Shown piece after piece: positions 1-53,028 of a stretch of 53,028 bases of DNA; the first letter of the stretch is position 1, and each line of letters begins with the position of its first letter. Origin of the DNA: Rhodobacteraceae bacterium (ex Bugula neritina AB1). Lineage in GTDB: Bacteria > Pseudomonadota > Alphaproteobacteria > Rhodobacterales > Rhodobacteraceae. The translations under genes and the position numbers were made by a program. Below the pieces are notes generated by a model that did no database searches, was not told where the DNA came from, and was given only the letters and a program-made list of their open reading frames with translations. Where the stretch lies: positions 1 to 53,028 of the forward strand of contig MDLF01000078.1 in the NCBI GenBank assembly GCA_001730095.1, given 5' to 3'.

Positions 1-1
1 G

Positions 2-430
2 GTCGAACGTGTCAGCCGCTTCACCATGCTGCTGAAGAACCCGAACAAGCGCACCAAGCCGGTGATGGGGAAAATTATGAAAGCCGTACGCGACCTGCCT
101 CATCTGGCCCGCAAATCAATCACCTTTGATCGCGGTACCGAGTTCGTCAGCTGGCCACATTTGCAGGCCGAAATCGGGACGCAGACATGGTTCTGCGATC
201 CTTCCAGCCCGTGGCAAAAAGGCACGGTCGAGAACACCAATCGAAGGGTCCGAAGATGGCTTCCTCGCAAGCGCGACATTAGGACGATCACAGACGAGGA
301 CATGAAGGTGATCTGTGATCGGCTCAACAATACGCCTCGCAAGTGCCTTGGATGGAAGACGCCCGCTGAAGTCTTCCGTGAAAAGATGATGGAAGAGATG
401 GGCCGATCCCCCTACCCTCAACGCCAATAG
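2..430 (+). CDS. IS30-family transposase, C-terminal part (5' end outside window)
   Basis: The open frame runs from the left edge to a TAG at 428-430, so only the C-terminal ~142 residues of the transposase are visible. It has the second half of an IS30-type DDE integrase core: TFDRGTEF (the middle Asp), then CDPSSPWQKGTVENTNRRVR (the region with the catalytic Glu of GTVEN), and a C-terminal segment ending in NTPRKCLGWKTPAEVF, typical of IS30 transposases. The enzyme would cut and join the ends of its own insertion sequence. It may be intact upstream; I cannot tell. The right terminal inverted repeat should lie shortly after 430, but without the left end I cannot define it. Confidence 0.85.
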   Translation, partial: VERVSRFTMLLKNPNKRTKPVMGKIMKAVRDLPHLARKSITFDRGTEFVSWPHLQAEIGTQTWFCDPSSPWQKGTVENTNRRVRRWLPRKRDIRTITDEDMKVICDRLNNTPRKCLGWKTPAEVFREKMMEEMGRSPYPQRQ

Positions 431-686
431 GAGTCGCAGTTCAGGTATCGCTCACACCTTGAGCCATCATGGGGTGGTTCAGCACAAGGGGATAGGTTTG
501 CGGCAGCGGCGGTTTGACATTGCCCAAGGCTACCCTACCGTCTTTGGCGAGCACAGTGCCTGCTGGATGCATGGAGCGCTGCTGTTTGTGTCTTTTGTAG
601 GGGCGCGCAGCAAAGAAATGCCGTTGGCCGCGGCGGCTGCGTGTGAACCTGTTTGGTGGGTGGCTGGTTACTAGGGCTTTGGTGCT
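431..686. other. Spacer between transposase and giant LamG protein; possible remnant coding sequence
   Basis: This probably includes the right end of the insertion sequence and decayed upstream sequence. From 459 there is an open frame in phase with the downstream giant gene, closed by a TAG at 672-674, only 12 nt before that gene's GTG. The peptide it would encode resembles nothing I recognise and has no signal peptide. No good promoter or terminator was seen. Confidence 0.4.
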
Positions 687-3600
687 GTGAATAATGTTTT
701 GCAAACCGACAATGTCGGCGTTGATATTCAGGATATCTCGCTGACAGGCGATTTTACAATTGAATTCAATATCTTCTTTGAACCGGGATCGGAGATTGCC
801 AAGAATGACGGGGCGGTGTCCTCGCAATCCGCAGGCGGCAATGACATCAATTTCTTTGATGGCATCCCACGCCTTTACGATGCGGATTGGGGCGATGTCG
901 TGGTCGGGCTGTCGCCGCTTGAAGCCGGAGAGTGGAACCACATTGCCCTGGTGCGCGAAAGCGGTGTTGTCCGGCTCTATGTGAATGGCGTCAATGAGGC
1001 CAACTCTTTGACCCAGAATTATAATGACACCTTTGTGATTTCGGATTTGGCATCCAGCGTCGCCGGGGCGCTGGAAGGCCGTATGGATGAGGTCCGGGTC
1101 TGGTCGCTGGCCCGGCCGGGCGCCGAGATCCTGGGCAATGCGGCCCAGACACTGGATTTGAGCGGCGGCGTTCCTGTCGGCCTTGAGCGCTATTACCGCT
1201 TTGATGAGGATGCGGACCATATTGTGGACGCAACCGGCAATGCCGAAACCGGCCATGACCTGCACCCGCCTGCGGGAACGGTGATCATCGAAGACAATAC
1301 GGTGTTTGACACGCCTGTGGGCGATGTCGGCGGCTTTATCGACACTAAGGTTGTGAACGGGTTGTCGCTGCCGACAGATATGGCCTTCCTACCGGATGGC
1401 CGCATGCTGGTGGTGCAAAAAAGCGGTGAGGTCATCCTGGTTGAGGACCCGAGCGTCGCAAACAGTGCGAAATCCGTCTACATGGATCTCAGCGCCCAGG
1501 TTGAGAATTCCCGGGAATCCGGGCTGCTGAACATTGAGGTCGATCCGAATTTCGACGAGAATGGCTATTTCTACCTGCTCTACACCGATTTGGCCGAACA
1601 GCGCACAACTGTGGCCCGTTATCAGCACCAGGAAAACAGTGGTGGCGCCACCAGCACCGGCGACATCAGCGCGCAGACGGTTCTGTGGCGGGAGTTTGAC
1701 ACCTATTCCGAGGCGGACCACCAGGGCGGCGGCATGGCCATTGCCTATGAGCCGATTGATGCATCAGACCCCAGCCCTTACAAGATGTACATTAGCATTG
1801 GCGAGGAGTTCGAGGCGGCCAATGCGCAAGATCTGACCCATGACGATGGTAAGGTGCACCGGATCAATCTGACCGATGGCTCGATCCCCGCCGACAACCC
1901 CTACTATGATCCGGCTGCGGCGGCGAATTATACGCCTTGGGTGCATACCCAATCTGCGATTTCAACCAGTGCCGAAAATCTGGCGATCGATCCCGAAGGG
2001 GTGGTCACCACGATCTACAGCCACGGGCTGCGCAATCCGTTCCGGGCTGAGTATGATCAGGTGTCGGGCACGCTGTGGATCGGCGAGGTCGGCGGCAACG
2101 GGCGTTTTGCCACCGAAGACATCCATATCGCCGCCCCCGGCGCCGATCACGGCTGGCCGGATTATGAGGGCTATCTGCCGGACCCCGATGATCCGGGGAG
2201 CCCGATTTACAGTTATGTGCATGCCTCGGCCCCCGGGCAGGACCAGCTGCCCAGCTATGGCGATGCGGGGTCTTCTGTTTCCGGCGGTGTTGTTTACCGC
2301 GGTACGGCGTTTCCGTCCGAATTCCAGGGGGTCTATTTCTATGGCGACTGGGTCCGCAACTGGATCCGCTACCTAGAGATCGATTATTCCTCCGGTGAGC
2401 CGGTGTTCGTGTCCGACAACCACTTCAAGAATGCCGGCGGGCAGGTTCTGACCTTTGCGGAAGCGCCGGATGGCAGCCTCTATTACATCACCACCTTCCA
2501 GACCGGAAATATCTTCACCTTTGAAGGCGCGGTGAACCGGCTGGAATACAGCAGCAGCAATCAGGCTCCGGCGGGACAGGGTATCATTCTCGATCCCGGC
2601 GAAGAGGCCAGCCTGACGACGCCGCATACGGTGACTTTTGAAACCGATGCATTTGATCCGGACGGGGATGACATCACCTATGTCTGGTCGTTCGGCGATG
2701 GCCCGGACATTGATGGTGACGGTATTGGCGATGGAGCCACCTCCACCGAGCAGAACCCGACATATACCTATACCTCCGAAGGGCAGTACACGGTCGAGCT
2801 GATCGCCACGGATTCCAACGGGGCGCAAACGGTTTACAACCCGGTGACCATCACGGTCGGCAATGCGCCGGCTGTCACCATCGATACCCCTCTGGCGGGG
2901 GCCACTTTCCGGGCGGGCGATATTCTCACCCTGACTGGCAGCGCCACCGACGCCGAGGACGGGCTCCTGTCCGGGCCGGATGTGTTCTGGTCGGTCAACC
3001 TGGCGCATAATGAGCATTTCCACCCCGAATTGCCGGCGGCGGAAAATGTACCGGGCGGCATTCAATTCGAAATTCCGACGAGCGGGCATGATTATTTTGA
3101 AACGGTGGGCTATTCGGTTGCGCTGACCGCGATCGACAGTTCAGGCCTGGCCACCACCGAGACGGTCCTGATCTACCCCGAGGAAAGCATCACGACCTAT
3201 GACATGCCGGATGTGGCAGGGTTCACCTTCTATCTGGATGGGATCGCCTATAGCGGCGATCAGGTCCGCGATAATATCATCGGGTTCAATCATTCCCTGG
3301 ACGTGCAAAGCTCCTATATCAGCGGCGGCTACAACTGGGATTTCTCGCATTGGGAGGATGACCCGTCCATTACCACAACATCCAGAACCTTTGTGGTGCC
3401 GGAAACCGACAGCACGATACGGCCGGTTTTTGTGCAGGGCACCCCGTCTCTGGATGCGGCTGGGGATACGCTTTCGGTTGATCTGGCAGAGCTTGCGGAC
3501 GGCTCCTGGGCCGCCCTGCCCTATAATATCTTTGCCAATGACAGCGGTGCGGGCCTCGCTCTGGAGGCTCTGCAGGGCTACAAAGGCAATGGCCAGCCGG

Positions 3601-5159
3601 TCACGGTGAGCAGTTTTGACTCGTCCGGGCGGCTGAAGACCTGGTCGGATGGCGGCGGGCTGTTCCGGATCAGCAGCGACGGCAGCGTTGAGTTCAAGGA
3701 CCGCGACGGCCAGTTCGCAGGCCTGGCGGCGGGCGCCAGCGCGACCGTCTCCATCGGTTATGAAATCGGCGACGGTGTCAGCACAGATGCCGCCCCGATT
3801 TCCCTGACGATCAGCAATGGGGACACAAGCCCCGCCAACACGGCCCCCTCCGGCGCCGGCATCCTGCTGGATCCGGGCGAGGAGACCGCCGCCGCCGCAC
3901 CGCATACGGTGACCTTTGAGGCGGATGTGAGCGACGCCGAAGGCCATATGCTGACCTATGCCTGGGACTTTGGCGACGGCACGGTTTCGGATCTGGCAGC
4001 GCCCTCCCGCACCTACAGCAGCGAGGGGCTGTTCACGGTCTCGCTGACCGTCACCGACGAGCTGGGGGCGGCGACCAGTTTTGCGACGGCAGAGATCGAT
4101 GTCGGCAATGCGGCGCCGGTTGCGGCGGATGACAGCTTCAGCCTGACCACCGGGTTTGATCCGGTGGCAAGCCATCTGCATATTCTGGACAATGACCATG
4201 ATCCGGACGGCACGCTGAACATGCAGGCTGTGGAGGTTCTCTCCGGTCCCGGTTTCGGCACTGTTGAAATCATCGACACGGCGCAGGAGCTGCTGGACCG
4301 CGGGCTGATGGCGGGCCATTACGGGCATGCGGAATATGTGCCGGATGACCCGGGTTTTGAGGGCACCGACAGTTTCACCTACCGGGTGCAGGACAATGAG
4401 GGAAAATGGTCGAATGCGGCCACCGCAACCATCACGGTGTCTTCCGGCGGATCAGGTGGGTCAGGCGGATCAGGTGGATCGCCGGGGGCGCTGCTGTCGC
4501 AGAACAGCGGCAGCGGTGTCGATGTTCAGGATCTGACTGTCACCGGCGACTATACGGTCGAGTTCTGGGCTGCCTTTGCACCTGGCAGCACGGTCAACAA
4601 ATATGATGCCGTGCTCTCGGCCGGCAGCTATGACAGCCTGCGCAGCGATGACCCCGCCACCGACGGTGTCTTTGGCAATGACCTGAACTTCCATGCCGGC
4701 CAGATGCGCCTGTATTCGACGGAGACGGCCGGCAGCCCGGATGTCATCGTTGCCAATACCGCCGTCGCTTCCGACGGATCCTGGAACCATTTCGCCCTGG
4801 TCCGGGAAAGCGATGACTTCTTCATCTATGTCAACGGCGATCTCGATGCCTCGGCCACCAATGCCCTGGCCGCAGATCTGGTCATTGAAAGCATCGCCAG
4901 CAATGTCCGGCAGCAAAATGCCTTTGGCGGCAGCCTGGACGAGCTGCGGATCTGGGATGATGCACGCAGTGCAGCCGAAATCATGGGGAATTACATGCAG
5001 GCGGTTGATCCGGCGGCAGAGGGTCTGCTGCGCTACTACCAGTTCAATGACATGGATGATGTGATCGATTCCACCGGCAATGCGGAAGCGCAGGGAGACT
5101 TGGCCTATGCGGCGGTTGCTGGTGCGGATTGGGCCGATACCGATGTTTTCATCTTCTGA
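687..5159 (+). CDS. Giant multidomain protein: LamG, PQQ-type sugar dehydrogenase, PKD repeats, LamG
   Basis: 1490 residues with this order. A LamG/concanavalin-like domain (~1-185) is followed by a soluble glucose/sorbosone dehydrogenase-type beta-propeller (~215-615). The propeller shows LPTDMAFLPDGRMLVVQ, ADHQGGGMA, HGLRNPFRAEYD and a GADHGWP block, where the family binds PQQ and calcium. Then come a PKD domain (~625-725, VWSFGDG), Ig-like stretches, a second PKD (~1050-1140, YAWDFGDG), a cadherin-like domain with FTYRVQDNEG (~1142-1250), a Gly/Ser linker and a second LamG (~1265-1490) closely resembling the first. It is probably an extracellular carbohydrate-binding protein that may oxidise sugars. 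The GTG start follows an in-frame TAG by 12 nt and opens directly in the LamG fold with no signal peptide, so the true N-terminus may be lost. Alternatively it leaves by a non-Sec route. Confidence 0.72.
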   Translation: MNNVLQTDNVGVDIQDISLTGDFTIEFNIFFEPGSEIAKNDGAVSSQSAGGNDINFFDGIPRLYDADWGDVVVGLSPLEAGEWNHIALVRESGVVRLYVNGVNEANSLTQNYNDTFVISDLASSVAGALEGRMDEVRVWSLARPGAEILGNAAQTLDLSGGVPVGLERYYRFDEDADHIVDATGNAETGHDLHPPAGTVIIEDNTVFDTPVGDVGGFIDTKVVNGLSLPTDMAFLPDGRMLVVQKSGEVILVEDPSVANSAKSVYMDLSAQVENSRESGLLNIEVDPNFDENGYFYLLYTDLAEQRTTVARYQHQENSGGATSTGDISAQTVLWREFDTYSEADHQGGGMAIAYEPIDASDPSPYKMYISIGEEFEAANAQDLTHDDGKVHRINLTDGSIPADNPYYDPAAAANYTPWVHTQSAISTSAENLAIDPEGVVTTIYSHGLRNPFRAEYDQVSGTLWIGEVGGNGRFATEDIHIAAPGADHGWPDYEGYLPDPDDPGSPIYSYVHASAPGQDQLPSYGDAGSSVSGGVVYRGTAFPSEFQGVYFYGDWVRNWIRYLEIDYSSGEPVFVSDNHFKNAGGQVLTFAEAPDGSLYYITTFQTGNIFTFEGAVNRLEYSSSNQAPAGQGIILDPGEEASLTTPHTVTFETDAFDPDGDDITYVWSFGDGPDIDGDGIGDGATSTEQNPTYTYTSEGQYTVELIATDSNGAQTVYNPVTITVGNAPAVTIDTPLAGATFRAGDILTLTGSATDAEDGLLSGPDVFWSVNLAHNEHFHPELPAAENVPGGIQFEIPTSGHDYFETVGYSVALTAIDSSGLATTETVLIYPEESITTYDMPDVAGFTFYLDGIAYSGDQVRDNIIGFNHSLDVQSSYISGGYNWDFSHWEDDPSITTTSRTFVVPETDSTIRPVFVQGTPSLDAAGDTLSVDLAELADGSWAALPYNIFANDSGAGLALEALQGYKGNGQPVTVSSFDSSGRLKTWSDGGGLFRISSDGSVEFKDRDGQFAGLAAGASATVSIGYEIGDGVSTDAAPISLTISNGDTSPANTAPSGAGILLDPGEETAAAAPHTVTFEADVSDAEGHMLTYAWDFGDGTVSDLAAPSRTYSSEGLFTVSLTVTDELGAATSFATAEIDVGNAAPVAADDSFSLTTGFDPVASHLHILDNDHDPDGTLNMQAVEVLSGPGFGTVEIIDTAQELLDRGLMAGHYGHAEYVPDDPGFEGTDSFTYRVQDNEGKWSNAATATITVSSGGSGGSGGSGGSPGALLSQNSGSGVDVQDLTVTGDYTVEFWAAFAPGSTVNKYDAVLSAGSYDSLRSDDPATDGVFGNDLNFHAGQMRLYSTETAGSPDVIVANTAVASDGSWNHFALVRESDDFFIYVNGDLDASATNALAADLVIESIASNVRQQNAFGGSLDELRIWDDARSAAEIMGNYMQAVDPAAEGLLRYYQFNDMDDVIDSTGNAEAQGDLAYAAVAGADWADTDVFIF

Positions 5160-6774
5160 GGCGTACGCGCCCGGCCGCGCCTCGGGCGCGGGCCTGGCGC
5201 GGATGGTGCCTGCCGCCATCCTGGCTCTGGGGGCGGTGCTGTTTGCAGTGAACCTGTGGCGCAACCGTTTCTTCCTGCATGATGATGCGTTCATTTCGCT
5301 CCGCTATGCCCGGAATTTTGCAGAGTATGGGGAGTTGTCCTGGAATCTTGGCGACCGGGTCGAGGGCTATACCAATTTTCTCTATGTGCTGATCAGCTCT
5401 GGGCTGCTGCGGCTGGGTCTGGATCCGGTGTTGGCGCTGCGGCTGATCAATGCTGCGGCGGTGGCTCTTCTGGTTGCCGGGGTGGTCTACGGGCTGCGGG
5501 CGCTGTTTCCTGAGCGCCGCGGTGTGCAGGCGTTCGGGCTGGCGCTGATCCTGGGCAATGTGTCGGCTGCAGTCTGGCTGGTTGGCGGGCTGGAAGCCCC
5601 TCTGGCGGCAGGCTTTGTGACCTGGGGGATGGTTTTCCTGCTTCAGGCGATGGCGGATGACGGCAGCGACACCGGCAACGGGCGCGGAACGGAACATGAA
5701 ACGGGACACGGAGTCAGCGACAGCATTCTGGCAGGGTCGTTTTTTGCGCTTGCCGTTCTCACCCGGCCAGACGGGGTGGTTGTGGTTGCTGCGGCCTTTG
5801 TGGCGTTCCTTGTGGCAGCCCGCGGCAGCGGACGCAGCCGCCTGCTGAAGGCGCTGGTGATTGCCGGCATTCCCTTTGCGGTGGCGGCGATCCACATGGG
5901 GTGGCGGATGGCCTATTATGGTGATCTGGTCCCGAATACGTTTCACGCCAAAGTGGGATTGGACCTGGCACACCGGCTTGGCAAGGTCGGGGCGTATCTC
6001 TTGAAATCGGCTCTGCTCTATTTGCCGGTGCTGGCCTGCGGCGGCCTGGGGCTGCTGGCCGCCGCAGCGCAAGGCAGGCTGACCCGGGTTATCTGTGTTC
6101 TGGCCACGGTCTGCGCTGCCTTCTTGCTGTATGTCGTCTGGTCGGGCGGAGATCATATGGCGGCCGCGCGCGTTCTGTTGCCGGTGTCCGGTCCGGCGGC
6201 GTTGCTGGCGGCGGCTGCGTTGGCAGCCATGCGCCCGCCCTATGCACGCGGGTTTGCGGCCCTGTGCCTGGGGCTTCTTGTTGCGGCGGCGGTCAATGCC
6301 CGGTCGTTCCGGATGGATTGGGCGGCGTTCAACGGGATCATTGTGGGCCGGTATATCGAGCAGGCTTGGCCGCAGGATTCTCTGGTTGCCCTGAACACAG
6401 CCGGTTCGACACCGTTCTTTGCCCCGTCCCATAGGTATATCGACATGTTGGGATTGAATGACCGGACGATTGCCACACGGGCGAATGTGCCGAAGCTTGC
6501 GCGCCGCCAGGCCATGCCCGGTCACGGCAAAGGGGATGGGGCCTATGTCCTGTCCCGCGCGCCTGGTTACGTCATCCTGGGAGGAGCTGAGGGCATCGCC
6601 GTTACAGAGGCCCGCAACTGGTTCCTGACAGGCGTGGAGTTGAGCCAATTGCCTGAGTTTTCCGAATGCTACCGCAAGCGGACTGTCTCCCTTGAGGTGC
6701 CTGCGGACATGGCCCGGTTCCGTCCGGGGGCAGGCCCTATTCCGTTTACCTTCTATGTGAGAGTGTGCGTGTGA
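5107..6774 (+). CDS. GT-C membrane glycosyltransferase, AftB/LphB-like
   Basis: A polytopic membrane protein with about ten hydrophobic segments and a soluble C-terminal part. The first periplasmic loop carries HDDAFISLRYARNFAEYG followed by VEGYTNFLY. This Asp-Asp pair and VEG-Y/T-F-L pattern is what I know from mycobacterial arabinofuranosyltransferase AftB and LphB-type proteins. A second family mark, SGGDHMAAARVLLP, lies before the late helices. Such enzymes use polyprenyl-phosphate sugars at the outer face of the inner membrane. The start is uncertain: ATG 5107 has AGGGAG nine nt upstream and overlaps the previous gene by 53 nt; ATG 5143 and 5203 are alternatives. It is related to the gene at 13508-15208, and the predicted polyprenyl-P-pentose pathway at 34023-37979 could supply its donor (inference). 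Confidence 0.75.
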   Translation: MRRLLVRIGPIPMFSSSEAYAPGRASGAGLARMVPAAILALGAVLFAVNLWRNRFFLHDDAFISLRYARNFAEYGELSWNLGDRVEGYTNFLYVLISSGLLRLGLDPVLALRLINAAAVALLVAGVVYGLRALFPERRGVQAFGLALILGNVSAAVWLVGGLEAPLAAGFVTWGMVFLLQAMADDGSDTGNGRGTEHETGHGVSDSILAGSFFALAVLTRPDGVVVVAAAFVAFLVAARGSGRSRLLKALVIAGIPFAVAAIHMGWRMAYYGDLVPNTFHAKVGLDLAHRLGKVGAYLLKSALLYLPVLACGGLGLLAAAAQGRLTRVICVLATVCAAFLLYVVWSGGDHMAAARVLLPVSGPAALLAAAALAAMRPPYARGFAALCLGLLVAAAVNARSFRMDWAAFNGIIVGRYIEQAWPQDSLVALNTAGSTPFFAPSHRYIDMLGLNDRTIATRANVPKLARRQAMPGHGKGDGAYVLSRAPGYVILGGAEGIAVTEARNWFLTGVELSQLPEFSECYRKRTVSLEVPADMARFRPGAGPIPFTFYVRVCV

Positions 6775-7817
6775 TGCCGCCGCCGGGGGCTGCCAGAGCC
6801 TGCAGCCCGGAGCAGGTGCTGGTTGTCATCCCGGCCTTGAATGAGGCCGCGGCGATTGAGGCCTGCATTGCCTCTCTGCGGGTGGATGACCGTTTCATGG
6901 AGCGTGTCTGCATCGTTGTGGCCGATGGCGGCAGCACCGATGGCACCCGGGACATCGTGAAGAGGATGGCTGCAGATGATCCGATGTTGCGGCTGCTGAA
7001 CAATCCCGCCCGACTGCAGTCTGCGGGCATCAACCTGGCGGTGAAGCGGGAAGCCAAGCCGGAGCATGCCATTCTGGTGCGCTGCGATGCCCATGCGGTT
7101 TACCCGCCGGGTTACGTCCGGCGGGTGGCTGAAGCTTTGGCCTGCCGCCCGGAGGCCGCATCGGTTGCCACGGTCATGGATGCCGCAGGGGACAGCGGTT
7201 TTGCGCGGGCCTGCGCCTGGGTGATGGATACGCCGCTTGGCTCGGGCGGCTCGCAACATCGCGGCGGCACTCGGCCGCAATGGGTGGACCATGGCCATCA
7301 TGCGGGATTCCGGCTGAGCTGGTTCCGGCGCATCGGTGGCTATAACCCCAGCTTCAGCCATAATGAGGATGCGGAATACGACCGGCGCCTGGCACAGGCC
7401 GGGGGCCGGATCTGGCTGGCTGCAGATATCCGGTTGACCTATCAGGTGCGGCGCACGCCCGGGGGGCTGCGGCGGCAGTACTGGAACTATGGTCGCGGCC
7501 GGGCGCGCACTGTGCTGACGCATCGGATGCGGCCGCGGTTGCGTCAGCTTGTGCCGGTGCTGAATGTTCTGGGCCTGGCAGGCGGCCTGGCCGGCGCTGC
7601 GCTTTGGCCGCCTGCGCTGATCTGGCCTGCGGCCTATGTTGCAGCGCTGCTGGCAGTGTCGCTGGTTGGTGCTCTGCGGCTGCGCGGCTGTGCCGGCCTG
7701 TGGGCGGGGGCAGCGCTTGGCATCATGCATACGGCCTGGGGGCTGGGATTCTTGCGCATCTGGCTGCCCTGGATCATGACACGGCGGCAGGCGCCGACTT
7801 ATGCGCCGAAGCTCTGA
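6774..7817 (+). CDS. ExoA-like family 2 glycosyltransferase
   Basis: 347 residues. The N-terminal GT-A fold has VVIPALNE, the DGGSTDGT nucleotide-sugar motif and RCDAHAVYP as the DxD-equivalent. It continues with NEDAEYDRRL (catalytic Asp region) and ends in two or three hydrophobic segments from about residue 260. The arrangement and length match ExoA, the succinoglycan beta-1,3-glucosyltransferase, which works on lipid-linked intermediates at the cytoplasmic membrane. The ATG at 6774 overlaps the TGA of the GT-C gene (TGATG), implying translational coupling; a GTG at 6765 is possible. Its last 44 nt overlap the end of the oppositely oriented flippase gene. Confidence 0.82.
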   Translation: MPPPGAARACSPEQVLVVIPALNEAAAIEACIASLRVDDRFMERVCIVVADGGSTDGTRDIVKRMAADDPMLRLLNNPARLQSAGINLAVKREAKPEHAILVRCDAHAVYPPGYVRRVAEALACRPEAASVATVMDAAGDSGFARACAWVMDTPLGSGGSQHRGGTRPQWVDHGHHAGFRLSWFRRIGGYNPSFSHNEDAEYDRRLAQAGGRIWLAADIRLTYQVRRTPGGLRRQYWNYGRGRARTVLTHRMRPRLRQLVPVLNVLGLAGGLAGAALWPPALIWPAAYVAALLAVSLVGALRLRGCAGLWAGAALGIMHTAWGLGFLRIWLPWIMTRRQAPTYAPKL

Positions 7818-9288
7818 GCCGGTTGATATCGGCCTTGAGCGGGCGCCAGGACAGCAGCGCGGCAAGGCCGGTCGCAGCCGCTGCGGTGGCAAGAACGGCG
7901 AGCGCTTCCAAGGCAGTGCCTGGGATCATCGGTGACATCCAGGTTCTGAAGGCCAGCCCGCCCCCGGCTCCGGCGGCAACCGGCAGAAGGAGCTGGCGGG
8001 CGGCGGCAAGCCGGTCCAGCGGGATGCAGCGTCCGATATATGCCCAGTACCGCGGCAGATAGGCGACGGCGAACAGGCTGCGGGTGAGGATTGCCGCCTC
8101 GAATCCCAGCGGCAGGGCTGCCAGAAACAGCAGCAGTCCGATTGCGCAGCGTTCCACCGCCATCCGCAGCCGCAGATCGGTTCGGTCGGCGACCATGAAA
8201 ACCCGGGCGCCGCTGGAGGCAAGCGCATCGGTCAGCAGGCCGGGAACAGCCAGTGCAAACACGGTGGCGACCGGGCGCCAGGGGTCCGAGAGCAGCCAGA
8301 CAAATGCCGCCTCCCCGGCCAGGGCGATCACCAGGACACTGGGAAACAGCACTGTGGCCAGCAGCCGGGTCGACGCAAGATACAGACCGGCGACCTCTGG
8401 CGCTCCTGCGCCTTCCCGCCATTGTCGTGACATTGAAACCAGCGTTACCTGCGAGACCGGTCCCGCCAATGCGGTCCGGCTCAGTCGTGCGGCCCGCTCG
8501 GACATGGACCAGAGCGAGACCGCCAGAGTGCCGAAAACCGGCCCGAAGGCCAGCACCGGCGCCTGGTTCTGCAAGGTCATGACGCCGGAAAACAGAAGTG
8601 TGTTTTTTCCGAACCGTAAATGCGGCCGCAGCAGAGGCAGGCTGAAGGCGAAGTGCGGCTGATATGCGGAAAACCAGGCAAAGCCGATTGCCCGCAGCAG
8701 GGCGGTGACCACCTGCTGCGCGACCAGCGCCCAGACGCCTGCTCCGGCAACTGCCAGCGCCATGGCCGCCAGCAGGCCGGCAATCCCGGCAGAGACTGTG
8801 ACGCTTGAGATCTGGTCAAACCGGTAGGCCCGCTCAAGGGCTGCCTGATGGGCAGACATGAGCGATTGCAGAAAGGGCACAGAGGATAGCACCAGCACAA
8901 CCAGCACCAGATCCGGTTCCTGCATCACTTTGGCAAAAATCGGAGCCGCGGCGGCGGTCAGCCCAGCCAGCGCCGCGCCGGTCAGAAACAGGAACCAGAA
9001 CACACTGCTCCATTCCGCCGGTCCCAGATGCGGTCGCCGCACCAGCGACCGGCCCATGCCGGCATCGCTGAAGGCGTTGGCAAAAAGCGGAACCGCCATG
9101 CCAAGCGCCATCAACGCGAAATCCCGCATATCGAGCAGACGGGTGAGAAGCGGCAGGCTGAACAGCTGCAGCAGCGTGAGAAAGGCCCGGGCGCCGATGA
9201 GCGCGCGGACGCTGGCAAAGAATTGCGCCGGGGGGGCGGCGCTGCTGCGGCCTTTGGACAGGGGCAGGATTGCGCGCCGCCTCAGCAT
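7774..9288 (-). CDS. Wzx-type polysaccharide flippase (MATE/MOP superfamily)
   Basis: 504 residues with about 12-14 hydrophobic helices, beginning after LIGARAFLTLLQLFSLPLLT and including AGMGRSLVRR, the usual charged loop after helix 2 of lipopolysaccharide/EPS translocases (ExoT/Wzx type). It would flip undecaprenyl-diphosphate-linked repeat units to the periplasmic face for polymerisation. It is the last gene of a five-gene minus-strand operon, and its ATG overlaps the stop of the sulfotransferase gene by 7 nt. It is the only Wzx candidate in the window, although two initiating transferases are present. Confidence 0.85.
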   Translation of the reverse strand: MLRRRAILPLSKGRSSAAPPAQFFASVRALIGARAFLTLLQLFSLPLLTRLLDMRDFALMALGMAVPLFANAFSDAGMGRSLVRRPHLGPAEWSSVFWFLFLTGAALAGLTAAAAPIFAKVMQEPDLVLVVLVLSSVPFLQSLMSAHQAALERAYRFDQISSVTVSAGIAGLLAAMALAVAGAGVWALVAQQVVTALLRAIGFAWFSAYQPHFAFSLPLLRPHLRFGKNTLLFSGVMTLQNQAPVLAFGPVFGTLAVSLWSMSERAARLSRTALAGPVSQVTLVSMSRQWREGAGAPEVAGLYLASTRLLATVLFPSVLVIALAGEAAFVWLLSDPWRPVATVFALAVPGLLTDALASSGARVFMVADRTDLRLRMAVERCAIGLLLFLAALPLGFEAAILTRSLFAVAYLPRYWAYIGRCIPLDRLAAARQLLLPVAAGAGGGLAFRTWMSPMIPGTALEALAVLATAAAATGLAALLSWRPLKADINRLRASAHKSAPAAVS

Positions 9289-10271
9289 GCAGGCCCGCCT
9301 GCGGCGGCCGGATGCCTGCCCTTGGCTGCCGACAGCCCGGAGACCGCGGGCGCTGTCTCCTTCGGCAGGATGCTCTCGTCATAGACCGTCACCCCGAAAT
9401 GCCGCAGCACCCGGGACATGCGGCTGACCTGACGGTCGCTGAAGGCCTGCTGCCACTTGCCGGCCTGGGCGGCCGGATTGCCCAGCTGGCTGGCGTCCAT
9501 GGTCATTCGGCTGGCTTTGCCGGTATGGGCCAGAACCCCGGCGGGCACAGGCCTGTCCCAGGCGGCAAACAGGCGGCCGATTTCCTGTGCAGGCTCTGCA
9601 ATGAGCGTCTCATAATGCATCCGCACGGCCTGGGCCTGTGTCAGCGGATCCTCCAGTGCGGGCTGCTGCACCCGGCACCACATGGCAACGATGCGTTCTT
9701 CGTCGGATGTCAGGGAACGGATGTAGCGGGCGGTGTCTGTGCCCGCGCCCGCATAGCGACCCCGGGCCAGATCAGCGTCCATGCCGCCGGTGCTGAAGTT
9801 GCCCATGCGCAGTTGCGAGGCGGCAATGGCAAAAGGGTGGCGCAGGAAATGAATCGGCGCGCGCCGGAACGCGATCCGGCGCAGCATCCAGGGCAGGAAT
9901 CCGTTGGCCCGGCAGCATTTCACAAGCAGTTGCCGGGCGCGCAGGAAATCCGCCGCCGGGCTGGCCCAGCCGGTCCAGCTGTTGATATGCCGACCTGCCA
10001 GAATGGCGCGCACCAGGGTTTCGGCCTCGGGCCAGTCCGCATCGGGCGGGATGATCTGGCGCCAGGCAAAGCCGAAGGCACGCACCCGCGGCGCATGCTC
10101 CAGATGGAACGGTTCCCAGATGACAGCGCTTGGCTCTGCAGCGCATAGGACCTCGCTCAGCCATGTGGAGCCGCTGCGCGGATCACAGGACAAGAGCACC
10201 GCATCTTCGGCGCAGAAACCGCGCACCCTGAGTGCGGTTTCTATCAGCCGGGCGCGGGCAAGCTGTTTCAT
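9282..10271 (-). CDS. PAPS-dependent carbohydrate sulfotransferase
   Basis: 329 residues. The 5'-phosphosulfate loop is visible as LLSCDPRSGSTWLSEVL (P31-T36), followed by WEPFH. The 3'-phosphate site is probably FLRHPFAIAASQL, and a late MHYETLIAEP plus GKWQQAFSDRQ resemble carbohydrate sulfotransferases. It would transfer sulfate from PAPS to a sugar hydroxyl or amine, probably on the EPS or its lipid-linked precursor. Its ATG overlaps the TGA of the formyltransferase gene (ATGA), so the two are translationally coupled. No signal peptide is seen, so it should act in the cytoplasm. Confidence 0.78.
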   Translation of the reverse strand: MKQLARARLIETALRVRGFCAEDAVLLSCDPRSGSTWLSEVLCAAEPSAVIWEPFHLEHAPRVRAFGFAWRQIIPPDADWPEAETLVRAILAGRHINSWTGWASPAADFLRARQLLVKCCRANGFLPWMLRRIAFRRAPIHFLRHPFAIAASQLRMGNFSTGGMDADLARGRYAGAGTDTARYIRSLTSDEERIVAMWCRVQQPALEDPLTQAQAVRMHYETLIAEPAQEIGRLFAAWDRPVPAGVLAHTGKASRMTMDASQLGNPAAQAGKWQQAFSDRQVSRMSRVLRHFGVTVYDESILPKETAPAVSGLSAAKGRHPAAAGGPAC

Positions 10272-11101
10272 GGCTGCCTCCCGGCGGAGTGAGGCACCGG
10301 GCCTGGGGTGCCGGAACCGGGCAGGTAGCCGAGGCGGCGCAGCAGGGCTGCGCGGGCGGCCAGGGTGCGGTCGCGGCTGCGGCGCGCCTTTGGCCCGGGG
10401 CCTTGCAGCACGGGGTGCGCACGGCCCTCAAGCACGGCAGCGGCGGCATCCGGCACCAGATGCAGCGCCTGCAGCAGATTGCGGGTGCGCAGCATCTGCG
10501 GGCTGAGCCCCGCCGCCCCTTCGGTGCGCCGCTGCAGGACAATCCGGCCGGTGTCGACGCCGGCATCCACAAAATGCACGGTGATACCGCAGCTCTGCCA
10601 GTCCTGTTCCAGCACTTGCCAGAATTCCGCTTGGGTGCCGCGGTAAGCAGGCAGCAGCGAGGAATGCATGTTGAGCGTTCCAAGCCGCGGCAGGGTGAAC
10701 ACGGTCGGCTTCAGCACCGGGGCTCCCGTCACGGCAATCAGGTCCGGGTGCTGCGCTGCCAGCCAGGCGGCGCTGGCAGAGGCGTTGGGATTGGCGCAGA
10801 TATGCACGGCTGCACCCGGCGGCCAGTCCCGGGGCGGAGCGGCCGCGCAGTCAAAAGCCCGGGCCGCCTCCCGGGCGAGCCGGGCTTCCAGGCGCTTGAC
10901 CCGGCGCTCCAGAGGCGTTGCGCGCCAGGCTGCGGCGAGCGTTCGTCGCAGTCTCTGCCGCAGGGACACGGGGCGTTCAATTGCGAGAATGCCATGCAAT
11001 GCGGATCCGAACCGCGCCCGCATCGCGGCAGCCATGGCGCGCCCGAAGGGCACATCGTGGCAGATCAGAATGATCCGCGCAGTGGCAGCCGACCCGGTCA
11101 T
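10268..11101 (-). CDS. Formyltransferase-fold protein, probable amino-sugar N-formyltransferase
   Basis: 277 residues with the 10-formyltetrahydrofolate-dependent formyltransferase signature NMHSSLLPAYRGTQAEFW followed by VHFVDAGVDTGRIV. The Asn, His and Asp of the usual catalytic triad are all present. The enzyme family includes methionyl-tRNA and purine enzymes and sugar N-formyltransferases such as those acting on dTDP-4-amino sugars. The N-terminal half is shorter and more divergent than in Fmt. Its placement directly after a PIG-L deacetylase (ATGA overlap) and before a sulfotransferase favours action on a free amino sugar in the polysaccharide pathway. The exact substrate is unknown. 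Confidence 0.72.
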   Translation of the reverse strand: MTGSAATARIILICHDVPFGRAMAAAMRARFGSALHGILAIERPVSLRQRLRRTLAAAWRATPLERRVKRLEARLAREAARAFDCAAAPPRDWPPGAAVHICANPNASASAAWLAAQHPDLIAVTGAPVLKPTVFTLPRLGTLNMHSSLLPAYRGTQAEFWQVLEQDWQSCGITVHFVDAGVDTGRIVLQRRTEGAAGLSPQMLRTRNLLQALHLVPDAAAAVLEGRAHPVLQGPGPKARRSRDRTLAARAALLRRLGYLPGSGTPGPVPHSAGRQP

Positions 11102-11979
11102 GGCGTCAGCTCCTTCCTGTCTATTCTGCGGAACAGCTCATGCCGGGTGTGGAAGTGCCAGAGGAACCTCTCTGGCAGCCCTGACCAGTGCGGCTCTGCG
11201 TCGTAAAGCCCAAGCTGCGAACGGTGGGCCGCAAGCGCATGCGCCTTTTGCACCCGCAAGTCCGCGATCCCGACAGCGAACATGCGCCAGGCCAGCGCTG
11301 CCCGCAGCATTGCCGCAGTTCCGTGCAGAAAACCGGCTGTATTGCTGCCCGGCCTGCGCCAGGAGCGGAAATCGTAGCTCCAGACCGGGTATTCATAGAG
11401 CACAGGCACAGGCCCCTTGCAGGCCGCTACGGCCTGACGGGCCGCCCGGGCCAGCGCCTGATGGTCGGGATGGCCGTCGCTGCGCGCACAGACATAAATT
11501 TCCTGCGGTTGCATCTGCGCCACCGAGCTGAGGATTGCGGCGCTGAGCCGGCGCTCGCTGGCCTCCAGGCTGCCATCCTGAAACCCCAGGAAATACAGCG
11601 AATTCGCGTCCAGCCCCAGCCTGCGGCAGGCGCGGCGGGTCTCTGTTTCCCGCAGCGCCGCCAGCTTGTCTGGGCTGGTTTGAAGGGTCCGTTCATAGCG
11701 GTGCGAGGCAGAGCCATCGGTTGCCATCAGCACGGTGACGGGCGTTCCGGCCTGCCGCTTGAGCGCAATCAACCCGCCGCAGCCCAGGGTTTCATCATCC
11801 GCATGCGGCGCTAGAACCAGGGCAGGCCGCAGCGCCGTGCGGGCGGTCATATCCCGTGCCTTCAGGTGCAGGGCAGTGTGAAACAGCCGGCATGCTGTCT
11901 CTTCGGCCTGCTGCCAGGCGCGCTGGCGCAGCGGCCGGGAAGCGGACGGGCGGGTCGCCTGCGGGGCCAGTTCTGTCAT
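11098..11979 (-). CDS. PIG-L/LmbE-family N-deacetylase
   Basis: 293 residues. The zinc-binding motif is APHADDETLGCGG (H59, D61, D62, E63) and the third ligand lies in DGHPDHQ. These are diagnostic of the LmbE/PIG-L fold, which removes the acetyl group from N-acetylglucosamine-type residues. A leading stretch of ~50 residues before the fold is polar and variable. The start lies 4 nt from the stop of the upstream GT4 gene, and its own stop overlaps the formyltransferase start. Together with that neighbour it could exchange an N-acetyl for an N-formyl group (inference). Confidence 0.82.
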   Translation of the reverse strand: MTELAPQATRPSASRPLRQRAWQQAEETACRLFHTALHLKARDMTARTALRPALVLAPHADDETLGCGGLIALKRQAGTPVTVLMATDGSASHRYERTLQTSPDKLAALRETETRRACRRLGLDANSLYFLGFQDGSLEASERRLSAAILSSVAQMQPQEIYVCARSDGHPDHQALARAARQAVAACKGPVPVLYEYPVWSYDFRSWRRPGSNTAGFLHGTAAMLRAALAWRMFAVGIADLRVQKAHALAAHRSQLGLYDAEPHWSGLPERFLWHFHTRHELFRRIDRKELTP

Positions 11980-11983
11980 CCGG

Positions 11984-13144
11984 TCACCGCCGTGTTGCCA
12001 AGTGAGAGGGGAAATATTCGCCGCGCCGGATCATTCCGGCGGTTTTACGCAGCACCGCCATGGGCGAGGCATAGCGGGGGCCGGGTTCGGCAGGGCCTGC
12101 GGCATGCAGGGCGTCCAGCCGGGCCGGAACAGTGTCCAGGCTGTGGCGCTGTGCAATGGCTGCCCGCGCCCGGTCTGCCCGCGCCCGCGCTGCAGCCGGG
12201 TCCTGGCGCAGGGTTTCGATGATCCCGGCGGTGTCCTGCGGATGGCCATAAAGCGCCAGATCGCCAAAGGTGGGGGCCAGGCGCGGATCCAGCACGCAGA
12301 CGGCGCCCATCAGCATCGCCTCTGCCACCGTGCGGCCGAAGCTTTCGCTGGAGGCGGGGTGGAAATGATAGACAAAGACATCAAGCCCATCGAGAAAGTG
12401 CGGAACAGGTTCGCTGTCGAAGTCCAGAACTGTCCAGTCCGACAGATCCGCGCCCAGCCGCTCCAGATCGGCGCGCGGGCAGCCCATCACCCGGATCCCG
12501 CAGTTCGGGAGATCGGGCAGGCTGGCAGCGATCCCGGCCGCAGTATCGGGCCATTTCAGCGGATCAGCCCGGCCATGGCGCCCGATCATCAGCCGGTTGC
12601 CGGAAAACGCCTGCCGCCGGGGCGTCCAGCTGTCCAGGCTGAAGACATTGGGCCAGTCCAGCGGCGCCAGCCGGATGAACGGGGTGAAAGAGCGCAATTG
12701 CTGGCGGCAAAGCCCCGACACCGGCAACCACTGGGTCCGCGCCCCGGTTGCCCGCGCCACGCGGCGCGCCGTGGCAGCCGGATCATACTGCAGCGAGCCG
12801 TCGCCGCGGAACGGCAGGTGATGGGCGACCAGAAACACCTTGTCCGCCTGCAGCCGGAGCGGCGTGCGGATGCCGTAGAAAAAGGTCATGGGATGATGCA
12901 GGAATACCGTGCGGGCCTTGATCGGGTGGCCGTCTGACGGGTCCAGCCGCTCAATCCGGCGATCTTCATAGAGCGCGGTGGCAATCCGGCTCCGGGCATC
13001 CGGTGCCCCGTCCAGATAGGAACTGTGGACCTCGGCCAAGCCGACGCGCAGCCCAGTCGCCAGAAAGGCGTCGATGTCGCAGGCCAGGGCGGCGGCGGTG
13101 CCGCCCGCAAACCGCGGATCAATCACGCAGGCAATGTCCAGCAT
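11984..13144 (-). CDS. GT4-like (GT-B fold) glycosyltransferase
   Basis: 386 residues. The C-terminal half has the retaining GT-B layout: LMIGRHGRADPLKWP, then VFVYHFHPASSESFGRTVAEAM, the E-x7-E type donor site of family 4. The N-terminal half is divergent. It probably adds one sugar to the lipid-linked repeat unit in the cytoplasm. An AGGAGG ribosome-binding site lies 7 nt before the ATG, the strongest in this operon, in keeping with this being the first gene. The order downstream is deacetylase, formyltransferase, sulfotransferase, flippase. Confidence 0.75.
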   Translation of the reverse strand: MLDIACVIDPRFAGGTAAALACDIDAFLATGLRVGLAEVHSSYLDGAPDARSRIATALYEDRRIERLDPSDGHPIKARTVFLHHPMTFFYGIRTPLRLQADKVFLVAHHLPFRGDGSLQYDPAATARRVARATGARTQWLPVSGLCRQQLRSFTPFIRLAPLDWPNVFSLDSWTPRRQAFSGNRLMIGRHGRADPLKWPDTAAGIAASLPDLPNCGIRVMGCPRADLERLGADLSDWTVLDFDSEPVPHFLDGLDVFVYHFHPASSESFGRTVAEAMLMGAVCVLDPRLAPTFGDLALYGHPQDTAGIIETLRQDPAAARARADRARAAIAQRHSLDTVPARLDALHAAGPAEPGPRYASPMAVLRKTAGMIRRGEYFPSHLATRR

Positions 13145-13507
13145 CAGCTGCCCTCCTGCTGTGCGGCGCCGATTGTGCCTGCTGGCCGGGCCGCGCGGGG
13201 AAATCTGCGCCAGCCGACGGCAGCTGCTCCGGATGCCGGACCCTCCCGTAGCGCGCGTCTCCAGGCATTTGTTTCTAATAGATATGACACTAGTTTACTC
13301 TCAACAAACACCAGCCGCAGACATAAGCAGGACAGTGGCCGCAGCGGGCCGGGAGGACCAAAATCCTGTTTCTGCTGCGAAAATGGTAGAGGGCCGAACC
13401 GGGAAATCAAGGCCCGCGCGAGAGCGGCAATCCGGGGAGCGCCAAGGATGGCACAAACATCCGGGCACATGGTGTTTTAGTGGGTTTTGCAAAGGTCTGG
13501 ATAGGAT
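13145..13507. other. Divergent intergenic region, 363 bp
   Basis: It separates the minus-strand GT4 operon from the plus-strand GT-C operon and must hold promoters in both directions. An A/T-richer patch near 13268-13315 contrasts with the GC-rich surroundings and is the likeliest promoter or operator zone. I saw no convincing -35/-10 pair and no gene. Confidence 0.4.
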
Positions 13508-15208
13508 ATGACAGATTTTTCGGCGCCGGAACAGCCGCGGGTGGGCCGCATGGCGGCAGAACAGCGCGGCAGGTTCAGCCTTCTGATCGCAGCCGGGGTG
13601 GTGGCTGTGATGGCGTTTCTTTCCTGGTTTCTGGCAGGGGCGCCGGGCACAAATGGCATCGATGATGCGGCGATCACGCGCGCTTATGCCGAAAATATCG
13701 CAAATGGGCATGGGTTCGTGTACAATATTGGCGGCGAGCGGGTGGAGGGCGCGACCTCTCTCCTGTGGACGCTCATTCTGGCTGTGCCCTATCTGCTGGG
13801 CGGCAATCCCGAGATCCCTATCCTATCGGTTGCGGCGCTTCTGACCGTGGCGGCGATCTGGTGCGGTCTGCGTATTGCAGGCCGCACCGCCGGCGGAGCC
13901 AGCAGCCTGGATGGCCGACGGGCAGAGCTGCTGTCGGCGCTGGCGCTATGCGGGCTGCCGTCATTCTTCATCTGGTCGGTCTGGTCGATGATGGAAATCG
14001 CGCTGTGGACGGCGCTGATCCTGCTGCTGCTTGACCGGCTGTCTTGGCTGGCAGAGGCCTCTGCGCCGCTGCCGCGCCGGGATCTGCCACTGCTGCTGGC
14101 CGCAACGGCGCTGCCGCTCACCCGGCCCGAAGGCATTGCGGTTGCCGCCGGGCTGGGACTGCTGGCCATTGCCCTGCGCCCGGCGGTCTGGCGGCCGGCA
14201 GGGCTGGCTGTGCTGGCGGCAGCGGCGGCCTTTGCGCTGCTGGCACTGGGGCGGCTGGCCTATTTCGGCTTTCCCTTCCCCAATACCTATTACGCCAAAG
14301 TCTCTGCGGATCGGCTGCAGAATATGTACGACGGTGCCAAGTATTTCATCAGCTTCCTGACCGGACAGCCCTTTGCCGAGGTGCTGGTGCCTGCCTGGCT
14401 GCTGCTGGCCGTCGTCAGCCTGTGGGGGATGCTGCGGCGTCCGGCTCCGGGCCAGCGCACGGCGGTTCTGGCGGCGGCAGCGGTCTTTGGCATCCTGTTT
14501 TCCTATGTGATGCTTGGCGGCGATCATTTCGCGCTCTGGCGCTTTTACCAGCCAGTGATGCCGGTTTTTGCGCTGCCGCTGGTGCTGGGCGGGCTGGCGC
14601 TCTGGCGGGTGCTGCAGCCGGTGCCGGGCCCTGTCGCGGCTGGGCTGGGGCTGGCGGCGCTTCTGGTCTGGATTTCGGTCAACGCCGTCTCTTATCGGCA
14701 GGAACGGTTCCGGGTCGTACGTGAATTTGCCCTGTCCGCCCGCGGCGAGGCCTTTGGCACCTATATGAACAGTTTCTCTCCGCGGCCCAGCCTGGGAGTG
14801 ACGGCCGCAGGGGGGATCGCCCTGACTTATGAAGGAGAGCTGCGCGATCTGATGGGGCTGAACTGGGTCGAAATGGCCCATGCAAACCCCATCAAGACCG
14901 GCTTTCGCAACCATGCCAGCTTTGATGCGGACACCTTCTGGAAGCATCCGCCGGATCTGCTGCCACAGTTCCACAAATCCGGCTGCCAGCGGGCCACTTG
15001 GACCGAAGCAGCGCAGGGGGCTGCCAGCGGGGTCAAACAGCTGTTTGCGCAGCCGCAGTTTCAGGCCCGGTATACGCCGGTGCTGCTGGAGATGCGCGGT
15101 GGCAGATGCACCAATGCCTTTGCTGCAAACCATTGGCTGGCGCAGGCTGCGGACAGTCGGATCATTGCCGCTGGCTGGGAGAAAGTCATCCTGTCCGGCA
15201 ACAGATAG
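13508..15208 (+). CDS. GT-C membrane glycosyltransferase, AftB/LphB-like (second copy)
   Basis: 566 residues, about ten hydrophobic segments, then a soluble C-terminal domain of ~150 residues. The first loop reads GIDDAAITRAYAENIANGHG, with VEGATSLLW following; this is the DDA-x-x-x-R-Y/A-A-N and VEG-T-LLW pattern of AftB/LphB-type transferases. GGDHFALWRFYQPVMP matches the second mark seen in the 5107-6774 paralogue. It is predicted to use a polyprenyl-phosphate sugar at the periplasmic side. It heads a plus-strand group with the GMC oxidoreductase (69-nt gap) and the ExoQ-like polymerase. The donor is not provable from sequence, but the DprE-type cluster makes a pentofuranose plausible. Confidence 0.75.
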   Translation: MTDFSAPEQPRVGRMAAEQRGRFSLLIAAGVVAVMAFLSWFLAGAPGTNGIDDAAITRAYAENIANGHGFVYNIGGERVEGATSLLWTLILAVPYLLGGNPEIPILSVAALLTVAAIWCGLRIAGRTAGGASSLDGRRAELLSALALCGLPSFFIWSVWSMMEIALWTALILLLLDRLSWLAEASAPLPRRDLPLLLAATALPLTRPEGIAVAAGLGLLAIALRPAVWRPAGLAVLAAAAAFALLALGRLAYFGFPFPNTYYAKVSADRLQNMYDGAKYFISFLTGQPFAEVLVPAWLLLAVVSLWGMLRRPAPGQRTAVLAAAAVFGILFSYVMLGGDHFALWRFYQPVMPVFALPLVLGGLALWRVLQPVPGPVAAGLGLAALLVWISVNAVSYRQERFRVVREFALSARGEAFGTYMNSFSPRPSLGVTAAGGIALTYEGELRDLMGLNWVEMAHANPIKTGFRNHASFDADTFWKHPPDLLPQFHKSGCQRATWTEAAQGAASGVKQLFAQPQFQARYTPVLLEMRGGRCTNAFAANHWLAQAADSRIIAAGWEKVILSGNR

Positions 15209-15277
15209 AGGTTTTCATGGTCGCTGCCGGTTTTGCGCCTAGTCTTTAGAGCAGGACACCATGGGGAATTGTGAACA

Positions 15278-16933
15278 GTGCCATTGGTAACACTTCAGAC
15301 CGCACAGAACCGGCGCTATGACATCTGTATCACGGGCTCCGGACCGGCCGGGCTGGCGGCGGCGCTGCCACTGGCAGAGGCCGGTCTGGCTGTATTGGTG
15401 CTGGAAGCAGGCGGGCATACGCCGCGCCCCGGCCCGGGCGCGGTATTTGAATACCCGGATGCCCATGCCGATACCGCCGAGACGCATTGCCGGGGGCTTG
15501 GCGGGACCTCCTCTTATTGGGGCGGCCGGATCGTGCCGCTTGCAGCCCATGATTTCCAGCAATTCGATTGGCCCCTGCCGTTCAGCGGGCTGGCACCGCA
15601 TTTCGATGCCGCGGCAGCTTTCCTGGGCGGCCACATGCCGCAGGATGCGTTCCTGCAGCCTGGCGCCAAGGGGTATTTTGATCTGGAGGCTCAGGAAGCC
15701 CTGGCGGATTCCGGCTCGCTTCTGCGCTGGCACCGCAGCCGGATTGAGGCCGCCGAGGGGCCGGATACAGTGTTAGACGCCACGGTTACGGGTCTGGTGC
15801 TGGAAACCGGTTCTGACGGCGCCCTGCACTGCACAGGCGCCCGCGTCCGACCGCCGGATGGGGCGCCGGCGGTCAGCATCCGGGCCCGCGCCACCGTCCT
15901 GGCCCAAGGCGGTATCGAGACCGCGCGGCTGCTGCTGGCAGAGCGGGCCCGCAACCCTGCGGGGCTCGGTCATCTGGCCGCGCTGGGACAGTATTACGCT
16001 GGGCATCTGACGGGCAGCATTGCCAGCATCGTGTTTCCGCCCACTGCGGATGTGCGCGCGTACGGATGGCGCCGCCAGGGGGCAGGCGGGCTTGGCCGCC
16101 GGGTTTTCCGCAGCACGCCGCAGGCCATGGCTGAAGGGGTCAATATGTTTTTCTGGGCCCGCAACAGGGCCGCTGCCGATGCCGGTCATGGCTCGGGAAT
16201 CCTGTCTGCCAAGCATCTGCTTGCGCGGTTGCGCGGGCACAGCACGCAAGAGCCGACCGCGCCGGGTCCTGGTGCACCGGAACCGCAGCTGCAAAGCCCG
16301 GCATGGTCCCATATGCGCAATTTGGCAGGGGACACTGGGGCCAGCCTGCGGGCGCTGCCGGGCATCCTGCGCGCCCGCCGGGATCCCGGGCGGGAGGCGG
16401 TTGACCATCTGATCCCCAACGGGCCGAATTGTTACCGGCTGAGCTATCATGCCGAACAGGCGCCGCTGGCCAGCAACCGTATCGAACTGGCCGGGCCTGT
16501 TGAACCGGATGCCCTGCCTGAGATCCGGATCTATTTTGACTTCTCACAGGCTGATACCGCCCGGGTGGCCCGCGGGCATGAGATGCTGGCGCAGGAGCTG
16601 GCGGCATCCGGTCTGGCCAGGCTGCGCTATGATGTGCCCCGCGAAGACCAGGCCGCGGTCATCCGCGCCAGCGCCCTGGACGGCTATCATCAGACTGGCA
16701 TGGCCCGGATGGGGCGGGATCCGCGCGACAGCGTTACGGATGGGGACTGCCGGGTGCATGGTGTGCAAGGGCTTTACCTGGCGGGCTCTGCGATTTTCCG
16801 CAGCAGCGGCGCAGCGCAGCCGACGCACTCCATTGCGGCCTTTTCCATGCGGCTGGCCCACCATCTGCTGCGGGCTGCCGCCCCGTCCTGCACGGCTGCC
16901 AAAACTCTGAGCAGCGCCCAGGTCGCGCAATGA
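15278..16933 (+). CDS. GMC-type FAD-dependent oxidoreductase
   Basis: 551 residues. The FAD-binding beta-alpha-beta fold is at the N-terminus (CITGSGPAGLAAALPLAEAG), the GGTSSYWGGR motif sits near residue 70, and the C-terminal GMC_oxred_C segment has DGYHQTGMARMG and LYLAGSAIFRSSGAAQPTHS, with the family's conserved His. Such enzymes oxidise alcohols or sugars. The GTG start has GGGGAA about 10 nt upstream. The stop overlaps the next start (ATGA), coupling it to the polymerase. Its role in the EPS pathway is unknown; oxidation of a sugar residue is one possibility. Confidence 0.78.
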   Translation: MPLVTLQTAQNRRYDICITGSGPAGLAAALPLAEAGLAVLVLEAGGHTPRPGPGAVFEYPDAHADTAETHCRGLGGTSSYWGGRIVPLAAHDFQQFDWPLPFSGLAPHFDAAAAFLGGHMPQDAFLQPGAKGYFDLEAQEALADSGSLLRWHRSRIEAAEGPDTVLDATVTGLVLETGSDGALHCTGARVRPPDGAPAVSIRARATVLAQGGIETARLLLAERARNPAGLGHLAALGQYYAGHLTGSIASIVFPPTADVRAYGWRRQGAGGLGRRVFRSTPQAMAEGVNMFFWARNRAAADAGHGSGILSAKHLLARLRGHSTQEPTAPGPGAPEPQLQSPAWSHMRNLAGDTGASLRALPGILRARRDPGREAVDHLIPNGPNCYRLSYHAEQAPLASNRIELAGPVEPDALPEIRIYFDFSQADTARVARGHEMLAQELAASGLARLRYDVPREDQAAVIRASALDGYHQTGMARMGRDPRDSVTDGDCRVHGVQGLYLAGSAIFRSSGAAQPTHSIAAFSMRLAHHLLRAAAPSCTAAKTLSSAQVAQ

Positions 16934-18213
16934 GCAGGAGCCGGTCAGCCGCAACAATGCCCACACCGGCGCGGCCGGTTGAGCTGGGGCTGGCGGTGCT
17001 GTGGTTCCTGGTCACCTTCACCGTGTTCCAAAAGGACGAGTATCTTCTCTATCCGCTGGCGCTTTATTTCTCTTATGCGGTCTGGCGCGATCGCCGCGCG
17101 ACGGCACCGATCCTTGTGGGCAGCTGGCCGCTGCTGCTGCTACCGGTCTGGGCAATCTTGTCTTCACCCATGGGCGTGGTGCCCGATGAGGCATTCCGGA
17201 CCGGGGTTCAGATGCTGCTGTCGGGGCTCATCTGTGTGCTCTTCGCCGCCTGGATGAGCCCCCGCAGAATTGTTCTGACAGCGTTTTTTGCCACTGGTGT
17301 TTGTGGTGTGCTCAGCATTTTCTTCACGTCATATCATGATGGGGCGATGACCGGAATCTTCGCGCATAAGAACATGCTGGGGGCAAAAATGCTCTTGCTG
17401 TGGGCCGCGGCGCTATGTGTGGCTTTTGATCCCTGGTTCCGGCTGTGGCTGCGGGGGGCCGCCCTGATGCTGGCGGCGCTGGCATTTATGCTGATCCTGC
17501 GCAGCCACTCAGCCACGGCGCTGGTGCTGAGCCTGGCCATCATAGCGATGATCGGCGGCTTCAGTTTCTTTGCCGGAGACGGGCGCAGGACGCCGGCTGA
17601 CCGGATTGCTGCGGGCCTGATCACCATCGGCGTGCTGGCCATTGCCCTGCCGGCCCTGCTGAGCGGGCCTGACACATTGGTCGATGCGTTTTTCGACCGG
17701 CTGGGCAAAAGCCGCACGCTCACGGGGCGGACCCAGCTTTGGGCCTATGCCGAGGGTGTGATCCGCCAGCACCCGGTCACCGGCTATGGTGGCGGCGGTT
17801 TCTGGCGGTATCAGGAGAATGATCTGGTCCGGCAGATTTTTGCGAAATTTCACAAGAGCCCCAACCAGGTCTTCTCCTTCCATAATTCGTTCTACGAGAA
17901 CACCGTCCATTTCGGCCTGATCGGGCTGGTGCTGACGGTTTGGACGCTGGTGTGGGCCTTTGGCCGCCTGGCGGCTCAGCTGCTGCAGCATGGCGGCATG
18001 CCATTTATTTTCTTTCTGGCAGTGGCCGGCGTCGAGCTGATCCGCGCCATGGTCGAAAGCGAGCTGATGCGTCCCTTCGTTCTGGCGCATATGCTGATCT
18101 GGATCGGCGCTTGCTTCCTGTCCAAACACCGGCAGAACAGCAGGCCGATGCCGCTGATGCAGCCGCCGGATCCACAGAAACCGGCGGCTGCCCTTAGGGT
18201 CGAAACCCCTTAA
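16930..18213 (+). CDS. exoQ: ExoQ/Wzy-like polysaccharide polymerase (O-antigen ligase fold)
   Basis: 427 residues, about ten membrane helices. The large periplasmic loop carries the Wzy_C-type sequence LTGRTQLWAYAEGVIRQHP, then GYGGGGFW and FHNSFYE, with an Arg and a His in the usual catalytic places. IFAHKNMLGAKMLL earlier is the ExoQ-like 'HKN-LG' motif. It would join flipped repeat units into the long polymer. It is coupled to the GMC oxidoreductase by a 4-nt overlap. Only 22 nt separate its end from the convergent G8 gene. ExoQ is the best family match; the true linkage made is unknown. Confidence 0.8.
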   Translation: MSRSRSAATMPTPARPVELGLAVLWFLVTFTVFQKDEYLLYPLALYFSYAVWRDRRATAPILVGSWPLLLLPVWAILSSPMGVVPDEAFRTGVQMLLSGLICVLFAAWMSPRRIVLTAFFATGVCGVLSIFFTSYHDGAMTGIFAHKNMLGAKMLLLWAAALCVAFDPWFRLWLRGAALMLAALAFMLILRSHSATALVLSLAIIAMIGGFSFFAGDGRRTPADRIAAGLITIGVLAIALPALLSGPDTLVDAFFDRLGKSRTLTGRTQLWAYAEGVIRQHPVTGYGGGGFWRYQENDLVRQIFAKFHKSPNQVFSFHNSFYENTVHFGLIGLVLTVWTLVWAFGRLAAQLLQHGGMPFIFFLAVAGVELIRAMVESELMRPFVLAHMLIWIGACFLSKHRQNSRPMPLMQPPDPQKPAAALRVETP

Positions 18214-18235
18214 TCAGAGCCGCAAAGCGGATGTT

Positions 18236-21200
18236 TCAGAACAGGTCGTAGACACCGGTTTCAGCTGCCAGCCAGCTGACATCCTCCGGGTTATGCCAGA
18301 TTTCCCTGTCTGCGGATTTCTCCTCCTGGGCAAAGAGCGAAATGCCATCGCTGTCAAAGTCGCGCAGCCGCAGTGCGGCGGGATCATTGCCGTTGACCGA
18401 TGTCATCGATGCCAGGAAGGCCAGGTCATCGAAGGCCCCCGGATCGGTATTCACCTGCGTGTCTTTATGGTTGACGCCCGTCATGGTCCCTGCCTGCAGG
18501 CCGCCGCCGGTGCCGGTTTCCATGGCCAGGACATAAACCGTTTCCGCCTTGAAGCTGCCGTCGCTGTTCTTTTCCTGCCGCTGCAGCATGATGTCGACGG
18601 ACTCGTTGCCGGTTACCTCGTTGCGGACTGTGATTGCCTCGGAAGCGGCGTGGCTGCCGATCTGCGTGAACACCGCGATCTCGCCTTTGAAGCCGGAGAA
18701 ATCAACCGAGGCCTTGCCATTTTTATCCGTCTGTACCTGCAGCGCGGTGATCTGGCGGCCATCCGCCAGTTCATAGGTGCCGCTTGGCATGGCCACCCAG
18801 CCCACCGACTCCGCATTGTGCTTGCCGTTGAGATAATCCCACTCTTCGATCTGCATCTTGAAGCCGTCATCCGTGACCGACTTAACCCGGGCAAAAGCCG
18901 GCTGGCCGCCCTTTGAGGTCAGCGGGCCCATGATCACAACCGGATCGTCGATGGAGGTTTCAAAACCCGTGCTGGTCCAGCTGCTGCGCGCGCCCTGGCT
19001 GAAGGTCGCGGTGCCGGCTTCGAGCACCGCCGTAGCTGTGTTCCCAGTGTCCGTACCGCCAGTGCCCGTACCGCCGGTGTCCGTACCGCCGGTGTCCGTG
19101 CCACCTGTGCCGCCAGTATCTGTGCCGCCGGAACCACCTGCGTCGGTATAGCCGTCAAACAGGTCGATCTTGCTGGAGGGCAGTTTGAAATCGGTGATTT
19201 CATACGGCTTCAGGAAATCATCGGCATAGCCTTCCAGCGTGATGTCAATCCGGTAGGCGAAATGCTCCCCGGTGACACGGTCGGTGATCCAGATTGCAAG
19301 CGGCATGACCCAGCCGCCATCGCCGTCGCGCAAGGCACCGTTCAGCGCCAGCATATCTTCGGGATCGGGTTGGCCCAGATCATTGTCATTGCTGCTGATG
19401 CCGTCACGGGTGGCAACGGAAACTTCGGCCCACAGGTTCGACCCCAATCGCATGGTGCCGGCGTTGTCGGTGATGGTCCCGGAGATCAGCACCTCGTGGT
19501 TGCGCGGACCCAGGGTGAGATCCGCATCTGCATCCAGCTTCAGGATCGGCCGGTCGAGCGTTTCAAGTGCGGCGGCGTCCCCAGACTGCAGCCGGCTGTC
19601 ATTATAATAGGCGCTGTCAATCTTCTTCCCCACATTTGCGAAGGTGTTGCCGATATAAACACCCTCATGGTTGACCCCCTTGTCGTAGACTGCGGTATTG
19701 AACCCGTCGAAATGGGAGTTAATGATCGATGTGCTTTCATGTTTGTTCGGCAGGTAAATGGCCCGCCCGGCGCCGTCATCGTCGGCGATGAACAGACCGT
19801 CACGGATGACGTATTGCCCGGTGTAGTTGAAGACATCAAACACCCGGTCCACCTCCCAGGCCGTCATCCCCAGCATGTCGCTGCGCAGGTCGGTGGTGGT
19901 GGCCATGCTCTGGCGATGGCCGGTGTCGATCATCGTGTGCACCGCAATTGCGGTATTGTCATGGAAGCCAAGAATGGCGGGCTCTTCGTTGTTCAGAACA
20001 TCCTTGAGCGGCATCGGGTCGAATTGCAGCGCGTCGCGGTCGGGATTTTCGACACTGGTTTCGGCCGCGCGGTACATCCAGCCGGTATTGGCATTGGCCG
20101 CAATATTGCCCTGCTGAACGATCTGCCGGGCCTGGTTTTCATAGGCGACGCCACTGTGGCCAAAATCAGCCTCCAGTTCGTCGCGCTGGATTGAGAAATC
20201 CTCGCCTGCGCCAGGAATTCCAGTGACAAAATTGCCGATCCACTGGCCGGTTTCATTGCCGTCTTCCGACACGATGCCGGCGCCTGCGATGTCATGGACA
20301 AAGTTGAAATCGACGGCCGCGTGGCTGGAGTGCTGCACGATGCCCCAGCCTGGGGCGCCATGCACCGAGTTGCCGTTCAAAACCGCCAGCTGGCTGCCCG
20401 CGGCCGCACCGGTTTCATGCAGGTGCAGCGAATAGCGGCCCGCGACATTGCTGCCTTCGTCAAGCGGCAGCGATTTGTCGGTACGGCCAAGTTCGCTGAA
20501 TTCGGCGTATTGAATCGCGACATCCGGCGTGTGCATCATCATCACATGCCCGCGCACCCCTTCGGGGTTCTCGGAAGAGAAGACAACATTGCGGGTTTCG
20601 TTGCCGACATAGATATCCAGATCATATCCGGCCGGGGTCGTGTGGTCGTAGCTCAGCGCTTTGTCGAGGGTAATCTCCACCCCCTTTGACGTCTCTTTGA
20701 TCGCAACGATTTCCCGATTTTCGTCCTGGAACTGGCCTTGTTGGGTGCCCATGACGACAAGCGTGTCGCCAACCTGCCAGCCATCGGTGTTGGCGGTGAA
20801 ATTCAGGACCTTGGTGCCGGCCTTGGCGTCGCCGTCCAGGGCGGCATAAGCGTATTTCGTGGCACCATGCACTTCGACTTTGCCCTGGGCGACCAGGCCA
20901 TGACCCAGCAAGCCGGGATCAATCGAGGTGTCGATCGGGCCATCGGCAAATACAATCGAGGTGGTCACATTCGCCTGCACCGGGTTCTCTGCCGTGCCGA
21001 CGGTCAGATGCGAATGCAGGCCGGTGACGAAGGTTTCCACCCGGATATGGGTATCCTGATCGGTGGCGAAATCCAGCCCGCCGTCCACCCGCACCCAGTC
21101 CAGCCTGGCGTTGGACGTGGAATTATATTCCACCGAAACCCCCATCGGGATAAGAACTTTTGCCTCTGTTCCCGGTACCTTACCGTTTTTCCAGGTTGAC

Positions 21201-21310
21201 GGGTCGTTCCAATTGCCGGACTGTATTGCGACGTGGGTCGCGTCATCGGGATTCGCAATCGACATTGTCATGTCGGTGGACATCATCGTGTCGTGGGTCA
21301 TCGTATTCAT
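18236..21310 (-). CDS. G8-domain, parallel beta-helix extracellular protein (CEMIP/TMEM2-like architecture)
   Basis: 1024 residues. Residues ~25-150 match the G8 domain: SGNWNDPSTWKNGKVPG, then strands ending at HSHLTVGTAENP. Residues ~150-560 look like a right-handed beta-helix with GRYSLHLHETG, NSVHGAPGWGIVQHSS and NAWxGD-like turns. This is the core architecture of eukaryotic CEMIP and TMEM2, which bind and degrade hyaluronan. A Gly/Thr/Asp linker (~724-763) of short GGTDTGGT-type repeats leads to a ~260-residue C-terminal region I do not recognise. The N-terminus is Met/Thr-rich without a Sec signal, so export by a type I system is possible. It may bind or cut the EPS made here (inference). 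Confidence 0.7.
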   Translation of the reverse strand: MNTMTHDTMMSTDMTMSIANPDDATHVAIQSGNWNDPSTWKNGKVPGTEAKVLIPMGVSVEYNSTSNARLDWVRVDGGLDFATDQDTHIRVETFVTGLHSHLTVGTAENPVQANVTTSIVFADGPIDTSIDPGLLGHGLVAQGKVEVHGATKYAYAALDGDAKAGTKVLNFTANTDGWQVGDTLVVMGTQQGQFQDENREIVAIKETSKGVEITLDKALSYDHTTPAGYDLDIYVGNETRNVVFSSENPEGVRGHVMMMHTPDVAIQYAEFSELGRTDKSLPLDEGSNVAGRYSLHLHETGAAAGSQLAVLNGNSVHGAPGWGIVQHSSHAAVDFNFVHDIAGAGIVSEDGNETGQWIGNFVTGIPGAGEDFSIQRDELEADFGHSGVAYENQARQIVQQGNIAANANTGWMYRAAETSVENPDRDALQFDPMPLKDVLNNEEPAILGFHDNTAIAVHTMIDTGHRQSMATTTDLRSDMLGMTAWEVDRVFDVFNYTGQYVIRDGLFIADDDGAGRAIYLPNKHESTSIINSHFDGFNTAVYDKGVNHEGVYIGNTFANVGKKIDSAYYNDSRLQSGDAAALETLDRPILKLDADADLTLGPRNHEVLISGTITDNAGTMRLGSNLWAEVSVATRDGISSNDNDLGQPDPEDMLALNGALRDGDGGWVMPLAIWITDRVTGEHFAYRIDITLEGYADDFLKPYEITDFKLPSSKIDLFDGYTDAGGSGGTDTGGTGGTDTGGTDTGGTGTGGTDTGNTATAVLEAGTATFSQGARSSWTSTGFETSIDDPVVIMGPLTSKGGQPAFARVKSVTDDGFKMQIEEWDYLNGKHNAESVGWVAMPSGTYELADGRQITALQVQTDKNGKASVDFSGFKGEIAVFTQIGSHAASEAITVRNEVTGNESVDIMLQRQEKNSDGSFKAETVYVLAMETGTGGGLQAGTMTGVNHKDTQVNTDPGAFDDLAFLASMTSVNGNDPAALRLRDFDSDGISLFAQEEKSADREIWHNPEDVSWLAAETGVYDLF

Positions 21311-21920
21311 GGAACTGGTTCTCCAGGCCGACCGGTCAGACAGTGCTCACCGGTTCTGGCATATGATTGTGTTTCGCAAAGGCCGTGGGGTGGAAAGATT
21401 TACGTTTCTTTCACGGCATCTTCGGGACGGTTTACGGACCGGTGCTTGCGGTCGAGCTGACCGCGCCGCCGGGGAATATGACAGGAAAGGTCGGCAGCAC
21501 GCCTTGCCAAATGGGCGCCCGTGCAAGACCAGGCGCAGGCAGACGGAGCGGCTTCCTTTAACTCGGCAACCATTGAACTGCTGTGGGGCTCAGCCGCACG
21601 CGAAACGCCGCAGCGCTGCATTGGAACTGCATCGATTTGTCCTCGTTAACTTTGTTTTGCGAGAACGTGCCCCAACGCGCCATTCATTTCCAGCGCGATT
21701 GAATTGGATTTCAAAGCTAACCTCCGCATGAGCAAAAATCCGAGCGTCCGCCCTGCAAAGGCTGGCAGGATTACGCCGAAACACCCGGTTTCTGCGGTTT
21801 CAGCCCCCGCATTCACGCTAAGTTAACCTTTGCGCGAGTCCACGGACATGTTTCGCGGTTTTTGGGAAAAATGTTGCATTTCAGGTGGGAAAAGCCAGAT
21901 TTTCAAACTGAAACAGAGGC
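21311..21920. other. Intergenic region, 610 bp, upstream of G8 gene
   Basis: This is the longest non-coding gap in the window, between the start of the G8 gene and the end of the GT4 gene at 21921. The G8 gene has a GGAG about 10 nt before its ATG. The stretch 21630-21905 is clearly more A/T-rich than the flanks and holds several runs such as GTTAACTTTGTTTTG and GGTTTTTGGGAAAAATG, so it is the likely promoter and regulator zone. No gene with plausible coding properties was found on either strand. Confidence 0.45.
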
Positions 21921-23153
21921 CTAGTCGTTCAGAAGAGCCGCCAGTGCCGGATTGCTGAGGCGGGACGCCGCCTGGGCCGAAGCCGCTGCCAGAGCGCCGC
22001 GCGCCGAATCGTCACGCAGCAGCTCGCAGATCAGGGCTGCATATCGGGCATCCGAAGCGGCTTCGGCCACCAGCCCCTCAAGCGCGCCGCCAAATGCATC
22101 CAGCGTGCCGCAGGTCACCGCCACAGCCATACCCAGGGACAGGTAGTCGACCACCTTGATCGGGATTCCGCTGCCTGATTTCATCGGGGCCAGGCCAATG
22201 GCCTGCGGCCCTCCGAGGGCGGCCAGGTCTTCCACTGGCCCCAACAGAACCAGCCCTTCGGCCTGGGCCTCCCCCGCAGAGATCCCGGAGGCGATTGCGC
22301 CGGCGACCCACAGTTCCGCGTCCGGGATTTTCGCACGCACCGCCGGCCATATCTTCCTGCGCAGGAAATCCAGCGCTTCGGCGTTGCCCCTATGCCGGGA
22401 GCCGACAAACAGCCCGTGCGGCTTACGCCCGGTGTCTGCGCAGGCCGACCCGGGGCGGAAGGCAGGCGGCATCCATTCGTGGCGGGTCTCAGGCAGCAGC
22501 GGCTGCAGGCGGTCGCGTTCGGTGCAGCTGGCATGAATCAGCAGGTCTGCCGCCCGGCAGCGCTGCGCTTCGGCCTCCAAAGTGATCACAGCATGGTCCG
22601 GTTCCAATCCTTGGGCCGCAAAACTTTCGGCGCGCAGGGAAAACAGGTCATGCAGGAGCACAATGCGCCTGCGCGCCTCCACCTGTTCCAGCAGCGGTGC
22701 CAGGCTGCTGTATTCCGCGGTCACAATCCCGGCTCCGGCCTTCCGCACCCGGGCCAGCACGTCCTTGCTTTCCCGCGGCGCAAGCTCTGCGCCCAGCAGG
22801 CTTGGATAGGCACTGCCCGCCTGCCCCGTCAGCCGCCGCCTGACCTCGGCCCCGAGGCGCCGGACCATGCGCAGCCAGACCCCGGGCGCCAGAGAGATCC
22901 GGGTGCGGCCGATGCGCAGCGTCTGCCCCCAGTCGATGCGCTCTGCAAGTTCCACAAACCCCGGATCCAGGCGGGCCCAGGCCAGATTGCCGAAAGAGCG
23001 CCTGGGGGCAAAGACAATCCGGGTGGCCAGCCCGGCCTCCCGGCACAGGCGCAGATATGCCTTCAGATACGTGTTGCTGCCGGACCGGGCTGCGTCCAGC
23101 CGTCGGGCGACAATCAAAACCGCCTGCCGTTTCTGTTCGGCGCGGCGGGTCAT
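21921..23153 (-). CDS. GT4-like glycosyltransferase
   Basis: 410 residues, GT-B fold. The C-terminal half has GLFVGSRHRGNAEALDFL, IPDAELWVAG and LAPMKSGSGIPIKVVDYLSL, the pattern of Glycos_trans_1_4 proteins in which a Gly-rich turn and the following Lys/Asp bind the nucleotide sugar. It probably adds one cytoplasmic sugar to the EPS repeat unit. The ATG overlaps the TGA of the GT2 gene upstream (ATGA), making it the third gene of a coupled three-gene operon. Confidence 0.75.
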   Translation of the reverse strand: MTRRAEQKRQAVLIVARRLDAARSGSNTYLKAYLRLCREAGLATRIVFAPRRSFGNLAWARLDPGFVELAERIDWGQTLRIGRTRISLAPGVWLRMVRRLGAEVRRRLTGQAGSAYPSLLGAELAPRESKDVLARVRKAGAGIVTAEYSSLAPLLEQVEARRRIVLLHDLFSLRAESFAAQGLEPDHAVITLEAEAQRCRAADLLIHASCTERDRLQPLLPETRHEWMPPAFRPGSACADTGRKPHGLFVGSRHRGNAEALDFLRRKIWPAVRAKIPDAELWVAGAIASGISAGEAQAEGLVLLGPVEDLAALGGPQAIGLAPMKSGSGIPIKVVDYLSLGMAVAVTCGTLDAFGGALEGLVAEAASDARYAALICELLRDDSARGALAAASAQAASRLSNPALAALLND

Positions 23154-24106
23154 CTGCGGCCGCCGCGAGCAATGCGTTTGTGCAGCGCCTCCGCCAGATG
23201 CCCGGCCACCCGGGCAAAGGCGCCCGGCCGCCGCAGCAGGCTGGCTGCGGCAGTCGCGGGCCGCCGGGCCTTGAGTGCGGACAGGACCTCTTCGGTGGTG
23301 ATCAGGTTCTGCAGATTGCGCTGCCGTGCTGCCAGCAGGCCGGTGACTGCCGCATGCTGTGCAGCAGGCAGCCTGGCAGCCATGACGCGGTCCGCAGCCA
23401 GCAGGGCACGCATATGGCTGCCCTGGGCCCGGCGAGACACAGACCCTGCCCGCCGGGTGTAGCTGTAGCCCGTTTCACCACTGAAATAGAGCCGCGCGCC
23501 CGCCGCCAGAGCCTCAAGGATCAGATGGAAATCCTCGCCGTTGCGCAAGCTCTCATTATAGCGCAGCCCGTGCCGGCACAGGAAACGGCGGCAGATCAGC
23601 GGCTTGGCATAGCCAAAGCTGAGTTCGGCGCGGGCCATATCGTTCAGCCGCAGCCAATCCGCCAGACCGATAAAGCCCGGGGGATGCCGGTCTGCCAGCC
23701 GCGGCCCCGGCAGGAGGCTGCCCTCCGCATCCACGGAGATGAAATCGTCAATCACGATATCGGCCTCCTGCTGCAGCGCATGGGCCTGCATGCGGGCCAG
23801 ACGGCCGGGCAAAAAGCGATCGTCGCTGTCCAGGACGGCAACCCAGTCCCCTCGCGCGGCGGCCAACGCCAGATTGCGGGCACCACCCGGCCCCAAGTTG
23901 ACCGGAGATTGCATCAGAGACACCCGGGAATCGCAGGCTGCGGTGCGGGCAGCTGCCTGCGCAGTGCCATCGCGTGATGCATCGTCAGCAATGATGACAT
24001 CGACAGCGACATGTGCCTGGACCAGAGCCGATTGGATGGCGGCGCCCAGGCAGGTTTCCGCATTATGCGCCGCAATAGCCACCGTGATCCGGGGCAGGTC
24101 TGTCAC
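23150..24106 (-). CDS. Family 2 glycosyltransferase
   Basis: 318 residues from the GTG at 24106, which overlaps the TGA of the preceding gene (GTGA); a longer frame upstream is not plausible coding sequence. The GT-A features are ITVAIAAHNAETCLGAAI, the DDASRDGT motif, VLDSDDRFLPG (DxD-type metal site) and NGEDFHLILEAL (catalytic base region). It resembles the gene at 32989-34026 in domain order and in the block FGYAKPLICRRFLCRHGLRY. It is a cytoplasmic, membrane-associated EPS glycosyltransferase; the sugar is unknown. Confidence 0.8.
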   Translation of the reverse strand: MTDLPRITVAIAAHNAETCLGAAIQSALVQAHVAVDVIIADDASRDGTAQAAARTAACDSRVSLMQSPVNLGPGGARNLALAAARGDWVAVLDSDDRFLPGRLARMQAHALQQEADIVIDDFISVDAEGSLLPGPRLADRHPPGFIGLADWLRLNDMARAELSFGYAKPLICRRFLCRHGLRYNESLRNGEDFHLILEALAAGARLYFSGETGYSYTRRAGSVSRRAQGSHMRALLAADRVMAARLPAAQHAAVTGLLAARQRNLQNLITTEEVLSALKARRPATAAASLLRRPGAFARVAGHLAEALHKRIARGGRR

Positions 24107-25008
24107 CGCGGGTAGCCCAGCATGCGGGCGCCAGCCAAGCCGGAAAACACCCCTGCAGCCCGGGCCAAAAGAGCGATGCCATTGGCAAAACCTCGCCTGC
24201 CCTTGAGAAGCGAACTGGCCAGCCAGCCCAGCCCCACCACGGTCATCCCCACGCCGCGCACCAGGCAATAGGCCGTTGAATGCAGGCGGGACCGGCGCAG
24301 CAGCACCGTGAGCGCCCGTGTGTTGCCAAAGCGGAATTGCCGACCCACCGCCCACCGCCAGGACAGGCGGTGGGCGGGCTGCTTCTCGCAGACCCAGGCA
24401 TTCAGCGCATAGGCGCCCAGCCCGCCTGCCCGCACCACATCCTGAAAAAACAGGGTGTCCTCGCCCCCGGTGAAGCTGAGCCTTTTGTCGAACCGGCAGC
24501 GGTGCCGGGCTGTGAAGCTCAGATCCAGCAGCACATTACTGGTCCAGCTCTCATTGCGTGTCTCGCCATCCGCATAGCGCCGCTGTTCGAAGAACAGCGT
24601 GTGCAGCCACCATCTGTCGCGCGCATCGTCGACCAGCATCCGCACCGGCCCCTGCACAAAGGCTGCTCCCGTGCGCTCTGCCATCTGCACCAGTTCAACA
24701 AGCCAGGAGGGGGTCACGGTCTCATCATCATCCACAAAGGCCAGGAAGCCTTCTTCACCAGCCTCGCTGAGAACCCGGTTGCGGGCCATGGGAATGCCAG
24801 GCTGGGGCTCATGCACATAGCGGCACGCCCAGGGAAAATCGTGGGTTTCGCGCTGGAATACACTCTGAGAAGACGGGGTGTCGTCATTGTCCACGATGAT
24901 AAAGGATAATTCCATATCATCGCGTACATCCAGCAGGCGGCAGGAGCGCAGGAGCTTTGCAAGCCCCTCAGGGCGCCTAAAAGTGCAGGCACAAACGAAA
25001 ATCTTCAA
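24103..25008 (-). CDS. Family 2 glycosyltransferase with C-terminal hydrophobic segment
   Basis: 301 residues from TTG 25008, chosen because a GCGGAG lies 7 nt upstream and the product begins MKIFVCACTFRRPEGL as expected for the family; TTG 25023 is the longest alternative. It shows FIIVDNDDTPSS, FVDDDETVTPSW, RDRWWLHTLFFEQRRY, GGEDTLFFQDV and a hydrophobic tail of one or two segments. It is strongly similar to the gene at 38383-39312. It is the first gene of the 21921-25008 operon. Confidence 0.8.
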   Translation of the reverse strand: MKIFVCACTFRRPEGLAKLLRSCRLLDVRDDMELSFIIVDNDDTPSSQSVFQRETHDFPWACRYVHEPQPGIPMARNRVLSEAGEEGFLAFVDDDETVTPSWLVELVQMAERTGAAFVQGPVRMLVDDARDRWWLHTLFFEQRRYADGETRNESWTSNVLLDLSFTARHRCRFDKRLSFTGGEDTLFFQDVVRAGGLGAYALNAWVCEKQPAHRLSWRWAVGRQFRFGNTRALTVLLRRSRLHSTAYCLVRGVGMTVVGLGWLASSLLKGRRGFANGIALLARAAGVFSGLAGARMLGYPR

Positions 25009-25243
25009 AGACACACTCCGCAAAGGGGCTTTGTAACATTCCGGGCCAGGCCGGCACCCCCTGATCGCCGGGAAAGTATTTACGAGTGATCAGGCCGTTG
25101 CAAGAGATAAAGCCTCAGGCCGTCCAGGCGGCGGAGACGGTTGCCTGATATGAAAAAAACTCGCCGAACGGGCCTACAGCCATAGTTATCTAGGAAACGG
25201 GAAGCCGCAAGGCACCGATGGTTTGGTTAATAGGTTCGCGCGA

Positions 25244-25933
25244 ATGATCGTTTCGCATCGTCACAAGGTTATTTTTGTGAAGACGCTGAAGTCTGCAGGT
25301 ACAAGCATTGAGCTGGCCCTGGCGCATCATTGCGGGCCGGATGACATCGTGACCCCAATCTTTCCCGCCATCCCGGCCCATGCGCCGCGCAATTGGCGGG
25401 GCTGGTTCGCCCCATGGCGCGAAGTGCGCAGCCGACAGGATCTGCGTAAAAACATTGTGGAATGCCTGCGCCGCGACAGGATCTACAACCATATCCCCGC
25501 CCGCTTTGCCCGCGCCCGGCTGCCGGCGCAGATCTGGGACAGCTACCTGAAAGTCTGCGTTGAACGGAACCCATGGGACAAGACGCTGTCGCATTTCCAT
25601 ATGTTCCGCAATGCGGCCTGGCACCGCCGCCATGATCCCGGGCTGACACTGGATGGATATCTTGAGAACCGGATCTTCTGCCACAACGCACCGTTTTATT
25701 GCGACGCCGACGGCGCACCGATTGTTGACCGCATCCTGCGGTATGACCGGTTGGAGGAAGAGCTTGCCACCCTGTTCAGCGAACTCGGCCTGCCGTTTGA
25801 CGGGCTGCCGCAGGCAAAATCCGGCTTGCGCACAGACAGGCGGCCCTACCGCGAGGTGTTTGATCCGCGGCAAACCCGCATCATCGCCGAGGCGTTCGCA
25901 CATGAAATCACCTTACATGGATGGGAGTATTGA
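25244..25933 (+). CDS. Sulfotransferase, chondroitin/dermatan type (Sulfotransfer_2-like)
   Basis: 229 residues from ATG 25244. The start places the 5'-PAPS loop FVKTLKSAGTSIELAL close to the N-terminus, as in MIxSHxHK...T-x-K-x-A-GTS proteins. A TTG at 25223 is an alternative. CVERNPWDKTLSHFHMF is the 3'-phosphate site, and RYDRLEEELATLFSELGL is the family's usual C-terminal element. It should sulfate a polysaccharide precursor using PAPS in the cytoplasm. It is followed after 1 nt by the GH16 gene, so the two are co-transcribed. Confidence 0.75.
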   Translation: MIVSHRHKVIFVKTLKSAGTSIELALAHHCGPDDIVTPIFPAIPAHAPRNWRGWFAPWREVRSRQDLRKNIVECLRRDRIYNHIPARFARARLPAQIWDSYLKVCVERNPWDKTLSHFHMFRNAAWHRRHDPGLTLDGYLENRIFCHNAPFYCDADGAPIVDRILRYDRLEEELATLFSELGLPFDGLPQAKSGLRTDRRPYREVFDPRQTRIIAEAFAHEITLHGWEY

Positions 25934-25934
25934 C

Positions 25935-26828
25935 GTGGTTGTCACAAAGAATCCGGGCCAGCGTTCCGGCGCTGTCAGAAAGAGCATCTTCACAACGGCG
26001 TTTCTCGGGCTGTCCAGCCTGCTGATGACAGGGGCTGCAGCGGGCCAGATCGAAGGAAAGCCCGCAGGAGCGCCGTTCCGGAGCGTCTTTCCTCTGAGCG
26101 GGCCAGGCGTGAACTGGTGGCGGGCAGAATACGACCACCCGGCCAATTGGCTACAGACCGCCTGGCGCAAAGATGCCGTAGAATACGGCACCGCCGGTGT
26201 CCGTATGCTTCTGGTGCCTTCTGCAGCAGAAAACCGGGTGGAAATCAGAGCGCTGCAATCGGATGACGGAAGCCTGCTCGCAGCAGGGAAGACCTCAAAG
26301 GAGTTTATAAGCGGCCAGGTCCAGCGACGTAAGTGGTACGGGTATGGACGCTATGAAATCATCTTGCAGGCGGCGGGCGGCAAAGGTCTGATTTCCGCCT
26401 TCTACCTCTATACCGGTCCTAATTTCGGGCACAGCCACGAGGAAATTTCTCTTGAGATCCTCGGCAAGAATACGGCCAAGGCGCATGTCAACCGGTTCCG
26501 CGGCGGCAAACCGCTGGAGCAGCCGCCCTGGGTCGATCTGGGCTTTGATGCTGCCAAAGCACCGCGGCTCTATACAATCGACTGGTCCGAGGAGGCCGTC
26601 ATCTGGTCCGCCGACGGAACCGAGCTGTTCCGCCTGACCGGTGCGGAGCAGGTTCCGAAACCTCCGATGAAGATCTATTTCGAGCTTTGGGCCGGCAGCC
26701 AGGAACAGGCCCATTGGTCGGGCGTTGCCCCCAAGGACACCCGCGCCGAAGCGCTGGTTCAATGCGCCTCTTATACGCCGCCTGAAGGCGGCACTCCGGC
26801 GTGCAGTGATCTGATCATTGCCGAGTAA
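25935..26828 (+). CDS. exoK: Secreted GH16 glycoside hydrolase, ExoK-like, with altered catalytic motif
   Basis: 297 residues from GTG 25935, chosen because GGGAG lies 7 nt upstream. A Sec signal peptide (AVRKSIFTTAFLGLSS... ending near TGAAAG) is followed by a GH16 beta-jelly-roll with VNWWRAEYD, GYGRYEIILQAAGGKGLISA and TIDWSEEAVIWSADG. ExoK is an endo-1,3-1,4-beta-glycanase that trims nascent succinoglycan outside the cell. The GH16 active-site motif is normally E-[IL]-D-x-E; here it is E170-I-S172-L-E174, with nucleophile and acid/base Glu kept but the helper Asp replaced by Ser. This may lower activity or leave a binding protein. It is translated with the upstream sulfotransferase. Confidence 0.82.
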   Translation: MVVTKNPGQRSGAVRKSIFTTAFLGLSSLLMTGAAAGQIEGKPAGAPFRSVFPLSGPGVNWWRAEYDHPANWLQTAWRKDAVEYGTAGVRMLLVPSAAENRVEIRALQSDDGSLLAAGKTSKEFISGQVQRRKWYGYGRYEIILQAAGGKGLISAFYLYTGPNFGHSHEEISLEILGKNTAKAHVNRFRGGKPLEQPPWVDLGFDAAKAPRLYTIDWSEEAVIWSADGTELFRLTGAEQVPKPPMKIYFELWAGSQEQAHWSGVAPKDTRAEALVQCASYTPPEGGTPACSDLIIAE

Positions 26829-26880
26829 CCGGTGTCTGCAGCTGACGCGCACGGCGGCAGGCAATGGCCAAGGCCGGCGC

Positions 26881-28137
26881 TCACTGAGTGGTTAGCGTGA
26901 ACTCCAGCGAGACTTCAAAGACATCGCCCGGCAGCACCGGATCGTCAGGCCCCACCGCAAATACCTCGGTCCCTGCCGCCGTCCTGCGGCGGATTTTCAT
27001 GCCGGTGCGCAGCGGCAGATCCGCAGGCGCCGCGCCCTGCACCGTGGCCAGGCCCAGGAACATCGCCTCACGTTTGGTCTCCAGTTCGATCTTGCGGCGG
27101 GTGTCCTGAAGCTGGGAAACGATTTCGTGCCGCCGGTTGTCCACCGCCTGCAGCAGGTCACGGCGGGTTTCGCCGATCCGCTGGCGTGCCCGGTAGATCG
27201 CGGTGTCGAGATCCAGTTCCTCGGCATTCAGATTGGTCAGGACACGTTCGGCATCCACCAGACGGCTGGCCACCACCGCACCGCGGTCCACCAGCGCGCG
27301 CAGTTTTTCCGCTTGATCCCGGGCCAGCTCAACCTGCCGCTGCTGCCCGACCAGCTTGCCGTCCAGCGCTGCAAGTTCGGTGCGGTACAGCGCAATCAGC
27401 GCTTCGTTGGATTCCACCGTGCGGACCTGGGATTCCTGCCGGATATCAAACAGAGCCGTCTCCTCCGAGAGAATCCGGTCTACGGCGCCGGCGCCGTCAG
27501 GGTGGCGCAGATTATCCGGAAAGGCGATGGCTTCAGCGCCCGCCTGTTCCGCCATCAGCCGGGCCTCCCTGGCCCGCAGGCGCACAAGCTCCACCTGGGT
27601 CCCCCGCAGCGAGCTCACCAGCCGGTATTCAGACTCATCGCCCGGTGCCTGGCTGCGGCTGCGAAACAGGCCGCCGGCCAGTGCCAGCGCCTTACTGCCG
27701 GTCATCCCGGGGCGCCAGGCATAGGCGCCAGGAGCCGCTGCATCGCCGCCAATATAAAAGGGACGGTAGCGCAGGATTTGCATCGAGACTTCCGGCGGCT
27801 GATAGAGCCCAGCGGCCGCTTGCAGCTTGGCAGCGATTTCGGCAGCGGCTTCAGAGGTTGTCGCCCCCCCGGCGGTAATCCGGCCCGCAATCGGCACCGC
27901 CAGGGAGCCATCCAAGGCGACTGCGTATTCCCCGGATAGCGCTTCCATCGTCTCATAGGCCCCAGTTTCGTCATTCCAGGCCACCACCCTCAGGACAACC
28001 GCATCCTCCGGCCCCAGCCGGTAGGCTCCGGCCGCGGCTGCCGCCGCCAGAAGGCCCCACAGCGGCAGCGCCCGAAACACCACAGCCGCCATCGCCACCA
28101 TAACAGGCATCAGCCTGGATATATGCGTTCTCATCAT
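26881..28137 (-). CDS. exoF: ExoF-like polysaccharide export protein
   Basis: 418 residues from ATG 28137, which overlaps the ExoP stop (ATGA) and has GGAAG about 6 nt upstream. An N-terminal hydrophobic segment (~10-40) serves as signal or anchor. A Poly_export (PES) domain follows: YRLGPEDAVVLRVVAWN, VALDGSLAVPIAGRITAGG, VSMQILRYRPFYIGGDAAAPG with an SLBB-like turn. A long coiled-coil segment (~200-345) and a C-terminal beta part (PVLPGDVFEVSLEF) complete the ExoF plan. ExoF-type proteins form the periplasmic/outer-membrane export channel with the ExoP partner, coded directly upstream. Confidence 0.83.
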   Translation of the reverse strand: MMRTHISRLMPVMVAMAAVVFRALPLWGLLAAAAAAGAYRLGPEDAVVLRVVAWNDETGAYETMEALSGEYAVALDGSLAVPIAGRITAGGATTSEAAAEIAAKLQAAAGLYQPPEVSMQILRYRPFYIGGDAAAPGAYAWRPGMTGSKALALAGGLFRSRSQAPGDESEYRLVSSLRGTQVELVRLRAREARLMAEQAGAEAIAFPDNLRHPDGAGAVDRILSEETALFDIRQESQVRTVESNEALIALYRTELAALDGKLVGQQRQVELARDQAEKLRALVDRGAVVASRLVDAERVLTNLNAEELDLDTAIYRARQRIGETRRDLLQAVDNRRHEIVSQLQDTRRKIELETKREAMFLGLATVQGAAPADLPLRTGMKIRRRTAAGTEVFAVGPDDPVLPGDVFEVSLEFTLTTQ

Positions 28138-30407
28138 GATTGCTTCCACCCGGATTTGACGGTCTGCATGAAGCCGGGATACTCATATTTGCGCTCGGCC
28201 CGGCGCTTAACCCCGGTCATCACCGCATAGATGTTCTGGGCGCGCAAATCGCGCAGCCGCTCGATACAGGCTTCAACGGTTTGCCGCGCCGTGGCGTTCC
28301 AGCGCGTGACCATCACCAGCGCATCGGCATGATGCAGGAAGCTCGAAACATTGCCCAGGGACAGAACTGGCGCAGTATTGATGATCACATAATCATATTC
28401 CGCGGTCAGATTTTCCATCAGCGTTTCGAGCCACCGGTCGGGCAGGCAGCTGAGATCCGTCTGCGCTGTTTCTGCCACCAGCAGCTGCCAGTAGCCGGCC
28501 CGCGCGCGGGTGATGCCGGCGATTTCCGTCCCGGTATCGGCGGGACCGGGCACCGGCCGGGGCCTGCCGGAATTGTTCTGCGCGGCATCGACCAGAATGA
28601 CCGACCGGCCCCGCGCGGCCAGCGCCGCTGCCACCAGTGCCGCCGCCATTGCCTTGCCTTCGCCCGGGACCGCCGAGGTGAAGACAAGGGTTGTGCCGCC
28701 GCCCTGGCCGGTTACCCTGGACAGGAACAGCGCCAGCTTGCGGCCCTCTTCCACCAGGGTCCGTTCCGGGCCTGGCAGCGGGCTGGCAGTGCCCAGATTG
28801 TTCAGCAGCCGCGCGGCCCGCTGTTTGCGCAGAGACGACAGGCTTCCGATCACCGGCAGCCCGGCTGCCCTGCGCAGCTCGCGCCCGGTCTTGATGCTGT
28901 TGCTGGTCAGCTCAATCAGCAGCGCGATCCCCAGTCCGATCGCAAGCCCTGCCACCCCGGCAAGGGCCAGCCGCAACAGCGTCCTGGGAGAGCTCGGATC
29001 CTTTGGCGCCTCAGCAAAGGACAGCAGCCGCACCGTGGGCTGCTGCAGGGCTTTGAGCTGTGCCGATTCCGTGGCGACCTTGAGAAATTCCTCATAGGCA
29101 ATCCGGTTGGCGTCGGCGATCCGGCGCAGCTTGGCCAGTTCAACCATATTGCGCGACCGGGCCTTCACCATCTCCTCCAGACCTGAAAGCTGGGCTTCGA
29201 TCGAGGCAACAACCGCCGCTGCAATACTGGCCCGGGTCGCGAATTCGGACACAATCCGATTGGTTTCCAGTGCGGATTCCTCCTCGACGCGGGCGATCAC
29301 CGCATCCAGCGCGGCCACTTGCGGCGCGTCTGCGCCGAATTGCTCTGCGGCACGGCTGCGCTCGATCCGGTGACCGGAAAGCTGCTGGCGCAGGTCATTC
29401 AGAATAGGAGATTCCAGCACCTGCGACGCGGCCACCGGGCCGGCGGCCGCCACCAGCTCGCGCACCTTGTTGCGCTGCGCCTCGGCCGTGACAATCTCGG
29501 TCCGGGCCGCAACCAGCGACCGGCCGAGATTTTCGATCTGCTGGTTCAGCCGGTCTGCATTGTCCTGATTGACACCGGCCACACGGGCCTGGAAATCCAC
29601 CACTGCGGTTTCCGCGCCCTCCAGATTGCGCCCCAGCTCCTCGACCCGGCCGCTCAGCAGCTGCACCTGCTCCTCGATGGCCTGGCTGCGGATGCCGAGG
29701 CTGAACTTGGGGTATTCGGCAGCCACGGTATTGGCGATGGCGGCCGCAAACAATGGCGTGGCGGCTTCTGCCGACAGGCTAATGCCATAGCCGTTGCCGC
29801 TTTGCTCGATCCGCAAGACAGAGGCCAGACGATCCGCAGCCTCACCGTATTGAAGCATGTCTTCGGCCAGGGCCTCTGCCGCCGCCGCTTCTGGCACGGA
29901 CTTTGGCAGCGGCACGCTGGAGGCCGAAGAACTGGCCGCGGTCTCAGGCACCGGCTTGGCACGGATCAGGCCGGAAACATAGGTTTTGAACGACCCCAGC
30001 ATGCGCAGCGGCAGCGGCGGCGGCCCGCTGCTTGCCAGCATCGACGCACTGGTCTCCGCGCCCAGGCTCTTGACCACCTCGATCATAAAGGCCTTGGACT
30101 GCATGGTGGTGATTTCCTGCTCCACCACCTGACGGCTGAGCGGCACGCCGGTCAGCAGGTCGGCAATCGGAGTGCTGTTCTGGCGTGGGTCCACCAGTGT
30201 CACTTCCGCGGTTGCCGTGTACCGCGGCTGAATCTGGGACAGCAGAACAGTGTTTACTGCGGTAACGGCAATGAACACCGTCCCGATCAGCAGCCAGCGG
30301 CGCCAGAAAAACAAATAGATGTCCCCCAGCCTGAGCCCGTCCCTGCGCGGCTGGGCATCAAGCGGATCATCCACCATAAAGCTGAGAAGCCCATTGTTCC
30401 GGTTCAC
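28134..30407 (-). CDS. exoP: ExoP-like chain-length/co-polymerase protein with degenerate tyrosine-kinase domain
   Basis: 757 residues from GTG 30407, with AAGGAG 7 nt upstream. It has a Wzz domain with TM1 (~38-58, WLLIGTVFIAVTAVNTVLL), a large periplasmic coiled-coil region (~210-445) and TM2 (~475-500). A cytoplasmic BY-kinase-type ATPase domain follows from ~550, with a C-terminal KYEYPGF tail carrying two Tyr. The kinase motifs are altered: Walker A reads PGEGKAM (K585, then Ala where Ser/Thr is expected), Walker A' reads ILVDAAQN (second Asp lost), and Walker B reads VIINTAP (N677 for Asp). The domain may not phosphorylate. It pairs with ExoF immediately downstream and would set chain length and couple polymerisation to export. 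Confidence 0.83.
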   Translation of the reverse strand: MNRNNGLLSFMVDDPLDAQPRRDGLRLGDIYLFFWRRWLLIGTVFIAVTAVNTVLLSQIQPRYTATAEVTLVDPRQNSTPIADLLTGVPLSRQVVEQEITTMQSKAFMIEVVKSLGAETSASMLASSGPPPLPLRMLGSFKTYVSGLIRAKPVPETAASSSASSVPLPKSVPEAAAAEALAEDMLQYGEAADRLASVLRIEQSGNGYGISLSAEAATPLFAAAIANTVAAEYPKFSLGIRSQAIEEQVQLLSGRVEELGRNLEGAETAVVDFQARVAGVNQDNADRLNQQIENLGRSLVAARTEIVTAEAQRNKVRELVAAAGPVAASQVLESPILNDLRQQLSGHRIERSRAAEQFGADAPQVAALDAVIARVEEESALETNRIVSEFATRASIAAAVVASIEAQLSGLEEMVKARSRNMVELAKLRRIADANRIAYEEFLKVATESAQLKALQQPTVRLLSFAEAPKDPSSPRTLLRLALAGVAGLAIGLGIALLIELTSNSIKTGRELRRAAGLPVIGSLSSLRKQRAARLLNNLGTASPLPGPERTLVEEGRKLALFLSRVTGQGGGTTLVFTSAVPGEGKAMAAALVAAALAARGRSVILVDAAQNNSGRPRPVPGPADTGTEIAGITRARAGYWQLLVAETAQTDLSCLPDRWLETLMENLTAEYDYVIINTAPVLSLGNVSSFLHHADALVMVTRWNATARQTVEACIERLRDLRAQNIYAVMTGVKRRAERKYEYPGFMQTVKSGWKQS

Positions 30408-30527
30408 TACAGCACTCCTTGGAAAGCAGGTCCTGAGACCTGAGAATGGAAACCCCGGCGATGCCCGCAGGGCCTGCTGTTAAGACAGGCATGCGGCGCG
30501 CCGTATGCAGAAGGCCAGTCTGCCATG

Positions 30528-31526
30528 TCAGCACCTCATGCCGGGCCAGACCGCGGCCAGCTCCCGGTCCAAAAGCGCCGAGAGGCCGGTATTGCGGGCC
30601 GACAGATGCTGTTCCAGATAGGCCCGTGTCTGCGGCTGCATCGGCGGTGGGCGGTCTGCGGTCATGAAACGCGGGTTGATATGCGCGAACCACCAGTAAT
30701 GCAGTTTGTTCTCCAGCCGCCGCGCCAGGCTGGCAGGCCCGCCCATATGCCGCCGGTAGCGGCCCCGGACCAGCTGCCGCCCAAGCCGGTTTGCCGCCCG
30801 GTGCAGCCGGGGCCGGGCCGGGTATCTGGTCCGGTTAAACCAGGCCCGCGCCGGATCCACCGGCATCGGGCTGGCTCCCAGAAACTGCGTCACCGCATCC
30901 ACACAGCCCTGCATATCGGCACGGAAATCCTCAAACAGGCAGACATGCACGCGCTCCCGCCCCAGCGCGCTGAAAAACCGCTGCAGGCCGGCTGCATAGC
31001 TCGACCCCAGCAGGATATGCGGATAGCGGATGATCGCGGCCTCGAAACTTTCGGTGGCGCGCGATGTCTTGATCAGATGCCAGTATTGCGAATACGCGCG
31101 CTGCACCGGATGGCGCAGCATGAACACCAGCTTGGCCTCCGGCAGCTGCGCCGCAATGCGGCTCGCCGCCAGCTCCGACATCAGATAGGTGGTTGAATCC
31201 TCCCCGGTCAGCCCCCCCGGCACGGCCGACGGGAAACGACCGGCATACCAATTCTGGTTCGCCTTTGCGCCCGGGCGCGGATCCCACCATTGCAGCATGC
31301 CCGCACGCACGCTCAGAAAATCAGGATGCGCAACCGGATCGTCTGCGTCAAAGAAATGCACCTCATCCTGTGGAAGCGAAATCGCCGGATGCTGGTCCAG
31401 AATGAAATGCAGCGAGGTCGTGCCGCATTTGGGGGCGCCGCCGATAATGAAATCGGGGCCACGGCGGGCCGCAAGCCCGTCAAAGGAGGCCTGTGCCTCC
31501 TCTGGGTCAAGAACAATCTGTTTCAC
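30528..31526 (-). CDS. Sulfotransferase, heparan-sulfate type (Sulfotransfer_1)
   Basis: 332 residues from GTG 31526. It has the 5'-PAPS loop FIIGGAPKCGTTSLHFILDQ and HPAISLPQDEVHFFD, the catalytic Lys/His region of NDST-like bacterial sulfotransferases. The 3'-phosphate site is FMLRHPVQRAYSQYWHLI, followed by a later LFEDF. It belongs to a different branch from the sulfotransferases at 9282 and 25244. It sits downstream of, and possibly with, the ExoP/ExoF operon (120-nt gap to the ExoP start) and divergently from the GT2 at 31777. The acceptor is unknown; EPS is likely. Confidence 0.82.
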   Translation of the reverse strand: MKQIVLDPEEAQASFDGLAARRGPDFIIGGAPKCGTTSLHFILDQHPAISLPQDEVHFFDADDPVAHPDFLSVRAGMLQWWDPRPGAKANQNWYAGRFPSAVPGGLTGEDSTTYLMSELAASRIAAQLPEAKLVFMLRHPVQRAYSQYWHLIKTSRATESFEAAIIRYPHILLGSSYAAGLQRFFSALGRERVHVCLFEDFRADMQGCVDAVTQFLGASPMPVDPARAWFNRTRYPARPRLHRAANRLGRQLVRGRYRRHMGGPASLARRLENKLHYWWFAHINPRFMTADRPPPMQPQTRAYLEQHLSARNTGLSALLDRELAAVWPGMRC

Positions 31527-31776
31527 CGCAACCGGTCCCCGGAATAAACCTTTACGCTGTGCTTCCCTCCCGGCCGGAGCCGCAGGAACACATCATTGCC
31601 ATAGAAGACTAGGGCGCCGGATGGGCGCGGCAACGGTGTTCGGCCCGGAAGCCGTTTCAAACTGCAAACGCGGCGCTGGCGCGCCTGAACGCCGGCCCCC
31701 CTGCAGGGATCCGCTGTGGACAAACCGCCGCCCGGCCCGGATAGTGGCTGCAGTACTCTTTTCAGCAGGCTGCATT

Positions 31777-32967
31777 GTGTCCGCAATTTCCGTCATCGTT
31801 CCGACGTTCAACCGCAAAGACTACCTCCTGGAAGCCCTGGCTGCGCTGCAGCAGCAGACACGGCCGGTCAGCCAGATCATTGTCTGGGACGATGGTTCCT
31901 CGGATGGCACCCATGCGGCGGTGGCTGCGCTCAGCGATCCCCGGCTGCAGTATTGCCGGGCGGAAAATGCAGGTAAGGCAGCTGCCCTGAATGCGGCGCT
32001 GGAACTGGCCGACGGCGATTACATCTGGATCTGCGACGATGACGACATTGCCCTACCCGATGCTGCAGAGCAGCTGGCGGGGCTGCTGGATGCGCATCCT
32101 GAAGCCGGGGTCGCAGGAGGGTGCTACAACCGGTTCCGTGACGGGCCGGAGGGCCGCGAGGTCACCGGCCCTGGCTACTGGCCCGATCTTAGCACGGGCA
32201 CCCCTTTGCGCCATCTGCTGGAAGATATCTTCCTGTTCCAGAATGCTACCCTGGTACGGCGCGCGTGCTATGGCCGGACGGGCCCTTTCCGCGAAGACCT
32301 ACCGCGCTCGATCGATTATGACATGATCGTGCGGCTGGCGGTGCGCTTTCCAATACGGATGACCAGCCAGAAACTGTTCCTGCAGCGCAAGCATGACGGG
32401 CTGCGCGGACCGGCCGGCCACCGGCATGCGGCCAGTGCTGCTGACAGCGTCTGGGCGCAACAGGACAAGGTTGTGTTCCAGGGGTTGCGGGATCATCTGC
32501 CACTGTCCCTGATGGAGGCGATGTTCAGCGGCGCATCCAGGGCGCATCTGCGCCGCGCCGCCTGTCTGCAGCGCGGCGGCGCCTTTGCCCGGCACAATCT
32601 GTGGCAGGACGCCCTCAGTGATTTCGAAGCCGCCGCTGCGGCAGAGCCTGCAGCGCCGCTGGCAGCGGTTGAAACCGCCATCTGCCGCCGGGCGGTTTCG
32701 GGCAAGCACGGAGTTGCCTTCAGCCCGGATGACCGCCGCCGCCTGAACCGTCTGCGCAGCAGCGGCGCGGCCGGGCGGGCCATTGCCGCCAGCCTGGGGC
32801 GCGGCCTCTTGTGGTCCCTGCGCCGGGCGGCCGGCCGTGGCAATCCGGCCGAAACTCTGCGTCTGGCCCGGATGCTGGCCGCAACCGGGCTGCGGCTGCG
32901 GGGCGGCGCACAGGACAGCAGGCTGCGCGAGAACAGCATATTGTCGGCCGCCGCCTATACCTGGTGA
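31777..32967 (+). CDS. Family 2 glycosyltransferase with C-terminal helical extension
   Basis: 396 residues from GTG 31777 (GCAGG about 7 nt upstream); a longer in-frame reading exists but is not coding-like. The GT-A core has ISVIVPTFNRKDYLLEAL, VWDDGSSDGTH, ICDDDDIALPDAAE (metal site) and IDYDMIVRLAVRFP (catalytic Asp region), to ~260. The remaining ~130 residues are helix-rich and TPR-like (NLWQDALSDFEAAAAAEP). It probably acts on the lipid-linked EPS precursor. It is convergent with the GT2 gene at 32989, and a terminator hairpin lies between them. Confidence 0.8.
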   Translation: MSAISVIVPTFNRKDYLLEALAALQQQTRPVSQIIVWDDGSSDGTHAAVAALSDPRLQYCRAENAGKAAALNAALELADGDYIWICDDDDIALPDAAEQLAGLLDAHPEAGVAGGCYNRFRDGPEGREVTGPGYWPDLSTGTPLRHLLEDIFLFQNATLVRRACYGRTGPFREDLPRSIDYDMIVRLAVRFPIRMTSQKLFLQRKHDGLRGPAGHRHAASAADSVWAQQDKVVFQGLRDHLPLSLMEAMFSGASRAHLRRAACLQRGGAFARHNLWQDALSDFEAAAAAEPAAPLAAVETAICRRAVSGKHGVAFSPDDRRRLNRLRSSGAAGRAIAASLGRGLLWSLRRAAGRGNPAETLRLARMLAATGLRLRGGAQDSRLRENSILSAAAYTW

Positions 32968-32969
32968 GA

Positions 32970-32997
32970 CGCAGCTAGGGCCACTGCCCTAGCTGCG
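32970..32997. terminator. Hairpin between convergent genes (bidirectional terminator candidate)
   Basis: A perfect 11-bp inverted repeat, CGCAGCTAGGG / CCCTAGCTGCG, with a 6-nt loop CCACTG. It lies just after the stop of the plus-strand GT2 and includes the stop codon of the minus-strand GT2. No T-run follows, so termination may depend on convergence or Rho. Confidence 0.55.
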
Positions 32998-34026
32998 CCG
33001 GGCCCTGTCGCCACCCGGCGCAAACCTGCGCCTGCTGCGCAGCCAGGCCTGCTGCAGCAGTTTTCCCATCAGGGCCGCCGTTACCGCAGGCGGCTCCAGT
33101 CCCAGCGCCGCGATACTGCGCAGATCGCCTGCCCGCACCGCGTCGATCATCCGCCGCCAGGCCCATTCCTTGTGAACCTGCCGGCAATGGCGGCGGATGG
33201 CTGCACGGGCGGCAGTTTCCAGATCCGGCCGCCCCAGCAGCGCCCGGTCCGCCTGCACCAACGCACCCAGATCTGCCGTGCTGTGCTGCCCGCTCAGGGA
33301 GTTTTCCCGGTGCACTGCAAAATACCCCCGCGGATCCACCAGCTGGAACGCAGCCCCGGCGGCCAGCGCCTGGGCATACAGCATGTAATCCTCGGCCAGC
33401 CGCAGGGTCTCGGCATAGCGCAGTCCATGCGCCTGCAAAAAAGCGCGCCGCATCAGCGGTTTGACAAAGCCCAGCTCGCTCCGACGTCCGCGGCTGCCAT
33501 GGGTATTGGCCTCGGCAAAAAGGGCCAGCGAGACCTGCATTCGGCCAAAATCCTGCGGGCTCCACAGCCGCTGCCCGGTTGCCGTCGGGGCCGTTTCGGA
33601 GACTTGGTAGATATCATCTGCCAGGAAATCGAGCCCCTTTGCCTCAGCCTCCTGCACCAGCCGGGCAATCCGGTCCGGCGCCATATGATCATCTGCATCC
33701 AGCACCGCGATCCAGGGCGCAGCAGCGGCGGCAATCGCGCGGTTGCGGGCGGCGGCAGGTCCGGCGTTGCGGGGCTGGCGCAGGACCACGGCTCCCGGCA
33801 CCGGGCCGCTCAGCCGTTCAGCCAGCTCTGCAGTGCCGTCCTGCGAAGCGTCATCGACCACCAGAACCTCGACCGGAACCGTCTGGGCAAAAGCCGAGCG
33901 CAGCGCCCGCTCCAGCGTGGCTTCAGCATTATAAGCGGCAATCACGATCGCTGCGCGCGGCGCCTCTGCTGTCAGCTGTCCTGTGTGGTCCGGCCTCGTG
34001 CCCATGGCTTGCTCTCTCGCGCTCAC
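32989..34026 (-). CDS. Family 2 glycosyltransferase
   Basis: 345 residues from GTG 34026, which overlaps the TGA of the DprE2-like gene (GTGA); ATG 34005 has GAGAGAG upstream and is an alternative. GT-A signs are AAIVIAAYNAEATLERAL, VDDASQDGT, VLDADDHMAPD and LAEDYMLYAQAL. It shares with the 23150-24106 gene the block GFVKPLMRRAFLQAHGLRYAE. It is the last gene of the polyprenyl-pentose operon, but as a cytoplasmic GT-A enzyme it probably uses a nucleotide sugar rather than the polyprenyl-P donor. Confidence 0.8.
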   Translation of the reverse strand: MSAREQAMGTRPDHTGQLTAEAPRAAIVIAAYNAEATLERALRSAFAQTVPVEVLVVDDASQDGTAELAERLSGPVPGAVVLRQPRNAGPAAARNRAIAAAAAPWIAVLDADDHMAPDRIARLVQEAEAKGLDFLADDIYQVSETAPTATGQRLWSPQDFGRMQVSLALFAEANTHGSRGRRSELGFVKPLMRRAFLQAHGLRYAETLRLAEDYMLYAQALAAGAAFQLVDPRGYFAVHRENSLSGQHSTADLGALVQADRALLGRPDLETAARAAIRRHCRQVHKEWAWRRMIDAVRAGDLRSIAALGLEPPAVTAALMGKLLQQAWLRSRRRFAPGGDRARRS

Positions 34027-34766
34027 AGGCTGGTTTTCTTGAACAGCCGTTCCGGCAGTATCCGGATAATCGCCATGATCATCCGCCAAACCGGGCGCAC
34101 GTAGACCACATCGCGGCCGCGTTCAACGGCGTGCAGGATCGCTTCCGCCACCTCCTCTGGCGCGGCGGTCAGCGCCCTGGGCAGGTCCAGACCTTCGGTC
34201 ATGCGGGTGGCCACAAAGCCGGGCTTGACCGTGATCACCTGCACCCCTTGCCGCGCCAGCCGGTTGCGCAACCCGGACAGAAACGCGGTAAAGCCGGCCT
34301 TGGCGGCGCCATAAACGTAATTCGATGCCCGCCCGCGATCACCCGCAACCGAGCTGACCCCGACAATCGTGCCCCGTCCCAGTGCCGCCATCCGTTCCGC
34401 ATAAAGCCCCAGGATCAAGGCCGGCCCTTCAAAATTACTGCGCATGACCCGCGCCGCCGCCGCCGGATCCAGCTCGCTTTCGCGCTGATCGCCCATCAGG
34501 CCGACAACGCAGACAACGATCCCCGGCGGCGCCTCGCCTGCCCCGGCGAATTCCGGCAGCGCCGATGACGCCAGCACGTCAAATTCAACCGCCTGTGCCC
34601 CGGCACCATACCGCAGGGAAATATCCTGGCAATCCGCCGCCAGGCTCTGCGCCTCCCGGGCCGCCAGCATCACCGGGTGGCCCGCGCGGGCAAAGGCATG
34701 CGCTGCCGCCAGCCCGATATCCGACCGCCCGCCCAGGATCATCACGCCGGGTTTGGGTTCATTCAT
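34023..34766 (-). CDS. Short-chain dehydrogenase, DprE2-like (2-keto-pentose reductase candidate)
   Basis: 247 residues. It has the SDR cofactor motif ILGGRSDIGLAAAHAFARAG, catalytic Ser in VSSVAGDRGR, Tyr/Lys in NYVYGAAKAGF, and VKPGFVATRMT. The C-terminal RPVWRMIMAIIRILPERLFKK, a hydrophobic tail, is typical of DprE2. DprE2 reduces the 2-keto intermediate made by DprE1 to give decaprenylphosphoryl-D-arabinofuranose. Its ATG overlaps the TGA of the DprE1-like gene, so the two halves of the epimerase are translated together. General SDRs look similar; the assignment rests on sequence plus neighbour. Confidence 0.82.
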   Translation of the reverse strand: MNEPKPGVMILGGRSDIGLAAAHAFARAGHPVMLAAREAQSLAADCQDISLRYGAGAQAVEFDVLASSALPEFAGAGEAPPGIVVCVVGLMGDQRESELDPAAAARVMRSNFEGPALILGLYAERMAALGRGTIVGVSSVAGDRGRASNYVYGAAKAGFTAFLSGLRNRLARQGVQVITVKPGFVATRMTEGLDLPRALTAAPEEVAEAILHAVERGRDVVYVRPVWRMIMAIIRILPERLFKKTSL

Positions 34767-36094
34767 AGCAACAGCCTTTCAGATTGAGCGGAAGCAAAGG
34801 CGGTATCCAGTCCCTCTTTGCGCCGCATGGCCTGGAACCGGGCGGCACGCGGGTCGGACCGGTGCAGCGAAGCCGCCGCCATCCGCGCATCCTTGGCCAG
34901 ATAAAACCGGCCGCCATGTTCCAACGTGATCGCGTCCAGCCTGTCCAGCAGTGCCAGCGCCCGCACCGTGGCCGGGAAATCCAGTGCCAGCGTATAGCCG
35001 GGCATCGGAAAAGACAGGCCGCCACGGCCACGGCCGAACTGCTTCAGCACCGCCAGGAATGACCCCTGCCCCGCCGCCGACGTCTCAGACAGCAACGCCA
35101 CCAGTCCCGCGCGGGCGCTCTGCGTCGGCAGCACGCATTGAAACTGCACAAAGCCCCGGCGCCCATAGATCCGGTTCCAGCCCAGAACCGCGTCCAGCGG
35201 ATAGAAGAAGCTGTCCCAATCCACCAGGGATTCCCCTGCCCGCCGCAGGCCCTGGCGCCAGTACAGCGCATTGAACGCCTTGACCGTACAGCGATTGAGC
35301 AGCGCAGAAGGGGCATTCCAAAGCACCCGCCGCTTGCGGCGCAGCGGGGCCTGCAGCGGTGCTGCGCGCTGCGCCGGTGGCAAGTCTGCAGCCCGGGCGT
35401 GCTCCCCCAGCATCAGCAGGGACCGCCCCAGCGAGTCTCCGCTGGCCAGGCAATCGATCCAGGCCGCCGAATAGGTCGCCTCTCGGGCGGTCTCAAAGGC
35501 AGCAAGCGCGGCGTCCAGATTGGCAGCCGGCAGGGTCTTCTGGCTGATCCAGGCGCTTTCGACAGGGCGCAGGCGGATAGCGGCGCGCAGGATGATGCCG
35601 GTCAGCCCCATGCCACCCAGCGTCCATTCAAACAGCCGGGAGTTGCTGGCCGGGCTTGCTCTGGTGACAGAGCCATCCGCGCCCAGCACATCAATCCAGT
35701 CGACAAAGGCGCCGAAACTGCCCTCGCAATGATGGTTCTTGCCATGCGCATCCGCGGCAATGGCACCGCCAAGGGTGACGAATTTGGTGCCTGGCGTCAC
35801 ATAGGGAAACCAGCCCCGGGGCAGGAAAACATCAATGATATCGGACAGGAGCACTCCGGCCTCAGCCACCAGCCGACCGCTGCTGCTGTCAAACGCCAGT
35901 ATCCGGTTGAAACGACGCATCTCTATGGTTGCCGCGCTGCCAATGGCACTGTCGCCATAAGCCCGCCCGTTGCCGCGCGCCACCGCGCCGCCGCCGCCGG
36001 CCGCCGCGCGCAAGGCCGCTTCGCCGTGCGGCGCCGCAACCCGGGCAAAACGGCGGGGAAAGCGGCCCCAGCCCGAGATTTCCTGCATCCCCAT
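34763..36094 (-). CDS. DprE1-like FAD-dependent oxidase (polyprenylphosphoryl-ribose 2-oxidase candidate)
   Basis: 443 residues, close to the DprE1 family length. It has the FAD-binding PCMH fold with AVARGNGRAYGDSAIG, TPGTKFVTLGGAIAADAHGK, NHHCEGSFGAFVDWIDVLGA and LGGMGLTGIILRA. The C-terminal half has LKQFGRGRGGLSFPMPGYTL and FYLAKDAR, where DprE1 has its active-site Lys. The family oxidises the 2-OH of polyprenylphosphoryl-beta-D-ribose. At the position of the mycobacterial benzothiazinone-target Cys there is A370 (PGYTLA versus PGWNIC, from memory of the family). Its ATG overlaps the stop of GtrA by 1 nt, and its stop overlaps DprE2. Confidence 0.87.
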   Translation of the reverse strand: MGMQEISGWGRFPRRFARVAAPHGEAALRAAAGGGGAVARGNGRAYGDSAIGSAATIEMRRFNRILAFDSSSGRLVAEAGVLLSDIIDVFLPRGWFPYVTPGTKFVTLGGAIAADAHGKNHHCEGSFGAFVDWIDVLGADGSVTRASPASNSRLFEWTLGGMGLTGIILRAAIRLRPVESAWISQKTLPAANLDAALAAFETAREATYSAAWIDCLASGDSLGRSLLMLGEHARAADLPPAQRAAPLQAPLRRKRRVLWNAPSALLNRCTVKAFNALYWRQGLRRAGESLVDWDSFFYPLDAVLGWNRIYGRRGFVQFQCVLPTQSARAGLVALLSETSAAGQGSFLAVLKQFGRGRGGLSFPMPGYTLALDFPATVRALALLDRLDAITLEHGGRFYLAKDARMAAASLHRSDPRAARFQAMRRKEGLDTAFASAQSERLLL

Positions 36095-36519
36095 CAGGCA
36101 GGCCGCTCCGCTGCCGCCTGGTTGAATACGTAGCGCCGGTCCAATTGATATTTGATGGCATAGCCTGCTGCCAGCCCAAGCACCGCGCCCGTCTCGCGCA
36201 TCGCATCAGTACCCCAGGCCAGCCAGAATGCGGTCTCGCTGCCCCAGAAGATCGCGGTCGTGATCAGGCCCATAGCGGTATACAGGGTGAATTTCCGCCC
36301 ATGTGCCGCCAGCCCCCGCGATGTGTCGGCAAAGATCCAGCGCTTGTCGAGGATGTATTTCAGCGCCAGCCCGGCAGCCGTGCCACAGAGCACCGCCGCA
36401 GCAAAGCCTGCCCCGGTGCTGCCCGCCACAACAAGCACCAGCCGCTGCACCGCCAGATTGGAAAATGTCGCCAGCACCGCAAAGACGGTATAGCGCAAGA
36501 CAAGCGCCGTGCGTGTCAC
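36094..36519 (-). CDS. GtrA-family membrane protein (polyprenyl-P-sugar flippase candidate)
   Basis: 141 residues, four predicted helices. GtrA marks are RYTVFAVLATFSNLAVQRL, then LKYILDKRWIFAD and IKYQLDRRYVF. In GtrA-type proteins such repeats flank helices and the role is movement of a polyprenyl-phosphate sugar to the periplasm. In mycobacteria a GtrA-like gene (Rv3789) lies next to dprE1/dprE2, exactly as here. The GTG start overlaps the TGA of the UbiA fusion gene. Confidence 0.85.
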   Translation of the reverse strand: MTRTALVLRYTVFAVLATFSNLAVQRLVLVVAGSTGAGFAAAVLCGTAAGLALKYILDKRWIFADTSRGLAAHGRKFTLYTAMGLITTAIFWGSETAFWLAWGTDAMRETGAVLGLAAGYAIKYQLDRRYVFNQAAAERPA

Positions 36520-37979
36520 AGCATCGTCCCTCCCAGGGCAAACAGGAAAATCAGCCCAAGGCAGATAATAGAAATGTAATCCCTGGCTGCAAAGACAACC
36601 GGATCATCATGCATCCAGCCGCGATGGGTGATCATCACCATCCGGCTCAGCCAGAACAGCAGCACCAGGCAGATGCCCCACAGCGCCTCGGGAAAAGCAT
36701 AAAGCTCGCGCACACCGGGAGTATTGAGATACAGCGCCATCACCAGCACCGACATATAGCCGGAGGAAACAGCCATATTGGCCACCAGCGGCTTGTCCGA
36801 TGTCCGGTAGTCGCGCCCGGCCACCTTCTTGCTCTGCGCATCGCCTTCGGCCACCAGTTCGGCCTGCCGCTTCATCGCCGCCAGCGCAAAGAAGAAGAAC
36901 ATCGAAAATGCCAGCAGCCAGACCGACAGCGGGATTCCCGTGGCCACGCCGCCGGCAATGATGCGCAGGGTATAAAGCCCGCCAAGAGTGCAGATGTCCA
37001 CCACAAGACGGCGCTTGAGCAGGAAGGAATAGACCGTGGTGACCCCGTAATAAAAGGCCATCACCGCCGCAAACAGTGGCCCCAGCGCAAAGGCGATGCC
37101 AAACCCCGCCAGCAATAGCCCCGGTGCCAATGCCGTGCCCCAGGAGAGCGGCAGCTGCCCGCTGGCAAAGGGGCGCTGCCGCTTGCGCCGGTGCTGCCGG
37201 TCTGCTGCCAGGTCCAGAAGATCGTTCAACAGATAAACCGAAGAGGCAATCAGGCTGTAGGCGGCAAAGGCCGTCAGCGCCTGCAGCAGGGTCATAAGGT
37301 CGAGCTGATGCGCAGCCATCAGCGGCAGGAAAACCAGGACATTCTTCAGCCATTGATGCGGCCGCATCGCCCGCAGCAGCGGCCGCAGGCGTGGCTCTGC
37401 AGGCGTGAGATGCAGCACCTCTTCTGCCGCGCGCGCAGCCTCTGCCTTAAGCCGCGCAGACAGGCCCACGGTGATGGCTTTGTCCGCGCCGCGCCAGACC
37501 GCCAGATCAGCCCGGGAATCGCCGATATAGGCATAGCCTTCCGCCCCGTAGAGCGCCTCCAGCCGGGCCGCCTTGGTGGCGCCTTTCAGGTTTTCCTTGC
37601 CGTCCGATCCATGGGCCTCATCAAACAGCCCCAGATGGTCTGCAATGCGCGCAACAATCCTTTGATCCGACGCCGAGACCAGAGCCGTGCGGCCGCCTTG
37701 CTGCCGCCAGGTCTGCACATAGGCAATCACATCCGCATTGTAGGGCAACAGTGCCACATCCACCGGTCCGGCCTGTTCCAGAAACCGTTTCAGCTGCGCC
37801 CGGCCCTGGATCAGCCTGCCCAGCATCGGCAGCGCATTGGCCCAGCGTTTGGACAGCGCCGACCAGGCGGTCTCATACAGCATATCTGTCCGTATCAGGC
37901 TGCCATCAAGGTCCACGACAAGCACCGCACCGGCAGTATCCGCCTGCGGAACAGTTCCAAACATTCCTGAATCATCCAT
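36516..37979 (-). CDS. HAD phosphatase - UbiA prenyltransferase fusion (polyprenyl-P phosphoribosyltransferase candidate)
   Basis: 487 residues from ATG 37979 (GCGGGA 5 nt upstream); ATG 38012 would add 11 dubious residues. The N-terminal HAD domain has VVDLDGSLIRTDM (D23, D25), LVSASDQ and YIGDSRADLAVW. The UbiA part from ~195 has LRAMRPHQWLKNVLVF, NDLLDLAADRQHRRKRQRP (first Asp-rich motif) and VVDICTLGGLYTLRIIAGG (second motif), with about nine helices. The UbiA features match the family of decaprenylphosphoryl-5-phosphoribose synthase (Rv3806c): PRPP plus polyprenyl-P gives polyprenyl-P-ribose-5-P. The HAD domain could then remove the 5-phosphate, a step done by a separate protein in mycobacteria. 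It is the first gene of the operon with GtrA, DprE1 and DprE2. Confidence 0.85.
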   Translation of the reverse strand: MDDSGMFGTVPQADTAGAVLVVDLDGSLIRTDMLYETAWSALSKRWANALPMLGRLIQGRAQLKRFLEQAGPVDVALLPYNADVIAYVQTWRQQGGRTALVSASDQRIVARIADHLGLFDEAHGSDGKENLKGATKAARLEALYGAEGYAYIGDSRADLAVWRGADKAITVGLSARLKAEAARAAEEVLHLTPAEPRLRPLLRAMRPHQWLKNVLVFLPLMAAHQLDLMTLLQALTAFAAYSLIASSVYLLNDLLDLAADRQHRRKRQRPFASGQLPLSWGTALAPGLLLAGFGIAFALGPLFAAVMAFYYGVTTVYSFLLKRRLVVDICTLGGLYTLRIIAGGVATGIPLSVWLLAFSMFFFFALAAMKRQAELVAEGDAQSKKVAGRDYRTSDKPLVANMAVSSGYMSVLVMALYLNTPGVRELYAFPEALWGICLVLLFWLSRMVMITHRGWMHDDPVVFAARDYISIICLGLIFLFALGGTML

Positions 37980-38382
37980 ATCAATCCCGCAGCAAATTTG
38001 GGGGGTACACATAAAACTGTCCGGTGCCCAATTCAGCTCCCAAGGGGCGGATCAGGCATACGATTAAGAAATCTAGGGCAAATGTCCGGGTTGTCTCAGG
38101 AAATTGCACGACACGGCACGCCAGCCGCCCGATCCGGGCCCTGCGCTTGACGCAAGAACAATGAGTATGGTTACCTGCAGTGCAACGAGGGGGCTGGCAG
38201 CATGAGAACGCCGCAGCGGAACCTGCGCAGCGCTTTTGGGTGCCGGAAGGCGGACCGGTTTGGAGTGCTGCTTCTTTTTCGGAATGAGTTTGCCGCGGAG
38301 AGGGGCACATCGCCATGCTTTGCAGGGCAGCCGCCTCATCCGCTCAAAGGTGTGTTGATGTCAGTTTCAAATAAGTTTTGCC
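37980..38382. other. Divergent intergenic region, 403 bp
   Basis: It separates the start of the polyprenyl-pentose operon (minus) from the GT2 pair (plus), so promoters for both should be here. The 38020-38100 part is richer in A/T. TTGACG at 38149 is a possible -35 hexamer for the plus strand, but I could not find a well-spaced -10. A 69-codon frame from 38202 overlaps the GT2 start and has no coding character. Confidence 0.4.
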
Positions 38383-39312
38383 ATGCAGCCTGCCCCTGCG
38401 CCTCGCAATAAGGTCGCCATCGCGGTTTGCACCTATGCGCGCCAGGCGGATCTGGAAAAGCTGCTGCTGTCGCTTCAGGACTTGCAGGTCCATGCATGCA
38501 TCGAGCTGCGGCTGATCGTCGTCGACAATGATTCCGGCAGAAGCGCTGAACCGCTGGTGACAGCCTTTCAGTCCCGGCTGCCCTGGACGGTTGACTATGT
38601 CCATGAGCCGCAAGCCGGCATCCCCTTTGCCCGCAACCGCGCGCTCCGCGCCGCAAGCGGCGATGATTACCTGGCCTTTGTGGATGACGATGAAACCGTC
38701 GACCCTCTGTGGCTGAACGCGCTGATGGACGCCGCCCGCAAGACCGGCGCCGCCTTTGTTCAGGGGCCGCTGACAATGACCGTCGAGGACGCGCGCGACC
38801 GCTGGTGGCTGCAAAGCGGGTTCTTCCGCCAGAAGCGCTTTTCGGATCTCAGCCCGCGGCAGGAGAGTTGGACCAACAATGTGCTGATCGATCTCGCTTT
38901 TGTGGCCAAGCACAACTGCTGCTTCGATGCCGCGCTGCAGTTCGACGGCGGCTCGGACACACTGTTTTTCCAGGATATTGTGGCTGCCGGGGGGGAAGGC
39001 CGGTTTGCCGCCCATGCGATGGTCTATGAGATCCAGAAGAAAAGCCGTCTTACCTGGAAATGGGCCACATTGCGCCAGTACCGCTATGGCATCACCCGGG
39101 CCAATACGGTGCTGCTGCGCAAGCCGCGCGGCTATGCCGGGCTGTACTGCGGCCTGCGCGGTACAGCCATGGTCGGCCTGGGGGTGGTCGCCCTGTCGCG
39201 CGGGCTGGTCCGGGGCCGGGCCGGGCTGGCGGATGGCATCGCCCTGATCGCCCGCGGCGCCGGGGTCATCTCCGGCTTTTTCGGAGCCCGGCGGCGAGAG
39301 TATGCGCGGTGA
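38383..39312 (+). CDS. Family 2 glycosyltransferase with C-terminal hydrophobic segment
   Basis: 309 residues. It has VAIAVCTYARQADLEKLL, LIVVDNDSG, FVDDDETVDPLWL (DxD-type site), RDRWWLQSGFFRQKRF, TNNVLIDLAF, GGSDTLFFQDI and a hydrophobic tail of one or two segments. It is a clear paralogue of the 24103-25008 gene along the whole length. It is an EPS glycosyltransferase at the cytoplasmic face; the sugar is unknown. Its TGA is overlapped by the next gene's GTG (GTGA). Confidence 0.82.
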   Translation: MQPAPAPRNKVAIAVCTYARQADLEKLLLSLQDLQVHACIELRLIVVDNDSGRSAEPLVTAFQSRLPWTVDYVHEPQAGIPFARNRALRAASGDDYLAFVDDDETVDPLWLNALMDAARKTGAAFVQGPLTMTVEDARDRWWLQSGFFRQKRFSDLSPRQESWTNNVLIDLAFVAKHNCCFDAALQFDGGSDTLFFQDIVAAGGEGRFAAHAMVYEIQKKSRLTWKWATLRQYRYGITRANTVLLRKPRGYAGLYCGLRGTAMVGLGVVALSRGLVRGRAGLADGIALIARGAGVISGFFGARRREYAR

Positions 39313-40214
39313 GCTGCAGAATTGACATCTGTGTCTGCACCTTCCGCCGCCCGATGCTGGCCGAGACGCTGGAGTCGCTGCGCCAGGTCGAACCGCCGCC
39401 GGGCTGCAGCCTGTATCTCCTGGTGGTCGACAATGACGACACGCCATCGGCCCGCGCCCTTGCGGAACAGGCCTGCCTGCCCTTCCCTGTCACATATATC
39501 CATGCGCCTGCTCGCAATATCTCGATTGCCCGCAACGCCGGGCTGGAGGCCGCGCAGGGTACATTCCTGGCCTTCCTGGACGATGACGAAAAGGCCGGGG
39601 CGGACTGGCTGCTGCAGCTGCATGGCGAAGCCGTCCGAAGCGGCGCAGATGCGGTGTTCGGTCCCGCAGTCTCAGTCTATCCCGAGGGCACCGAAGCCTG
39701 GATGATCGATGGCGATTACCACTCCACAAAGCCGCCACCCGGCCCGGCTGAGCTCACAACCGGATGCACCGCCAATGTTTTGATCCGGCGCACCGCCACC
39801 AGCGTCGCCGGGCTGCGTTTCGACCCGGCCTTGGGACGCTGCGGCGGTGAAGACACGGTCTTTTTCCGTCAGGTGTTCGTCAGAGGCGGGAAGCTGCGGT
39901 TTGCCCCGCAGGCGGTCGTCTATGAAGACGTGGCCCCCCAGCGCCTGTCTCTGGGCTGGCTGCTGCAGCGTCGGCTGCGGGCCGGCCAAAGCCATGCGCA
40001 TGCGCGCATCCTGACGTCCCCGGTTCCGGTCAGAACACGTCTCAGCCTGCTGTTTGCCGCCCTGGCCAAAGGCTGTTTCTGCGCGGCCATGAGCGGCCTG
40101 TCCGTCGGCAGCAGGGCCAGGCGCAACTTCTGGCTGATCCGGGGCGCCCTGCATCTGGGCGCCGCCAGCAAGTGCTTCGGCATGCGTGAACAGACCCTCT
40201 ACGGCACCTCGTAG
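39309..40214 (+). CDS. Family 2 glycosyltransferase
   Basis: 301 residues from GTG 39309, chosen because it overlaps the previous stop (GTGA) and gives the family N-terminus RIDICVCTFRRPMLAETL; a longer in-frame upstream reading lies inside the previous gene. Other marks are LVVDNDDTPSARALAEQ, FLDDDEKAGADWLLQL, TGCTANVLIRR and GGEDTVFFRQVF, plus a moderately hydrophobic C-terminus. It is related to, but more distant from, the two GT2 genes at 24103 and 38383. It is the second gene of a coupled pair. Confidence 0.8.
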   Translation: MSCRIDICVCTFRRPMLAETLESLRQVEPPPGCSLYLLVVDNDDTPSARALAEQACLPFPVTYIHAPARNISIARNAGLEAAQGTFLAFLDDDEKAGADWLLQLHGEAVRSGADAVFGPAVSVYPEGTEAWMIDGDYHSTKPPPGPAELTTGCTANVLIRRTATSVAGLRFDPALGRCGGEDTVFFRQVFVRGGKLRFAPQAVVYEDVAPQRLSLGWLLQRRLRAGQSHAHARILTSPVPVRTRLSLLFAALAKGCFCAAMSGLSVGSRARRNFWLIRGALHLGAASKCFGMREQTLYGTS

Positions 40215-40570
40215 CCGCTTGCGGTCTGCGCCGCCCTTCCAGGCTGTCTGGACCAGCCTACCTGAACTGGCCTACCTGAACCGACCTGCCGCAAGCAAGA
40301 TCCTGCTGATATGGGTCACCGCCGCGCAAGCGGATTGCACCGGAGCCGGGAATCATATTCGAAAGCCGATCAAGAGGCCGCGCAAAGATATCCCAAACAG
40401 GCAGCACACCGCCATATTGCGGCTGATCCTGGAAGATAGCGTGTCTTCAGCAACAAGATACACAATATCTTGCGGTACCGATGGTGGTCACATATGATTT
40501 GATCATGGCGGTAAATATCGCAATAATTGATTGCAGGGGAATCTCTGCAACTCTGAATGGAGACCACTGT
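40215..40570. other. Intergenic region, 356 bp, with tandem repeat and dyads
   Basis: It begins with a small CCGCTTGCGG palindrome (40215-40224), partly complementary to CCGCAAGC at 40289-40296, which might form a long-range terminator for the GT2 pair. A 14-bp unit GCCTACCTGAAC[TC]G is repeated in tandem at 40256-40283. The last 120 bp are A/T-rich and dense in inverted repeats, listed separately. No gene was found. Confidence 0.5.
40454..40550. promoter_or_regulatory. Cluster of four short dyads upstream of small membrane protein
   Basis: Four inverted repeats lie within 97 bp: CAAGATA-5-TATCTTG (40454-40472), ATGAT-3-ATCAT (40494-40506), GCAAT-5-ATTGC (40520-40534) and TTGCAG-8-CTGCAA (40531-40550). 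The 7-5-7 dyad is the best operator candidate. Together they suggest a regulated promoter for the gene at 40571. Which regulator binds is unknown. Confidence 0.45.
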
Positions 40571-40762
40571 ATGAGACATCTGCCGGTAAGCGCACCCAGC
40601 TTTGCTGTTGCCTCGGGTGTTGTCCTGATGCTGTTCGGCGCCCCTTGGTGGCTGGCCGCCGCGGCTCTGCTGCTGGGCGCCCCGTTTTTTGTTGCTGTCT
40701 GCTATGTGATCTGCACCGCCGTGCTGCCCTGCGACCCGGCCCTGCGCAAGCAGCGCCGTTAA
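40571..40762 (+). CDS. Small two-helix membrane protein, 63 aa, unknown function
   Basis: The ATG at 40571 has GGAGA 7 nt upstream, a good ribosome-binding site, which argues that the short frame is real. The product has two hydrophobic segments (SFAVASGVVLMLFG and WLAAAALLLGAPFFVAVCYV) and a basic tail LRKQRR. I recognise no family. It lies between the GT2 pair and the ExoY-like gene, downstream of a dyad-rich promoter region, so a small regulator or accessory of the EPS machinery, in the manner of ExoX-type small membrane proteins, is conceivable but not shown. Confidence 0.6.
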   Translation: MRHLPVSAPSFAVASGVVLMLFGAPWWLAAAALLLGAPFFVAVCYVICTAVLPCDPALRKQRR

Positions 40763-40830
40763 CGCTGGCTCCCCCGGTCGCCTTGTACCAGCCCCGCCTG
40801 CACCCAGCCGGGTGACCTCCTGTTCCGCTT

Positions 40831-41538
40831 TCAGCAGCCGGTGCGCCTGATGACCACCAGCCAGGTTTTGAACAGGATCATCAGATCCAGTGGAAAGCTC
40901 ATGTTGCGCAGATAACGGTGATCCATGGACACTCGGTCTTCGTAAGACACGCTGTTGCGCCCCGACACCTGCCAGATGCCGGTGATCCCCGGTTTCTGCG
41001 CCAGGTAGGATCCCGACCGGCCGCCGTATTTCCCCAGCTCTTCGCCGGTCACCGGGCGTGGCCCGACAAAGCTCATGTCCCCGCACAGCACGTTCCAGAT
41101 CTGCGGCAGCTCATCCAGGCTTGATTTGCGCAGGAAATCCCCGAACCGCGTAATCCGCGGATCATGAGCCAGTTTGCGGCTGGCCTCCCATTCCCTTGCC
41201 GCATCCGGATTGCCGCCCAAATAAGATTGCAACTTCTCTTCGGCATCCGGCACCATGGTGCGGATCTTCCAGCATTTGAAGCTGCAGCCGCCCCGGCCGA
41301 CCCTTGCGTGCCCAAAAAAACCAGTCCCGCCGCCGCACCTGGTGATCAGCCATAGAATGGCAATCAGCGGCGCAATCAGCGGCAGCAGCGCTGCGGCCAG
41401 AAACAGATCGAATACACGTTTTCCTACTCTGCGGTACAGCCCCTCCCAGACCATCCGCTCGGCTGTCTCTATCCCCTTGCGGCCCCCCGAAATCTCAAAA
41501 TTTTTCAGTTGGCCCTGATACTCAGTAACATTTTTCAT
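40831..41538 (-). CDS. exoY: ExoY-like initiating sugar transferase (phosphoglycosyltransferase)
   Basis: 235 residues from ATG 41538; TTG 41613 would add 25 residues. A membrane segment ([21 protein letters not shown]) is followed by the bacterial sugar transferase domain: [46 protein letters not shown] and [14 protein letters not shown]. ExoY transfers galactose-1-phosphate from UDP-galactose to undecaprenyl phosphate, the first step of succinoglycan assembly. The upstream region has an A/T-rich stretch and a GTAAA-TT-TTTAC palindrome at 41643-41654. A second, different initiating transferase is at 47666. Confidence 0.85.
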
Positions 41539-41793
41539 ACCCACTACCCAAAACAACACATCAGGACAACTTGGGACGACATAGAACTGCTTACTGAAAT
41601 TCCCCCCTGACAAGCGTTATTTTTAGCGTGTTTCTTCAGAAAGTAAATTTTTACCTAAACTTTCCAGCAAATGCCCATTGGGAAAGATGTTGCAATCCCG
41701 CCGAAAATCCCGGCGCCAGCGAGGCTTCCAGCATTCGCAATATTGCCTGGAGGCGCCGCAGGGTCTCGTGCCGCAGCCGCGGGCACGCATAAA
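41539..41793. other. Upstream region of the ExoY-like gene
   Basis: 255 bp between the chosen ExoY start and the YjbE terminator. 41615-41665 is strongly A/T-rich and contains the palindrome GTAAATTTTTAC (41643-41654). It is the probable promoter and operator zone of the ExoY-like gene. Confidence 0.4.
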
Positions 41794-41819
41794 AAAACGG
41801 GCCCCAAAGGACCCGTTTT
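41794..41819 (-). terminator. Intrinsic terminator of the YjbE-like gene
   Basis: On the minus strand AAAACGGGTCC, loop, GGGCCCGTTTT forms a stem with one internal mismatch and runs on into seven T. It lies ~35 nt after the YjbE stop, as expected for a factor-independent terminator. Confidence 0.75.
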
Positions 41820-41854
41820 CTGCAATCACGTCAGCGCCAGCAGCGCCGTCAAAA

Positions 41855-42073
41855 TCACTTGGTAGTGGTGGTGGTGGTGGTGCCGCTGGAATCTCCGTCA
41901 TCGGCAATCACAGCAACAAATACGAGGCCTGCGGCGATACCCGCTGCGGTGCCTGCGGTCAGGCCGGTGCCTGCAATGCCAGCTTTGGAGGTGGCGGCAG
42001 GTGCTGTCGCGGTCTGGGCGGATGCGGTGGAGGCCAGGGCGGTCAGGGCCAGGGCAGTCAGGATCTGTTTCAT
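41855..42073 (-). CDS. yjbE: YjbE/GfcA-like small exported threonine-tail protein
   Basis: 72 residues with a signal peptide (MKQILTALALTALASTASA|Q), a Gly/Ala/Thr-rich middle including a second hydrophobic stretch, and an acidic turn DDGDSSG before seven Thr and Lys. E. coli YjbE and GfcA (YmcD) have the same build and a poly-Thr tail, and belong to EPS and group 4 capsule operons. AAGGAG lies 7 nt before the ATG. The poly-Thr tail is coded mostly by ACC repeats. It has its own terminator and a 196-nt leader, so it is probably a highly expressed, separate transcript next to the YjbF/YjbH genes. Confidence 0.78.
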   Translation of the reverse strand: MKQILTALALTALASTASAQTATAPAATSKAGIAGTGLTAGTAAGIAAGLVFVAVIADDGDSSGTTTTTTTK

Positions 42074-42269
42074 CTCAAAACTCCTTTGGAGAACTGTGCA
42101 AGAGGGTATCGGAGCCGACCTTAGGGGAGGCAGGTTTCTATTTCAACGTACGCAATAGCAGCAAAACTGTTGAAATACAGTTTGCGGCGTTAATTTTTCA
42201 GCTCCGTTGCTGCAAAACCGCGGAAAACGGGCCGAAATCCGCCTTAGATCACGGCTCTCCCATTCCAGA

Positions 42270-42965
42270 TCACAGCCGCAGCAGACGAATCCGCATGTAG
42301 CCGATCTCTGGCCCGGCCCATTGTCGCGACTGCCAGACCTGCGCCCGGCCCGGCCGGGAATCGACCCAATAGTCATTGACCACCGTGCCGCCGCCTGCGC
42401 CTTCCAGACTGCAACGTTCCTGCAGATGGCGGGTGGGGTGGGTCACTTCGACGATTTCCACGGCCGCGGCCCCCAGGTCGTGCAGGCTGCAGGCCATTTC
42501 AAGCGTGGTCTGGCCGTTGCCGTCGGCACGCACGGTGTAGCGCCGGGCACCGCCGCGCGCCGGTCCCGCCACCCCGTCTGCGGCCGGCACCTGCGCGGAC
42601 AACAATCCACCGCCCAGGCCCCGGGTGGCAATGACCATGCCTTGGCGCAGGCTAAGCGATACATTGTCCTGAGTGCGCCAGATGGCAATGCTGCCGGGAT
42701 GGCTGTCGCGACGCGCCAGTGACGGGGTCAGAAAGGCGGTGACCTCGCGGTTCTCGATGGTGACCTCGATATGGGCCAGGGTCTGCTCGTCCAAGAGTGC
42801 CCGGGTCAGCTTGGGCGGCGGCGGCGCCTTGCGGCGCCCCCGGAACTGCTCGGCCACCGCCTGTATCACTTCCAGCTCCGCCGGTGTCTTTTCTGGGCCA
42901 CGGGCACAGCCCCCCAGCAGCAGCAGCGCCGCCGCCAAGGCGGGCAGGAAACGGATCATGCTCAT
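42270..42965 (-). CDS. yjbF: YjbF/GfcB-family lipoprotein
   Basis: 231 residues. A lipoprotein signal with lipobox LLGG|C20 is followed by a beta-rich domain with LTPSLARRDS, the typical TRGLGGGLLSA stretch and the C-terminal VWQSRQWAGPEIGYMRIR seen in YjbF proteins. The family is part of yjbEFGH/gfcABCD EPS and capsule export clusters and is thought to act at the outer membrane. Its ATG overlaps the TGA of the YjbH gene (ATGA). YjbG/GfcC is missing here. Confidence 0.82.
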   Translation of the reverse strand: MSMIRFLPALAAALLLLGGCARGPEKTPAELEVIQAVAEQFRGRRKAPPPPKLTRALLDEQTLAHIEVTIENREVTAFLTPSLARRDSHPGSIAIWRTQDNVSLSLRQGMVIATRGLGGGLLSAQVPAADGVAGPARGGARRYTVRADGNGQTTLEMACSLHDLGAAAVEIVEVTHPTRHLQERCSLEGAGGGTVVNDYWVDSRPGRAQVWQSRQWAGPEIGYMRIRLLRL

Positions 42966-45226
42966 TCCCAGAACCTCGCACGCTGATCTTCCAGGTTCTT
43001 GCGGTGGGCCGCGCGCACCGATCCATAAAGCCGGTCCGGCACCGCCACCCGCTGGCCGCCGTCCCGCTGGGTCGGGCGGATGGTCAGGCCGAAACCGGAC
43101 CGCGACGGCTTGCCCAGCAGCCAGTCGACCGGAATCCGGAAGCGGAAGCCCTTGTCAAAGGAGCCTTCGCCGAAATCCTCGGCGGACACATTTGTCAGGG
43201 TGAAGAAGGCGCCGACCAGGAAACCGTTGTCAAACTCCCGGTTCAGGCTGAAGGTGCCGCCGTAATCGCCCGCCAGGTAGCGGCCCGCATCCACTTGCAT
43301 CAGATAGCCCTTGCCCAGCTCTGCATAGGCCGAAGCATGACCGGTGAAGGTGCGGTAGTCGCGAAAGGAAAACCGCTGGTCGAAATCGCGCTGCACCACA
43401 TAGTTGGCCTCCAGCCCAAAGCTGATGCGGCTGTTCACAGGCTTCCACAGCATCTCGCCGGAGACGCCGCCGTACATGCTCTCGAACAGGCCCGCGGTGG
43501 CGCGGGCATAAAGGTTGCGCCCGGGTTTCCACAGGCGGCTCACATAGAGGTTTTCCAGAGTGGTGCCGAATTGGGCGTATTCGTTCTGATCGGTGCGCAC
43601 ATGCGGCAGCACCGAATTGGAGGCGCGGCCGTTCTTCACATTGCCGGCCAGCCGCTGGCGGATGGTGCCGGCAATGCGCCAGCCCGGCGCCGGTTCATAA
43701 GAGGCCGCAAAATCGAGACCCGCATCCAGCCGGAACGGTTTTTCGGGATCGAAATAGGCAGGCTGGGTATAGGGGCTGATGGAGGTGGCAAAAGCCGGAT
43801 ACAGCTCACCCGAGAAGATCGCATCCTCAGGCAGCGGTCCGGCAGCGCGGACACCGGCGGCAGCGAACAGCGCATCCGAAGCATCCGCATCAAACTCCAG
43901 CGCCTCCAGATCGGACCGGCGGATCTCGATGGTGGACAGGCCGATACCGCGGCGCACCGGCACCAGGCGAAAAGTCTCCACCGAGGCCGGCAGCGACTGG
44001 GCCAGGGCGCGGGCGGCGCGCCCTGCAGCTTGCGCGGCCGACCGATAGCGGTTGTTGCGGTAGCGCAGCTCGACAGTGGTGCCGGTGAGGGTGATTGCCT
44101 CCAGCACCAGCCCATCGGCCTTGAGCGTCTCGGCCGCCAAATCACGGAACTTCTGTTTCTGGGAGGTGCTGGCCATCCACTCCTGTTTCCAGCTATCCGC
44201 TGGACCGGCCCATTGCACCCGCGGCTGCACCGGGTGCGGGGCGGGCACCGCCATCGGCGTGGGCGGGTTATTCGGATTGAGCTGGATCTGCGCAGTGATG
44301 CCGATTTCCGAACCATAAAGGTAATAGGCGCCCAGGCGCAGCCGGTCGGAATACTGGTATTCCACCCCGTAGTTGATTGAGGACTTGCGGTCGAACACAT
44401 CGGAGATCTGCGTTTCGGTCACATAGGCATCGGTGGAATATTCCGCCTTCAGGCTCCAGCGCTCATCGGGCTGCCACTCGAAGCCGCCAAAAGGCGCGAA
44501 ATCGCCGCGGAACCACTGGTCGGTGGACAGTTCGCCGCCGGTGCTGCCGCCCACGAATGTCGGGCGATTGCCGCCGATATTGCCGATGGCGCCCTGACTA
44601 CCAAGCCGCCCCCAGCCCAGCCCTGCCGAGACCTTCAGACGACCGGGGGCGCGGCCCCAGCCCAGAGCGGCGGCCTCAAACCGTTTCGTGGCGACGAAAT
44701 ATTCCGCCGCATAGACCCCGGTGCCGGCAAAATCCTGCAGCCCCATCGTGACCTCAGGCAGCCAGCGCCGTTCGCGCCAGAGCCGGGCACGCACATCAAA
44801 GCCACGGTCGTAATAGGTGTCAAAACCGAACAGGTTCAGATCCTGGATGCCGTTGTAGCGGAAGCTGGCCGACAGCCAGGGCAGCGCCTGGAAGGTGATG
44901 TTGTAACGCGAGGTGCCGCCGAACCAGGAATAGGTGACTGCATATTGGCCGTCCGGCAGCATATCCGCGCTGGGGGTGTCGATAATGCCGGGGCTGCCAT
45001 AGAAATTGAGGCTCGGGGGCGGCAGCGGCTTCAGCCGCGGGGCGGCGGCTTCGGTTCCTGGCGCCGCGTCATGGCCTGCGCGGGTGATCTCCGGCCCCGC
45101 AGCCCAATGCTGGGCGCTGGCAGGCAGTGCCATCAGCCACAGCGCGGCGGCCGGGGCCGCCAGCCGCATACCGCAAAGCCGCCCACGGGCTGCGGTCCTG
45201 CACAAAAGGGGGAGGATCGGGGTCAC
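42962..45226 (-). CDS. yjbH: YjbH/GfcD-family outer-membrane protein
   Basis: 754 residues from GTG 45226 (GCAGG ~6 nt upstream); ATG 45169 gives a neater signal peptide (MRLAAPAAALWLMALPASA|QH) and is the alternative. After a proline-rich linker comes LNFYGSPGIIDTPSADMLPD, the N-terminal YjbH hallmark, then alternating beta-strand segments ending with aromatic residues to the C-terminus. Such proteins form outer-membrane beta-barrels in EPS/capsule export and work with YjbF (next gene, ATGA overlap). The long middle loop region (~330-500) is not membrane-like and may be periplasmic. Confidence 0.83.
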   Translation of the reverse strand: MTPILPLLCRTAARGRLCGMRLAAPAAALWLMALPASAQHWAAGPEITRAGHDAAPGTEAAAPRLKPLPPPSLNFYGSPGIIDTPSADMLPDGQYAVTYSWFGGTSRYNITFQALPWLSASFRYNGIQDLNLFGFDTYYDRGFDVRARLWRERRWLPEVTMGLQDFAGTGVYAAEYFVATKRFEAAALGWGRAPGRLKVSAGLGWGRLGSQGAIGNIGGNRPTFVGGSTGGELSTDQWFRGDFAPFGGFEWQPDERWSLKAEYSTDAYVTETQISDVFDRKSSINYGVEYQYSDRLRLGAYYLYGSEIGITAQIQLNPNNPPTPMAVPAPHPVQPRVQWAGPADSWKQEWMASTSQKQKFRDLAAETLKADGLVLEAITLTGTTVELRYRNNRYRSAAQAAGRAARALAQSLPASVETFRLVPVRRGIGLSTIEIRRSDLEALEFDADASDALFAAAGVRAAGPLPEDAIFSGELYPAFATSISPYTQPAYFDPEKPFRLDAGLDFAASYEPAPGWRIAGTIRQRLAGNVKNGRASNSVLPHVRTDQNEYAQFGTTLENLYVSRLWKPGRNLYARATAGLFESMYGGVSGEMLWKPVNSRISFGLEANYVVQRDFDQRFSFRDYRTFTGHASAYAELGKGYLMQVDAGRYLAGDYGGTFSLNREFDNGFLVGAFFTLTNVSAEDFGEGSFDKGFRFRIPVDWLLGKPSRSGFGLTIRPTQRDGGQRVAVPDRLYGSVRAAHRKNLEDQRARFWE

Positions 45227-45448
45227 GGGAAACCTGCCTTTGGAACTGCCTGCGCCGGGTCTTGCTGCCCGGCTCTCTCACCTGTTGCCCTGCTTAGAAC
45301 ATGAATGGCCGGGCCGGATCAATTGCCACCGCCCTGGCGCCAGAAGTTTCCCGGCCACTGCAGCGCCGGCGCCGCACCCGCGCCGTGTCTTGCAAAAACC
45401 GCCCGGCACCAGTCCTGATACCGGCCCGATACCGGACTGTCCCCAGGA

Positions 45449-47329
45449 TCAGGAGGTCTTGCGCCCGGGCGCCAGCGGCTGGCAATAGCCCTCGACCCAA
45501 TGCCGCACCACCTGCAGCGCCGCGGCCTCGTCGCCCGCCGCCACTGCCTGGCGCAGGCTGCGCAGGAAGCCTGCGACCTGGATCTCCGACAGCACGGTTT
45601 CGCGGGCGCAAAAGATTTTCTGATGGCGGGTGTGGATCAGCTCCTCGCTCAAGGTCAGCTCCTCCTCCATCTTCTCGCCGGGGCGCAGCCCGATGATCTC
45701 GATGGCGATGTCGCCCTCGGGGTTGTCCGCATCGCGCACCGTGTGGCCAGTGCTTTCGATCACCTGGCGGGCCAGCTGCAGGATCGGCACCGGCGCGCCC
45801 ATATCCAGCACAAAGACCTCGCCACCCTGGGCCATATCGCCCGCCTGCAAGACCAGCTGCACCGCCTCGCTGATGGTCATGAAAAAGCGGCGCACATTCG
45901 GGTCGGTCACGGTGACCGGGCCGCCACGGCTGATCTGCTCCTGGAACAGCGGCACCACCGAGCCGGAGGAGCCCAGGACATTGCCAAAGCGGACCATGGT
46001 GAACACGGTGTTCTGGCCGTGGCGGGTGGCCAGGTCCTGCACGATCAGCTCTGCCATCCGCTTGGAGGCACCCATCACATTGGCCGGGTTCACCGCCTTG
46101 TCCGAAGAAATCAGGATGAAGCGCTCGACGCCTGCCCGCGCCGCGGCGCGCGCCAGCGTTTGGGTGCCAAAGACATTGTTGGCCAGTCCCGGCAAGGGGT
46201 TGGCCTCAACCAGCGGCACATGTTTATAGGCCGCCGCATGCAGCACCACCTGCACCTCATGGGCATTGAGCACCATCCGCATCTGGCGCGGATCGGTGAT
46301 CGAGCCCAGCACCGGCACCAGCGCGATGCCTGCAGCCTCGGCCAGCGGCCCCAGTTCCTGATGCACGGTGTAAAGCGCCAGTTCGCTCAGCTCGAACAGC
46401 ACCAGTTTCGACGGCCGGCAGGCCAGCACCTGACGGCACAGCTCCGAACCGATCGAGCCACCAGCGCCGGAGACCAGCACCGATTTGCCCTGATAAGAGC
46501 CGGCGGCTTCCTTCAGCGGCACATCGCGCGCGGCCCGACCCAGGAAGGCCTGCGGCGCCACCGGCGTCAGCTTGTCGACCAGGGCTTCTTCGCCGATGAG
46601 CTGGGCAAAAGAGGGCAGCGCCTGCACCTCCAGCCCCAGCTGCTGCAGCCGCTGGGTGATTCTGGCCTGGCGCTGCTGGCTCTGCGAGGGCATCGCCAGA
46701 AGCACCCGGCGGATCTGGCGCGCCTGCACGATTTCAGAGATCCGCGTGGGCGCAAAAACCGGCAGCCCGACCAGCGTCAGCCCCTGCAAGGAGGAATTGT
46801 CATCGGCAAAGGCCACCGGGTCGATGCCGTCATGGGATTTCAGCGCCTGGGCCAGCTGGGTGCCGGTGGTGCCGGCGCCGTAGATCAGCACCCGGCAGCG
46901 CGGCTGGGCACGGCGATAAACCGCCAGCACCACCTGCAGCATTGCCGCGCGGGTCACCACCATGAACAGGAAATAGCAGATTGCAAACACCACATAGGTG
47001 CCGAAACCCAGCGGCGGCCCGAAGCCCGCTGCCAGCAGGGCCAGCCCCAGCGCCGTGCCACCTGCCAGCAGGGCGCTTTGCGCCGCGGCGTGGCGCTCAT
47101 AGGCGTTGAGCTGCACATGCGGCAACCCCAGCCACAGCGCCAGGGCGGCTGCAGACGCCATCACATAAGGCAGGACCGGCAGCAGCGCCCCCAGGGTCGC
47201 AAGCGCCGGATCTGGCAGCGGCTGCACTTCCAGCGTGAACAGCAGCGCCAGCGGCAGCAGCACCAGGTCCACCGCCAGGAAGACATAGGATTTCTGCCTG
47301 CGCGATAGCGCACTGATCAGATTATACAT
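45449..47329 (-). CDS. CapD/WbpM-type nucleoside-diphosphate-sugar 4,6-dehydratase
   Basis: 626 residues. Four hydrophobic segments (to ~140) anchor the protein, and a first Rossmann fold (VLIYGAGTTGTQLAQAL) follows. The catalytic SDR domain has VLVSGAGGSIGSELCRQVL, HAAAYKHVPLVE, LISSDKAVNPANVMGASKRM and GLRPGEKMEEEL. WbpM, CapD and PglF of this type convert UDP-GlcNAc to UDP-4-keto-6-deoxy sugars, first step to bacillosamine, FucNAc or QuiNAc, in the inner membrane. The SDK in place of the Tyr of the classical YxxxK triad is normal for the long WbpM subgroup. The start lies next to a regulatory repeat region. Confidence 0.87.
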   Translation of the reverse strand: MYNLISALSRRQKSYVFLAVDLVLLPLALLFTLEVQPLPDPALATLGALLPVLPYVMASAAALALWLGLPHVQLNAYERHAAAQSALLAGGTALGLALLAAGFGPPLGFGTYVVFAICYFLFMVVTRAAMLQVVLAVYRRAQPRCRVLIYGAGTTGTQLAQALKSHDGIDPVAFADDNSSLQGLTLVGLPVFAPTRISEIVQARQIRRVLLAMPSQSQQRQARITQRLQQLGLEVQALPSFAQLIGEEALVDKLTPVAPQAFLGRAARDVPLKEAAGSYQGKSVLVSGAGGSIGSELCRQVLACRPSKLVLFELSELALYTVHQELGPLAEAAGIALVPVLGSITDPRQMRMVLNAHEVQVVLHAAAYKHVPLVEANPLPGLANNVFGTQTLARAAARAGVERFILISSDKAVNPANVMGASKRMAELIVQDLATRHGQNTVFTMVRFGNVLGSSGSVVPLFQEQISRGGPVTVTDPNVRRFFMTISEAVQLVLQAGDMAQGGEVFVLDMGAPVPILQLARQVIESTGHTVRDADNPEGDIAIEIIGLRPGEKMEEELTLSEELIHTRHQKIFCARETVLSEIQVAGFLRSLRQAVAAGDEAAALQVVRHWVEGYCQPLAPGRKTS

Positions 47330-47665
47330 GCCTGCCCGTCCTCAACTGCCATGTGCTGCTGCCTGCACTTTAATGATCCTGTTTATCCTGCGGCCCTGTC
47401 GTGCCTGCCCACAAAAGCCCGGGCAGCAGGGAAAATAGTAAAACCAATGCAGCGCGGCAGAGGCCTCCCGCACCGTTCTTAAAACGCATTTCCTATCATA
47501 ACCGGTTTTCTCTCTCTTACCCGGTTTTCCTCTGCTAAAAAACCGCGAAACGGCGAAAAACCGCCGCTTCTCCCCCGCGATTGCCGCACTTGCGCTGCAA
47601 TCGCAGGCCGGCCTCCGGCATGGGCCGCAAAAACAGTCAGGGCGGGAAAGAATACGCCCTATATG
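47330..47665. other. Intergenic region, 336 bp, upstream of the dehydratase
   Basis: It lies between the dehydratase start (minus) and the stop of the second initiating transferase. 47480-47565 contains a series of CGGTTTT/AAAACCG motifs (separate entry). No gene was seen. Confidence 0.45.
47503..47563. promoter_or_regulatory. Four-copy CGGTTTT/AAAACCG motif array
   Basis: The heptamer CGGTTTT occurs at 47503-47509 and 47522-47528, then in the opposite orientation as AAAACCG at 47539-47545 and 47557-47563. Start-to-start distances are 19, 17 and 18 bp, so the set is a symmetrical array ~180 nt upstream of the dehydratase gene. It is a probable binding region for a regulator. Confidence 0.45.
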
Positions 47666-48277
47666 CTACCCCCGGCGGAATATGTTGCCAATGGTCTGAA
47701 ACACGATGTCGAAATCAAAGCACATGCTCTGATGGCGCTGGTAGATCAGGTCCAGCCGCGCCTTCATCGGCACGCAAAGCCGGGAATAGACCGCATCTGT
47801 CTGGGCAGAGGTTTCGCAGCGCGCCAAAAGCGCCGCCTCATGCTTGTGATAGGTGATCGAAGCCAGGCCAGTGACGCCGGGGCGCGATTTCAGCACTTCG
47901 GCATAAAGCGCAGGGTTTGCCTCGACATATTGACGCAGCGGCGGGCGCGGCCCGACAAAGGACATGTCGCCCTTCAGGATGTTCCACAGCTGCGGAAACT
48001 CATCCAGCCGCTTGCCGCGCAGCCAGGCGCCGGTCTTGGTGATGCGGGCCGATTTGTCGCCGCCGGACACACCGGTGTCGGTCTCCACCACCGTCATGGT
48101 TCTGAGCTTCCATAAGTTGAACGGCTGATCCACCCCCTTCATCCGCTCCGCCACATAGAACAGAGGCCGCCCCTCTTTCCACAACAGCCAGCCCATCAAG
48201 AGCAGCAAGACCGGACCCAGAACCGCAATCAGCAGGCTGGCAAAGAAAAGGTCGAACAGCCGTTTGCGCCAGGTCAT
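47666..48277 (-). CDS. Initiating sugar transferase (small phosphoglycosyltransferase, PglC-like)
   Basis: 203 residues, the small monotopic form. An N-terminal hydrophobic re-entrant segment (RLFDLFFASLLIAVLGPVL) precedes the catalytic region [43 protein letters not shown] and SRPGVTGLASITY. It transfers a phospho-sugar from a UDP-sugar to undecaprenyl phosphate. With the 4,6-dehydratase next door, a diacetamido-bacillosamine- or FucNAc/QuiNAc-type sugar is a likely substrate. It follows the epimerase gene by 18 nt and is probably co-transcribed with it. It is distinct in size and sequence from the ExoY-like enzyme. Confidence 0.85.
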   Translation of the reverse strand: MTWRKRLFDLFFASLLIAVLGPVLLLLMGWLLWKEGRPLFYVAERMKGVDQPFNLWKLRTMTVVETDTGVSGGDKSARITKTGAWLRGKRLDEFPQLWNILKGDMSFVGPRPPLRQYVEANPALYAEVLKSRPGVTGLASITYHKHEAALLARCETSAQTDAVYSRLCVPMKARLDLIYQRHQSMCFDFDIVFQTIGNIFRRG

Positions 48278-48295
48278 ATTGTCTCTTTCATCAGG

Positions 48296-49216
48296 TTATT
48301 CATTCGCCATATCAGGCTCTAATGCAGCCCATTCGGCGGCCATGGCCGCCGCATCCGCCGCCGCCAGCCTTGCCGCCAGCAGCGTCTGCAGGCGGGAGAC
48401 ATCCAGCGCCACCTCCGGGATCGCCGCGGGCGGCGCCGGGCGGAGGCCAAAGGGTTTACCCGCCGCCTGCAAAAGCGCGCCCATTTCCACCGTGCCGGGC
48501 TGCGCAATATTCAGCACCGGCGGCAGCTCTGGCGCCATCAGCAGCGCAGCCAGCACCTGCGCCAGGCACTGAACCCCGATATAGCTGCGCCGGGGCGTGC
48601 TCCCGTCCGGGAAGCGGTCCAGGGTGAAACCCGGCCGCCAGCCCCCCAAGGCGGCATCAAAGCCCGCGATATTGCCGATCCGCAAGGCACAGGTCGGCAC
48701 CGCCAGCTCTGCTGCCAGTCCTGCCGCATGCGCTTCCATCGCTGCCTTGGCCTCGCCATAGGCATTGGCGGGCTGCAGCGGGGTCTCTTCAGCCAAAAGC
48801 CCGGACCGGGCGCCGTAAACCGCCGCCGAGGACGCCAGCAGCACCCGGCAGCCCGCACCTGCGCCAGCGGCGGCCCGCACCGCCGCTTCGCCCAGGCGGA
48901 TATGGTCTGCCATATCTCCAGCCCCGCGGCCCGCCCCCCTGCCCGGCACCGGTCCCGCCAGGCAGAGAATGGCATGGGCGCCGTCTGCGGCGCGGGCCAG
49001 CGCCGCAGGTTCCGCCAGCGGATCGAAGATGCGCCAGTCGCCCAGCCCGTTTTCAGCCCAGCGGTCCGCCGCGCCCCGGCGCGCCTGCAGCCGCAGCGCC
49101 AGACCGGCAGATGGGCCAGCAGACAGGCCAGGGGACAGGTCGGCGGGCGGGCACAGCTGCAGCAGCTGCCCGATGCGCCCTGTTGCGCCCAGAACCAATA
49201 CGGCGGGTTTCGCCAT
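48296..49216 (-). CDS. NAD-dependent epimerase/dehydratase (extended SDR)
   Basis: 306 residues from ATG 49216, which puts the Rossmann loop at the very N-terminus: VLVLGATGRIGQLLQL. Catalytic Ser region LLASSAAVYGARSG; Tyr/Lys in NAYGEAKAAM. The fold belongs to the sugar-nucleotide epimerases and reductases. It probably reduces or epimerises the keto-sugar made by the dehydratase at 45449, as in QuiNAc/FucNAc pathways (inference). It is divergent from the Wza-like lipoprotein gene, and its C-terminus is Ala-rich and variable. Confidence 0.75.
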   Translation of the reverse strand: MAKPAVLVLGATGRIGQLLQLCPPADLSPGLSAGPSAGLALRLQARRGAADRWAENGLGDWRIFDPLAEPAALARAADGAHAILCLAGPVPGRGAGRGAGDMADHIRLGEAAVRAAAGAGAGCRVLLASSAAVYGARSGLLAEETPLQPANAYGEAKAAMEAHAAGLAAELAVPTCALRIGNIAGFDAALGGWRPGFTLDRFPDGSTPRRSYIGVQCLAQVLAALLMAPELPPVLNIAQPGTVEMGALLQAAGKPFGLRPAPPAAIPEVALDVSRLQTLLAARLAAADAAAMAAEWAALEPDMANE

Positions 49217-49342
49217 CGCTGCTGCCCGTTCCTGTTGAACCCTCTCGCTCAGCCCAGTATCCTCTGCGCAGACAAAAATCAAAGCGGTTCCCCCCGGGCG
49301 CAGGCCATGGCGGATCCCGAGCGCTTGAATGGCAGACATCTC

Positions 49343-50458
49343 ATGCTGAAACTTCTTCCCTGGCTGGCGGCTGCCGGCCTTTGCCTTCTGCCCGCAGCCT
49401 GTTCCCGCCTGCCCGGCGGCGCCCCGGCCAGCGAGGAGATCCTGAAAGAGGCAGGCGAAGCAGATGCCAATTTCGCGCTCTATTCGGTGAACCGGGCATT
49501 GCTGCCCACCGTGGCCGCATGGCCCGCCACCGGCAAGCAGGAGCGGCTCAATTGGCTGCACGGCCATCAGGGCGCCAAGACCCAGATCATCCAGCCTGGC
49601 GACCAGCTGACCCTCAGCATCTGGGACAGCAACGCCAATTCGCTGCTGACTGCGGCGGAGCAGAAAATGGTGCAGCTGCAGGACATGAAAGTGGCCTCCA
49701 ACGGCACCATCTTCATGCCCTATGTGGGCGATGTGAACGTGAACGGGCTGACCCCGGACCTGGCGCGGCGCAAGCTGCAGGACGCGCTGGAACCGGTGGT
49801 GCCCTCGGCACAGGTACAGCTGGCGATGGCCGAGGGGCGCAACAACTCGGTTGATCTGGTCTCCGGCGTGGCCCAGCCCGGCACCTATCCGATGCCCGAC
49901 CGCAATTTCACGGTGATGGGGCTGATTTCAGCCGGTGGCGGCATCAGTGCTGATCTCAACAATCCGCAGATCCGTCTGGTGCGCGGACAGAGCATTTACG
50001 GCACTTCGATCGATAACCTCCTGAACAACCCACGCCTGGACACCCTCTTGCGCGGCGGCGACCGGGTGTTTGTCGAAGAGGACGAGCGCTATTTTCTCTC
50101 CTTCGGGGCCACCGGCGAGGAAGACCTGCATATTTTCTCCAAGGATGAGATGTCGGCGATGGACGCCATGTCCGTTGCAGGCGGCTTTCAGGACGGCAAG
50201 GCCGACCCCCAAGGGCTGTTGATCCTGCGCGAATATCCTGCGGCCGCGGTGGCGCCCGGCGTGCGCGGGCCGCGCCAGCAGCGGGTGGTGTTTTCGCTGG
50301 ACCTGACCTCCGCCGACGGGCTGTTTTCAGCGCGCCAGTTCCAGATCAACCCCGGCGATCTGGTCATGGCCACCGAATCGCCGATCAACGACGCGCTGAC
50401 GATCTCGAATATCTTCGGCAACTTCTTCGGCGTCTTCAGCCGCGCCAGCAATATCTGA
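49343..50458 (+). CDS. Wza-like polysaccharide export lipoprotein
   Basis: 371 residues from ATG 49343; ATG 49307 would give a longer signal. Lipobox LLPAAC, then a Poly_export domain with IIQPGDQLTLSIWDSN, SNGTIFMPYVGDVNVNGLTP and SLBB-like SGVAQPGTYPM and GDRVFVEEDE. The last residues SNIFGNFFGVFSR are hydrophobic and may span the outer membrane. Such OPX proteins form the octameric outer-membrane pore for capsule or EPS. It is a second OPX besides ExoF and suits the second module. It is followed by the sulfotransferase gene. Confidence 0.85.
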   Translation: MLKLLPWLAAAGLCLLPAACSRLPGGAPASEEILKEAGEADANFALYSVNRALLPTVAAWPATGKQERLNWLHGHQGAKTQIIQPGDQLTLSIWDSNANSLLTAAEQKMVQLQDMKVASNGTIFMPYVGDVNVNGLTPDLARRKLQDALEPVVPSAQVQLAMAEGRNNSVDLVSGVAQPGTYPMPDRNFTVMGLISAGGGISADLNNPQIRLVRGQSIYGTSIDNLLNNPRLDTLLRGGDRVFVEEDERYFLSFGATGEEDLHIFSKDEMSAMDAMSVAGGFQDGKADPQGLLILREYPAAAVAPGVRGPRQQRVVFSLDLTSADGLFSARQFQINPGDLVMATESPINDALTISNIFGNFFGVFSRASNI

Positions 50459-50470
50459 TCCGTGCCTGCA

Positions 50471-51271
50471 ATGATCTTTGACTTTCTCTCCAGGCTGCGG
50501 GCCGGCCAGATCCGTCCAGCCTCCGGGCCAGGCCCTGAAACCAGCCCTGAAACCGGCTCTGCACCAGAGCCGCACCCAGGGCGCTGCGTCCTGATCCTGG
50601 GCATGCACCGCAGCGGCACCAGCGCATTGGCGGGCAGCTTCCGCGAAGCTGGCCTCTATATGGGCCGGGTGCTGGACCATAGTTTCGGCCTCAACCCCAA
50701 GGGGCTGCAGGAACCCTCGGCGCTGGTCTACATGCATGAGAACCTGCTGGAAGCCAATGGCGGCGCCTGGCACGAGCCGCCGGAACAGATCACCTGGCAG
50801 CCGCTGCACAAATCGGTGCGCGACCTGTTCATCGACTCCCGCCGCGGCCAGGGCACATGGGGTTTCAAGGAGCCGCGCACCCTCTTGGTGGCGCAGGAGT
50901 GGATCGACGTGCTGCCGGACTGGACCGGTGCCGGCATCTTCCGCGACCCCCGCGAAGTCGCCCTGTCGATCCAGGGGCGCAACGGCTTTGAACTGGACAA
51001 GGGCTTTGCCATCTGGAACGCCTATAACCAGCGCCTGCTGCAGCTGCACCGCCAGCACGGGGTGCCGGTGATGGAATTCACCTCCGATCCCGAAGCGATG
51101 CGCACAGGCATTTCCCGGCTGATCGCCCATGCCGGGCTGACCCCGCCGGACAGCCCCGCCTTCTTTGACGCCAGCATTCCGCGCAACAGCGGCGCGGCGG
51201 CAGAGCTGGAAATCCCGGCAGAGGCCGCCCGCACTCTTGCCGCCCTGCGCGAGGCCGCCCGGGCGGCATGA
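50471..51271 (+). CDS. Sulfotransferase family protein
   Basis: 266 residues from ATG 50471; GTG 50462 would add three residues. After a Pro/Glu-rich stretch comes the PAPS loop VLILGMHRSGTSALAGSFRE, followed by GFKEPRTLL and the 3'-phosphate-like FRDPREVALSI. This is the fourth, different sulfotransferase in the window. It starts 12 nt after the Wza-like gene and ends 7 nt before the exostosin-like gene, so the three form an operon. Its substrate is unknown. Confidence 0.78.
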   Translation: MIFDFLSRLRAGQIRPASGPGPETSPETGSAPEPHPGRCVLILGMHRSGTSALAGSFREAGLYMGRVLDHSFGLNPKGLQEPSALVYMHENLLEANGGAWHEPPEQITWQPLHKSVRDLFIDSRRGQGTWGFKEPRTLLVAQEWIDVLPDWTGAGIFRDPREVALSIQGRNGFELDKGFAIWNAYNQRLLQLHRQHGVPVMEFTSDPEAMRTGISRLIAHAGLTPPDSPAFFDASIPRNSGAAAELEIPAEAARTLAALREAARAA

Positions 51272-51278
51272 GACGCAG

Positions 51279-52232
51279 ATGACACCCGGGCAGGTTCTTT
51301 CCACCCGCCTGTTTCCCAGGGGCCAGGGGGCGGACGCCTGCCGGATCACCGGGCTGGCGGCGCGCTGCGACTGGGTGCTGCTGTCGGACTGGCAGAAACC
51401 GCAGATCCGGCTGGTGCAGCAGCGCCCCGGTGCGCCCCGGCATATCTTCCTGTCGCTGCGCGCGCCTTTCCCTGCGCTCTTGCATTTCGCCCACAAGGTG
51501 CTGCCGCAGCTTGCCGCGCCTTTCGTGCTGGTCAGCGGCTCCGAGGATATCACCCTGCCGCGCCAGACCGACCAGCGCTGGCGCCAATACAACGCTGCAG
51601 AGCAGACCGCCATCCAAGCGATCCTGGACAGCCCGCTGCTGATCCGCTGGTTTGCCGAAAACCTGGATGACGCCGCCGCGCCGAAGATGGCGCCGCTGCC
51701 GCTGGGGCTGGTGTTTCCTGCGGGCGGCGCGGACCGGCCGATGGAGTGGCCCCAGGTGCCGCCGCTGGCGCAGCGCCCCTTGCGGGTGCTGTGCGCGCAC
51801 CGGCTGCGCGAGGGGCCGCAATGGGAGGTCCGGCGCCGGGTCACGGAACTGGCCCGCGGGCCCTGGCGGGCCTGGACCACGGTGATCGAAGAGGAGGTGA
51901 CGGAGGCGGAGTTTGCAGAGCTGCTGCAGTCCCATGCCTTTGCGGTCTGTGCGCAGGGCGGCGGGCTGGATCCCTCGCCCAAGGCCTGGACCGCGCTGAT
52001 CCACGGCGCGGTGCCGCTGATCTGCGCGCCAAGCCTGGCGGGCGCTTACGGCCGGCTGCCTGCGGTGCAGGTGCCGGGCTGGGCGGCGGGCAGCATCACG
52101 CTGGACCATCTGCAGCGCTGGCACGCCCGGGCCTGCCCGCGGATGGACGGGGCTGCGCGCGCCGCCCTGCGCCAGCAGCTGTCGCTGGACTATTGGTGGC
52201 AGCAGATCGCCCAGGCGGCAGAGGAGGGCTGA
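51279..52232 (+). CDS. Exostosin-like (GT47-type) putative glycosyltransferase
   Basis: 317 residues from ATG 51279. FVLVSGSEDITLPRQTD, SPLLIRWFAENLDD and KMAPLPLGLVFP resemble the conserved N-terminal half of exostosin-like proteins. HAFAVCAQGGGLDPSPKAW, then LIHGAVPLICAPS, resembles the donor-site half (the G-x-D-S/T-R-x-W/F-E-A-L-x-x-G-x-V/I-P pattern). The match is moderate and the exact family uncertain. It is the last gene of the Wza-like/sulfotransferase operon and is followed by a strong terminator. Confidence 0.5.
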   Translation: MTPGQVLSTRLFPRGQGADACRITGLAARCDWVLLSDWQKPQIRLVQQRPGAPRHIFLSLRAPFPALLHFAHKVLPQLAAPFVLVSGSEDITLPRQTDQRWRQYNAAEQTAIQAILDSPLLIRWFAENLDDAAAPKMAPLPLGLVFPAGGADRPMEWPQVPPLAQRPLRVLCAHRLREGPQWEVRRRVTELARGPWRAWTTVIEEEVTEAEFAELLQSHAFAVCAQGGGLDPSPKAWTALIHGAVPLICAPSLAGAYGRLPAVQVPGWAAGSITLDHLQRWHARACPRMDGAARAALRQQLSLDYWWQQIAQAAEEG

Positions 52233-52284
52233 GGCGCCCTGCCCTGCGGCGCGCGCCTGCAGCATATTTCAGTTTTCCCATGCA

Positions 52285-52310
52285 AAAAGGGCGCCCTGGG
52301 GCGCCCTTTT
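52285..52310. terminator. Bidirectional intrinsic terminator
   Basis: A perfect 11-bp stem AAAAGGGCGCC / GGCGCCCTTTT with loop CTGG. A-run and T-run flanks serve both strands: the plus-strand exostosin-like operon and the minus-strand repeat protein gene. Confidence 0.85.
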
Positions 52311-52337
52311 CTCTGAGCTCTCAAAATCCTGTCTGGA

Positions 52338-53027
52338 TTACAGGATCAGCCAGTCGTCTGCGTCTGCAGCTTGCAGCTGTGCCAGAGTAGTACCGGTGAA
52401 GGTGATGGTCTGGCCTGCGGTGATGAACAGAACCGAGTTCGCACCATCGGTGATGCTGTCCAGCACATCGTCTGCATCGGTGAAACCGAAGGCGGACAGG
52501 TCAACCAGCTGATCCGCGTCAGTCAGGTCGAGGCCGGTAACGGTGTCGTTGCCGTTGCCGGAAACGAAGGACACGGTGCCTTTGGAGCCTGCGCCAAAGG
52601 TGAAGGTGTCATCACCTGCGCCGCCGAACAGGGTGTTGTCGCCGGTTGCGGTGCCCGCCAGAGTAACGTTGTCGTTGCCGTTGCCGTTGAAGATGGTGTT
52701 GGCGCCGGTGCCGGCGATGTCGATAGCGTTCACACCGGTGCCATTTTCACCATTGCCGCCAAAGACAGTGTTGTCGCCATTGCCGTTGATGTTGATGTCA
52801 TCGTTGAGATCGTCCGCGCCGGCAAAGATGGTGTTGTCGCCGTCGCCGTTGATGTTGAAGACATCAGCGCCGTCGCCACCGCCCAGGGTGTTGTTGCCGG
52901 TGCCGTCGATATCGAAGATGTCGATATCATTTGCCGAACCGCCCCAGGCTGCGTTGTTGCCGTTACCGTCGATGTCGAAGGTATCAGCAGCTGCGCCGCC
53001 GAACAGGGTGTTGTTGCCGTCGCCATC
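52338..53027 (-). CDS. RTX-like acidic repeat protein, C-terminal part (5' end outside window)
   Basis: The minus-strand frame is open from the right edge to the stop at 52338, giving ~229 residues; an internal GTG at 52733 is not the likely start. Residues are arranged in ~20-22-aa repeats of the type F-[DN]-I-[DN]-G-x-G-[DN]-N-T-x-F-G-G, rich in Asp and Asn. They are related to, but not the same as, the GGxGxD calcium nonapeptide. The C-terminus DDWLIL preceded by an aliphatic/Thr stretch is reminiscent of type I secretion signals of Rhodobacterales repeat proteins. It is probably secreted and calcium-binding, perhaps associated with the polymer matrix. No ABC transporter is in the window. 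Confidence 0.7.
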   Translation of the reverse strand, partial: DGDGNNTLFGGAAADTFDIDGNGNNAAWGGSANDIDIFDIDGTGNNTLGGGDGADVFNINGDGDNTIFAGADDLNDDININGNGDNTVFGGNGENGTGVNAIDIAGTGANTIFNGNGNDNVTLAGTATGDNTLFGGAGDDTFTFGAGSKGTVSFVSGNGNDTVTGLDLTDADQLVDLSAFGFTDADDVLDSITDGANSVLFITAGQTITFTGTTLAQLQAADADDWLIL

Positions 53028-53028
53028 G

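Follow-up and report, generated by a model that had tools for sequence, protein, structure and literature searches.

The window analyzed here, a 53,028-nt stretch of DNA from a Leisingera-genus genome, carries four successive minus-strand genes between positions 34023 and 38012 (Table 1). They encode a HAD-UbiA fusion protein, a GtrA-family membrane protein, a DprE1-like FAD oxidase, and a DprE2-like SDR reductase, and the genes overlap along this series by 4, 1, and 4 nt. An initial annotation had described four consecutive genes joined by overlaps of 1-4 nt, and the open frames, coordinates, and overlaps were all borne out. The start it gave for the HAD-UbiA gene, position 37979, is indeed an in-frame ATG, but a longer frame begins 11 codons earlier at 38012. 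In all four genes, GC3 (0.73-0.77) and GC2 (0.45-0.55) resemble those of coding DNA and of the remaining locus. That these are chance frames is ruled out by the family matches, by GC3, and by a gene order that recurs in many genomes.

The operon was placed by the same annotation inside an EPS locus. Pfam matches agree, as genes for Wzx-, Wzy-, Wza-, and Wzc-like proteins and for sugar transferases surround it. The GT2 gene directly downstream has a counterpart directly after GtrA in two Leisingera plasmids, and the position of the operon within the EPS locus is kept in Leisingera and Salipiger plasmids. A phage search gave one partial match.

Table 1. Genes and other features of the window
Feature	Coordinates	Strand	Size or basis
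Second, more distant GT-C	5080-6774	+	DD motif; Foldseek
Wzx-like flippase, EPS locus	7774-9288	-	PF13440 1.1e-51
AftB-like GT-C, favored terminal pentofuranosyltransferase	13508-15208	+	PDB AftB 4e-5; Foldseek; DD motif
Wzy/O-antigen-ligase-like polymerase	16930-18213	+	PF04932 1.2e-12
Wza-like export protein	26881-28149	-	Pfam; region 26881-30407 matches PF02563, PF02706, PF13807
Wzc-like chain-length protein	28134-30407	-	Pfam; same region and matches as Wza-like protein
GT2 glycosyltransferase	32989-34089	-	Pfam GT2 1.5e-31
DprE2-like SDR reductase	34023-34766	-	247 aa
DprE1-like FAD oxidase	34763-36094	-	443 aa
GtrA-family membrane protein	36094-36519	-	141 aa
HAD-UbiA fusion	36516-38012	-	498 aa
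EPS backbone set	40831-48277	-	Pfam
EPS-backbone sugar transferases	40831-41613 and 47666-48277	-	Pfam
YjbF	42270-42965	-	Pfam
YjbH	42962-45226	-	Pfam
Nucleotide-sugar dehydratase-like	45449-47329	-	Pfam

Profile searches matched all four families named in the initial annotation (UbiA, DprE1, DprE2, and GtrA). The HAD-UbiA protein scores 616 bits against NF006088 (cut-off 351), with Pfam E-values of 2.5e-20 for its UbiA part (approximately residues 200-498) and 1e-9 for its HAD part (approximately residues 27-195). Its UbiA part and the oxidase were assigned to families by bit scores combined with active-site residues, with paralogs as controls. The best PDB match of the UbiA part is the DPPR synthase 8j8j (120 bits), and its best score against the NCBIfam DPPR synthase models NF008976-NF008978 is 165.8 bits, below the cut-off of 207. 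Ten of the 11 PRPP-site residues of Rv3806c, as given in PMC10994848, are identical (R22, K28, Y70, N73, D77, K87, R90, Y138, K143, and Y157), and Q135 is replaced by Thr; two UbiA-family paralogs of the same genome, L004 and L005, keep five and six. This Thr occurs in 78 of the 80 best relatives, and Y157 is Phe in three of 10 further relatives. The PDB match and the PRPP site uphold the earlier assignment of the UbiA part to the DPPR-synthase type, and we predict that it is a polyprenyl-phosphate 5-phosphoribosyltransferase whose fused HAD domain serves as the phosphoribose phosphatase. The HAD motifs comprise a DxD nucleophile, a Thr or Ser in motif II, a Lys in motif III, and an Asp in motif IV. 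All are present in the fusion protein (D34/D36, S113, K147, D165, and D169). The nucleophile Asp is kept in 80/80 relatives; the first Asp of motif IV is Asn in 23/80 and remains Asp here.

The GtrA protein exceeds the cut-offs of both NF037976 (163.6 bits against 50) and PF04138 (33.7 against 26.1), and its position is matched in two rhizobial noe operons. The pathway role first proposed for it is thereby strengthened, and we predict that it is a flippase of polyprenyl-P-pentose.

The oxidase and reductase do belong with DprE1 and DprE2, as the initial annotation held, but their scores fall short of the curated cut-offs. For the oxidase, the NF053785 score is 409.5 bits against an equivalog cut-off of 500, and PDB DprE1 is matched at 277 bits. 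When residues were mapped on DprE1 chain 21gq_A, 10 of 12 active-site positions proved to be kept (Y60, H132, K134, W230, Y314, Q334, Q336, K367, F369, and K418), and N385 and C387 were changed to Thr and Ala, respectively; L002, an FAD paralog from the same genome, shares 0/12 of the tested positions with the oxidase. Both changed positions are altered in 57/57 relatives, and C387, the cysteine targeted by benzothiazinones, is Ala in all of them. The NF053785 cut-off is reached in 0/289 class and 0/248 family genomes, and a Corynebacterium glutamicum control reaches it. The protein fits a DprE1-type oxidase, which would act on C2 of polyprenyl-P-ribofuranose. The reductase has DprE2 chain 21gq_C as its best PDB match (113 bits) and scores 186 bits against NF053786 (cut-off 250) and 326 bits against NF005489 (cut-off 267). 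It is predicted to convert the 2-keto intermediate to the arabino form. Because both proteins lie under the NCBI curated cut-offs, they seem to form a branch of their own in Gram-negative bacteria.

Two AftB-like GT-C genes had also been noted, approximately 19 kb (13508) and 27 kb (5080) from the operon. Both frames are open, and DD motifs at residues 52-53 and 68-69 are invariant in six sequences. Foldseek gives AftB as the top match for each (6e-6 for 13508, 4.6e-5 for 5080) on AlphaFold models of low confidence, with mean pLDDT of only 58 and 55, and this fold match suggests that the AftB-like label is sound. The 13508 gene matches the AftB model NF041481 at 7.7e-8 (30.8 bits, far under the cut-off of 1050), the 5080 gene gave no match to this model, and the two proteins are 28% identical over 321 columns. 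Relatives of 13508 are present in six family genomes, all with HAD-UbiA, and the homolog lies within 19 kb of HAD-UbiA in four of the five other than ours. Since a 13508-type GT-C also occurs near HAD-UbiA without adjacent DprE1/E2 (in G536, G350, and Leisingera plasmids), it would not be arabinose-specific. The 5080 gene is missing from both Leisingera plasmids and found in the Salipiger plasmid; it occurs in only three of 248 family genomes, each of which also carries HAD-UbiA (p 0.055 with our window, 0.14 without it, kinship being ignored), and is a weak candidate for an arabinose-specific enzyme.

Gene families, residues, operon structure, synteny, and co-occurrence together form the observed basis for a pathway, and we consider it quite probable that the operon supplies D-arabinofuranose in lipid-linked form for decoration of the EPS in the periplasm. 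The UbiA domain would transfer 5-phosphoribose from PRPP to undecaprenyl-phosphate, and the HAD domain would strip the 5'-phosphate to leave polyprenyl-P-D-ribofuranose. The DprE1-like enzyme would then oxidize C2 and the DprE2-like enzyme reduce it with inversion, yielding undecaprenyl-P-D-arabinofuranose, which GtrA may flip. The AftB-like GT-C encoded at 13508 would place Araf on the EPS, perhaps joined by the 5080 enzyme. Predicted synthase, predicted flippase, and 13508 GT-C share one locus, which is the gene makeup of a three-component pentofuranose glycosylation system. Every reaction in this host is a prediction from genes, as are the undecaprenyl lipid, the order of flipping and epimerization, the acceptor, and the linkage. 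D-arabinofuranose is favored over D-ribofuranose as the end sugar because DprE1/E2 are intact.

This reaction logic is that of the mycobacterial decaprenylphosphoryl-arabinose pathway (Rv3806c, DprE1/DprE2, Rv3789, and AftB), whose UbiA, DprE1, DprE2, and AftB-type proteins are homologous to those encoded here. Rv3789 is of the GtrA type. The initial description of the pathway as mycobacterial in type holds for the reaction families but not for the phosphatase, as the HAD domain replaces the unrelated Rv3807c. Mycobacteria also differ in that their donor serves cell-wall arabinan, whereas this operon is predicted to serve EPS; the low equivalog scores of DprE1/E2 and the Ala at C387 likewise set the Leisingera-genus proteins apart.

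With a fused HAD phosphatase as in Citrobacter ORF15, the nearest worked-out relative is Gram-negative. The three-component Citrobacter youngae O1/O2 pentofuranose system comprises ORF15 (PPPRS), ORF14, ORF12/GT136, and ORF13, and in 2024 the HAD-UbiA fusion ORF15 was shown to make farnesyl-P-Ribf from PRPP in vitro (PMC11127046). Both systems have HAD fused before a UbiA phosphoribosyltransferase and, by prediction in ours, a lipid-linked donor, a flippase, a GT-C, and a pentose set by a separate epimerase gene. In Citrobacter, Xylf depends on an SDR and Ribf on no epimerase at all, the flippase is assigned by the authors to the MATE family, and the GT-C is GT136; our locus encodes DprE1/E2, GtrA, and an AftB-like GT-C in an EPS setting. 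Candidate Araf-glycan systems carry DprE1/E2 homologs, according to the same paper.

The parallel drawn earlier to rhizobial noeCHOP/noeCNHOP proved apt, as the order UbiA-GtrA-DprE1-DprE2 is shared. In strain IRBG74 such a UbiA-GtrA-FAD oxidase-SDR series lies near nodABC, with identities of 56% (UbiA part), 52% (GtrA), 59% (DprE1), and 58% (DprE2). Deletion of noeP abolishes Nod-factor arabinosylation and deletion of noeN lowers it (PMC5080398); NoeN appears to belong to the GtrA family. NoeC differs from our fusion in having no recognizable HAD domain, although one long NoeC alignment runs some way into the end of the HAD region, so that a remnant is possible. Neither GT-C gene of the window is matched by the gene at the NoeP position, and the noe acceptor is a lipo-chitooligosaccharide rather than the EPS predicted here. 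The pathway principle is thus already published, in the Citrobacter HAD-UbiA biochemistry and the noeCNHOP gene order. New here are the apparent GtrA-family membership of NoeN, the Ala at C387 in every relative, and the opposite losses on Leisingera plasmids and chromosomes described below.

That this arrangement is unusual was rejected, as HAD-UbiA and DprE1 occur together in 80/248 sampled family genomes (singly in 95 and 90) and in 12/289 class genomes (singly in 18 and 36), kinship being ignored in these co-occurrence tests. HAD-UbiA stands without DprE1 in 15/95 family and 6/18 class genomes, and DprE1 without HAD-UbiA in 10/90 and 24/36. Among 21 Leisingera-genus genomes sampled, seven have HAD-UbiA and all seven also DprE1; both DprE1 and DprE2 lie inside the fetched flank of 56 of the 80 best HAD-UbiA relatives. 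Because the pathway genes are common in the family, arabinofuranose (or ribofuranose) should be sought in its polymers. No epimerase was common to the DprE1-less loci by Pfam (one gene near HAD-UbiA, 10 of 23 loci).

Three other explanations were weighed. HAD-UbiA alone yields a ribose donor (PMC11127046), and two syntenic Leisingera plasmids carry HAD-UbiA, GtrA, and GT-C without DprE1/E2; strains NJS204 and M527 have such a plasmid locus. Polyprenyl-P-D-ribofuranose could therefore be the end donor, with DprE1/E2 inactive or unexpressed and an EPS bearing alpha-D-ribofuranose as in Citrobacter O1, and the presence of 13508-type GT-C genes away from DprE1 is in keeping with this. We judge it improbable, as neither DprE gene is interrupted, each overlaps its neighbors by 1-4 nt, and the catalytic residues are retained in both. 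About equally unlikely is that the oxidase and reductase form another product from polyprenyl-P-ribose (an epimer or keto sugar) or use another lipid-linked sugar, for which the low equivalog scores of both proteins, the DprE1 scores below cut-off in all class and family genomes sampled, and the altered N385 and C387 would speak. However, mycobacterial DprE1 activity does not require C387 (PMC6128881), and the same pair in noe operons accompanies D-arabinosylated Nod factors (PMC5080398, PMC2443382).

Slightly less credible still is a D-Araf donor that serves another glycan, such as LPS, pilin, or a glycolipid. Such pathways elsewhere serve, or are proposed for, pilin, Nod factor, and O-antigen (PMC11127046, PMC5080398), and the GT-C genes lie outside the operon; against this stand the conserved EPS-locus position of the operon on plasmids and the closeness of GT-C homologs to HAD-UbiA. 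Under the favored reading, an arabinofuranose donor for EPS, a genus of marine-type Rhodobacterales would have the full D-arabinofuranose donor pathway within one of its EPS loci. The membrane side on which DprE1 acts is debated (PMC11127046), and Leisingera-type hosts could be used to address it.

Comparison of matched loci that have DprE1/E2 with those that lack the pair would be a natural genetic test of pentose choice. Three Leisingera chromosomes keep GtrA-DprE1-DprE2 and have most of HAD-UbiA deleted, the converse of the two plasmids, so that in NJS204 the pathway halves lie on different replicons. That these plasmids must make ribofuranose was rejected, since the NJS204 chromosome has GtrA-DprE1-DprE2 intact. 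We tentatively suggest, while thinking it somewhat less than an even chance, that the Leisingera pathway consists of two separable modules, with an NJS204-type plasmid synthase and GT-C relying on chromosomal DprE1/E2 in trans. The epimerase pair would have disappeared from the plasmid EPS locus and most of the synthase gene from the chromosomal copy, with GtrA and the remaining half staying open on each replicon. If so, ribofuranose or arabinofuranose in the slime would be set by the replicon and epimerase genes of each strain.

Four minus-strand reading frames at 34023-38012, overlapping by 4, 1 and 4 nt, encode the HAD-UbiA fusion, GtrA, DprE1-like and DprE2-like proteins. Their GC content by codon position has the pattern expected of coding DNA and is no different in the neighboring genes. 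The four-gene operon proposed in the initial annotation is confirmed. The gene names proposed there likewise agree with Pfam and NCBIfam, although three scores lie below the curated NCBI cut-offs: 165.8 versus 207 bits for the UbiA part (DPPR-synthase model), 409.5 versus 500 bits for the DprE1-like protein, and 186 versus 250 bits for the DprE2-like protein. The HAD-UbiA protein scores 616 bits against the cut-off of 351 for the fusion family NF006088, and the top PDB matches of the UbiA part, the oxidase and the SDR are DPPR synthase (8j8j), DprE1 (4aut) and DprE2 (21gq_C). The whole genome holds a single strong match to each of the HAD-UbiA (616 bits; next 23) and DprE1 (409 bits; next 60) models. 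Up to but excluding its product, the reading as a pentofuranose donor pathway is well supported.

Features of the window, with positions on the forward strand
Feature	Coordinates	Strand	Length
Multidomain protein (dehydrogenase, PKD, laminin-G-like)	687-5159		1490 aa
GT-C, 5080-type	5080-6774	+	
Wzx-like	7774-9288		
Formyltransferase-like and PIG-L deacetylase genes, with a sulfotransferase-like gene	9282-11979		
GT-C, 13508-type	13508-15208	+	
GMC oxidoreductase	15278-16933		
Wzy-like	16930-18213		
G8 and CEMIP beta-helix protein	18236-21310		1024 aa
Wza/Wzc-like	26881-30407		
DprE2-like SDR	34023-34766	-	247 aa
DprE1-like FAD oxidase	34763-36094	-	443 aa
GtrA	36094-36519	-	141 aa
HAD-UbiA	36516-38012	-	498 aa

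Membranes with a Citrobacter HAD-UbiA fusion are reported to form farnesyl-P-Ribf from farnesyl-P and PRPP; when the HAD Asp is changed the 5-phosphate form predominates, although some product is still made, and an added epimerase decides the pentose (Kelly et al. 2024, PMC11127046). The same report places DprE1/E2 homologs in candidate systems of Araf-containing glycans. Azorhizobium noeCHOP, the parallel drawn in the initial annotation, was compared with the mycobacterial pathway in 2008 (PMC2443382), and in Rhizobium sp. IRBG74 deletion of noeP ended, and deletion of noeN lowered, Nod-factor arabinosylation (PMC5080398). This parallel holds. On IRBG74 plasmid NC_022536.1, genes for UbiA, GtrA, an FAD oxidase, an SDR and a hypothetical protein follow one another near nodABC; identities to the window are 56% (UbiA part), 52% (GtrA), 59% (DprE1) and 58% (DprE2). 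From its likeness to the Citrobacter fusion and the noe operon, the window operon is therefore one of a described kind. Among the open-license literature matches listed, no paper evidently treats this pathway in Rhodobacterales EPS. What is added here are pairs of loci with and without DprE1/E2, a link to an AftB-like GT-C, and a proposed reassignment of NoeN.

NoeN has been proposed as the missing phosphatase (PMC5080398). Matched through the operon order C-N-H-O-P rather than through the old locus tag, it should be the IRBG74 gene at L153:7447-7869 (NC_022536.1), which is annotated as GtrA (Pfam 5.8e-9) and is the 52% match to the window's GtrA. NoeN is therefore more likely to be the flippase than a phosphatase. 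No paper naming both noeN and GtrA appeared among the open-license literature matches listed.

Active-site residues were compared with eleven PRPP-site residues named for the mycobacterial synthase Rv3806c (PMC10994848). By alignment and script, the window's UbiA part is identical at ten and carries Thr for Gln135. These ten are invariant in the best 80 of 578 confirmed relatives, a sample biased to close relatives, and position 135 is Thr in 78/80. Ten more relatives, aligned from the 17 that the class survey yielded besides the window, have Phe at Y157 in three cases and Ser at position 135 in two. Two UbiA paralogs from the same genome (L004 and L005) retain 5/11 and 6/11 residues and lack counterparts of K28, Y70 and K87, in an alignment that is loose at such distance. 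The HAD nucleophile Asp is present in all 80 best relatives; at a later HAD motif position, the Asp of the window protein is replaced by Asn in 23/80.

For DprE1, residues were mapped by alignment to chain 21gq_A, whose numbering sets the known cysteine at 387. The window protein retains Y60, H132, K134, W230, Y314, Q334, Q336, K367, F369 and K418, with Thr for N385 and Ala for C387. Among the 57 DprE1 relatives found with HAD-UbiA, position 387 is always Ala; Thr occupies position 385 in 55, with Ser in the remaining two. Y314 varies in three and F369 in 14. C387 is described as the covalent attachment site of benzothiazinones and as dispensable for activity (PMC6128881). Relatives with Ala387 would thus be predicted to evade this covalent bond.

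The gene set is common in its family. Counting matches of at least 60 bits within the fetched flank, both DprE1 and DprE2 accompany 56 of the best 80 of 578 relatives (33 with GtrA, 23 without). One has DprE1 without DprE2 at a contig end, and 23 have neither in the fetched flank, six of these having <1.6 kb of downstream sequence and five having GtrA. In 248 evenly drawn family genomes (HAD-UbiA E <=1e-100, DprE1 E <=1e-50), HAD-UbiA occurs in 95, DprE1 in 90 and both in 80 (Fisher 8.5e-38, uncorrected for kinship). The pair lies within 5 kb in 66/80 and farther apart or on separate contigs in 14. The window's tandem order is seen in 27 pairs; in 21 of these the two genes are separated by 413-446 nt, a spacing that fits GtrA. 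An opposite-strand layout is commoner (40 pairs, 31 spaced 759-899 nt). The class survey gave HAD-UbiA in 18/289 genomes (three matches cover the UbiA part only), DprE1 in 36 and both in 12, adjacent in 11. At the same thresholds, 14 control genomes yielded no HAD-UbiA, and DprE1 only in Corynebacterium glutamicum. In the genus, HAD-UbiA occurs in 7/21 genomes and DprE1 in 9/21, including all seven with HAD-UbiA (p 3e-4, kinship ignored). One record, L038, is titled Nocardioides marinus, apparently wrongly, as its match place coincides with that in contig C2 of G524, a genome assigned to the window's genus.

The EPS locus of the window recurs on plasmids of Leisingera sp. M527 and NJS204, whose proteins are mostly 70-91% identical to those of the window (HAD-UbiA 82-83%, GtrA 73-75%, 13508-type GT-C 78-80%). 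In both, a GT2 gene directly follows GtrA, and the 5080-type GT-C is absent. DprE1 was not found in either whole plasmid record, and the 41-kb stretches around the plasmid HAD-UbiA genes gave only chance-level matches to DprE1/DprE2. Salipiger sp. CCB-MM3 has both GT-C types and keeps the four genes, along with those that come next, in window order (DprE1 73%, DprE2 64%), with other locus parts rearranged. Loss of DprE1/DprE2 from the Leisingera plasmids is the simpler reading, because the more distant Salipiger keeps the four genes in this order.

Ribofuranose as the compulsory product of these plasmids was considered and dropped, given an open GtrA-DprE1-DprE2 set on the NJS204 chromosome (DprE1 62% identity) behind a HAD-UbiA gene cut to about its first 64 codons. 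Genomes G549 and G536 have the same arrangement behind remnants of 57 and 58 codons, G536 with one more short piece; all three sets lie on chromosome-size contigs (L146 of G546, the NJS204 genome; L147 of G549; L148 of G536). From the plasmid HAD-UbiA and the chromosomal genes with their truncated synthase, a split pathway is therefore possible in NJS204. NJS204 and G536 each have one synthase-like UbiA, located away from DprE1; none was found in G549 or in G540, whose DprE1 match holds two stops.

The initial annotation had also named two AftB-like GT-C genes. The fold match and the DD motif, like that holding the AftB catalytic Asp (PMC12041299), stand for both, but membership of the AftB family itself was found for neither. 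The 13508-type protein has AftB as its top PDB sequence match (4e-5) and top fold match (Foldseek 6e-6, TM 0.46; the model averages pLDDT 58). The 5080-type protein, 28% identical to it over partial length, gave no match in the PDB sequence search; its top fold match is also AftB, on a poorer model. Relatives of the 13508-type gene (E <=1e-30) occur in 6/248 family genomes, all six with HAD-UbiA (p 0.003; 0.007 minus the window; kinship ignored). In four of the other five they lie within 19 kb of it on the same contig, one at 501 bp. In Shimia sp. R9_2 (L069) such a gene directly follows DprE2. The 13508-type GT-C tracks the donor synthase more than the epimerase, because in G536 it lies close to HAD-UbiA without an adjacent DprE1. 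Kelly et al. (2024; PMC11127046) report that their Citrobacter GT-C can use either a Ribf or a Xylf donor.

By gene content the window is an EPS locus, which besides the tabulated genes includes two sugar transferases, YjbF/YjbH, a nucleotide-sugar dehydratase-like gene, several GT2/GT4 genes and two sulfotransferase-like genes. The formyltransferase-like and PIG-L deacetylase genes adjoin a sulfotransferase-like gene, and an EPS sugar may be deacetylated, N-formylated or sulfated. The protein with glucose/sorbosone dehydrogenase, PKD and laminin-G-like domains has relatives in M527 (70%) and Salipiger (77%), and none at that identity level in the NJS204 stretches examined. The G8 and CEMIP beta-helix protein, within the EPS locus, is kept in both Leisingera plasmids (80-81% identity). 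The GMC oxidoreductase gene, between the AftB-like GT-C and Wzy-like genes, also retains its position in both.
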